Source: Bacteroidales bacterium (GTDB lineage Bacteria; Bacteroidota; Bacteroidia; Bacteroidales; P3). Taken from it: a DNA stretch of 40,138 nt. Below are positions 1 to 40,138 of this stretch, piece after piece. The position numbers and the translations under genes are program-made. Below the pieces are notes generated by a model. It did not search any database. It worked only from the letters and a program-made list of their open reading frames with translations, and had not been told where the DNA came from. Position 1 is the stretch's first letter; every line of letters begins with the position of its first letter. The stretch lies in NCBI GenBank assembly GCA_031274555.1, contig JAISPZ010000080.1:1-40138 (forward strand), given 5' to 3'.

Positions 1-118
1 TCTGCATTTTTTTTGTCGAAAAACAGCATATCAACCCCTCGTTTCCCAGAATATTCGCAAAAAAAAACTTTGGAAATATTTTTCTACTCTCAAAATAATT
101 TGCTTGCGGATTTAAGGA
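1..118. repeat. Left terminal inverted repeat of the window
   Basis: This segment matches the reverse complement of 40021-40137 with three substitutions and one missing A in a poly-A run. It contains no convincing gene. The open frame across it is only the 5' side of a 62-codon frame with no homology that I recognise. Because both ends of the window are this repeat, it is either a dispersed repeat at which an assembly broke or a true terminal repeat of an element. The sequence alone does not decide between them. Confidence 0.9.
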
Positions 119-167
119 AAAGCAACAATTATGATTTTCTCACAAGAAAGTCGTATTTTTGGGCAAT

Positions 168-429
168 ATGTCAAAACAGCAACTCACAATACCCAATTTA
201 ATTTCTTGCGCAAATTCTTTCTGTAAGCAAGAATCCGAAATTCCTAACAGCGAATTGTTTGGCGTTACAGACGGCAAAAATGCAAATGGCGGAACAAATT
301 TTGGCAAATCCCCCGAAAATCGGCTATCTCACAATTTCCAATGCTTTACAATGGCGTTTACAATACAGCAGAATTGTAACGCTGAAAGACAAAATCTCAG
401 GTATTACCAAAATAATAGACAAATGTTAA
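168..429 (+). pseudogene. Remnant of a probable type II restriction endonuclease
   Basis: Two reading frames together look like the two ends of one protein. From ATG 168 the first frame reads MSKQQLTIPNL and then ELFGVTDGK (to about 277). A second frame, open from about 215, takes over near 280 with MAEQILANPPKIGYLTISNA and continues LQWRLQYSRIVTLKDK to a TAA at 427-429. That stop lies one base before the methyltransferase start. An intact enzyme would be several hundred residues long, so a large internal deletion plus frameshift is inferred. Its position directly upstream of a DNA methyltransferase supports the endonuclease reading. The family assignment rests on recall of N-terminal GVTDGK-type motifs and on context, not on a visible catalytic site. 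It might instead be an unrelated small gene. Confidence 0.45.
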
Positions 430-430
430 T

Positions 431-2077
431 ATGAGAGATATTGGATTTAAAGCACTGTCATTCTTTCAGAAAAACAAGAAAACCGACTTTCAGGAGATGA
501 ATAAACTTCTGAAAGAACAAAGCGGTATTGTTAATTTTTTTGAAAAAGAAGACGATTTTATCCAATTCAAACAAAATATTGAGATGTCACAATCAATGAT
601 TTGTGAGCCTAATATTGAATACGGTGATTTCCAAACTAACCGAAAATTATCATTATCCATAACTGAATATCTGTCAAGTAAAAATTTAAATCCACAAGTA
701 TTGATTGAGCCTGCTTGTGGCAAAGGAAGTTTTATTTTGTCGGCAATTCAAACATTCACTTCATTACAACAAGTGTTCGGAATTGAAATACAAAAGTCGT
801 ATTTGTGGGAGTTGAAATTTGAATTACTTGAGTATTTTTTGAAAAATCCAACAGCCAATAAACCTGAAATACATTTATTTCATTGTAATATTTTTGTTTT
901 TGATTTTCAACAAATAAAAAATCAAATAAACGGACGAAAATTACTTATAATCGGCAATCCGCCATGGGTAACAAATTCGACACTTTCGATACTTAATTCA
1001 AAAAATTTACCGACTAAAACAAATTTCAAACAGGCAAAAGGTATTGAAGCTATCACAGGAAAAGGAAATTTCGACATTGGCGAATATATTTCACTGAAAA
1101 TGTTAGATTTATTTGCAAACGAAATCGGGAATTTCGCTTTTCTAATTAAAAATTCCGTTATCAAAAACATTATTTATGAGCAGAAACGGAACAAGTATCC
1201 TATTTCAAATATTGAAAAATACGCAATTAATGCAAAAAAAGAATTTGGAGCAGCGGTGGATGCAAGTTTGTTTGTGTGCAAATTCAACTCAACGGCAGAA
1301 TTTACAGCAACAGAATTTGATTTTTACACTTCAAAACCACATTTGACTTTGGGTTGGGTAAATAACAAGTTTGCTTCTGACATTGAAAAATATAAAAAAT
1401 ATCAAGAATTTGACGGTGTTTGTCCGTTTGAGTGGCGACAGGGAATTAAGCACGATTGCGCAAAAGTCATGGAATTGGAGCGCAGGGACGGTCATTTTGT
1501 AAATGCACTTAACGAAGAGTTTGAATTGGAAGAAGACTTAATTTATGGTATCTTGAAAAGTTCTGATTTAAAAGGGGATAGAATAAACATTCCCCGAAAA
1601 TATACAATTGTCACGCAACAAAAAATTGGGCAGCCGACCGAAGATATTTTGGAAAGATTACCCAAAACAAAAGCATATCTTTATCGTCATAAAGAATATT
1701 TTTTACGCAGAAAATCAAGTATTTATAATGGAAAACCTATGTTTTCCATTTTTGGTGTAGGAGATTATTCTTTCAAACCATATAAAGTTGCCATTTCGGG
1801 GTTATACAAACAAACAAAGTTCACCTTGGTTGAGCCTAACGGAACAGTTCTTTTGCTTGACGATACTTGCTATTTTATTGGTTTTGAAAATTTTGCAGAT
1901 GCAAAAGCAGCACAACTTTTGCTCAATAAACCCGAAACACAAGCATTTATCAAATCGTTTATGTTTATGGATGCAAAACGAGCCATTACAAAAGACTTGC
2001 TTATGCGAATTGATTTGGACAAGATTTCACAGGTTACTTCACAAACTTCACCACCTGCAAACCTTTTGCAGTCCTGA
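431..2077 (+). CDS. Adenine-specific DNA methyltransferase (type II, orphan)
   Basis: Probable N6-adenine DNA methyltransferase of 548 residues. The S-adenosylmethionine-binding motif I is EPACGKGSF at about residues 93-101. The catalytic motif IV is NPPWV at about 176-180, the NPPW form typical of N6-adenine enzymes. The long C-terminal half is probably target recognition. ATG 431 follows the stop of the endonuclease remnant by one base, as in a tightly packed restriction-modification operon. The partner nuclease appears destroyed, so this is probably an orphan methyltransferase. The last 15 codons overlap the convergent T9SS gene by 44 bp and read through the antisense of its sorting domain. 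The natural C-terminus may therefore have been altered by a rearrangement. Composition is AT-rich compared with the glucan locus. Methyltransferase identity is strong; the target sequence is unknown. Confidence 0.9.
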   Translation: MRDIGFKALSFFQKNKKTDFQEMNKLLKEQSGIVNFFEKEDDFIQFKQNIEMSQSMICEPNIEYGDFQTNRKLSLSITEYLSSKNLNPQVLIEPACGKGSFILSAIQTFTSLQQVFGIEIQKSYLWELKFELLEYFLKNPTANKPEIHLFHCNIFVFDFQQIKNQINGRKLLIIGNPPWVTNSTLSILNSKNLPTKTNFKQAKGIEAITGKGNFDIGEYISLKMLDLFANEIGNFAFLIKNSVIKNIIYEQKRNKYPISNIEKYAINAKKEFGAAVDASLFVCKFNSTAEFTATEFDFYTSKPHLTLGWVNNKFASDIEKYKKYQEFDGVCPFEWRQGIKHDCAKVMELERRDGHFVNALNEEFELEEDLIYGILKSSDLKGDRINIPRKYTIVTQQKIGQPTEDILERLPKTKAYLYRHKEYFLRRKSSIYNGKPMFSIFGVGDYSFKPYKVAISGLYKQTKFTLVEPNGTVLLLDDTCYFIGFENFADAKAAQLLLNKPETQAFIKSFMFMDAKRAITKDLLMRIDLDKISQVTSQTSPPANLLQS

Positions 2078-5000
2078 TTTTCGCAAAATATAAGCCCGAA
2101 GCATAACTGCCGACAGGTATCGTAGCATTATCGCCATTAACTGCCACACGTGTCATTTCATTGCCCACAACGTTGTAAATCCATAACGTTTGCAGACCGC
2201 CTGCGGTCACGTGCAACTCCCCTGCCCTCTGCCAAACACGTATATCATCAACACTATTTGATAATTCAGTAGCCGTTCTTTCTACGACTTCCACCGAAAC
2301 AGGAATCACTAAACTCGCTGCATAAACATTCGACAGGCGCACGTCCGCCGTATAAATTCCTGTTGCGGGTGCTCCGATAAATGACACCGTGAAACTTCCA
2401 CCATCAGCACCTAACGTATCAGTCGAAAGTGCGAACAAAGAAGCGAATGTTCCCTCTACCTGCAAATTAATCCTGCTTGTTAGATAAGAGCCTGTCACAG
2501 GCACTGATACAGAGGTCGCCATCTCATTAATGATAGCCTTAAAAGTGATTGACGAACTGTCGGAACTGATAATCGGAATATCTGTGCGACCATAAGTTAC
2601 GTCATCAATATAATATACAACGGAATTGGCTGCACCACTGTTCCCTCTAAAACGGAAACCCATAAAGAAGACATCGGCAACATTCAATGGTGTCAGGTCA
2701 AGCGTAAAATTAACCCATTCGCCGTTTTCTTCGGGAGTCTCAGGCATGGCAAGCTCAACCAAATATTTGTAAGCACCGTCCCCATCTTTTTCCATATAAT
2801 AAAGCTCAATAGTTGTAGTGTGATTTTCAAACATAAACTCACCCTTTACGCGGAAAGTAAACCATTTGGAAGCGGCATTAACACCGTCCAAAGCAGGCGT
2901 AACAAGCCACATTTCGTAGGGGATACTATCCTGTACCTGATAAATATATGCAGTCGCTTTCGCACATTTGTTTGTCGCATTTTCATCAAAACCCCACCAC
3001 GGACGCGCACCTTTTGTGACAACATTGCGCCAGTCGGAAATCACAAGCGGTTGATTATTGACTGCCGAATCGAAATTTTCATTTAGCAGAGCAAGTGGCG
3101 AAGTAATATCCAAATAAAAGTTAGAGTCAAACGTTGCCGTACTGCCTGTGTCTATGGAACAAACACCTGTTACAGGCACTTTCACCGTATCTGCATCCAA
3201 CGTATAGAACACAATATTCGCTGTGTGCGAACCTATTGATAAAGGTCTGTATGTGATTTTCAAAGACAGACCTGTCTGGTCGGTTGAAGGGAATAATGTA
3301 TTACTAATCACAAAGTTATTCATTCCTGTGCCCTCACGTTTAACATACACATAGTCTTTAACATTAGTGTATGAGAACGTTACAGTCTGTTCCATTTCAC
3401 TGCCCAGAGCTGCGCTAAATCCTGTCAAGCCACTACTGTTTACAAGAATTTGAGGCTTCGCGCCAACAGCGAGTGCAGCACCATGCAACTGTATCTTTAC
3501 TGTATCTGCCGTTCCGCTCGCCAAGTTCAAGGTAGCGTTATGTGTGCCGGCAACAGTGGGATTATAGATAATCTTTAAGCTGTATGGGAGTGACGAAATC
3601 GCGATTGTGCTAATATTGGTTGAGAAACAGGCAGCGTCAGCCCCACTTATGTTGGCAAAAATCGGTTGAGCGAGATTTATGCCGTCTATCGTCAGCGTAT
3701 TTGTGTCCTTATCCCCTACCGTAACTTCAAATTGCTGTGTAGCGCGTGACGGCACTTCTATTTCGGGGTAAATATCGGCAGAATTATTTTTTACGAAACT
3801 AAAATCATCTAAATACACAACAGCACCTTTGCTGACAATAACTTTAAAGTAGAAAGCCTCTGCCTGTTCAGGTGCGACCGTAACAACTTTTTTGCTTTTC
3901 CAGCCCTGACCCGGTGTCAGATAAATAGTCGGATCATCCAAAATTTTATCATCCATTGTCAAATGACTTTCGCCTGCACCTACCCAGTAACTCGCCAAGC
4001 GGACAGCACCCTCTGACGGCTCGTCCGCACCTTCCATAATACGGTAATTGACCGTAAATTCGTATCTGTCGCCGGCGGTAAAAGTTCCGACAATTTTTTG
4101 CGCTACAGCTGTCGGCGCACCTGTTATGGCGAGTGAGTAATTGCCCTCTATTTTGCTCACAGTTTCTTGAGCGGAAGTACCTGCTGTAACTTCCCAACTG
4201 TCGGGAATAGAATTTGTCCAATTTTCAAAACCCCAATTCGTCAGGAGATTGGGATTTTGAGGAGGTGCGACAGATGTTATTTCTTGTAAATCAGAGAGCT
4301 GCCGTATAGAGATTACAGTACCGTTTTTAGCTGTCGAAATCCCTGTGATGTTGGCATATTCAGGTATTAGAGCACCAACCAAATCAGTGCCGACAAAAGC
4401 GCGGGCATTAAAATTTGTTTGACTTGCATCTTGACGAATTTTGACATTAGTCGCAGCAGCGAAACTTCCTGCGGAGCGATCATAAAATTCGACCGTGTCT
4501 ATTTTTACCAACATTGACTCATAGTTCGCAGCACCACTCTGCAAATCAGTTAATTTCAAGTTTATCGGTGTCAGTGATTGCGCTGTAGCTATCGGTGCCC
4601 CGGGGTCATGTGTCAAAGAAAAAGTAAGTGCCGTCATGCCACCAATTTCTTCGAAAAGACCTGTCATCGAACCAATTTTATCGCCAACTTGATATGTGGT
4701 ATATGGCACATCGCTGAAAAACATATCAATTTTAATACCTGCGGTAGCGTCCTGGGCGTAATATATGGGCATATCATCGCTGTAGTGGTCTGCATGAGAA
4801 ATTATTACGTTGCTAATACGATAATAACCACTCGGATTGACAAGATTGTGTGCTGCGGACAAACTGCTTAGGTCTGTTACAGGAATTACGAACCAGTTTA
4901 TCAAATATTTTACGTCATCAACAAGCCCTCCACCAGAAAACATAAGACTGTCATTCAAAGGAGTGCTCAGAGTATTTCCTGCGATAGTGACGGTCAGCGT

Positions 5001-6035
5001 GTCGCCCGACTCACTCTCGACCTTTGCCTGTTCCAGAGTGTTTTTATCAATGCTTACGTCGCTATTTGTGGGATTACTTACTGTGATGTCCCCTGTTAGA
5101 TTTTGTCCCCTTACTACAACTTTCTGTTCGTATGTTTCGCCTTGCAGAAACGTTTCGCTTGTTGCGAATGGCGAAAAAGTCAGATATGGTGTGTCGCCGC
5201 CACCGCCTTCCCGGTCGAATAAGCCTGCCCAAGTAGTTGCAACGCGCAGTGCGGAAATGGTGGAATTGGCACATCCTCTGTTAATCACTATAGAGGCGAT
5301 TGGCGATATATCCGTAGAAGCCACATCACTGCCACTTATGTAGTGCCACTGAGTGCGCGGAGCGGGAGGTGTAGAAGACAATAACTGTTGTGATGTGGGA
5401 TCTATCCATAAATACACGCTATCATTTTGTTCACCTTCAAAAAATTTATATTTCACAACTACTAAATACGTTTGATGAATATTAAATGTGTCTGCATAAC
5501 CAGAATATTTAGCATTATACATAGTCTGACCTGTCGTGGATACGCACATTTGAAAAACAGTATCCCCTTTGGTAGCCGCTCTGTTGTAAGTTCTAATACT
5601 CAATCCTGCTAATAAATTGCTCGTAGCACTCATATTGGATGAGCTGGTAACAGCTTCGCCTTGATTCCAAAACGCAATTAGTGGGTTAGTTTGTGCCACG
5701 TGATTGTCCACCCTCAACAGCATCGAATAATATACCTCACCTGTTGTTTGTGGAGCAAATGCGTAGAATGGTCTTTGATTGCTTGAAGTTGCATAAGGAA
5801 TACTGATAGCTTTCTCACCTGTTCCGTATTCTGTGGGATGAGATAACTCGGTACTCAACACTTGTATCGGTAGGGCAGCATTGCTTGTTATGGCTGTTTG
5901 CCAACCGTTTTGCCCTACTAAATCACCCTGTGTGTAGTCATATTTACCCAGAAGTGTAGTCGGCTCTGCCTGCGCAGCAAAAAATCCTGATACTGTGATT
6001 AAGCTCACAAGTACTCTCGTAATTAAACTTTTCAT
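2034..6035 (-). CDS. Multidomain secreted protein with T9SS type A sorting domain
   Basis: Secreted or surface-anchored protein of about 1333 residues. The start is taken at ATG 6035 (MKSLITRVLVSLITVSGFFA, a clear signal peptide ending near AQAE) rather than 13 codons upstream. Recognisable parts in order: an N-terminal jelly-roll-like region; a DUF5689/OB-fold-like region around YYAQDATAGIKI; a carbohydrate-binding-like segment beginning NLLTNWGFENW; several Ig-like choice-of-anchor segments; and a choice-of-anchor J-like region (LLNENFDSAVNNQPLVISDW). The C-terminal sorting domain ends LQVVKFVK, so export would be by the type IX system. No catalytic motif was identified, and the role is probably binding or adhesion. 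It converges on the methyltransferase and stands apart from the glucan locus. T9SS cargo status is confident; domain names are approximate. Confidence 0.85.
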   Translation of the reverse strand: MKSLITRVLVSLITVSGFFAAQAEPTTLLGKYDYTQGDLVGQNGWQTAITSNAALPIQVLSTELSHPTEYGTGEKAISIPYATSSNQRPFYAFAPQTTGEVYYSMLLRVDNHVAQTNPLIAFWNQGEAVTSSSNMSATSNLLAGLSIRTYNRAATKGDTVFQMCVSTTGQTMYNAKYSGYADTFNIHQTYLVVVKYKFFEGEQNDSVYLWIDPTSQQLLSSTPPAPRTQWHYISGSDVASTDISPIASIVINRGCANSTISALRVATTWAGLFDREGGGGDTPYLTFSPFATSETFLQGETYEQKVVVRGQNLTGDITVSNPTNSDVSIDKNTLEQAKVESESGDTLTVTIAGNTLSTPLNDSLMFSGGGLVDDVKYLINWFVIPVTDLSSLSAAHNLVNPSGYYRISNVIISHADHYSDDMPIYYAQDATAGIKIDMFFSDVPYTTYQVGDKIGSMTGLFEEIGGMTALTFSLTHDPGAPIATAQSLTPINLKLTDLQSGAANYESMLVKIDTVEFYDRSAGSFAAATNVKIRQDASQTNFNARAFVGTDLVGALIPEYANITGISTAKNGTVISIRQLSDLQEITSVAPPQNPNLLTNWGFENWTNSIPDSWEVTAGTSAQETVSKIEGNYSLAITGAPTAVAQKIVGTFTAGDRYEFTVNYRIMEGADEPSEGAVRLASYWVGAGESHLTMDDKILDDPTIYLTPGQGWKSKKVVTVAPEQAEAFYFKVIVSKGAVVYLDDFSFVKNNSADIYPEIEVPSRATQQFEVTVGDKDTNTLTIDGINLAQPIFANISGADAACFSTNISTIAISSLPYSLKIIYNPTVAGTHNATLNLASGTADTVKIQLHGAALAVGAKPQILVNSSGLTGFSAALGSEMEQTVTFSYTNVKDYVYVKREGTGMNNFVISNTLFPSTDQTGLSLKITYRPLSIGSHTANIVFYTLDADTVKVPVTGVCSIDTGSTATFDSNFYLDITSPLALLNENFDSAVNNQPLVISDWRNVVTKGARPWWGFDENATNKCAKATAYIYQVQDSIPYEMWLVTPALDGVNAASKWFTFRVKGEFMFENHTTTIELYYMEKDGDGAYKYLVELAMPETPEENGEWVNFTLDLTPLNVADVFFMGFRFRGNSGAANSVVYYIDDVTYGRTDIPIISSDSSSITFKAIINEMATSVSVPVTGSYLTSRINLQVEGTFASLFALSTDTLGADGGSFTVSFIGAPATGIYTADVRLSNVYAASLVIPVSVEVVERTATELSNSVDDIRVWQRAGELHVTAGGLQTLWIYNVVGNEMTRVAVNGDNATIPVGSYASGLYFAKIRTAKGLQVVKFVK

Positions 6036-6126
6036 ACATTTATAATTTATTAACCCTGTTAATTTATTTTTCAAGTGAACTCCAACACGCAGGTCTATTG
6101 AACGCGGAATATTAATGCGCGTACCA

Positions 6127-6798
6127 CTATTTTTCCAATTCTACTCGCAATATTGAGTAAATTTCCTGCCACGACTTTGTATAGAAAGCCGTTTTTTCAT
6201 CTGCCAAAATGCTAAATACTTTTGAATTGTAAAACAATTCCACAGCATCTTCCTCTTTAACAGAAAAATCTATCATCAGATGCTCTATAACAGCTTCACT
6301 AATTTGTTCTATAGAATAAATTTGTTTATGATCTATTTTCTCAATGGATGATAATGATTTCACAGTGCATAGACATATTTGATGAGTAGGTGCGTGATAT
6401 GTTAGCTCTTTAAGAAAATCTTTTCGAGATATTTCATTCTTTAAATACGCAAAAATACGAGATGTTATCTTATCGTCCGCCACAGGTCCTTCTACAATGT
6501 CATATTGATGCGAAGAAGTTTTTGTTTTTCTATTTAATACAATAAAATCAAGCCATTTATCATCGTAACAATCAAATCGAAGCACTTGTAAATCTTTATC
6601 TTCAAATACAAATTCATCAAATTCAAATTCAGTAACAAATCCTCCTGTTTTATGCTCTCTCCCTATACGTTCCGCCCAATACTCTGCTTGCTGTTTGAAT
6701 TTTGTAACATAAAATCCACGTCCAAAATCTCTCTTGAAATTAGATTGAGATAAGTCCACTTCCTCAATCGGCAAGTAACTACCGTGATAAACTTTCAT
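6127..6798 (-). CDS. DUF3990 protein, putative ADP-ribosyltransferase-like toxin
   Basis: A 223-residue cytoplasmic protein opening MKVYHGSYLPIEEVDLS, followed by RDFGRGFYVTKFKQQAEYWA. This matches the DUF3990 family, whose YHG and GFYVT motifs resemble the NAD-binding core of ADP-ribosyltransferases. The EGPVADD segment near residues 104-110 is also typical. The start codon overlaps the stop of the upstream DUF3791 gene by 4 bp (ATGA), indicating translational coupling. By context it is the effector of a two-gene toxin-antitoxin-like module. Enzymatic activity is inferred from family resemblance and is not shown by the sequence. The C-terminal half (about 120-223) is helical in appearance and unassigned. 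Confidence 0.75.
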   Translation of the reverse strand: MKVYHGSYLPIEEVDLSQSNFKRDFGRGFYVTKFKQQAEYWAERIGREHKTGGFVTEFEFDEFVFEDKDLQVLRFDCYDDKWLDFIVLNRKTKTSSHQYDIVEGPVADDKITSRIFAYLKNEISRKDFLKELTYHAPTHQICLCTVKSLSSIEKIDHKQIYSIEQISEAVIEHLMIDFSVKEEDAVELFYNSKVFSILADEKTAFYTKSWQEIYSILRVELEK

Positions 6799-7022
6799 TT
6801 CAGACCACCATTTTGATAACAGATGTTATATAAACTGCGAAGCGACCAGTATGTATCTTCTGTATGCAATGTCCACCAATGCTCAAAAAGAAAATCTAAT
6901 CCACCATATTGTTTTAGGTAGCGATACGCTTTTTGGACATTCATCTTGTAAGCTGCCGCAAATTGCGGGATGATAAAGGCGATAAATGCAATCTTATCGC
7001 TAGTTTCTTTGTCTATTGTCAT
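6795..7022 (-). CDS. DUF3791 small protein, putative antitoxin partner
   Basis: A 75-residue protein starting MTIDKETSDKIAFIAFIIPQ and containing the AAYKMNVQKAYRYLKQYGGL core of DUF3791. It is encoded immediately upstream of, and overlapping by 4 bp, the DUF3990 gene. This gene pair recurs in Bacteroidetes and gut Firmicutes. The likely role is antitoxin or co-factor for the DUF3990 protein. A TAAATTTG -7 element (reverse strand of 7030-7037) lies only seven bases upstream of the ATG, so the transcript is nearly leaderless. The promoter and first codons are duplicated just upstream. Confidence 0.75.
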   Translation of the reverse strand: MTIDKETSDKIAFIAFIIPQFAAAYKMNVQKAYRYLKQYGGLDFLFEHWWTLHTEDTYWSLRSLYNICYQNGGLK

Positions 7023-7117
7023 AATACTGCAAATTTAGAAAAAATTCACGTAGAAATTCGACTTAGAAGTAAATCTGCGGATTGTCATAATACTGCAAAT
7101 TTAGAAAAAATCCACGA
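7015..7117 (-). repeat. 66-bp tandem duplication of the DUF3791 promoter and start
   Basis: A sequence of about 36 bp starting ATTGTCATAATACTGCAAAT at 7015 recurs at 7081 with one clear difference (ATTCACG against ATCCACG). On the reverse strand each copy contains the -7 element TAAATTTG (7030-7037 and 7096-7103), then CAGTATT and ATGACAAT. The duplicated unit therefore carries both a promoter and the gene start. The upstream copy would initiate a short frame of about 17 codons that stops inside the downstream copy. Confidence 0.85.
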
Positions 7118-7209
7118 CTAAAAATTATAATCTTAAATTGAGGCGGAAAATATTTGGCTTTATCCCATAACTTATTTTATCTGTCTGTATGTAATTCAAG
7201 AATTTCACG

Positions 7210-7217
7210 TATATTTG
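7210..7217 (+). promoter_or_regulatory. Bacteroidetes -7 promoter element TATATTTG
   Basis: TATATTTG matches the TAnnTTTG consensus of Bacteroidetes housekeeping promoters. It lies 31 bases before ATG 7249 of the DUF3089 lipoprotein gene. No clear -33 TTTG was found at the usual spacing. Confidence 0.5.
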
Positions 7218-7248
7218 CTCGAAACTTTATAAAATTATTTTGGATGCT

Positions 7249-8241
7249 ATGAAACACTTTTATATCATCGCACTTTTGCTCGTTGTGGCAGTGGGATGTA
7301 AAAAAAACGATGTTCCGATTAACTATACTAACGATATTCCTACCGATTATACTAATGGGGATAATTGGCTAAATCTTCCGTCTGCAAACACTGATGAGGT
7401 TGATGTGTTTTTTCTCTATCCTACTTGCTACTTTACAGATGAGGGCAATTGGTGCGGGGCGGACAATCTTAACATGAGGATTGAGGCATTAAAAATTCGT
7501 GAGGGGCATTTTGGGATTTTTGAGGGGACGAACGTCTATGCGCCATTTTACAGACAGTTGAGTATTCCTTATATTGAGAGTTTGAGCAACTTTTCCGATG
7601 CGATAAAGCGCGTCCCTTTGGTGGATGCTATCAATGCGTTTGAATATTATTTGTCGCATTATAACAGCAATCGACCTGTTATCTTTGCTTCTCATTCGCA
7701 GGGCACAATTACGATGATGGCTCTATTGGGTTACATTAAGCAGACATATCCCGAAGTGCTGGAACGGACAATTGCCGCTTATCTGATTGGTTTTTCCATC
7801 AATCAAGAATTTGTCGAAACTGTTGCCCCGCTGCATTTTGCCGACAGTGCCGACGATTTGGGAGTGATTGTTTCGTACAACACAGAGCGGGAGGGAGCTA
7901 CGGTCAATCCACTGTTGGCATTGCCAAATGTTATTGCTATAAACCCCATAAATTGGAAACGGGACACCACACACGCCACCAAAACTGAAAGTTTAGGCAG
8001 CTACGTCCGCTTCGGAAGCAATATGCCTGTAACTCTCTCTCATTTTGCTGATGCCAAATTAGACCTGACACGTGGCACCGTTATTACTAACGCTGATATA
8101 GAGGGGGCTGATCCTTGGCCTCCAGAAGTGCTCCACCGCTATGATTACGACCTCTTTTATTACAACTTGAAACAAAACGTAACTGACCGAATTGAGGCTT
8201 GGAAAGCAGGAGTTGGGGCGCACAAAGATATAGAGGAGTAG
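7249..8241 (+). CDS. DUF3089 alpha/beta-hydrolase lipoprotein
   Basis: A 330-residue lipoprotein. ATG 7249 gives a clean lipoprotein signal (MKHFYIIALLLVVAVGC, lipid-modified Cys17), so it is preferred over the upstream TTG. The mature part carries DVFFLYPTCYF and YAPFYRQ, both characteristic of DUF3089. It also has the nucleophile elbow SHSQG with the presumed catalytic serine at residue 150. Members are lipase/esterase-like alpha/beta hydrolases; the substrate is unknown. It ends 20 bases before the convergent activase-like gene. Envelope location is inferred from the lipobox. Confidence 0.88.
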   Translation: MKHFYIIALLLVVAVGCKKNDVPINYTNDIPTDYTNGDNWLNLPSANTDEVDVFFLYPTCYFTDEGNWCGADNLNMRIEALKIREGHFGIFEGTNVYAPFYRQLSIPYIESLSNFSDAIKRVPLVDAINAFEYYLSHYNSNRPVIFASHSQGTITMMALLGYIKQTYPEVLERTIAAYLIGFSINQEFVETVAPLHFADSADDLGVIVSYNTEREGATVNPLLALPNVIAINPINWKRDTTHATKTESLGSYVRFGSNMPVTLSHFADAKLDLTRGTVITNADIEGADPWPPEVLHRYDYDLFYYNLKQNVTDRIEAWKAGVGAHKDIEE

Positions 8242-8261
8242 CGGGAGTTGGTTGGAAGTTT

Positions 8262-11200
8262 TTAAACGGACTGCTCCATTAAAAAATGCAGCCTGTTGTG
8301 CAAATTAACTTCTGCCATTCCACCGTCAATGTCTAAATATAGTATGTTTACCGATGGATAAAATTGTTTCAGACGTTTTTCAATTCCTTTCGCAACAATG
8401 TGATTGGCAATGCAGCCGAAAGGTTGGATACAAACTATACGGTCAATGCCCCGCCGCGCATAGCAGGCAGTTTCAGCGGCAATAAGCCAGCCCTCGCCAA
8501 ACTGATTAGATAAATCTAATATTTCGGATGCATAATGTGCCTTTTCATAGACAGATTTCTGCGCATGATAAAAACGATAATTCTGCATGATTTTATCCAC
8601 CGCACAAATTTTTGCGTTCAAATATTTTCTCAACAAGGGATTAAAATAATGTTGCAGAATATTTTTTCTATCTCTGCCATTATCTATATTTACCTGATAA
8701 TTAACAAAATATTGCAGCCAGAAATCAAGGATAGGCGGAGTGATGACTTCCATATTATTAGATTGTAACCACTCTGTGATATGCGCCTGTCCGTAATTAT
8801 TGTACTTGACGTAAATCTCACCAATCAGTCCTATTTTTGTCAGCTCCATGCCGTGAATGGGCAATATATTGAAGTCGGCAACAGCCTGTTCTAACAGTAG
8901 CAATAGCGTTTTATGGTCGTTATTTTTCGCTGCCCGAACACCTAACTGAATGTAAAAGTCGAACAGTTCTTGAGTATTTCCTTTTCGCACTTCCCTCACA
9001 ATACTCGAATTATACATTTGCCAGAGAGCATCCGCGTAGAGAAGTGAATAAACTGTGATATTCGCAATTTTTAGAATTGGAAGTTTGAAATCTTTCTGTT
9101 CATTTTGATGGACACTGCCAATAGCGACTATCGGAATATTGGAAAATCCTGCCGCTTTCATTCCTGATTTTATAAGCGATATATAATTCGTGGCACGACA
9201 TTGACCGCCGGTTTGACTGATAGCGACAACAACATCGTTCAAGTCATAGTCCCCTGACTGCAATGCGGTTATAATATCACCCAATACTAATGTCGCAGGA
9301 TAGCAGACTTCGTTATTTCCGTATTTTAGACCGACTTCGGCGGAGTATTTGTCAGTCGGTGGGATGTTCACAATTTTGTAACCTGCAAGTTCGCCAATAG
9401 CGGGAACAAAGGGTGATAGAAAGTCTGCAAACCAAGGGACAAGAATAGTCTTTTGGCGGTCGCTTTTTGTGTAGTGGGTGGACTTGCCAACAGCTGTATC
9501 TCGCGTTCCTGCGCCTGTTTCTGCACCAACGGCTGTATTTTGAGCCTTCTCGCCTGTTTCTGCACCAACTGCTGTACCGTTTGTTTGTGCACACAGGGCT
9601 TCCACCAACGACCGCAACCGTAGCCTAACAGAGCCGGGTGCAGCAATCTCGTCAATCTTCAAAACAGTGTGACTTTTCCCCGCTCGCTTCAAAACATTTT
9701 CTACCTCATTCATAAAGAAAGCATCAGGTCCGCAACCAAAAGAATTAAGCTGAACTAACTGAACGTTAGAGGAAAGTTTTGCCACTTCCATAGCTGCATG
9801 AACTACCCTGTTCGGGTACGACCATTGTGACACAATATTAAGATTACGAAAACCGCTGCTTCCCTCGTAGCGGAAAACGTCATCGGTTAAGACCGTCACA
9901 CCAAGGTCAGATAAAATCTGTCCCACTTTCTGGTGGATAAGCGGGTCACTGTGATACGGTCTGCCCGCGACAACAAACACAAGCCCTTCGGTCTTGTCAA
10001 GTATTTCCTTTTGTGTCAGACATAAGTGTTTTTTCACGCAATTATACGCCTCTACAGCTTTTGAAAACGCTTTTGTAAATGTATTTTTAGTAACTCCGAG
10101 CGAAGACAGATAGGCGTAACAACTTTTTTCGAGTGCTTTATTATCGTGAAACGTTATAACAGGCTTGTCTAATGGGACATCTATATCCATCGAGCTGCGT
10201 ACTACATCGGGGTATCCGCTCACAATGGGGCAGTTAAAAGAGTTACAGGAATGTTCCGCCTCTTTTTCCTCTTTTATAATCATCGGATAAAAAATCCTGT
10301 CAATACTCTGTTCCATTAAAGCCAATATATGTCCATGTACCAATTTTGCAGGAAAGCATATATTGTCAGACATAACGCCACCTATTCCTTTGTGATATAA
10401 CGTATAGGTGGATTGGGGGGATAGTACTGTTTCAAAGCCACATTCGGTAAACAATGTTCGCCAAAAGGGATAGTTTTCGTACATATTCAGCACACGCGGA
10501 ATACCTATACGCAACGTTTCAAAAACGCTATTATCCCTCTTTTCAGCCGTTCCCGCCACGTCCATTCCAAACAGAACTTCATTCTTCATTTCAAACGCAT
10601 TATACCCCTTTTTAACAGCATTTGCCCTGTTATAAAATACTTTTTCGCACTTGTTGCCCGCGTAGGAAACATTCCCGTTTTCAAACTTAAACTGTAATAC
10701 AGAACATTGATTTGTACACCCCTTACATTGAAATTCCTTAGTTGGAATATTATCAACATCAGGCAACACTTCCACTCCCGTAAACTTTGTGCCATCAGCA
10801 GTCATCATTTTTCGCGCATACAAAGCTGCGCCGAATGCCCCCATCATCTCAGGGCAATCAGTCGAACTCACCGTTTTTCCCGACAAAATTTCTAAAGCAC
10901 GATAAACAGCATCATTTCGGAAAGTTCCACCCTGAACCACGATATGTTCACCCAACAGATTAAGGTTTGATATTTTCAGCACCTTAAAAAGACAGTTCTT
11001 AACGACAGAGTAAGCAAGTCCCGCAGCGATGTCGCCCAGAGCAGCGTTTTCGCGCAAAGACTGTTTCACTTTGGAATTCATAAATACAGTGCAACGTGTG
11101 CCAAGGTCGCTCGGAGATTTCGCCAAACAAGCCGAACGAGTAAATTCGTCAAGCGACAAATCCATTGTCGAAGCAAAATTTTGCAAAAAAGAGCCACATC

Positions 11201-12749
11201 CCGACGAACAAGCCTCATTGAGTTCAATATTGGATATTACGCCGTTATGAGTGAAAATGGACTTCATATCCTGTCCGCCAATATCCAATACAAAAGAAAC
11301 TTCGGGGTCAGCATATTGAGCACCCAACAAGTGTGCCATAGTTTCCACAATTCCGTAATCAAGATTTAACGCCGATTTGACGAGGTCTTCGCCGTAGCCT
11401 GTTACGGCAGAGGCGACAAATCTGAAATTTTTTGCCTGTCCGTAAAATAGCGATAAGCCCTCTATCACTTTTTTCAAAGGATTACCCTCGTTTCCCGCAT
11501 AGTAGTTATAGATGACATTTGCAGCATCATCTATTATCATAATTTTAGTAGTGGTAGAGCCTGAATCTATTCCGAGAAAACAGTTGAGTGTCTGCTCTTG
11601 CGATAATTCAATCTTTTTCAATGGCTTTATCTTTCTGTTTCTTTGCCATTTGCGATATTCTGTTTCGTCAGAGAACAGAGCGGGTAATGCCTCTTTTTGT
11701 TGTTGGCAATTGGTAATTTCCAACTTTTGGATAAGCTGATGGATATTTTGAGTTTTTTGCACACCCTCATCCGCGAGAGCCTCTGTATCCGCAAAGGCAG
11801 ACATCTCATCCGCGAGAGCCTCTGCACCCGCAAAGGCAGACATCTCATCAGCTAGAGCCTCTGTATCCGCAAAGGCAGACATCTCATCCGCGAGAGCCTC
11901 TGTATCCGCAAAGGCAGACATCTCATCCGCGAGAGCCTCTGCACCCACAAGTGCCGCCCCCCATGCGGGAAAATACTCGCTGTTTTCGGGCAAAATCAAA
12001 TCCCCATCCTCAATAGACAACACCTTGCAAAAAGCATTACGCAGAGCGGGCAGAAAAGTCAGAGGTCCACCCGTACAAATAATTTTCGGCTTAATATCAA
12101 CGCCTCTCGCTAAAGAAGTTACAGTTTGCAATGCCACCGTATGTAGAATAGACATAGCTACATCAGGTGCAGGCACATTTCGAGATATAAGATTTTGCAC
12201 GTCAGTCTTGGCAAACACTCCACAGCGGGAAGCGACAGGATATATTTTTTTGTACCGCAAAGCCTGTTGTCCCAATTCGTCCACAGTTATATGCATCAAA
12301 TCTGACATTTGATCGATAAATGCACCTGTTCCACCTGCACAACTGCCATTCATACGAATATCAGGCGGCTTAGTGGCATCCCCGAAAAATACTATTTTGG
12401 CATCTTCTCCACCTAAATCCATCAAAGTACCGACATCAGAATATTTTCTTTTAGCTACCTTAATAGATGCAACAACTTCCTGTATAAACGGAATATCGGC
12501 ACGTTCGGCAATGCCCATTCCCGCCGAGCCTGTAACGTTCACCGTAAAATCAGTGTCGGGAAATTGTTGCCCTATCGCGCTCAATTCATCCACCAGCACC
12601 TTGTTGATATTTGCCTGATGTTTTTTGTAAATCTTGTACAAAACTTCATGAGCACTGTTAAGAACAATTATCTTCAAGGTAGTCGAGCCTAAATCGATAC
12701 CCGCATATAACACACCTTTCTGTTCGAGAGTTTCAGTTATTGCTGCCAT
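8262..12749 (-). CDS. Giant acyl-CoA dehydratase activase-related protein
   Basis: A 1495-residue cytoplasmic protein of the 2-hydroxyglutaryl-CoA dehydratase activator superfamily. There are two ASKHA ATPase modules. The first opens GIDLGSTTLKI (about residue 17) with the cysteine loop NGSCAGGTGAF (about 133). The second opens GIDSGSTTTKI (about 388) with NEACSSGCGSF (about 510). A cysteine cluster FQCKGCTNQC (about 672) is followed by a DUF2229 region (RIGIPRVLNMYENYPFW) and dehydratase D-like domains. Related activators use ATP to drive an Fe-S-bound electron into a dehydratase; the reaction of this fused form is not established. Two 13-residue tandem repeats interrupt it at about residues 267-328 and 1055-1090. 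It follows the TetR gene and has the same operator in its own promoter. Confidence 0.88.
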   Translation of the reverse strand: MAAITETLEQKGVLYAGIDLGSTTLKIIVLNSAHEVLYKIYKKHQANINKVLVDELSAIGQQFPDTDFTVNVTGSAGMGIAERADIPFIQEVVASIKVAKRKYSDVGTLMDLGGEDAKIVFFGDATKPPDIRMNGSCAGGTGAFIDQMSDLMHITVDELGQQALRYKKIYPVASRCGVFAKTDVQNLISRNVPAPDVAMSILHTVALQTVTSLARGVDIKPKIICTGGPLTFLPALRNAFCKVLSIEDGDLILPENSEYFPAWGAALVGAEALADEMSAFADTEALADEMSAFADTEALADEMSAFAGAEALADEMSAFADTEALADEGVQKTQNIHQLIQKLEITNCQQQKEALPALFSDETEYRKWQRNRKIKPLKKIELSQEQTLNCFLGIDSGSTTTKIMIIDDAANVIYNYYAGNEGNPLKKVIEGLSLFYGQAKNFRFVASAVTGYGEDLVKSALNLDYGIVETMAHLLGAQYADPEVSFVLDIGGQDMKSIFTHNGVISNIELNEACSSGCGSFLQNFASTMDLSLDEFTRSACLAKSPSDLGTRCTVFMNSKVKQSLRENAALGDIAAGLAYSVVKNCLFKVLKISNLNLLGEHIVVQGGTFRNDAVYRALEILSGKTVSSTDCPEMMGAFGAALYARKMMTADGTKFTGVEVLPDVDNIPTKEFQCKGCTNQCSVLQFKFENGNVSYAGNKCEKVFYNRANAVKKGYNAFEMKNEVLFGMDVAGTAEKRDNSVFETLRIGIPRVLNMYENYPFWRTLFTECGFETVLSPQSTYTLYHKGIGGVMSDNICFPAKLVHGHILALMEQSIDRIFYPMIIKEEKEAEHSCNSFNCPIVSGYPDVVRSSMDIDVPLDKPVITFHDNKALEKSCYAYLSSLGVTKNTFTKAFSKAVEAYNCVKKHLCLTQKEILDKTEGLVFVVAGRPYHSDPLIHQKVGQILSDLGVTVLTDDVFRYEGSSGFRNLNIVSQWSYPNRVVHAAMEVAKLSSNVQLVQLNSFGCGPDAFFMNEVENVLKRAGKSHTVLKIDEIAAPGSVRLRLRSLVEALCAQTNGTAVGAETGEKAQNTAVGAETGAGTRDTAVGKSTHYTKSDRQKTILVPWFADFLSPFVPAIGELAGYKIVNIPPTDKYSAEVGLKYGNNEVCYPATLVLGDIITALQSGDYDLNDVVVAISQTGGQCRATNYISLIKSGMKAAGFSNIPIVAIGSVHQNEQKDFKLPILKIANITVYSLLYADALWQMYNSSIVREVRKGNTQELFDFYIQLGVRAAKNNDHKTLLLLLEQAVADFNILPIHGMELTKIGLIGEIYVKYNNYGQAHITEWLQSNNMEVITPPILDFWLQYFVNYQVNIDNGRDRKNILQHYFNPLLRKYLNAKICAVDKIMQNYRFYHAQKSVYEKAHYASEILDLSNQFGEGWLIAAETACYARRGIDRIVCIQPFGCIANHIVAKGIEKRLKQFYPSVNILYLDIDGGMAEVNLHNRLHFLMEQSV
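9486..9575 (-). repeat. 39-bp in-frame tandem repeat (TAVGAETG units)
   Basis: Three starts of the TAVG codons fall at 9486, 9525 and 9564, exactly 39 bp apart. They give two full 13-residue units (TAVGAETGEKAQN, TAVGAETGAGTRD) and a partial third. They lie in a linker within the dehydratase-like part of the giant activase-related protein. Confidence 0.9.
11766..11950 (-). repeat. 39-bp in-frame tandem repeat (ALADEMSAFADTE units)
   Basis: Copies begin at 11766, 11805, 11844, 11883 and 11922, exactly 39 bp apart and nearly identical. They give four full 13-residue units plus a partial one. The reading alternates between DTE and GAE before ALADE. They sit just after the first ASKHA module, at its WGAALVGAEALADE end, so the repeat appears to have grown from native sequence. 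High DNA identity suggests recent expansion and possible length variation. Confidence 0.95.
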
Positions 12750-12761
12750 AAATTATAATAA

Positions 12762-12777
12762 TTAAACAATCGTTTAA
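12762..12777. promoter_or_regulatory. TetR operator in the activase promoter
   Basis: TTAAACAATCGTTTAA is an imperfect 16-bp palindrome 13 bases upstream of the activase start. It differs at one base from the perfect palindrome in front of the TetR gene. On the reverse strand a TTTG (12787-12790) lies at about the -33 position, so a bound dimer would cover the promoter. Confidence 0.75.
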
Positions 12778-12807
12778 CATTTAAGTCAAAAAAATTATCA
12801 AACTGCA

Positions 12808-13413
12808 CTATGGTTTTAATGAGTCTAAAATAGACCTCACCACATATTTTTTATGCCGTTTAAGGATAGCGCGATAAAATTCAGGATCAACGCCTGAAAC
12901 TTTAACCACCAATCTGCCGAAAATAAATGGAAAAATTGACAGTGACAAAACATTTAATGCAAAATCAACCGCAGGTATTTTCTTTATTGTACCCTTTTTA
13001 TATTCCATTTTAAAGCGTTTATCGAGTGTTAAAATGACTCTTTCTGGCGAATATTTTTTCACCAACGCAGCCAGCTTGTCAGGATTATGGTTCATTTCAT
13101 TTATAACAAAAATCGGAATTTGAGGATATTTAGGCAAAAGGTCGTAATAAGCAGTAATCCAAGCCTCAACCAAATCAAAAATAGGCATATCCGACTCAAT
13201 AATAGGAAATATTTGCTTTATCAAAGTATCAAGTGACTCCTCAAAAATAATTTCAAAAAGATGTCCCTTCGACTGAAAATAATATTTTATGTGAGCAACA
13301 TTAGCACCAGATGCATCGGCAATATCCCTCACACTCGTGCCATCATACCCATTTTTAACAAAAAGATCGCGGGCTGCCGACAATATTCTGTCTTTTACTT
13401 TGTCCTCTTTCAT
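12808..13413 (-). CDS. TetR/AcrR family transcriptional regulator
   Basis: A repressor-type regulator of 201 residues counted from ATG 13413 (MKEDKVKDRILSAARDLFVK). This start fits the family better than the one 15 codons upstream, which would overlap the operator. The helix-turn-helix is typical: RILSAARDLFVKNGYDGTSV, then RDIADASGANVAHIKYYFQS, at about residues 8-48. The ligand-binding C-terminal domain is unassigned. It lies upstream of the activase-related gene on the same strand, 58 bp apart. The same palindrome precedes both genes, so it probably represses itself and its neighbour. The inducer may be an acyl-CoA or related metabolite, which is inference from the neighbour only. Confidence 0.9.
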   Translation of the reverse strand: MKEDKVKDRILSAARDLFVKNGYDGTSVRDIADASGANVAHIKYYFQSKGHLFEIIFEESLDTLIKQIFPIIESDMPIFDLVEAWITAYYDLLPKYPQIPIFVINEMNHNPDKLAALVKKYSPERVILTLDKRFKMEYKKGTIKKIPAVDFALNVLSLSIFPFIFGRLVVKVSGVDPEFYRAILKRHKKYVVRSILDSLKP

Positions 13414-13427
13414 GATATAAATTTTTG

Positions 13428-13459
13428 CAAAGTTAAACAATTGTTTAAACATTTCCAAA
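13428..13459 (-). promoter_or_regulatory. TetR promoter with embedded perfect palindromic operator
   Basis: On the reverse strand there is a -33 TTTG (13456-13459), a 20-base spacer and a -7 TAACTTTG (13428-13435), followed by ATG 13413. The perfect 16-bp palindrome TTAAACAATTGTTTAA (13433-13448) fills the spacer and overlaps the -7 element. This geometry is typical of an autorepressed promoter. Confidence 0.82.
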
Positions 13460-13475
13460 CAAAGATTTAAAATTT

Positions 13476-13627
13476 GGGCGTTCCCACGCCTCGCAAGCTC
13501 GGCGTGGTCGGGCTATCCGCTGCAATCTTTTGCACTCGGACAAAAAACAAAAAAACCTTATAAAATCCCACTAAACCGTCACACACAAACGTTATGCAAA
13601 AGGATTTCCGCTCCTATCCCTAACGCA
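13476..13627 (+). repeat. Structured dispersed repeat, copy 1
   Basis: Core blocks are GGGCGTTCCC, GGTCGGGCTATCCGCTGCAA, GGATTTCCGCTCC and TATCCCTAACGCA. A first stem CCACGCC/GGCGTGG and a second stem CTTTTGC/GCAAAAGG separate the blocks. The ends can pair GCGTT/AACGC. The loop of the second stem is expanded to about 60 bases. It lies in the gap between the TetR and exporter genes, which also holds a C-rich stretch (about 13620-13700) in which I see no gene. Confidence 0.85.
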
Positions 13628-13747
13628 CCCCCCGCCCGTCCTCGCCCCAGCACAACGACCAACTCCCACTGTCCGCCCGCTCGCCCACAAAGGGGACATC
13701 CGTTTTCTATAACATCATACTTCTCTTTCAGCGCATAACCTGCATTT

Positions 13748-13842
13748 CATTCTAAATTCTACATTCGTAATTAACAACAGGTGCGTTAGCAACAATTCTA
13801 CATTCTACACTCTAAATTCTACATTCTAAAAATTCTACATTA
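13748..13842. repeat. Heptameric satellite (ATTCTAC/ATTCTAA family)
   Basis: Degenerate seven-base units such as ATTCTAA and ATTCTAC recur, interrupted by a short stretch containing GGTGCGTTAGCAAC. This is the reverse-complement orientation of the TAGAATT/G arrays found around the glucan locus genes. No gene is seen. Confidence 0.75.
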
Positions 13843-13847
13843 ATTAC

Positions 13848-13855
13848 TAACTTTG
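13848..13855 (+). promoter_or_regulatory. -7 promoter element TAACTTTG for the exporter operon
   Basis: TAACTTTG matches TAnnTTTG and lies 12 bases before ATG 13868, so the exporter transcript has a very short leader. Confidence 0.5.
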
Positions 13856-13867
13856 CTTATCCAAATT

Positions 13868-14752
13868 ATGTCGGAAGAAGAATTACATAAAATTGCGGGA
13901 TTTATAGAAACGTATGCCGTCTGCCTTTTGGGGTCGGGAGTACATACTTCGAGAGTCAATCGCAACTCACAGAGAATTGCCGAGTCGCAAGGCGTTAATA
14001 TGAGTATGATGACTTTTCAGAGAACTGTTGTGATGACCGTTGTCGAAGCCGCAGGAACACCTGTCGCCACTGACCAAAGTACCCCCACCAAAGCCACCAT
14101 TACTCAAAACGCCACTGCCAAAGCCATCTCCCCCACCCAAAGCACCACCAGAACAACTGCCGAAGCAAACGCCACCGCGAGTACAGACACGCGTGTCATC
14201 AATATTCCGACTTCTTCCGTCAGCTTCGCGCTCAATTCAGACCTCAGTGCCCTCAGTTGGAGAGCGATTGACAGACACCTGTCCTTAGACGAACTGTGGG
14301 AAGAATATAACCGCATTATTGCAAAACCAAGAATAAACAATTGGCAAGTTCTAACGTTAGCAGGATTAGCAAATGCGTCGTTTTGCAAATTATTCGGGGG
14401 CGATTGGATTTCTATGATAATCGTCTTTATAGCCACTGTGTCAGGACTTTTCATCAAGCAAGAATTACAGAAAAAAGAAGTAAATCATCTTATTGCTACA
14501 CTTATTTCGGCATTTATTGCCGCTTCACTCGCCGCATTCGCCTGTTATTTCGACACAACTGCCGAAATAGCAATGGCGACAAGTATCCTGTTTTTAATAC
14601 CCGGAGTTCCGCTCATCAACGGAATTATAGACGTTGTTGAAGGATACACTCTAATTGGTTTTTCGCGGTTGGTGCAAGCCTTTCTATTAATTATCTTTAT
14701 TGCAGTCGGACTGTCTGCTGCGTTATTATTGTTTAAACACAGTTTGTTATGA
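13868..14752 (+). CDS. Threonine/serine exporter, ThrE N-terminal-type subunit
   Basis: An inner-membrane protein of 294 residues from ATG 13868 (MSEEELHKIAGFIETYAVCL). It belongs to the DUF1212/ThrE family, in which one half of the exporter has a cytoplasmic domain followed by several membrane helices. The family-type opening LGSGVHTSRVNRNSQRIAES is present. Hydrophobic helices follow from about residue 160 (LAGLANASFCKLFGGDW) to the C-terminus. A Thr/Ala-rich low-complexity stretch at about residues 61-108 interrupts the cytoplasmic domain and is not a usual family feature. The stop overlaps the next start by 4 bp (ATGA), so the two halves are co-translated. The substrate is inferred from the family. 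Confidence 0.88.
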   Translation: MSEEELHKIAGFIETYAVCLLGSGVHTSRVNRNSQRIAESQGVNMSMMTFQRTVVMTVVEAAGTPVATDQSTPTKATITQNATAKAISPTQSTTRTTAEANATASTDTRVINIPTSSVSFALNSDLSALSWRAIDRHLSLDELWEEYNRIIAKPRINNWQVLTLAGLANASFCKLFGGDWISMIIVFIATVSGLFIKQELQKKEVNHLIATLISAFIAASLAAFACYFDTTAEIAMATSILFLIPGVPLINGIIDVVEGYTLIGFSRLVQAFLLIIFIAVGLSAALLLFKHSLL

Positions 14753-15240
14753 TAGCAGGTGATATTTTGACCGATATATTTTTTGCATCTATTGCAGGCA
14801 TGGGGTTTGGTGCAATTTCTAACCCACCCCGAAAAGCATTTCTGTATATTGCTATCTTGGCTGCTGTCGGACATTCGATGCGTTTCTGTTTGATGAATTA
14901 TGCTCATATTGATATTGCGACTGCATCATTTTGTGCAGCGTTATCAATAAGTTTACTAAGTATATGGTTCGGAAGTATCACCCATTGCCCGATGACTGTA
15001 TTATATATACCTGCGCTATTGCCGATGATACCCGGAATGTACGCTTATCACACCGTTTTGGCATTGGTTAAATTCCTGCAATCGCTGCAAGAGCCTGCAT
15101 TAGTGGCAAAATATATGCAAGAAATTTTTCTTAATGGCATTGTAACAATCAGTGTTGTATTTTTGCTCACAGTCGGCGCAACAATCCCGAATTTTATATT
15201 CTACAAAAAGGCTTACTCAATGACACGACACAGAAAGTAG
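14749..15240 (+). CDS. Threonine/serine exporter, ThrB-type (DUF3815) subunit
   Basis: A 163-residue membrane protein with about four hydrophobic segments. It includes the motif TVLYIPALLPMIPGMYAYHT typical of the C-terminal half of ThrE exporters. In some bacteria both halves are fused; here they are separate overlapping genes. It should form the transport unit with the preceding protein. It ends NFIFYKKAYSMTRHRK, a positively charged tail. Confidence 0.88.
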   Translation: MIAGDILTDIFFASIAGMGFGAISNPPRKAFLYIAILAAVGHSMRFCLMNYAHIDIATASFCAALSISLLSIWFGSITHCPMTVLYIPALLPMIPGMYAYHTVLALVKFLQSLQEPALVAKYMQEIFLNGIVTISVVFLLTVGATIPNFIFYKKAYSMTRHRK

Positions 15241-15268
15241 CTCACGAACATAAAAAAACATTATAAGA

Positions 15269-15376
15269 TTTGCCGTCATAAAGTTCGGGGCTTTGCCGTC
15301 ATAAAATTAAAATTATTCAACTTTTTGCCGTCATAAAATTAAAAAAATACTTATATTTGCCGTCATAAAATTAAAA
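15269..15376. repeat. Four direct repeats upstream of the AAA ATPase gene
   Basis: TTTGCCGTCATAAAATTAAA or close variants start at 15269 (diverged), 15292, 15324 and 15356. The last three are exactly 32 bp apart, about three helical turns. The last copy is fused to a TATATTTG -7 element (15352-15359). The ATG at 15388 lies 32 bases after that copy begins. They probably act as repeated operator sites. Confidence 0.85.
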
Positions 15377-15387
15377 ATACTCGAAAA

Positions 15388-16722
15388 ATGACGTATATAT
15401 CAAGAAAAATTGACGAAGACTTATTGACGTGGAAATCTTCGACAAAACACAAACCACTGCTTCTGCGTGGTGCAAGACAGGTAGGCAAATCTTCATCCGT
15501 CAGAGAATTAGGCAAGAAGTTCCATAATATAGTGGAAATTAATTTTGAAAGAGATGATAAGGAATTAAATGTTAAATCAGTATTTGAAAGAGGATTGGAT
15601 GTCAAACGAATATGCGATGAACTGTCAGCACTCTACAAGCAACCTATTCGCGGCGGAGAAACATTACTGTTTTTAGACGAAATACAATCGTGTATTCCTG
15701 CTATCTTATCATTGCGATATTTTTATGAAGAAATGCCCGATTTGCATGTGATTGCAGCAGGATCACTTCTAGAATTTGCTTTGGAAGAAATACCAACTTT
15801 TGGCGTAGGGCGAGTGCGCTCGCTTTTTATGTACCCTTTTTCGTTTGACGAATATTTACATGCACTCCATTACGATATTTTAGCTAATACCATTAAATCG
15901 GCAGCACCGAAAAAGCCTTTATCAGACGCTATTCATCACAAAGCGGTAGAATTATGGTTGAAATTTATTTTGATAGGTGGACTGCCGGAAGTTGTTTCCA
16001 CGTATGCAGACGGAGGATCTTTGACAGAATGTCAGCAACTGCTGGAAGAATTAGCTACCACATATTATAATGATTTTGCGAAGTATAAAGAAAAAGTGCC
16101 AACTTCGAGATTGAGAGAAATATTTACAGCAATAATTCATCAAACAGGCGGAAAGTTCACCTATAAACACGCCTCACAAAATGCGACCCATCTGCAAATA
16201 AAAGAATGTATCAATCTTTTAACACTCGCAGGCTTAATATATCCTGTCACGCATACTGCGGCAAACGGACTGCCGTTAGGTGCTGAAATCAATTTGAAGT
16301 ACAGAAAGTATCTTATATTCGATACAGGTATCTATCAAAATATTTTAGGCTTGGATATAAGCAATTTCTTTTCTGCGGACAGTTTACAGCAAGTGAATAA
16401 AGGATCATTGATTGAGATGTTTGTCGGATTGGAACTGCTTAAATCAATGTCTAATTATTCGCCTCAAAACCTGTTCTATTGGCATCGAGACGTGCAAGGA
16501 AGTTCTGCCGAAGTGGATTATGTTATACAAAAAGATACGACAATCGTGCCAATAGAAGTTAAAGCCGGTAGCAGGGGTTCTATGCAAAGTATGTTTCAAT
16601 TTCTATCAGATAAAAATTATTCTTATGGCATAAGGTGCGCATTGGAAAATTTCAGTGAATATGACAAGATAAAAGTCTATCCTGCATACGCAGCGGGGAA
16701 TATTAGAAGTGCCACATACTAA
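15388..16722 (+). CDS. AAA_14/DUF4143 ATPase
   Basis: A 444-residue ATPase. The Walker A motif is GARQVGKS (residues 28-35) and the Walker B is LLFLDEIQ (Asp97-Glu98). An arginine-rich sensor-like segment GVGRVRSLFMYPF follows. The C-terminal DUF4143 part ends in a nuclease-like fold signature: Asp377 in AEVDYVIQ, then Glu390 and Lys392 in IEVKAG. This is the PD-(D/E)XK arrangement often seen in this family. Cellular function is unknown; members are common, patchily distributed and often carry direct repeats upstream, as here. A role in DNA transactions or defence is only inference. Confidence 0.88.
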   Translation: MTYISRKIDEDLLTWKSSTKHKPLLLRGARQVGKSSSVRELGKKFHNIVEINFERDDKELNVKSVFERGLDVKRICDELSALYKQPIRGGETLLFLDEIQSCIPAILSLRYFYEEMPDLHVIAAGSLLEFALEEIPTFGVGRVRSLFMYPFSFDEYLHALHYDILANTIKSAAPKKPLSDAIHHKAVELWLKFILIGGLPEVVSTYADGGSLTECQQLLEELATTYYNDFAKYKEKVPTSRLREIFTAIIHQTGGKFTYKHASQNATHLQIKECINLLTLAGLIYPVTHTAANGLPLGAEINLKYRKYLIFDTGIYQNILGLDISNFFSADSLQQVNKGSLIEMFVGLELLKSMSNYSPQNLFYWHRDVQGSSAEVDYVIQKDTTIVPIEVKAGSRGSMQSMFQFLSDKNYSYGIRCALENFSEYDKIKVYPAYAAGNIRSATY

Positions 16723-16839
16723 TAAATATACACTATCTTTTATATCCTTTGAATTTTTCCAATGCGTAATTTGGATTATAGAGAATGGAAATGTCAATAG
16801 CTACCTCTTTGTGCCGATAGTAAATCGCGTAAAAAATAG

Positions 16840-16847
16840 TATTTTTG
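16840..16847 (+). promoter_or_regulatory. -7 promoter element TATTTTTG for the locus regulator
   Basis: TATTTTTG matches TAnnTTTG and lies 48 bases before the regulator start at 16896. A -33 element at standard spacing is not obvious. Confidence 0.4.
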
Positions 16848-16872
16848 CACTGTGATTTCGATAAAAAGTATT

Positions 16873-16899
16873 ATGGAAGCAAAAACATTAGATAAATGA
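16873..16899 (+). other. Possible eight-codon upstream ORF coupled to the regulator
   Basis: ATG 16873 opens MEAKTLDK, and its TGA overlaps the regulator's ATG (ATGA at 16896-16899). This could couple translation of the regulator to that of the leader. It may be chance. Confidence 0.25.
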
Positions 16900-18692
16900 A
16901 AATATTGAATTTCATTTTTATATGCTTTTTTTCATCTATGTGCGGAGTAGTGGCGCTGCAAGCAGCGCCACTACGCGCAGCAGCTGCTGCGCGGCAAACG
17001 GACGAAGTCAATTCACTGCTCGTTCAGGTCGATAAAGCTATCTCCAATAAAAAACAGTATGACCGCAAAAAAGACAGCACCATAGAAATACAGAAACAGT
17101 TACTCCTTGATAACTCGCTCTCAAACGCGCAACGGTATAATATACAACGGAAAATTGTCGAAATGTACCGCACATATATTATCGACAGTGCTATCCTCTA
17201 TACACAACGTAATATCGCCCTCACAAAAACAGAAACCACAGACGCGCAGACCGAAGCCACACAAGCCACCACAAAAACAGAAACCACAGACGCGCAGACC
17301 GAAAGCAACCTGACACTCGCCCTGCTCTATTCCTATAAGGAAATGTTTATTGAGGCGCAGCAAATACTAAGCACTGTCCACAAAGAAAAAATGTCCAAAC
17401 ATTTGCTCCCCCTCTACTACAACGTATATAGACTGTTTTATGGACATTACGCAGTGAGCACAGGCAACGAAATACATTTTGCACTCAACGCAATGTACCG
17501 CGACTCGTTGCAAAACATTCTTCCTCAAGGGTCCACCCTCTACAACATTATATACGCCGAGCGACTGATTTTTCAAAAAGGATTAGCAGCATGGGCAGAA
17601 CAGACTGCACCTTACGGCATTGAAGAAGTCGAAGAACGACTGCTCGAAACATTAAAGACCGTTAGCCCCAACAATAACGAGTACGCAATGGTCACTTTTT
17701 TGTTAGGTACATATTATTCTATTACGCGCCAACCAAACTTACAACAAAAATATCTTGTGCTCTCCGCCTTGTCGGACATTCGCAGCTCAACAAAAGACAA
17801 CGTGTCGCTACAAACCCTTGCGATGACACTCTACGAAACAGGCGACATCGACCGCGCCTACCGTTTTATGGAGTCCGCCATTGACGACATGACTTTCTGC
17901 AATTTACGCTTCAAAACATCCGATTTAGTGACTATGGCTTATGCTATCAATTTAAGCTATATGAATAAAGAGTTGGAACAGAAGCGAATACTAAATCGTA
18001 ATTTTTGGTTTATCATAGCCTTGTCGTTTCTGCTTGTTGTGACTACCACTATTGTGAGCCTGCAACTCTATCGGTTGAGCCGAATTAGAAAGAAGTTGTC
18101 CGAAACCAATCGGACGAAAGAAGAATATAACCAAGAGTTGCAACAGCTCAACACTTCCCTGTCGGAAGCCAACAGAGTGAGAGAAGAATATAACCAAGAG
18201 CTGCAACAACTCAACGCCTCTTTGTCCGAAGCTAATCGAGTAAAGGAAGAATATATAGCTCAATTTTTTCACTTCTGCTCATCCTTTATTGAGAAAGAAG
18301 ACGCTTATAGAAAAGCACTTCTAAAAAAGGCACTTGCAAACAATCACGAGGAAGTTCTGAAAACATTAAAAACGTCCACAATTGCCGATGCAGAATGGGG
18401 AAAACTTTACGAAACTTTTGATAATATCTTCCTTGATTTATATCCAAATTTTGTAGAACAATTCAATAATTTATTGATTGAAGATGAGCGTATTATATTA
18501 AAACACGATAGAGCGTTGAACACCAAGTTACGTGTCTTCGCTCTTATGCGACTTGGTATTAGCGACGGTGCTAAAATTGCTAATTTTCTGCGCTGTTCCG
18601 TCAGTTCCGTATATAATTGTCGCACTTCGGTCAGAAATGCAGCAATTTCTCACGATGATTTTGACGACCAAGTACTAAAAATAGGTACATAA
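16896..18692 (+). CDS. DUF6377 membrane regulator of the glucan locus
   Basis: A 598-residue protein with an N-terminal signal sequence, a helical TPR-like region (about 50-360) and a transmembrane helix near FWFIIALSFLLVVTTTIVSL (about 370). A coiled coil made of three 21-residue repeats (NRTKEEYNQELQQLNTSLSE and variants) follows. The C-terminal segment reads LRVFALMRLGISDGAKIANF and then LRCSVSSVYNCRTSVRNAA, a helix-turn-helix-like DUF6377 ending. Such proteins sit next to SusC/SusD genes and are thought to sense signals across the membrane and control the locus. Its position directly upstream of SusC on the same strand fits this. A KTETTDAQTE repeat (about 110-136) and two perfect palindromes in the signal region are unusual. 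Confidence 0.85.
   Translation: MKILNFIFICFFSSMCGVVALQAAPLRAAAAARQTDEVNSLLVQVDKAISNKKQYDRKKDSTIEIQKQLLLDNSLSNAQRYNIQRKIVEMYRTYIIDSAILYTQRNIALTKTETTDAQTEATQATTKTETTDAQTESNLTLALLYSYKEMFIEAQQILSTVHKEKMSKHLLPLYYNVYRLFYGHYAVSTGNEIHFALNAMYRDSLQNILPQGSTLYNIIYAERLIFQKGLAAWAEQTAPYGIEEVEERLLETLKTVSPNNNEYAMVTFLLGTYYSITRQPNLQQKYLVLSALSDIRSSTKDNVSLQTLAMTLYETGDIDRAYRFMESAIDDMTFCNLRFKTSDLVTMAYAINLSYMNKELEQKRILNRNFWFIIALSFLLVVTTTIVSLQLYRLSRIRKKLSETNRTKEEYNQELQQLNTSLSEANRVREEYNQELQQLNASLSEANRVKEEYIAQFFHFCSSFIEKEDAYRKALLKKALANNHEEVLKTLKTSTIADAEWGKLYETFDNIFLDLYPNFVEQFNNLLIEDERIILKHDRALNTKLRVFALMRLGISDGAKIANFLRCSVSSVYNCRTSVRNAAISHDDFDDQVLKIGT
16947..16993. repeat. Two adjacent perfect palindromes inside the signal-peptide codons
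   Basis: GTAGTGGCGCTGC (16947-16959) pairs perfectly with 16962-16974 around a two-base centre. It is followed by the 20-bp perfect palindrome CGCGCAGCAGCTGCTGCGCG (16974-16993). Together they encode the Ala-rich VALQAAPLRAAAAAR segment. GC content is far above the flanks, suggesting insertion of a palindromic element into the gene. Confidence 0.9.
17223..17303 (+). repeat. In-frame duplication in the regulator (KTETTDAQTE)
   Basis: A 33-bp unit beginning ACAAAAACAGAAACCACAGA at 17223 recurs identically at 17271, 48 bp later. It gives two KTETTDAQTE segments in the TPR-like region. Confidence 0.9.
18108..18254 (+). repeat. 63-bp coiled-coil repeat in the regulator
   Basis: Units begin at 18108, 18171 and 18234, exactly 63 bp apart. 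They encode 21-residue heptad-compatible repeats between the membrane helix and the DNA-binding-like end. The length equals three heptads, so copy-number change would keep coiled-coil register. Confidence 0.85.
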
Positions 18693-19054
18693 CAACAAAA
18701 AAACGCCCAAAATTCCCCCAAATCTACCCAACCTCAAAAAAATCAAAATAATACAGATATGTGTATAAAATTATCACTACTGATACTTTTTTAACTTTTT
18801 TTCTGCACAAAATTAACATTCGTTAATATTATTATAACAGTACAAGTTTCTTTGTACATATTTTTCAAAATCTACTATTTTTAATGCTCATTAACGTATT
18901 AAAATACTCATATTAAATACTTTATATTTTTTAAAAATCTACTACTTTATAAAACTGCCCTTTAATATCAACAAAAAATTGTTTTTTGTTTGTAGGTTTA
19001 CATAGTCCAATTGGAATATTAGTCAGTACATTCATTATCAATATTTTAACTACA
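18693..19054 (+). promoter_or_regulatory. AT-rich leader upstream of SusC with a direct repeat
   Basis: This 362-bp gap contains no gene that I can support. AAAATCTACTA occurs at 18867 and again at 18934, 67 bp apart, followed in each case by an AT-rich tail. This is a candidate site for the locus regulator. A single promoter could not be chosen with confidence. Confidence 0.35.
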
Positions 19055-22000
19055 ATGGTCAGTTTGAAAAAAAATGTTTTTGCATTATGTTATTTTCTAA
19101 TGATATTAATGCTAAATGCAAGCGCACAGGCGCAAGAGTTCAACGTGTCGGGCAAAATCACCGATAGTAAAGGCGAGCCTGTCGTGGGTGCAAACGTAAT
19201 GGTGCAAGGTACTTTGCAAGGTGTAGCAAGCGATGTGTCAGGCAATTACAACATTCAAGCCAATGCTAATTCCACGCTCGTTTTTTCGTTTATGGGGATG
19301 GCAACTCTCAACGAGCCTGTCAATGGACGCAGCAATATCAACATCACCCTGACTCAGAACGCACAAAGCATTAACGAAGTTGTTGTTATCGGCTACGGCA
19401 CGATGAAAAAGAGTGATGTTACAGGTGCGGTTGCCTCTGTAAAAGGGGATGCCCTGAAGAAATCCCCTGCGGCAAATCTTACTCAAGCACTACAAGGACA
19501 GGCAGCAGGTGTCACCGTAAACTCTAATTCGGGACAGCCCGGCTCGGCAGCCACAGTACGTATTCGCGGCATCGGAACTCTTAATAACAGCGACCCTATT
19601 TATGTGGTTGATGGTATTATTGTAAGTGATATTTCGTTTATCAACGCTAACGATATTGAAAGTACGGAAATCTTAAAGGACGCTTCCGCCTCTGCCATTT
19701 ACGGCTCACGCGGTGCTAACGGAGTAATTATCATCACAACAAAAAAAGGTACAGAGCAGAAAGGAAGAATATCTGTTGATGCTTATGCGGGCTTTCAAAA
19801 TCGCTGGAAAAAGTTGGATATTATGCAGAGTAAAGAGTTTGCTCAAACGTTGGTAATGCTCGCAGACGAAGCACCACAGACAGCTCTGTTTAATAAGGGC
19901 AAGGGCTTTACAAGGTGGCTGCAAACATATCGCTTGGGCAGGTCGCCTTATTATCCAACTAATTTTGATTATTCTGCGCAGGAAACAGATTGGCAGGACG
20001 AAGTATTCAAGCAAAACGCACCCATACAGAGTTATAACCTCTCTTTCACAGGCGGGGATGCCACAAAGCAATATGCCTTGAGCGCAGGTTATTTCGACCA
20101 AAGCGGTACAGTTATAGGCTCTTATTACAGGCGTTTAACAGTACGTGCAAACACGTCATACAAAATAAGAAAATGGCTCACAGTAGGCGAAACCATGACT
20201 TATATGACTTCCACTTACCGCAACGCGCCCAACAATAGTGGCAGTGCGGGAGCATCAGTACTTACAGCTGCGCTCGCTATGGCACCTTGGGATCCTGCTC
20301 ACTATCCCGACGGTGCGGTAAACAATCTTGGGGAAAACATTGGCGGAAGACCGTCCGCTGCCTCTAACTTCAAGAACGTTACAAATCCCTTTTCGATGGT
20401 AGAAACTAATCATCCATTAGACTATACCGACCGCGTTGTAGGCGATGTTTACTTAGAATTAACACCCATAGAGGGCTTGTCAATACGTTCGTCCGTGAGT
20501 TTGGACTTCTCAATGCTGCGCAACCGCTCATTTGGCGATATGTACGAATATTCTACTTATGACAAGCGTACAAAGAACTTCCTGTCAAGCTCGCTCTCTC
20601 GCTACTATACACTTATGAACCAAAATGTTGCGACTTACAGCAAAACTATTAAAAAACACTCGTTTTCCATCATGGCGGGGCAGACAGTCGAAGAATATAA
20701 TTACTACAATCTTGGCAATTCAGGCTCTACAATTCTCGTTCCCGATCCAGCAAATTGGTATTTGTCACAGACTACGGATGATAACACCAATCCCGCGGGG
20801 GACAATGTGGACAGAACGCGGATGTTATCCTTTCTGGGACGTCTGCACTACTCGTTTGATGACCGTTATTTAATAACAGTTAATTTCCGCGCGGACGGAT
20901 CAAGCAAATTCCCTCGACATCGTTGGGGTTATTTTCCCTCAGCAGCACTTGGCTGGCGCATAAGTCAGGAAAAATTCTTCAAAGACGTTAAAGGTTTGGA
21001 TGAACTTAAAGTGCGTGTCGGCTGGGGACAACTCGGCAACCAAAGCAGCGTAGGCTCGGGTGATTTTCTGCAAGGCATAAATTCGGGAATGTATTTTTCG
21101 AGCTATATTTTAGGGCAGGGAGGCGCGTACATGGACAACAACTCTGTTAATGATGGACAGGAAGCCGCACAGGGAGCATCTATCAATACATGGGTAAACT
21201 TGGACGGCAAATGGGAAGTTACAGAACAGTGGAACGCGGCGATAGACTTCGGCGTTTTGAAAAATCGCCTGTTGGGAACACTTGATCTTTTCAGGCGTGA
21301 AACAAAAGAGATGTTTCTATTCGTATCCGCCCCTGCTTATACAGGCAATCTGTTCAGTCCGAAAGCGAACGTAGGCACTGTGCGCAACGACGGTATCGAA
21401 CTTTCGCTTAACTGGCAGGACACCAAAAAAGGTTTTTCCTATTCTATCGGTGGAAATATCAGCTTTATTAAGAACGAGCTGACGAAGCTCAATGGCGGTT
21501 TTCCTGTATATGGTGACCGCGTAATCAGCGATATAGGTTTAGGACTTTATACTTACTACGGCTACGAATATTTGGGAATATACAAGAGCGACAAAGAAGT
21601 CACAGACTATCTGTGGGCAACTGCCGCAGGCACGTACGGTCGGGGTGATGCCAAATATTTAGACCAAAATGATGATGGAAAAATTGATGATAACGACCGT
21701 GTAGAGCTTGGCAACCCTTTCCCATGGCTGACGTACGGTATCAATGCAAGTGTTGAATATTTCGGGTTTGATTTATCACTGTTCTTTCAAGGCGTTTACG
21801 GCAACGAGTTGTACAATGCGCAGCGCGAAAAATTAGAGGGACCCGGCAATGAAATGGTGATGAGTACAGCTATGCGCGATGCATATACGCCGTCCAATCC
21901 CAACGGAACTATCCCCAATCCTGTCAATGCCGTAAACTTCTACACTTCGAGCCGATTCATTGAAAGCGGTGCTTATATGCGCCTCAAAAACTTGCAGTTA

Positions 22001-22189
22001 GGCTACACTTTGCCACAGAAATTGACGCGCAAGGCATTTATTGACCGCCTGCGCGTATATTTTTCCGCGAGTAACGTGTTCACAATCACTAAATATAGCG
22101 GCTACGACCCCGAAGTCGGGAGTGGAGTTGATTACGGCAATTACCCGCAGGCGCGTACCATTATGTTTGGAGTAAACCTTGACTTTTAG
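19055..22189 (+). CDS. SusC-like TonB-dependent outer-membrane transporter
   Basis: Outer-membrane importer of about 1044 residues, started at ATG 19055 (MVSLKKNVFALCYFLMILML, signal peptide ending near ASAQA). The upstream in-frame start would add 23 residues before the signal. An N-terminal carboxypeptidase-regulatory-like domain (GKITDSKGEPVVGANVMVQG) is followed by the TonB-box/plug region NEVVVIGYGTMKKSDVTGAV (about 107-126). A plug and a beta-barrel end in IMFGVNLDF. It pairs with the SusD protein encoded next. Flanking GH128 and GH16 genes suggest it imports beta-1,3-glucan oligosaccharides. Confidence 0.95.
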   Translation: MVSLKKNVFALCYFLMILMLNASAQAQEFNVSGKITDSKGEPVVGANVMVQGTLQGVASDVSGNYNIQANANSTLVFSFMGMATLNEPVNGRSNINITLTQNAQSINEVVVIGYGTMKKSDVTGAVASVKGDALKKSPAANLTQALQGQAAGVTVNSNSGQPGSAATVRIRGIGTLNNSDPIYVVDGIIVSDISFINANDIESTEILKDASASAIYGSRGANGVIIITTKKGTEQKGRISVDAYAGFQNRWKKLDIMQSKEFAQTLVMLADEAPQTALFNKGKGFTRWLQTYRLGRSPYYPTNFDYSAQETDWQDEVFKQNAPIQSYNLSFTGGDATKQYALSAGYFDQSGTVIGSYYRRLTVRANTSYKIRKWLTVGETMTYMTSTYRNAPNNSGSAGASVLTAALAMAPWDPAHYPDGAVNNLGENIGGRPSAASNFKNVTNPFSMVETNHPLDYTDRVVGDVYLELTPIEGLSIRSSVSLDFSMLRNRSFGDMYEYSTYDKRTKNFLSSSLSRYYTLMNQNVATYSKTIKKHSFSIMAGQTVEEYNYYNLGNSGSTILVPDPANWYLSQTTDDNTNPAGDNVDRTRMLSFLGRLHYSFDDRYLITVNFRADGSSKFPRHRWGYFPSAALGWRISQEKFFKDVKGLDELKVRVGWGQLGNQSSVGSGDFLQGINSGMYFSSYILGQGGAYMDNNSVNDGQEAAQGASINTWVNLDGKWEVTEQWNAAIDFGVLKNRLLGTLDLFRRETKEMFLFVSAPAYTGNLFSPKANVGTVRNDGIELSLNWQDTKKGFSYSIGGNISFIKNELTKLNGGFPVYGDRVISDIGLGLYTYYGYEYLGIYKSDKEVTDYLWATAAGTYGRGDAKYLDQNDDGKIDDNDRVELGNPFPWLTYGINASVEYFGFDLSLFFQGVYGNELYNAQREKLEGPGNEMVMSTAMRDAYTPSNPNGTIPNPVNAVNFYTSSRFIESGAYMRLKNLQLGYTLPQKLTRKAFIDRLRVYFSASNVFTITKYSGYDPEVGSGVDYGNYPQARTIMFGVNLDF

Positions 22190-22227
22190 TCAATTACGAA
22201 TGACGAATTAAAACGAATATCAACGAT

Positions 22228-23814
22228 ATGAACAAAATATATAGCTTATTATTAGTCAGCGTGCTGACAACAGTCGGCATGACGGGTTGCAGCAAGTGGC
22301 TTAGCGAACCACAGCCTGCAAAACCGGGTATTGAAGATTTTTTTGCTGCCGGTGGCGGGTCAGCCGCAGTACAGGCGGTGAACGGTGCTTACGTTCCGCT
22401 GCAATGGGAATATGGTCATACTTACAGCCCCGAATGGTGGATTGGGGACGTGTCATCCGACGATGCCCTTAAAGGCGGACAGAACATTAGCGATATGTCA
22501 GCTGCTTTTGAATTTGACAATTTTAAAATATCAGACAATAATGATATTTTACTCGATTGGTATCAGTCTAATTTTCAGGGAATTGCACGTTGCAATTTCG
22601 TCTTGGAGGAAGTTCCTGACGTTGAGCCTGACAGCCTGATGGACCTGCGCACTAAAAAACGCCTTATAGCAGAAACAAAATTTTTACGCGCCCTGTACTA
22701 CTTCCGCTTAGTGCGCGTATTCAAGGAAGTACCGCTGATAACTTTCACAATACAGTCGTCATCCGATTGGAAACAACAAAGGGCGAGTGTTGAAGATATT
22801 TACGCACAGATTATTCGCGATTTGGAAGATGCTAATAAAGACCTTTGGACTGTTGCCGAAATACGCAGAAATTCTGCCGAAATCGGACGAGCCACAAAAG
22901 GTGCTGCCCAAGCAATGCTGCTTAAAGCACACTTGTATCGCCAAAATTGGGGTATTGCCAAATCGTGGGGCGACTCAATTATTTCGAGTGGACAATATTC
23001 GTTAGAGCCTGTTTATGCCGACAATTTTAGCATTTATAACGAAAATGGCGTAGAGTCCGTTTTTGAAGTGCAGTATTCCGAAGAAGCAAGCAGTGACTAC
23101 GGCAGTTTTAATCCGCATTTTGGCGGCACACGCGGAACTTTCACAACTATTTTGACACGCTCACGCTCTACCAATATACCTAAACTTGCGAGTGGCGGCG
23201 GTGCAGAGGGATGGGGCTTTAACAAGCCTACTCAAAGCCTGTATGACGAGTTTGAAGCTGGGGATGCACGTAGAGATGCCTCTATCCTCAATCTGCCCGA
23301 CAACCTTATGAGCAATCCGACAGACGAAATTTATTTGGGCTGCCGTTACCTTACGCGCAAATATGCCCTTATGGATGCTGATAATGCTTGTCTGTGGGAT
23401 GGACACGCCACCCGCGCACCAATAAATATTAAACTTATCCGTTATGCTGACGTGCTGCTGATGTACGCCGAAGCCTGCAACGAGTCGGGTGATGTGAGTA
23501 CAGCGACACAGGTACTCAACAGCCTGCGCAGCGTACGCCGCGCCGAATGTGCCGACCCAGGCACCCAGCTGCAAGATTTTCCCAACTATGGCATATCCGA
23601 CCTGCGTTCTGCTTTGCGCCACGAGAGGCGCGTTGAACTTGCCTTGGAGAGTCACCGCTGGTTTGACCTTGTGCGTTGGGGAATTGCCAAGCAGACGATG
23701 GACACTTACAAGGCAGGCGAAACAGCAGCAGTGCAAGCCCAGATGGGAACTTTTATAGAGGGAACGCATGAGTACTTCCCGCTTCCGCAGTATGAGCTGG
23801 ACCTGTCGGAATAA
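22228..23814 (+). CDS. SusD/RagB-family surface glycan-binding lipoprotein
   Basis: A 528-residue lipoprotein with signal and lipobox ending at Cys21 (VGMTGC). TPR-like helices, the conserved RFLRALYYFRLVRVFKEVPL-like segment (here KFLRALYYFRLVRVFKEVPL) and the family C-terminal signature RHERRVELALESHRWFDLVR identify SusD. It would cap the SusC barrel and bind substrate at the cell surface. The gene follows SusC by 38 bp, in the usual order. Confidence 0.95.
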   Translation: MNKIYSLLLVSVLTTVGMTGCSKWLSEPQPAKPGIEDFFAAGGGSAAVQAVNGAYVPLQWEYGHTYSPEWWIGDVSSDDALKGGQNISDMSAAFEFDNFKISDNNDILLDWYQSNFQGIARCNFVLEEVPDVEPDSLMDLRTKKRLIAETKFLRALYYFRLVRVFKEVPLITFTIQSSSDWKQQRASVEDIYAQIIRDLEDANKDLWTVAEIRRNSAEIGRATKGAAQAMLLKAHLYRQNWGIAKSWGDSIISSGQYSLEPVYADNFSIYNENGVESVFEVQYSEEASSDYGSFNPHFGGTRGTFTTILTRSRSTNIPKLASGGGAEGWGFNKPTQSLYDEFEAGDARRDASILNLPDNLMSNPTDEIYLGCRYLTRKYALMDADNACLWDGHATRAPINIKLIRYADVLLMYAEACNESGDVSTATQVLNSLRSVRRAECADPGTQLQDFPNYGISDLRSALRHERRVELALESHRWFDLVRWGIAKQTMDTYKAGETAAVQAQMGTFIEGTHEYFPLPQYELDLSE

Positions 23815-23848
23815 TTGTCAATTGTCAATTGTCAATTGTCAATTGTTA
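23814..23848. repeat. Heptameric satellite ATTGTCA
   Basis: About five tandem copies of the seven-base unit ATTGTCA start at the SusD stop codon. A short AT-rich leader of the next gene follows. The same unit recurs at 36861 and 38131. Confidence 0.9.
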
Positions 23849-23915
23849 ATTAGCAGAGCGTGTAATAAACATTAATCGTTAAATAAAAACAACTAACCCA
23901 TTAAATAAAAGTATT

Positions 23916-24722
23916 ATGAAAACATTAAAATCTTTTTTCTTGCTGGCAACCATTTTTGCCGCTTTCGCATTTATCTTAGTAACAGCTACATCATGCGAAC
24001 CTAAACCAAATGAAGACCCTGTAGTTATCGACCCAGACCCTGATCCAGATCCAGACCCCGATCCAGATCCAGACCCAGATCCCGTAGTAGGCGCAATCCC
24101 CGACAGTATCAAAAACGGCTCGGACTTCTACATTATCTTTATGGATGCCACAAGCACCGCAGAGTTGGGCAACAAAGTAATTGTACCAACCATGCTCCGC
24201 GACTATGACGTTTGGCCCGCAGGACAGACACTGTCAGGTGGAGAGCCTGTTGGTATCAACGCTTTTGGACAACCCGAAGGCTACATTACTTTCACTATTA
24301 ACGATTTCGAGGGCTGGAATGGCGGTGGAATTATTGCTGTATTAAGCCAATTTGAAGTCGTACCTGACTTGTCGCCCATTATGGATGGCGATTACTACCT
24401 GCACTTTGCTATGAAAAGTCCGTCAAGTCAAGCAGGAGCAGGCAACAGCTGTATTCTCTATAGCGAGGGACCCGACATTGCCTACTACTATGGTGCAGAC
24501 GCAGGAAACGAAAATTATGTCAGCAACTATCCACACAACGGCGAATGGCAACATTTTGAAATTCCTGTATCGGAACTTATGAATAAGGGCTATTTATGGA
24601 CAGGACCACTTAGTGCTGATAACGACAGAAGATATTTATTCGGATTCCAGGGTATCCCAAGTACTCCCGGCTATGAAATAAATCTCGATGCAATCTTCTT
24701 CTACAAGAAACCTGCAAATTAA
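23916..24722 (+). CDS. Surface lipoprotein with Asp-Pro tether, putative glycan-binding protein
   Basis: A 268-residue lipoprotein with lipid-modified Cys27 (TATSCEPK). It is followed at about residues 38-56 by a DPDPDP repeat that would form a stiff spacer off the membrane. The remaining domain (about 60-268) looks like a beta-sandwich with many aromatic residues. These include DFEGWNGGGI and GPDIAYYYGADAG, plausible for carbohydrate stacking. No catalytic motif is visible. Its position directly after SusD is where surface glycan-binding proteins of such loci are encoded. The family was not recognised; the role is inferred from context and tether. Confidence 0.7.
   Translation: MKTLKSFFLLATIFAAFAFILVTATSCEPKPNEDPVVIDPDPDPDPDPDPDPDPDPVVGAIPDSIKNGSDFYIIFMDATSTAELGNKVIVPTMLRDYDVWPAGQTLSGGEPVGINAFGQPEGYITFTINDFEGWNGGGIIAVLSQFEVVPDLSPIMDGDYYLHFAMKSPSSQAGAGNSCILYSEGPDIAYYYGADAGNENYVSNYPHNGEWQHFEIPVSELMNKGYLWTGPLSADNDRRYLFGFQGIPSTPGYEINLDAIFFYKKPAN
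24031..24081 (+). repeat. Asp-Pro coding microsatellite
   Basis: GACCCAGACCCTGATCCAGA-type hexamers encode consecutive Asp-Pro pairs. The codons vary between GAC/GAT and CCA/CCC/CCT, so the peptide is kept while the DNA has diverged. This points to selection on the tether. Confidence 0.9.
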
Positions 24723-24740
24723 TTAAACAAAAAGCGGAAA

Positions 24741-24769
24741 CTGCGGCGCGTACCAAAAACGCGCCGCAG
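24741..24769 (+). other. Strong GC-rich hairpin between lipoprotein and GH128 genes
   Basis: CTGCGGCGCGT (24741-24751) pairs perfectly with ACGCGCCGCAG (24759-24769) around a seven-base loop. No T-run follows, so it is not a standard intrinsic terminator. It may stabilise the upstream SusCD transcript or modulate read-through into the enzyme genes. Confidence 0.75.
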
Positions 24770-24801
24770 CACACCGTCTTCAACCAAAAAACAAAATTAA
24801 C

Positions 24802-26121
24802 ATGAAGAAATATAGCATACTGATTGTTCTTTTCGCCTTGCTTTACAGCTGTGAACCCAAGCCACAACCTGTCGAAGATATTGTCTATGCCGACAGCAAT
24901 AAATACACCATGAAGCAAGCACCGAGTGCCAAACGAGGTATAGGTTTTAACTCGCTTTACGAAAATGACTTTGAAGCTATCAGGAAAGGCATAACATGGG
25001 CCTACAATTGGGGCACGTCAGGATTTAATGCCACTATTGAGGCAGCAGCCGTTAAAGCAGGTGTAGCGTTCGTTCCAATGGTATGGAACGGCGGTGGCAA
25101 TTGGGCAGATGCTATTCGTAACTACAAAAAGAAATATCCAGACTGCGAGTATTTCCTCGCTTTTAATGAACCAAATCTAACGGATCAAGCCAATATGACA
25201 CCCACGCAGGCGGCAGCGAAGTGGAATGAAGTCAAAAATCTGGCACAGGAATTAAATATGAAAATAGTCGCACCTGCAATGAACTACGGAACATTGGCAG
25301 GATACAGCGACCCAATAAAATGGTACGACGAATTTTTCGCCAAGCCAAACGTTTCATTAGACGATGTAAGCGCACTGTCCCTGCATTGCTATATGAACAA
25401 TCCATCTGCATTAAAGAGCTATGTAGAGCGTTTCAGAAAGTACGACAAGCCGATATGGATGACGGAGTTTTGCGCATGGGAAGGCGACCGTACAGCGGAA
25501 CAGCAACGCGCATATATGAGCGATGTGCTCAATTATTTTGAAGCCGAACCGATGGTAGAGCGTTATGCGTGGTTCAAGTACGACGGCAGTACGACAAACA
25601 ATCCACAATATGCCTTGCGTCCCACAGGCAACAGTAAAGGCGAATTGACGGATTTAGGAAAAGTATATGTTAATCTATCCTCTTATGATAAAGAGTTTCA
25701 TTACGGACATAATCAGGTAATTCCCGCAGAACACTATTGCAACAGCAATTTCAGCGAAGTAGGCAATAACGATTGGGTAGCAGGTGTTCAACTTAAAGTA
25801 AGTTCTGATGAAACAGGAATTTTAGAAGTTGCAAATTTCGGTTTGCCAAAATGGTTGGAATATAAAATAGAGCCTGTTGTAAACGGTGATTATCATTTCA
25901 TTATGCGTTACGCTTGCAACAGTGACTCAAAATATAAAATATTATTGGACGGTGATGAAATTGGCGAGATAGACCTGCCAAAAACAGGCGGTTACACATC
26001 GTGGCAAACGATTACCACCCCCACCCTGCCCTTAAAATCAGGAAAGCATACCGTCAGAATTGTGCCAAGCAAAGGGATGATAAGCCTTAACTGGTGGCGG
26101 TACAAACGCGAAGGAATTTAG
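24802..26121 (+). CDS. GH128-family endo-beta-1,3-glucanase lipoprotein
   Basis: A 439-residue lipoprotein (lipobox ending Cys17, LLYSC). Residues about 43-270 match the glycosyl-hydrolase catalytic core of GH128: GIGFNSLYENDFEAIRKGIT, WAYNWG, FVPMVWNGGG, the acid/base Glu123 in AFNEPN and the nucleophile Glu222 in WMTEFC. GH128 enzymes hydrolyse beta-1,3-glucans. The C-terminal part (about 310-436) resembles a CBM6-type beta-sandwich (YKIEPVVNGDYHFIMRYACN). The lipobox plus locus context suggest surface display and cooperation with the GH16 enzymes downstream. Confidence 0.88.
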   Translation: MKKYSILIVLFALLYSCEPKPQPVEDIVYADSNKYTMKQAPSAKRGIGFNSLYENDFEAIRKGITWAYNWGTSGFNATIEAAAVKAGVAFVPMVWNGGGNWADAIRNYKKKYPDCEYFLAFNEPNLTDQANMTPTQAAAKWNEVKNLAQELNMKIVAPAMNYGTLAGYSDPIKWYDEFFAKPNVSLDDVSALSLHCYMNNPSALKSYVERFRKYDKPIWMTEFCAWEGDRTAEQQRAYMSDVLNYFEAEPMVERYAWFKYDGSTTNNPQYALRPTGNSKGELTDLGKVYVNLSSYDKEFHYGHNQVIPAEHYCNSNFSEVGNNDWVAGVQLKVSSDETGILEVANFGLPKWLEYKIEPVVNGDYHFIMRYACNSDSKYKILLDGDEIGEIDLPKTGGYTSWQTITTPTLPLKSGKHTVRIVPSKGMISLNWWRYKREGI

Positions 26122-26139
26122 AATTTAGAATGTAGAATT

Positions 26140-26249
26140 GGGCGTTCCCGCGCCCCCTCGCAGAGCTTCGTGGTCGCGGTCGGGCTATCACTTCAATCTT
26201 TTTGCCTCGCAAGCTCGGCAAAAAGGATTTCCGTTCTATCCCTAACGCA
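26140..26249 (+). repeat. Structured dispersed repeat, copy 2
   Basis: GGGCGTTCCC, CGGTCGGGCTATC, CAATC, GGATTTCCG and TATCCCTAACGCA are present. Stem 1 pairs CCGCG/CGCGG. Stem 2 has five T and five A residues (CTTTTTGCC/GGCAAAAAGG) with a 10- to 12-base loop. The end helix GCGTT/AACGC is kept. Heptamer satellites flank both sides. Confidence 0.88.
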
Positions 26250-26298
26250 GCAAAGCGCATAATAGAATGTAGAATTAAAATATAAAAAACAAAATACT

Positions 26299-29200
26299 AT
26301 GAAAAAAATATTATTACTATCGGCAATCTTGTCTTTCGCTTTTACAGCACTATCTCAACCAATAGGGACAATGATTATGAAAGGCGTAGAACTTCACGAG
26401 CAGGGTGTTCCTACTAATGTGTTTCCTCAAACAGTTGATTTTAAGATTGTAACGCTAAACGGTAAAACGTGGGCGCATACTAACTTAAATGGCAGTGTTC
26501 TCGGCGGTGATGGTTGGACAAGCCAACTTCGTTTTTGGAATGACACAAATGGCGGTAAAGTAGAAAACAATCTACTAAATCGCTTCAATAATGTAGAAAG
26601 TTGGGGAAGCACAACTGTCCCACCTCATTCTGGTGGGCATATCAGTATTTTTCAAGGTTTTTCTAACAACACATTTGCAGAAACGGATCAGTTTATTTAC
26701 GATGATGCCATTGCAAATACCCCTGTGGAGGGCGATCTTACAGCCCCCTTACTCACCGTTTACAATACTGAAAATGTTACGCAAGTTTCAGCGATGTTAC
26801 GCTTCGCAGTGACAGAAGATAATGACTATTTTTATCACGTTCTCTGTGACGGTGTAGATTATATTTTATTTGCAGACAGCCTGTCGCTTACAGGTCTTGC
26901 GCCTGCCACCCTCTACCATTACGAAATTACCCCTTATGACTTTAGCGGTAATGCGGGCACTACGCAAGTTATTGAATTTACAACACCCGGTGCCATTTTT
27001 CTAAGCATCCCGACAGATATAAGTATTACAGACAGCACCATTTCCTACACAGGGGACGCTAATGCTTTGACCCATACAGTAACTGTTTATAGAGGGACTT
27101 CCGTACTTATTGAACTTATTCAAAACATTGATGATGAAGCAGGTGGAATTTTGCATTGCCAAAATCTGCCGAGTGGCGCATACAGAGTAACCGTTCAAGC
27201 AATGGGCGACGAAGTGAATATTATGAGTTCAAGTGTATCCACCGTGTATGATTGGAATTTTATAAACGATAATTACGTTGCCCCTGTTGTAGGTACTTCC
27301 AATAATTGCAGACAATTATTTAATACTGTACTGTTTACAGTCGAAACAAATGACAACAATTTAGTAGTAAGTATTGCCCCGCCAATTGAGGGACAACGTG
27401 CCAATTTTAGAGCTGCTGGTTTCCGAGCCGAGAATTTTACTGTCAATGGAATTACAGGCACTTGGTTTACTAAAGCAGAAGCTAACGGCAACGTTACGCA
27501 ACAAACGTTTACGCCTGTCGTACCGCTACATGTTGGGGATATTATCAACTATAATGGTACTATGGAATACATGACACCTACCGATGGCAATGCATACGAT
27601 TTAGGTTTTAATCTCGGAAAAATTGGCGGAGCATTTGTCTGGGGCAGTCGCTGTCAGCGATTAGGTACTCCTCACGACATTTCCGTAAATGAAAATCGTC
27701 AAATTCTCTTTTCGGACACAGTCAATGAACCGACCGATGTAGAAGAATATTTACTAACAGTCTATAACAGTGCAAATATTGCGGTAGCAACACAATTAGT
27801 TGATTCGGGCGACATATTGCTCTACGACGTAGCAGGTGGCACAGTTACACTGCAAGCGGTTTCAAATAATCCTGATATAGCTGCTTCTGACCCGGCTTCC
27901 TACGATTGGACTTATACCAATACAGACAGAATTACCTACCCAACAGGTTTTTGGAACACACTTATTGATGTAAGCGGTGGTGGTAATGCTTGCACTGATG
28001 ATGGTGATGCTGCGGAATGGACATGGGAAACAATTGAAGGAAAATTAATTATTACTATTCAGCCAGGTCCTACAGGCTTTGCTGATTTTAGAAACACTAA
28101 TGGACCTAATAACGTATCTGCATATAGTCTTAACGGTGTTCCGGGTACTTATTTTGACATAGCTCGCACATCTTCTAACCAAATAACACTTACTCCCATA
28201 GTGCCAATTAATTACGGGGACGTTGTAAGCTATAATGGTCAGGTGACATACAGAACTTTAGTAGCTAATACCGCGCAGGGCTGCAATCTTCAAGATTTAT
28301 ATCCCACTATTAATTTTGCCAATTTCGGTACGTTTGTATGGGGAACGAAAGGTCCAACTCTGTTTGAGCCTCAAAATATTAACGTTGATGAAAATCGTGT
28401 ACTGACTTTTGACGGCGATACGGCAGCAGGCAGTTACAACGTAAAAATTTACAACGACCAAGGATTTTTAGTTGCCGAACAAACGGTGTCTGGCAGTGGT
28501 GAAACGATTCTTTATGACGTATCGGGAAGTTACACTATAAAAATGCAATCACTGCCCAAGTCGGAAAGACATTTTGTATCGCTTATTTCTACCCCATATC
28601 ATTGGGAATACGAAAATAGTGAAGCACCTAAATTCCCATCTATCTTCTGCTCATTTTCTATGGACTGCTCTGTAAATCACGGTGACAACGACCGTGCAGT
28701 ATTTACCTGGGAAACTATAGACAATAAACTCGTTATCAGTATTGCTTCCGACTTGGAGTCCGGCAATTCAGAAACATTCTTCCGTGGCAACGGTATGGTG
28801 GTTAGTGGATTTTCAATCAACGGAGTACAGGCTAACGACTATTTTACTCTCGAAATTAACGCTGAAAAGTCAGCAATTACGTTCACTCCCACAGGAACTA
28901 TCAACCCTGGCGATCAAATAACCTATAACGAAATGATAGAATACCGCACTGCCCTTACCGGTGAAACTGCGTTGTGGCCTACAGTAAACTTCGCCAACTA
29001 CGGTTCATATACTTGGGGCACAACCTGCGACTATTCGCCACAGGTTTATGCTAATCCGTCAGCATTGACCTTTACGCCCGACACAGGAGTCCGTACTTTT
29101 ATACTTGAAGCTCAAATGCTCACATCTGCCGTAACTCTCGAAGCATCAAAAGGATTGGCAGTCGTACCCACGACCGTAACTCCTGACGAAAACGGAAATA

Positions 29201-32190
29201 TTCTTCCGATTGACGTTTATGTTACATGGGAAGAAGGCGGTTCTTCGGAAGGATTTGTACGTATTAAAGGCGGTGGATTAGCTTTCCCGAAACAGATAGC
29301 CGTAAGAGGTGATGGATTTTCGGAATATTGCAACAAGATAATAACTAACCCGCAGACAGGTTTAGAAGCTCCTATCTATCTTTCTATTACAGAAAACGAA
29401 AGCGACCTTATTTTCACTCTCGCGCCTGTTTACGGTGCTCCCGCTTCGGCAAAATGGAATAATATTGTAAATATCACTTCTAATGGCGGACAGGAATTTG
29501 TATCCAAAACAGGCAACGGAACTGCTACTGTTACTGCTACTTTTGACGGTCCACTAAACACCGGCGATACTGTCACTTTTGGCGGAGCATTAATTTGGAC
29601 TGCCGAACAAAGTAATGGTGTTTTAAATGCCAATGCTTATGATAACGGATTCAAAAAATATGTTGTAGGACAGGGTGGATGTGATTTGGACGTGCCCGCT
29701 CCAATAGTTCGTCCCAATATCAGTTATATTAATGTTATTGATGAGAAAAGGGGTGCTGATGCTGTGTCCATTGAAGTTATCATCGGTGACGAACCGACTT
29801 ATGGCGTTGGCAGTATCCGTCTGCGCGAGAAAAACGGACTGAAAGACTTGCAGACACTCCCTGCTTCGGAAGATGGTGCTTATGTCCTGACAGGACTAAC
29901 GGAACTCACCGAATATACGTTCGATATTGTTGCTTTGGATACGCTGGGCTATCCGTCTGTTTTACAGACTGTAACATTTAAGACACGTGGCACTCTGTCT
30001 GCCGGACATTTTGATGTGGAATTTGACCATGCCTATTATGACGGCACGCCACATGCCGCCGTTGTTACGCCAAAAGAGCATATCGCCTCAGGTATCGGGG
30101 ATATAAACCTGATTTATAACGACAGCATAACAGATCATCCTGTAAATGCAGGTGAGCATAATGTTAAGGTGGCAGTTGCACTCGGCACAGACTACCTTGC
30201 AGACACTTTCGATATGGGTGTTCTAAATATTTACAAAGTTGATATTACTGCCGACAGCCTGATTTTTGATACTACCGCCGTATATTATGATGGAACGGCT
30301 CACTCGGTAAGTGTTACAACTACTCCTGCCGTAGCAGGATTAGAGAACGTAGAAGCTGTGTATTACAACGGTAACACAACTGCGCCTGTAAATGCGGGCA
30401 GCTACGTTGTAAGCGTTGATATTTCGGAGGGTCAAAATCACAACGAAGTAGTAAATCTACGTCTTGGTACGTTCATAATAAATCGTGCTATTGCTATCAG
30501 CACAGACAGTTTCTCTTTTGTAGATAGTACTGTTTATAACGGTAGCGCACAGCCTGTAGAAATAAATGCTGATGTTGTCGGACTTGGTGATATTACAGAT
30601 ATATTTTATAATGGCAGTGCTACTGTTCCCGACAGTGTGGGTGTTTACGCTATTTCTATCAATATCGCACAAGGGGATAATTATGAGGCTGTATCGGGAT
30701 TGGCACTCGGTTATCTTACTATTGAAAAAGCCACTCCTCTTGCTTTGCATCTGGATTATACACCAAAGAGTGTGCAGTACGATGGTGAAGGGCATGCTGT
30801 AACAGTCTATCTAAAAACGCCTTATAAAGGGTTGGGCAATGTTACAGTAAAATATGACGGCGCGACAACTGTGCCGTCCGCTGTTGATGTCTATCAGATT
30901 ACAGTCAGCATTGATGAGGGTTACAACTTTTTGGCAACGACCGAAGATATTGTACTCGGCGACTTCACTATTTCCAACAAGCCACTCGTTACATCTGCTG
31001 ATTTGTCATACGAGATAGAGGATGTTGTTTATACAGGAAGTGAGCACCGCGTAACTGTAACAGGTGAAGTTGGCGATATTACCGTATTCTACAATGGTGA
31101 TACCACCGTGCCTGTAAACGCGGGTGATTATATTGTGACGGTGGATGTTGGGGAAACGGAAGTTTATTCAGCTACATACGGTCTGTTGTTAGACACGCTT
31201 ATTGTTGCTAAGGCTACACTTACTCCTGAACATCTTGTGTATATGATACCTGACGGTCTTATTTATAATGGGCTTGCACATCCGGTTGAAGTTTCGCTTT
31301 CCGAAGCATACAGCGGAGCGGGGTCATTTACAGTTCTGTATAACGGCGGTACTGACGAACCTGTGGTGGCGGGTGCATACTCAATTACTTTGAACATGAC
31401 AGAAGGCTCAAACTTCCTGTCGGTTGAGGGTCTGTCTTTGGGTGAACTTATTATTGATCCCAAGCCGTTCGTTAGACTTCTTGACTTGTCGTACCAGATT
31501 GAAGATGTTGTTTATACAGGAAGTGAGTACCGCGTAACTGTAACAGGTGAAGTTGGCGATATTACTGTATTATACAATGGCGATACAACTGCGCCTGTAA
31601 ATGCTGGGGACTATCTTGTGACGGTGAATATTGGGGAAACGGAAGTTTATTCAGCCACATACGACCTGCTGTTGGATACACTTACTATTGCTAAGGCTAC
31701 ACTTACTTTGGAACATCTTGTGTATATGATACCCGACAGTGTTGTTTATGATGAGGCTACACATCCAATTCAGGTTGCGCTTTCCGAAGCGTACAGCGGA
31801 GTGGGTTCGTTCACTGTTCTATATAATGGCAGCACCGACGAGCCTGTGCAGGTGGGTACATACTCAATTACATTGAACGTGGCAGAGGGTTTGAACTTCC
31901 TGTCGGTTGAGGGTCTTGCTTTGGGACAATTAAGGATTGTGGAGCGTGACGGTGTTCGTGTAGAGCCTGCTGCTGGTGCTTTTAGTGCTTCTTTGACGGC
32001 GTATATTTTCCATGACGTGCTTTATGTGAGCAGTCAGGTTGAAAGTGTCCGACTGCTTAACGTCAGCGGGACAACTGTGCTGCGTTCGGGCAGTGTCAAT
32101 GCCTCTGTTGCTCACCTCGCGCATGGTCTGTATATCGCGGTGCTGAAAGGTGCTGACGGTCGGACACGCACGGTGAAGGTGGTGAAATAG
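26299..32190 (+). CDS. Giant T9SS protein with cysteine-framed repeats and eight MBG domains
   Basis: A secreted protein of 1963 residues with an N-terminal signal (MKKILLLSAILSFAFTALSQ). A Trp-rich N-terminal part is followed by fibronectin-III-like linkers. Three copies plus one variant of a repeat of about 120 residues come next, each bounded by cysteines (about residues 334-453, 550-684, 781-911, 1007-1130), and then another fibronectin-like domain. Eight MBG-type beta repeats (about 1233-1884; core VYNG...VNAGxYxVxV) lead to a T9SS sorting domain ending GRTRTVKVVK. No catalytic motif was seen. MBG domains are found in adhesins, so a glycan-binding or surface-adhesion role in the beta-glucan locus is inferred. 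Confidence 0.85.
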   Translation: MKKILLLSAILSFAFTALSQPIGTMIMKGVELHEQGVPTNVFPQTVDFKIVTLNGKTWAHTNLNGSVLGGDGWTSQLRFWNDTNGGKVENNLLNRFNNVESWGSTTVPPHSGGHISIFQGFSNNTFAETDQFIYDDAIANTPVEGDLTAPLLTVYNTENVTQVSAMLRFAVTEDNDYFYHVLCDGVDYILFADSLSLTGLAPATLYHYEITPYDFSGNAGTTQVIEFTTPGAIFLSIPTDISITDSTISYTGDANALTHTVTVYRGTSVLIELIQNIDDEAGGILHCQNLPSGAYRVTVQAMGDEVNIMSSSVSTVYDWNFINDNYVAPVVGTSNNCRQLFNTVLFTVETNDNNLVVSIAPPIEGQRANFRAAGFRAENFTVNGITGTWFTKAEANGNVTQQTFTPVVPLHVGDIINYNGTMEYMTPTDGNAYDLGFNLGKIGGAFVWGSRCQRLGTPHDISVNENRQILFSDTVNEPTDVEEYLLTVYNSANIAVATQLVDSGDILLYDVAGGTVTLQAVSNNPDIAASDPASYDWTYTNTDRITYPTGFWNTLIDVSGGGNACTDDGDAAEWTWETIEGKLIITIQPGPTGFADFRNTNGPNNVSAYSLNGVPGTYFDIARTSSNQITLTPIVPINYGDVVSYNGQVTYRTLVANTAQGCNLQDLYPTINFANFGTFVWGTKGPTLFEPQNINVDENRVLTFDGDTAAGSYNVKIYNDQGFLVAEQTVSGSGETILYDVSGSYTIKMQSLPKSERHFVSLISTPYHWEYENSEAPKFPSIFCSFSMDCSVNHGDNDRAVFTWETIDNKLVISIASDLESGNSETFFRGNGMVVSGFSINGVQANDYFTLEINAEKSAITFTPTGTINPGDQITYNEMIEYRTALTGETALWPTVNFANYGSYTWGTTCDYSPQVYANPSALTFTPDTGVRTFILEAQMLTSAVTLEASKGLAVVPTTVTPDENGNILPIDVYVTWEEGGSSEGFVRIKGGGLAFPKQIAVRGDGFSEYCNKIITNPQTGLEAPIYLSITENESDLIFTLAPVYGAPASAKWNNIVNITSNGGQEFVSKTGNGTATVTATFDGPLNTGDTVTFGGALIWTAEQSNGVLNANAYDNGFKKYVVGQGGCDLDVPAPIVRPNISYINVIDEKRGADAVSIEVIIGDEPTYGVGSIRLREKNGLKDLQTLPASEDGAYVLTGLTELTEYTFDIVALDTLGYPSVLQTVTFKTRGTLSAGHFDVEFDHAYYDGTPHAAVVTPKEHIASGIGDINLIYNDSITDHPVNAGEHNVKVAVALGTDYLADTFDMGVLNIYKVDITADSLIFDTTAVYYDGTAHSVSVTTTPAVAGLENVEAVYYNGNTTAPVNAGSYVVSVDISEGQNHNEVVNLRLGTFIINRAIAISTDSFSFVDSTVYNGSAQPVEINADVVGLGDITDIFYNGSATVPDSVGVYAISINIAQGDNYEAVSGLALGYLTIEKATPLALHLDYTPKSVQYDGEGHAVTVYLKTPYKGLGNVTVKYDGATTVPSAVDVYQITVSIDEGYNFLATTEDIVLGDFTISNKPLVTSADLSYEIEDVVYTGSEHRVTVTGEVGDITVFYNGDTTVPVNAGDYIVTVDVGETEVYSATYGLLLDTLIVAKATLTPEHLVYMIPDGLIYNGLAHPVEVSLSEAYSGAGSFTVLYNGGTDEPVVAGAYSITLNMTEGSNFLSVEGLSLGELIIDPKPFVRLLDLSYQIEDVVYTGSEYRVTVTGEVGDITVLYNGDTTAPVNAGDYLVTVNIGETEVYSATYDLLLDTLTIAKATLTLEHLVYMIPDSVVYDEATHPIQVALSEAYSGVGSFTVLYNGSTDEPVQVGTYSITLNVAEGLNFLSVEGLALGQLRIVERDGVRVEPAAGAFSASLTAYIFHDVLYVSSQVESVRLLNVSGTTVLRSGSVNASVAHLAHGLYIAVLKGADGRTRTVKVVK
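30991..31935 (+). repeat. 483-bp internal duplication of an MBG pair
   Basis: GATGTTGTTTATACAGGAAG occurs at 31021 and at 31504, 483 bp (161 codons) apart. The surrounding MBG pairs 5-6 and 7-8 are nearly identical in DNA over most of their length, showing a recent in-frame duplication. Confidence 0.9.
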
Positions 32191-32331
32191 GAATTTAGAA
32201 TGTAGAATTTAGAATTTAGAATGAGCAAAGCGCAAAATAGAATTTGCGGGGTAGGATTTTGGGCTTAGGTACATTCAATTCTAAATTCTAAGTTCTAAGT
32301 TCTACGTTTTTTCTTAAAATTGCTGTTGGGC
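32191..32331. repeat. Heptamer satellites and AGCAAAGCGCAAAATAG module
   Basis: TAGAATT/TAGAATG units follow the giant gene, then the recurring GAGCAAAGCGCAAAATAGAA module, then reverse-orientation TTCTAAAT units. No gene is seen. With the structured repeat and a second array at 32519-32548 it fills the 378-bp gap. Confidence 0.8.
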
Positions 32332-32452
32332 TGCGTTAGGGATAGTAGCGGAAATCCTTTTTTGCAGCGGGGGCGCGTGTGGTGGGCAAAAAAGATTGCA
32401 GCGGATAGCCCGACCCCGCCCACGAAGCCTGCGAGGGGGCGGGGGAACGCCC
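32332..32452 (-). repeat. Structured dispersed repeat, copy 3 (reverse)
   Basis: On the reverse strand: GGGCGTTCCC, stem CCCCGCCC/GGGCGGGG, core TCGGGCTATCCGCTGCAATC, and stem CTTTTTTGC/GCAAAAAAGG with six T matched by six A. GGATTTCCGCTACTATCCC and AACGCA follow. The end helix GCGTT/AACGC is kept. Confidence 0.88.
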
Positions 32453-32568
32453 AAATTGAATTAAGAATTGAAAATCGAAAATTTCCACGCTTTCCGTTTT
32501 ACGTTATAAAGTTCGCTCATTCTAAATTCTAAATTCTACATTTTACATTAATTTAAAACTATACTACT

Positions 32569-35500
32569 ATGAAACGCCTTTTTTTATTTATTTTGTGTAT
32601 GACTGTCGGCGTAGCGATAGCCGACGAGTCTGATTTTTGCCTGACAAAGGTTACGCCACCGCTTGGCAATAACTGTTCAGGAGATGACCTTAGTGCCGCG
32701 TTCTTTTCGTGGAATACCGAACAGAATGGGACTGTGAGTGTTACTATTACCGGGCTACCCGGCAATACTACCACTTCTTTTCGTGGAGGCACAGGGATGA
32801 ACGCTGCAAACCTGAAAGTTACAGGTAAAGCGGGCGTGACGTTTACAGGTGCTTTCACGGACAACAGTAAAACTGTTATTATTTTTACGCCAAGCGAGCC
32901 GCTTGTTGTGGGTGATGTGCTCACATACAGTGCTTTGGTGGAGTATAAAACTGCGGACGCGCCGCAGGGAGGGTTCGCGTTACAGGACTTGTGGCCCAGC
33001 TTGTCGTTCACTCATACGTTCGGGGATGTCTGTGTTCCGCCCGAACCGCAACCTCTTGCTACGCCCTCAAATATCAACATCTCGCCTGACAATATCATCA
33101 CTTTTACAGGTGATAATAACGCCCTTCGACATCAACTGACAGTACATCGTGGCGCTTCTATCCTGCCAATGCATATTCAAGATGTCAATAGTGGCGACAC
33201 TGTTCATTTTGATATTGCGGGCAGCTACACTGTCACGCTGCAATCGTTTCCGGGTTCGCTGTCTTTCCTCAATTCTGCCGTGTCGGAAGCGCAAGCGTGG
33301 GTTATCGCAGGCGAAATACCAATTGTCGAAGTCGGAGAAACTATCTATTGCAACACTTCTGTCGGCGAGGGGGCTTCCGAAGCATTATTTACTTGGCAGA
33401 CCATAGATAACAATCTCGTTATCAGAATAGCACCTGTGATACTTGACGACCCGGGCACAAAATTCCGCAATCCGATGAACGTAGCAAGATTTACGGTAAA
33501 CGGTTTTGAGGGGACATGGTTTGAGAGTGCTGTATTGAGTGAAAATAACACTGTGCTCACCTACGTTCCGCTTGTTCCACTGCTCGACGGCGACAAGATA
33601 AACTACAACGCTCTAGTGGAATATGCCACCAAAGATAACGGAAATCTCTATCCTACGATTGATTTCGGCGATTATATTTGGGGAAGTCGCTGCCCTGAGG
33701 CTGAGGTGTTGCAGATTCCCGACAATATTGCCGTCACTGACGGTGTGCTTTCGTTTAGCGCAGTGGACAACGCTCTTTCGTACAAGCTCATCGTTTACAG
33801 AGAGCAATCAAACCTCAAGGAGTACGAACAAATCCTCACAACAACAAGTGTCCCACTTGCACTAAACACTCCCGGCAGCTATACACTCACTCTGCGTACT
33901 GTGGGCGACAATGTCGATTATGTGAATAGCGATGAGAGTCCTCGTTATGAGTTTACATTTGTAATTCCCGATTATAAAATACCTGTGGCGGGAGTTTCTA
34001 TCTTCTGTCAATTCGCCTTTGACCCGTCCGCCCAGCATGGTAACAACGACCGTATGGTTCTCTCATGGGAAACAGTCGGCACAAATATTGTTGCCCGCAT
34101 TAGTGACGACGAGGGGAATTTCGCTACCCTCTTTCGTGGAGACGGAATGAGAGCAGAGGCTCTATCAGTAAATGGACAGAGTAACCTCGACTGGTTTACG
34201 TTAGAAACTAACGAAGACAGGACAGCAGTAACATTTATCCCCAATATCCCCCTGCATATTGGCGACAAGTTAGTTTACAACGGTATTATAGAGTACGAAA
34301 CAGGGCTTTTGAGCGAGGTGGCTCTCTGGCCTGTCGTTAATATGGGGAATTACGGTGCTTATGTCTATGGTAGTACCTGCGAATATGCGACTTCGTTAGT
34401 AACGAGCTGCAACTCCATCGTTTTTACGCCCGACACAGGGGTTAGAAGATTTACCGTTTCGGGCAGAAACTTCACGTCCCCGCTCACTGTTACCGCTTCT
34501 AACGGCTTGACGGTGCACAGTCATCATGGACATTCAAAAGTTGATACGCTATATCCGCTATCTAACGGCACTCTGGCTACAACGCCCATAGAGGTACGTT
34601 GGCAGGAAGGCTCATCTGAGGGCGGAGTAGTGCGCATCGAAGGTGGCGGAATGCCTTTTGCCAAGGAAATTCCTGTAACGTCTAACGGTTTCTCGCAGTA
34701 CTGCAATAAGGTACTCAACTATTGGGGCGAATACGGTGCTTATCATGTTTATTTGACAGTCGGTCATCCGAGCGACAATCAGATGTCGTTTCTACTAACT
34801 CCCATATACGGTACTTTCGCAGTCTGGAGCAACAACTCCATTCAGGCTGCTTTAGTTTCTGTCAGTCGTCCCGAAGTTACAGTTGTAACACGTGTGCTTC
34901 AAGACAGTATTATCATTCTCACTTTCAGCGAAGCACTGCAACAGGGGGATGTTATAAGTATTGGACCTAACCCTGCTTTTGTATGGCAGACGGAGAACGC
35001 AAACGGTGACAGATACTACAACTGCTATATTGACCCTGTACAGACATATACGGTTGGCTTAACGTGCGACCTGTCCGTACCACATCCGGCAGTACTGCCA
35101 CAGATAGTACAAGTGGATCATCAGCCTGTTTCTCTCGAAGAAAGTTCTGTTAAAATCCATGTGGCGCATGGGACATACCCTATCTCGCATATTCATCTGT
35201 GGGAGCTGGAAGACAAAATATCTCACAGGATTACACCGCTGTCAGGCGACAGCCTTTATTCTATCACAGGTTTGGAAGAGTACAATACTTATTACGTAAG
35301 AATGGCAGCCATAGACGAAAAGGGATATTCGTCACTTTATGAAAATCTAACTATTAAAAATCTCGGCGTGTTGTCGGTCAGCGATTTCAACCTGACGGAT
35401 ACTGTCGTTTTTGACGGACTGCCGCACGAAGCCGAATTTAATCTTCCCAATGGTACAGGGGAAGTTCTGTCTGTAACTTACAATGGTCTTGACGATCCTC

Positions 35501-36858
35501 CCACAGACGTAGGTGATTACAGTATTGCTGTGAGCGTCAGCGAGGGCACAAGATACCATGCTGTCGACAATATGAATATTGGCGTTTTGCATATTGTTAA
35601 GGGCGGGATGGGTGCGCATTTGTTAGAACACACCGCAGGGACGTACGTCTATGATGGCGAGCCTCACCGCGCAACTGCAAATATCAAAGAGGACGTACCG
35701 GGTGCAGGCAGTATTACGGCAATAAAATATAACGGCGACACTTCCGCCCCTGTCAATGCCGACATTTACGTTGTGTCGGTGGATATTTCGGAAGGGATAA
35801 ACTTCTATCCTACTTATGATTTGGTTATTGACACGTTAGTAATCTTGCGAGCCGAAGCTACCGCGGACCTTATCACTTTTGAGATGGACACAACTGCCGT
35901 CTATAACGGACTGCCACATTCGCTAACGGCATTTGGGGTTGCAGGCTTGGGTGAGATAACGTTAAAATATAACGGCTACGCAGAGGCTATAAACGCGGGA
36001 ACATATACTGTTACTGCCGACGTTGCGCAGGGACAAAACTACAATGCTGCAAGTGACTTCGTGCTAACGACTGACTTCTCTATCAGCAAGGGAGTGTTGC
36101 AAGCCTCATGTTTCACTTTTCCTGCTTTTGCGCCTCTGCACGACACAGGCTCATCCGTTGCTGTAACGCTTGTCGAGCCTTACACAGGCGCGGGGGTTCT
36201 GACGGTGAAATATAACGGCAGCACCGAGTTGCCCAAGTTAGCGGGCATTTATCTCTTGTCAGTAAGTGCAGAAGAGGGCGACAACTTTTTCGCAACGGAA
36301 GAAGATATTATTTTAGACAGTGTGCTTATCTCAGAGGCACAGACTCTCACTGTGCGCATTGTTGATGAAAACGGATATACTCTTTTATCCCCCAATTTCA
36401 CTGTAACTGTTGAGGGCTATATTGATTTTGCTGCTTCAACAAGATTTGATAACGAGCTTGTAACAGTGAGCGGAAAAGCCATCTTCACTGACATCCCTCG
36501 CGGTGGCACGTTCACCATAACTGCTGTCGCTGACGGCTACATTGTAGAGGACAGGGAGATAGTTTCGCTGCAGCAGGACACTGTCGTTGTGATGGAAGCG
36601 ATTGCGGAAAGGAGCAGCATTGAGGTGGCGGAGGTTTCGGCGAAGCCTGTCATATATACTTCAAACGGCACATTATTTATCGTGTCCACACTCCCCTACC
36701 GCACGTTGTCCCTCTACAACATATTAGGCTCAAGGGTTTACTCCGCCAAGAACTTCGCGCAATCTTCAAACCACAACATTTCTCATCTACCCGCAGGCAT
36801 GTACATTGTAGTCCTCGACGGCACGCGGCGCGACACGGCGAAAGTGGTGAAGATGTAG
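32569..36858 (+). CDS. Second giant T9SS protein, paralogue with four MBG domains
   Basis: A 1429-residue secreted protein with signal MKRLFLFILCMTVGVAIAD. Its layout parallels the preceding giant protein. Four cysteine-framed repeats (nt about 32638-33033, 33343-33693, 34000-34380, 34696-35070) alternate with Ig-like linkers. A fibronectin-like domain, four MBG repeats (nt about 35360-36330), a carboxypeptidase-regulatory-like domain (TLTVRIVDENGYTLLSPNFT) and a T9SS sorting domain ending RDTAKVVKM follow. Unlike its neighbour it lacks the long Trp-rich N-terminal part. It is probably a second adhesin or glycan-binding factor. The two arose by duplication and then diverged in repeat number. 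Confidence 0.85.
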   Translation: MKRLFLFILCMTVGVAIADESDFCLTKVTPPLGNNCSGDDLSAAFFSWNTEQNGTVSVTITGLPGNTTTSFRGGTGMNAANLKVTGKAGVTFTGAFTDNSKTVIIFTPSEPLVVGDVLTYSALVEYKTADAPQGGFALQDLWPSLSFTHTFGDVCVPPEPQPLATPSNINISPDNIITFTGDNNALRHQLTVHRGASILPMHIQDVNSGDTVHFDIAGSYTVTLQSFPGSLSFLNSAVSEAQAWVIAGEIPIVEVGETIYCNTSVGEGASEALFTWQTIDNNLVIRIAPVILDDPGTKFRNPMNVARFTVNGFEGTWFESAVLSENNTVLTYVPLVPLLDGDKINYNALVEYATKDNGNLYPTIDFGDYIWGSRCPEAEVLQIPDNIAVTDGVLSFSAVDNALSYKLIVYREQSNLKEYEQILTTTSVPLALNTPGSYTLTLRTVGDNVDYVNSDESPRYEFTFVIPDYKIPVAGVSIFCQFAFDPSAQHGNNDRMVLSWETVGTNIVARISDDEGNFATLFRGDGMRAEALSVNGQSNLDWFTLETNEDRTAVTFIPNIPLHIGDKLVYNGIIEYETGLLSEVALWPVVNMGNYGAYVYGSTCEYATSLVTSCNSIVFTPDTGVRRFTVSGRNFTSPLTVTASNGLTVHSHHGHSKVDTLYPLSNGTLATTPIEVRWQEGSSEGGVVRIEGGGMPFAKEIPVTSNGFSQYCNKVLNYWGEYGAYHVYLTVGHPSDNQMSFLLTPIYGTFAVWSNNSIQAALVSVSRPEVTVVTRVLQDSIIILTFSEALQQGDVISIGPNPAFVWQTENANGDRYYNCYIDPVQTYTVGLTCDLSVPHPAVLPQIVQVDHQPVSLEESSVKIHVAHGTYPISHIHLWELEDKISHRITPLSGDSLYSITGLEEYNTYYVRMAAIDEKGYSSLYENLTIKNLGVLSVSDFNLTDTVVFDGLPHEAEFNLPNGTGEVLSVTYNGLDDPPTDVGDYSIAVSVSEGTRYHAVDNMNIGVLHIVKGGMGAHLLEHTAGTYVYDGEPHRATANIKEDVPGAGSITAIKYNGDTSAPVNADIYVVSVDISEGINFYPTYDLVIDTLVILRAEATADLITFEMDTTAVYNGLPHSLTAFGVAGLGEITLKYNGYAEAINAGTYTVTADVAQGQNYNAASDFVLTTDFSISKGVLQASCFTFPAFAPLHDTGSSVAVTLVEPYTGAGVLTVKYNGSTELPKLAGIYLLSVSAEEGDNFFATEEDIILDSVLISEAQTLTVRIVDENGYTLLSPNFTVTVEGYIDFAASTRFDNELVTVSGKAIFTDIPRGGTFTITAVADGYIVEDREIVSLQQDTVVVMEAIAERSSIEVAEVSAKPVIYTSNGTLFIVSTLPYRTLSLYNILGSRVYSAKNFAQSSNHNISHLPAGMYIVVLDGTRRDTAKVVKM

Positions 36859-36860
36859 AA

Positions 36861-36899
36861 TAATTGTCAATTGTTAATTGTCAATTGTCAATTCGCTAA
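36861..36899. repeat. ATTGTCA satellite, left copy of a direct repeat flanking the first GH16 gene
   Basis: These 39 bases, ending CAATTCGCTAA, recur identically at 38131-38169, 1270 bp downstream on the other side of the first GH16 gene. Confidence 0.9.
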
Positions 36900-37080
36900 A
36901 ATGCAGAATAGAATGTAACGGAATGTAGAATGTAGAATTTAGAATTTAGAATGAGCGAAGCGTAAAATCGAGTGTAGGGTATAGAATTTAGAATTAAAAC
37001 AACAATACAAACGAATGATATGCACAGATAGCGAGTGCGTAAGCAAAATTCTTAATTCTAAATTCTACATTCTTAATTTT
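36900..37080. repeat. Heptamer satellites before the first GH16 gene
   Basis: TAGAATT/TAGAATG arrays with a GAGCGAAGCGTAAAAT module are followed by a short unique stretch and reverse-orientation TTCTAAAT units. No gene is seen. Confidence 0.8.
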
Positions 37081-37083
37081 AAA

Positions 37084-37110
37084 ATCCCTGCGCAAGCGGG
37101 GATATTTTTT
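37084..37110 (+). terminator. Intrinsic terminator upstream of the GH16 genes
   Basis: ATCCCTGC (37084-37091), loop GCAA, and GCGGGGAT (37096-37103) form an eight-pair stem with one T-G pair, followed by ATTTTTTG. It would end transcription from the giant-protein genes before the GH16 gene at 37155. Confidence 0.75.
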
Positions 37111-37154
37111 GTGATGTGTATAAAAAGTGTGTGAAAGTTAAAATTATATAATGT

Positions 37155-38084
37155 ATGAAAAAATATGTACTTATTCTTGCGGCGTGTATCGTTGGATACA
37201 TCCTTACATTCAGTGCTTGCAGCGAAAGTAACACTGACCCGAAGACAGAGCCTGTCATTATCCCCGAAAATACGATACACCCCGAATATGAGGGCTACAC
37301 GTTGGTCTGGGTGGATGATTTCAGCGCGACAGAACTTGACAAGTCCGCCTGGAACATCGAAGTAAACGGTGACGGCGGCGGCAACAACGAATTGCAGTTC
37401 TATCGTGAAGAAAACGTAACTTTGGGAGTAGAGCCACAAAGTGAAAAAAAATGCTTGATACTTACAGCGAAAAAAGAAACATATCAGGGAAAGACCGCCA
37501 CTTCGGGACGCGTAACAAGTATGGAGAAAAAGTTTTTTAAACATGGACGTATAGAAGCATCGATTAAACTGCCACAGACCGCAAACGGCTTGTGGCCTGC
37601 CTTTTGGATGATGGGCAACGACTATCCGTCAGTGGGCTGGCCCCATTGTGGCGAAATTGACATCTTGGAAATGGGACACTCCAACGGTATCCGCAATTCC
37701 ACCCAGGACCGCTATTTTAACGGAGCTTGTCACTGGGGCTTGTCGTGGAACGGTGGCGCATACCCCAATTACGCAAAAGCCTCTACGAACAGCTACAGTA
37801 TGCAAGACACTTTCCACCTCTACACCCTTATCTGGGACGACAACTATATCCGTATGTACCTTGACATAGATAAATACCATGATGTAGAGCCATATTACGA
37901 GATGAATATTTCCGACAAGAGTTCAGACAACTCCCCGGGCAAATACTTCCACAAAGAATTTTTTATACTGTTCAACCTCGCTGTTGGCGGGAACTTTCCG
38001 GGAATTTGGAACATTGCCGAAATAACCGCCTTGTCGAACGGCGAAGTTAAAATGTACGTGGACTTCGTGAGAATATACCAATAG
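37155..38084 (+). CDS. GH16 endo-beta-1,3(4)-glucanase lipoprotein
   Basis: A 309-residue lipoprotein (lipobox ending Cys22, LTFSAC). It begins with the GH16 signature YTLVWVDDFSATELDKSAWN. Catalytic residues are in GEIDILEMG: nucleophile Glu167, Asp169 and acid/base Glu172. The substrate-cleft region LWPAFWMMGNDYPSVGWPHC is typical of laminarinases. It ends soon after the catalytic domain with no binding module. The lipobox suggests surface attachment. It should cut beta-1,3- or mixed beta-glucans. It is duplicated in tandem with the next gene. Confidence 0.93.
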   Translation: MKKYVLILAACIVGYILTFSACSESNTDPKTEPVIIPENTIHPEYEGYTLVWVDDFSATELDKSAWNIEVNGDGGGNNELQFYREENVTLGVEPQSEKKCLILTAKKETYQGKTATSGRVTSMEKKFFKHGRIEASIKLPQTANGLWPAFWMMGNDYPSVGWPHCGEIDILEMGHSNGIRNSTQDRYFNGACHWGLSWNGGAYPNYAKASTNSYSMQDTFHLYTLIWDDNYIRMYLDIDKYHDVEPYYEMNISDKSSDNSPGKYFHKEFFILFNLAVGGNFPGIWNIAEITALSNGEVKMYVDFVRIYQ

Positions 38085-38308
38085 AATGTAGAATTTAGAA
38101 TGTAGAATTTAGAATGAGCAGAGCGCAAAATAATTGTCAATTGTTAATTGTCAATTGTCAATTCGCTAAGATGCAGAACAGAATGTAGAATTTAGAATTT
38201 AGAATTTAGAATTTAGAATTTAGAATGAGCAGAGCGCAAAATAGAATGTAGAACGTAGGATATAACGGACAGAGTGAGAGAAACCCGAAGCCGAAAAAGT
38301 GTCAAGCA
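38085..38308. repeat. Satellites and 54-bp block between the GH16 genes
   Basis: This gap holds TAGAATT/G heptamers, GAGCAGAGCGCAAAATA modules, and the 39-base ATTGTCA repeat (38131-38169). A 54-bp block (38255-38308, beginning GTAGGATATAACGGACAGAG) recurs identically at 39313-39366 after the second GH16 gene. Confidence 0.88.
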
Positions 38309-38332
38309 AAAAACCTGAAAATATATAAACAA

Positions 38333-39253
38333 ATGAAAAAGTATATACTTATTTTTATGACATATATCGCTGGATATGTTCCCATATTCGGTTTTGGAAC
38401 TGAAAGCAACATATATGCTGAAACAGAATCTATTACTGTCCCCGAAGATACAACCCACCCCGAATACGCAGGCTACACGTTAGTCTGGGTGGACAATTTC
38501 AATACAGCGAAACTTGACACTTCCAATTGGAACATCGAAGAAAACGGTGGCAACAGCAACGAATTGCAGTTTTACCGCGAAGAGAACGTATCGTTGGGAA
38601 TAGAGCCACAGAGCGGCAAACAGTGCCTAATACTTACAGCGAAAAAAGAAACATATCAGGGAAAAACCGCCACTTCGGGACGTGTGAACAGTCTTGGAAA
38701 AAAGATTTTTGAATATGGACGTATAGAAGCATCGATTAAACTGCCACAGACTGCAAACGGCTTGTGGCCCGCCTTTTGGATGATGGGCAACGACTATCCA
38801 GCAGTGGGCTGGCCCCATTGTGGAGAAATTGACATCTTTGAAATGGGAAGCTATGGCGGTATCCGCAATTCTATCCAGGACCGTTATTTTAATGGGGCTT
38901 GCCATTGGGGTTTGTGGGACAATGGCGCAAACCCAAGTTACGCAAAAGCTATCACAAACAGTTACAGTATGCAAGATACTTTCCACCTCTACACCCTTAT
39001 TTGGGACGACAACTATATCCGTATGTACTTAGACATAGATAAATACCCTGATGCGAAGCCGTATTACGAGATGGATATTTCCGACAAGAGTTCAGACTAT
39101 TCCCCGGGCAACTACTTCCACAAAGAATTTTTTATAATTTTCAACATCGCTGTTGGTGGCAACTTTCCCAAAATTTTGGACATCGCAGGAATAACCGCCT
39201 TGTCAAGTGGCGAAGCTAAAATGTACGTGGACTTCGTGAGAATATACCAATAG
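38333..39253 (+). CDS. Second GH16 beta-glucanase, lipobox lost
   Basis: A 306-residue paralogue of the preceding enzyme, closely similar across the catalytic domain. It carries intact GEIDIFEMG (Glu165, Asp167, Glu170) and LWPAFWMMGNDYPAVGWPHC. Its N-terminus MKKYILIFMTYIAGYVPIFG aligns without gaps, but the lipid-modified cysteine position is now Gly22 (IFGFGTES). It should not be lipidated and is probably periplasmic or released. It may be cleaved by signal peptidase I near NIYA. Activity on beta-1,3-glucan is expected. The absence of a C-terminal sorting domain argues against T9SS export. Confidence 0.92.
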   Translation: MKKYILIFMTYIAGYVPIFGFGTESNIYAETESITVPEDTTHPEYAGYTLVWVDNFNTAKLDTSNWNIEENGGNSNELQFYREENVSLGIEPQSGKQCLILTAKKETYQGKTATSGRVNSLGKKIFEYGRIEASIKLPQTANGLWPAFWMMGNDYPAVGWPHCGEIDIFEMGSYGGIRNSIQDRYFNGACHWGLWDNGANPSYAKAITNSYSMQDTFHLYTLIWDDNYIRMYLDIDKYPDAKPYYEMDISDKSSDYSPGNYFHKEFFIIFNIAVGGNFPKILDIAGITALSSGEAKMYVDFVRIYQ

Positions 39254-39579
39254 AATGTAGAATTTAGAATTTAGAATTTAGAATGAGCAAAGCGCAGAAT
39301 AGAATGTAAAACGTAGGATATAACGGACAGAGTGAGAGAAACCCGAAGCCGAAAAAGTGTCAAGCAGGGGTACGGAAAATTCAAGATTTAAAATTTAGCA
39401 ATTGAAGTAAACCATCGCTGAAAAGGAGTACGGAGTAGTTCATGCCAACTTAGAAAAGTAGATTAATAGATGGTGGGCTGCTTCTTCGGATTGCGAAATT
39501 TTAAACTTAATTTTCCACGAAACCTGAAAGTGTATAAACGGACAAAATGAGAGAAACCCGAAGCCGAAAAAGCGTTGAA
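39254..39579. repeat. Downstream remnants of the GH16 duplication unit
   Basis: TAGAATT heptamers, a GAGCAAAGCGCAGAATAG module and the 54-bp block (39313-39366) repeat the arrangement before the second GH16 gene. A diverged third block follows (39540-39579, GGACAAAATGAGAGAAACCC onward). It is preceded by AACCTGAAAGTGTATAAAC, which resembles the sequence just before the second GH16 start. No gene is present, so a third copy appears lost or never complete. Confidence 0.75.
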
Positions 39580-39654
39580 TAGGGGTTGGAATTTGAGGTG
39601 TAAAATTCTATATTCTTAATTTTGTTAGCAGTGGGGGCGCGTGAGCAGTGGGGG

Positions 39655-39995
39655 CGCGTGAGGGATTATTGCTTCGCAATGAAGTCGCTCTCGCTCGGCA
39701 TAGTCCGCGCAAGCGCGTCCTCTGCCCTCGCTTACTCGCGACTTTGAAGCGGAAATCCTTTTGCCTGCGAGGGGATTTGAGGTCGGCAGGTGGGATGGGA
39801 TGTATCGGTGGGTTTATGACAGAGAGTGTGTTTTGCGAACAGGCAAAAGATTGCAGCGGAAAGCCCGACCCTTGCGGTAGGTAGGCAGGCAGGCTACGGA
39901 TTGGTGGGCACAAAACAAATGGGTGGAAGTCGGTGCTGTCGCTGAATTTTGGTCAAAGCGCAGGCCGCCGCCTGCCTACCGCAAGGGGCACGCCC
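39655..39995 (-). repeat. Structured dispersed repeat, copy 4 (reverse, expanded)
   Basis: Read on the reverse strand, GGGCGTGCCCC opens a long stem of about 18 bp, CCCTTGCGGTAGGCAGGC against GCCTGCCTACCTACCGCAAGGG. Next come TCGGGCTTTCCGCTGCAATC, the stem CTTTTGCCTG/CAGGCAAAAGG around a long loop, and GGATTTCCGCTTC. Extra hairpins (AAGTCGC/GCGACTT and ATTGC/GCAAT) precede AATCCCTCACGCG. The end helix is GCGTG/CACGC, a compensatory change from the other copies. No gene is supported in this stretch. Confidence 0.82.
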
Positions 39996-40020
39996 AAAAT
40001 AAGTATGTAAAAAATATAAA

Positions 40021-40137
40021 TCCTTAAATCCGCAAGCAAATTATTTTGAGAGTAGAAAAATATTTCCGAAGTTTTTTTTGCGGATATTTTGGGAAACGAG
40101 GGGTTGATATGCTGTTTTTCGACAAAAAAAATGCAGA
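40021..40137. repeat. Right terminal inverted repeat of the window
   Basis: Reverse complement of 1-118 with three substitutions and one length difference in a poly-A run. It lies 25 bases beyond structured repeat copy 4. Internally, ATCCGCAA near one end can pair with TTGCGGAT near 40078-40085. Confidence 0.9.
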
Positions 40138-40138
40138 T

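Follow-up and report, generated by a model that had tools for sequence, protein, structure and literature searches.

The window, by which we mean the whole stretch of 40,138 nucleotides, carries a locus with the gene order DUF6377 protein, SusC, SusD, small protein, GH128 with a carbohydrate-binding module (CBM), protein A, protein B, GH16 and GH16 (Table 1). Proteins A and B contain a repeated domain framed by cysteines (the "unit").

Table 1 Locus genes and the parts of proteins A and B, with positions in the window
Feature	Position	Strand	Remarks
DUF6377 protein, probable locus regulator	16896..18692	+	DUF6377 gene adjoins the unit gene in G432 too
SusC-like TonB-dependent transporter	18986..22189	+	
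SusD-like protein	22228..23814	+	
Small protein gene, in SGBP-B position	23916-24722		
GH128-type glucanase (PF11790) with CBM6/35-like domain	24802..26121	+	Pfam
Protein A ORF	26299..32190	+	1963 aa
Ig/fn3-like spacer 5' of A1	26983..27297	+	No Pfam match at cut-off
Unit A1, type I	27280..27663	+	Cys337-Cys452
Ig/fn3-like spacer, A1/A2 interval	27655..27966	+	
Unit A2, type I	27952..28362	+	Gly in place of last Cys; extra loop Cys662 at 28282-28284
Ig/fn3-like spacer, A2/A3 interval	28348..28644	+	
Unit A3, type I	28630..29037	+	Cys784-Cys910; modelled
Second kind of beta spacer, A3/A4 interval	29029..29328	+	
Unit A4, type II, divergent	29317..29691	+	Cys1011-Cys1128
MBG_3 (PF18887) repeats of A, presumed stalk	29992..31998 (approximate limits)	+	Pfam
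T9SS-type C-terminal tail of A	32032..32187	+	Below curated cut-offs
Protein B ORF	32569..36858	+	1429 aa
Unit B1, type I	32626..33042	+	Cys24-Cys155
Unit B2, type I	33331..33702	+	Cys261-Cys375
Unit B3, type I	33988..34389	+	Cys480-Cys604
Unit B4, type II	34690..35076	+	Cys712-Cys833
MBG_3 repeats of B	35341..36288 (approximate limits)	+	Pfam
T9SS type A sorting tail of B	36676..36855	+	TIGR04183 28.8 bits, cut-off 23
GH16	37155..38084	+	Pfam
GH16, second copy	38333..39253	+	Pfam

Architecture and probable export of the two proteins

The two proteins are co-linear paralogues, with 33% identity between residues 327 to 1639 of A and 28 to 1344 of B (blastp). Protein A runs from an N-terminal domain through Ig-like spacers and units A1 to A4 to an MBG_3 stalk and a C-terminal tail, and B consists of units B1 to B4, spacers, MBG_3 repeats and a T9SS tail. 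The N-terminal domain of A comprises some 200 residues and, judged by eye, is also found in relatives, in neighboring proteins that lack units (L018:484-2007 and L019:11895-13751); it is absent from B, from the protein of G332 and from some others that bear units. In both A and B, Pfam placed the MBG_3 repeats C-terminal to the units, with eight stretches in A (E value of 2e-33) and three in B, and detected no catalytic domain. Matches to TOBE_2, Reovirus L2 and PBP5_C were discarded, as they are located in the MBG region and outside the units.

The tail of A, which is paralogous to that of B, scored 14.3 bits against TIGR04183 (cut-off 23) and 16.8 bits against PF18962, also below the cut-off. 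Most unit proteins among the relatives have a T9SS tail, and by eye no cysteine resembling that of a lipobox stood where one is usually placed near the N terminus of either A or B. Protein A is probably displayed at the cell surface.

A domain family framed by cysteines

Each protein holds four units, three of type I and one of a divergent type II (A4 and B4). The existence of eight related units, four per protein, had been proposed from the sequence-only reading, and all-against-all comparison bore it out. The six type I units were mutually linked by phmmer at E values from 1e-12 to 1e-45; for type II, A4 matched A1 at 5e-7 and B4 at 2e-12, and B4 matched type I at just ca. 0.01 to 0.1. Profile-profile comparison of both types gave a probability of 96.8% (E value of 2.6e-10) over the full length, with both framing cysteines aligned. 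These scores indicate that the likeness is not due to chance. The Cys-to-Cys spans are ca. 115 to 132 residues, against the 115 to 135 estimated earlier for the whole unit, and the divergent A4 and B4 lack the WET and FR marks. In the tree, the window's type II units clustered with those of G132 (a genome of the same genus) and G332 (another member of the order) at 100/99 support, indicating either that the split between the two types is older than the split of these lineages or that units have been exchanged between them.

Most cysteine residues of A and B fall inside units. The framing by cysteines described earlier extends to 88 distinct units from at least 10 genera, which all have the first cysteine where the alignment covers it (83 of 83) and nearly all the last (80 of 83). 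The three units without an aligned last cysteine are A2, its orthologue in G132 and one from L111, in which the residue is displaced by two positions (TYGSTAQC). The glycine noted before in A2 is real, although the description has to be amended, since both A2 and its G132 orthologue have an extra cysteine in the preceding loop (residue 662 in A) and hence exactly two cysteines each. Loss of the partner offset by the gain of a nearby cysteine is the pattern expected of a disulfide, and we infer from it that the framing cysteines are probably bonded to each other. The swap in A2 offers a natural test of this bond.

Modeled alone with AlphaFold2 from 19 aligned units, A3 was mainly beta with short helical turns (pLDDT of 91.3, pTM of 0.86), in keeping with the beta domain expected beforehand, and the model predicts the unit to be a discrete, independently folding all-beta domain. 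The same strand order appeared in A1, A2, A3 and A4 in a low-confidence model of the 804-residue tip of A (pLDDT of 66, pTM of 0.33), which is informative on the repeated strand order only and not on the arrangement of domains. Foldseek found no match for the A3 model with an E value below 0.001 in the PDB or among viral models. Its best PDB matches were weak and Ig-like (ZP-N, PcoC/CopC, antibody and titin Ig domains, and S-layer domains), with E values of at least 0.014 and TM-scores of ca. 0.25 to 0.4.

No match to the units was found in Pfam, NCBIfam or PDB sequences, either with single sequences or with profiles, in keeping with the earlier failure to assign a named family. PDB profile matches to acyl-CoA hydrolase, ZDHHC17 and lysenin (E values of 0.06 to 0.4) were weak, varied with the alignment and were taken as chance; a match of A2 to CBM_5_12 (E value of 0.005 alone and 0.12 with the whole protein) was below the cut-off and involved one of the eight units. 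No named laminarin-binding domain of this kind was found in the literature searched, which does not prove that none exists. The units are a real domain family without a name in Pfam, NCBIfam or PDB sequences and, being absent from the first two, the domain is useful as an annotation marker.

Distribution and association with GH128

Beyond the window's lineage, three or more others within the Bacteroidales have units. In the window's genome, a metagenome-assembled genome (MAG) that is 78% complete, they are found in A and B only. The searches of the window's family and of the order sample were based on A2 and were less sensitive, and their counts are therefore lower bounds: at least 2 of 190 genomes in the family, namely the window and, in the same genus, G132 (contig JAIRNR010000019.1 of MAG Bacteroidales Cd354_bin43), and G332 and G432 in the order sample. 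A profile search of genome contigs added the Dysgonomonadaceae MAG L032. No units were detected beyond the window in a phylum sample of 395 genomes. In the family of G432 they were present in 21 of 200 genomes and 8 of 33 genera. A partial and weak match in G230 (E value of 0.003) was left out of the counts.

The surroundings of the units in these relatives were much alike. In their neighborhood we found GH128 and GH16 in G132, two GH128 genes with GH16, GH2 and GH3 in G332, and GH128, GH16 and GH3 in L032. The unit gene of G432 is located ca. 16 kb from a GH128 gene that belongs to a cluster of SusCD, GH16 and GH30; a pectin locus had been considered there and was dropped in view of the downstream SusCD/GH16/GH128 cluster. 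GH3 also occurs near the unit gene in G1038, G1054 and G993. Among the 200 genomes of the G432 family, PF11790 (GH128) was present in 18 of the 21 with units versus 38 of the 179 without (Fisher P = 7.8e-9). Of these 18, 12 have it on the same contig, 0.8 to 22.6 kb from the units, compared with 0.53 expected from genome size at a limit of 25 kb. The sampled genomes are related rather than independent, which makes the evidence weaker than the P values suggest. The 12 genomes with a nearby GH128 represent five genera (six of them belong to a single genus) which, together with the genera of the window, G332 and L032, gives about eight genera as the safer figure.

In the order sample, GH128 was found in all three genomes with units versus 36 of 393 overall. 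Conversely, 33 of these 36 GH128 genomes lack units, which indicates that the units are dispensable for a diet of beta-1,3-glucan. The claim that they occur only in a beta-glucan locus is correct for the window's incomplete genome and fails for some of its relatives: G1031 has two unit proteins far from beta-glucan genes, one near TsaD, TamB and a GDSL lipase (L105) and the other near an S41 peptidase (L106). Elsewhere the unit is joined to a DUF4886 domain (G983:C33) or, in another relative, fused to a domain of the F5/8C carbohydrate-binding type.

Possible role of the units and comparison with known systems

The known surface glycan binders of gut Bacteroidales are the SusD-like and SGBP lipoproteins. 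As the units lie beside comparable enzyme genes elsewhere among the gut Bacteroidales, a sugar-binding role is probable, and the units are most likely a new CBM-like family. We are somewhat inclined to see in the unit a new disulfide-closed, Ig-like beta domain family that acts as a CBM for beta-1,3-glucan on stalked, T9SS-exported proteins. Besides the locus association, the fusions to DUF4886 and F5/8C-type domains, the conserved cysteine pair, the confident beta fold and the T9SS tails of most unit proteins count in favor of this reading. More tentatively, these domains may be specific for beta-1,3-glucan, with four in each stalked T9SS protein serving to capture insoluble glucan alongside the SusD/SGBP lipoproteins. 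The T9SS would export A and B and their C-terminal tails would hold them at the cell surface, where the MBG_3 stalk could raise the tip bearing the units. Four units per protein, spaced by Ig-like domains, might then give a multivalent grip on insoluble or long beta-1,3-glucan, while the surface GH128 and GH16 glucanases of the locus would cut the chain and its SusCD pair would take in the pieces. Both the binding by the units and its multivalency are our inference from this arrangement. Position W27 of the unit is often I, V or M instead, as for a buried residue, and neither a conserved surface aromatic platform nor a binding face was identified in the units, so the case for glycan binding comes from context. 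In addition, the units of A and B are not part of a carbohydrate-active enzyme, as a CBM in the CAZy sense is.

Ig-like folds are very often plain spacers. The units could likewise be structural Ig-like spacers that stiffen or extend the stalk, with the real binding head in A's N-terminal domain or in a different locus protein. The Ig-like character of the weak fold matches, the alternation of the units with Ig/fn3-like domains ahead of the MBG repeats and the lack of an identified binding site would fit such a role, as would the separate N-terminal domain of A, with its occurrence in neighbors that have no units. However, there is little cause for a spacer to follow GH128 loci across about eight genera; B, G332 and others bear units without the A-type N-terminal domain, and the MBG and fn3-like domains already fill the spacer role. 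We regard this explanation as unlikely.

It is also rather improbable that the unit belongs to an already known CBM or Ig family from which it has diverged beyond the reach of the libraries used. The family searches were confined to Pfam, NCBIfam and PDB, and the fold is Ig-like, yet neither single sequences nor profiles found a relative and the best fold matches stayed at the low TM-scores given above. Similarly improbable is that the units, instead of binding the glucan, are protein-docking domains that gather GH128, GH16 and SusCD or attach the bacteria to a eukaryotic surface: the genes do lie inside an enzyme operon, adhesins and scaffolds can likewise have repeated units and be exported to the surface by the T9SS, and units exist outside glucan loci, but the GH128 and GH16 proteins have CBM6/35 or no extra module, with no dockerin-like partner seen, and the GH128 proteins of L032 and G332 bear T9SS tails of their own.

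If the units do bind beta-1,3-glucan, they would constitute a CBM family whose fold is a new variant, and their sequences would be a handle on glycan capture by T9SS-displayed proteins among the gut Bacteroidales. Their link to GH128 points to a ligand that can be tested directly.

Among known domains, the units are closest to Ig-like ones (CopC/PcoC, ZP-N and bacterial Ig-like groups), which are all-beta as well and gave the best, though weak, fold matches. The match is not significant, there is none in sequence, and the framing cysteines of the units are found at both ends of the domain. MBG_3 (PF18887) also occurs in A and B, but the units themselves are not MBG. At the level of the locus, the chitin utilization locus of Flavobacterium johnsoniae is likewise a polysaccharide locus of a T9SS organism directed at a recalcitrant polymer, although its target is chitin, and Pfam finds nothing catalytic in A and B (PMC5127042). 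CHU_1279 of Cytophaga hutchinsonii is described as an SGBP-B-like, bimodular cellulose-binding protein, a modular surface binder of the Bacteroidota required for the use of an insoluble glucan; its target is cellulose rather than beta-1,3-glucan, and the likeness to A and B is one of description only (PMC12016534). A further parallel is found in the 1,3-glucan loci of Bacteroides, which capture glucan with the SusD-like SGBP-A and the sequence-divergent SGBP-B, the latter a non-SusD surface glycan-binding protein whose gene accompanies those of SusCD, GH16 and GH3 (PMC7157763). Like SGBP-B, A and B belong to a SusCD locus that also encodes beta-1,3-glucanases; they are likened to it by description and not by sequence. 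In contrast to it, they have T9SS-type tails and no lipobox and are far larger, and in the window a separate small gene (Table 1) occupies the SGBP-B position. The units may perform an SGBP-like capture in a T9SS format.

A second unnamed domain in protein A

The N-terminal domain of protein A, the large protein carrying four cysteine-framed units, was also found in stand-alone proteins of neighbouring beta-glucan loci (L018 and L019), and is a second unnamed domain beside the cysteine-framed unit.

Coordinates of domains, genes and repeats
Feature	Position	Strand	Location
N-terminal domain of protein A	26356-26988		
Separate proteins with this domain	L018:484-2007; L019:11895-13751		
In-gene tandem repeat, 39-nt units	11766-11960		BadF/DUF2229 protein gene
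In-gene tandem repeat, 63-nt units	18097-18285		DUF6377 protein gene
Interspersed intergenic repeat, copy 1	26140-26259	+	one side of protein A gene
Interspersed intergenic repeat, copy 2	32330-32452	-	other side of protein A gene
268-aa protein gene	23916-24722		directly after SusD

Duplications and repeats

The tandem GH16 pair (37155-39253), with DNA stretches 86-88% identical between copies, is the product of a recent duplication, and a 300-nt internal repeat in the MBG stalk of protein A (30978-31760; 84% identity, spacing of 483 nt) is likewise a recent internal one. The protein A gene is bracketed by two oppositely oriented copies of an intergenic repeat of ~110-120 bp. With 46 matches genome-wide (75-100% identity), this repeat resembles a REP or MITE present in many copies. 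The contig termini (1-118 and 40021-40137) are mutually inverted copies, 97-98% complementary, indicating that the contig breaks off inside a repeated element.

The small protein after SusD

The 268-aa protein, without a match in the Pfam search, may be the lipoprotein binder. Genes of similar appearance lie near GH128 in four relatives (G132, G332, L032 and G432), and a profile built from these four proteins and that of the window matched two further loci. Its gene occupies the position of SGBP-B, a non-SusD surface glycan-binding protein of Bacteroides beta-1,3-glucan loci.
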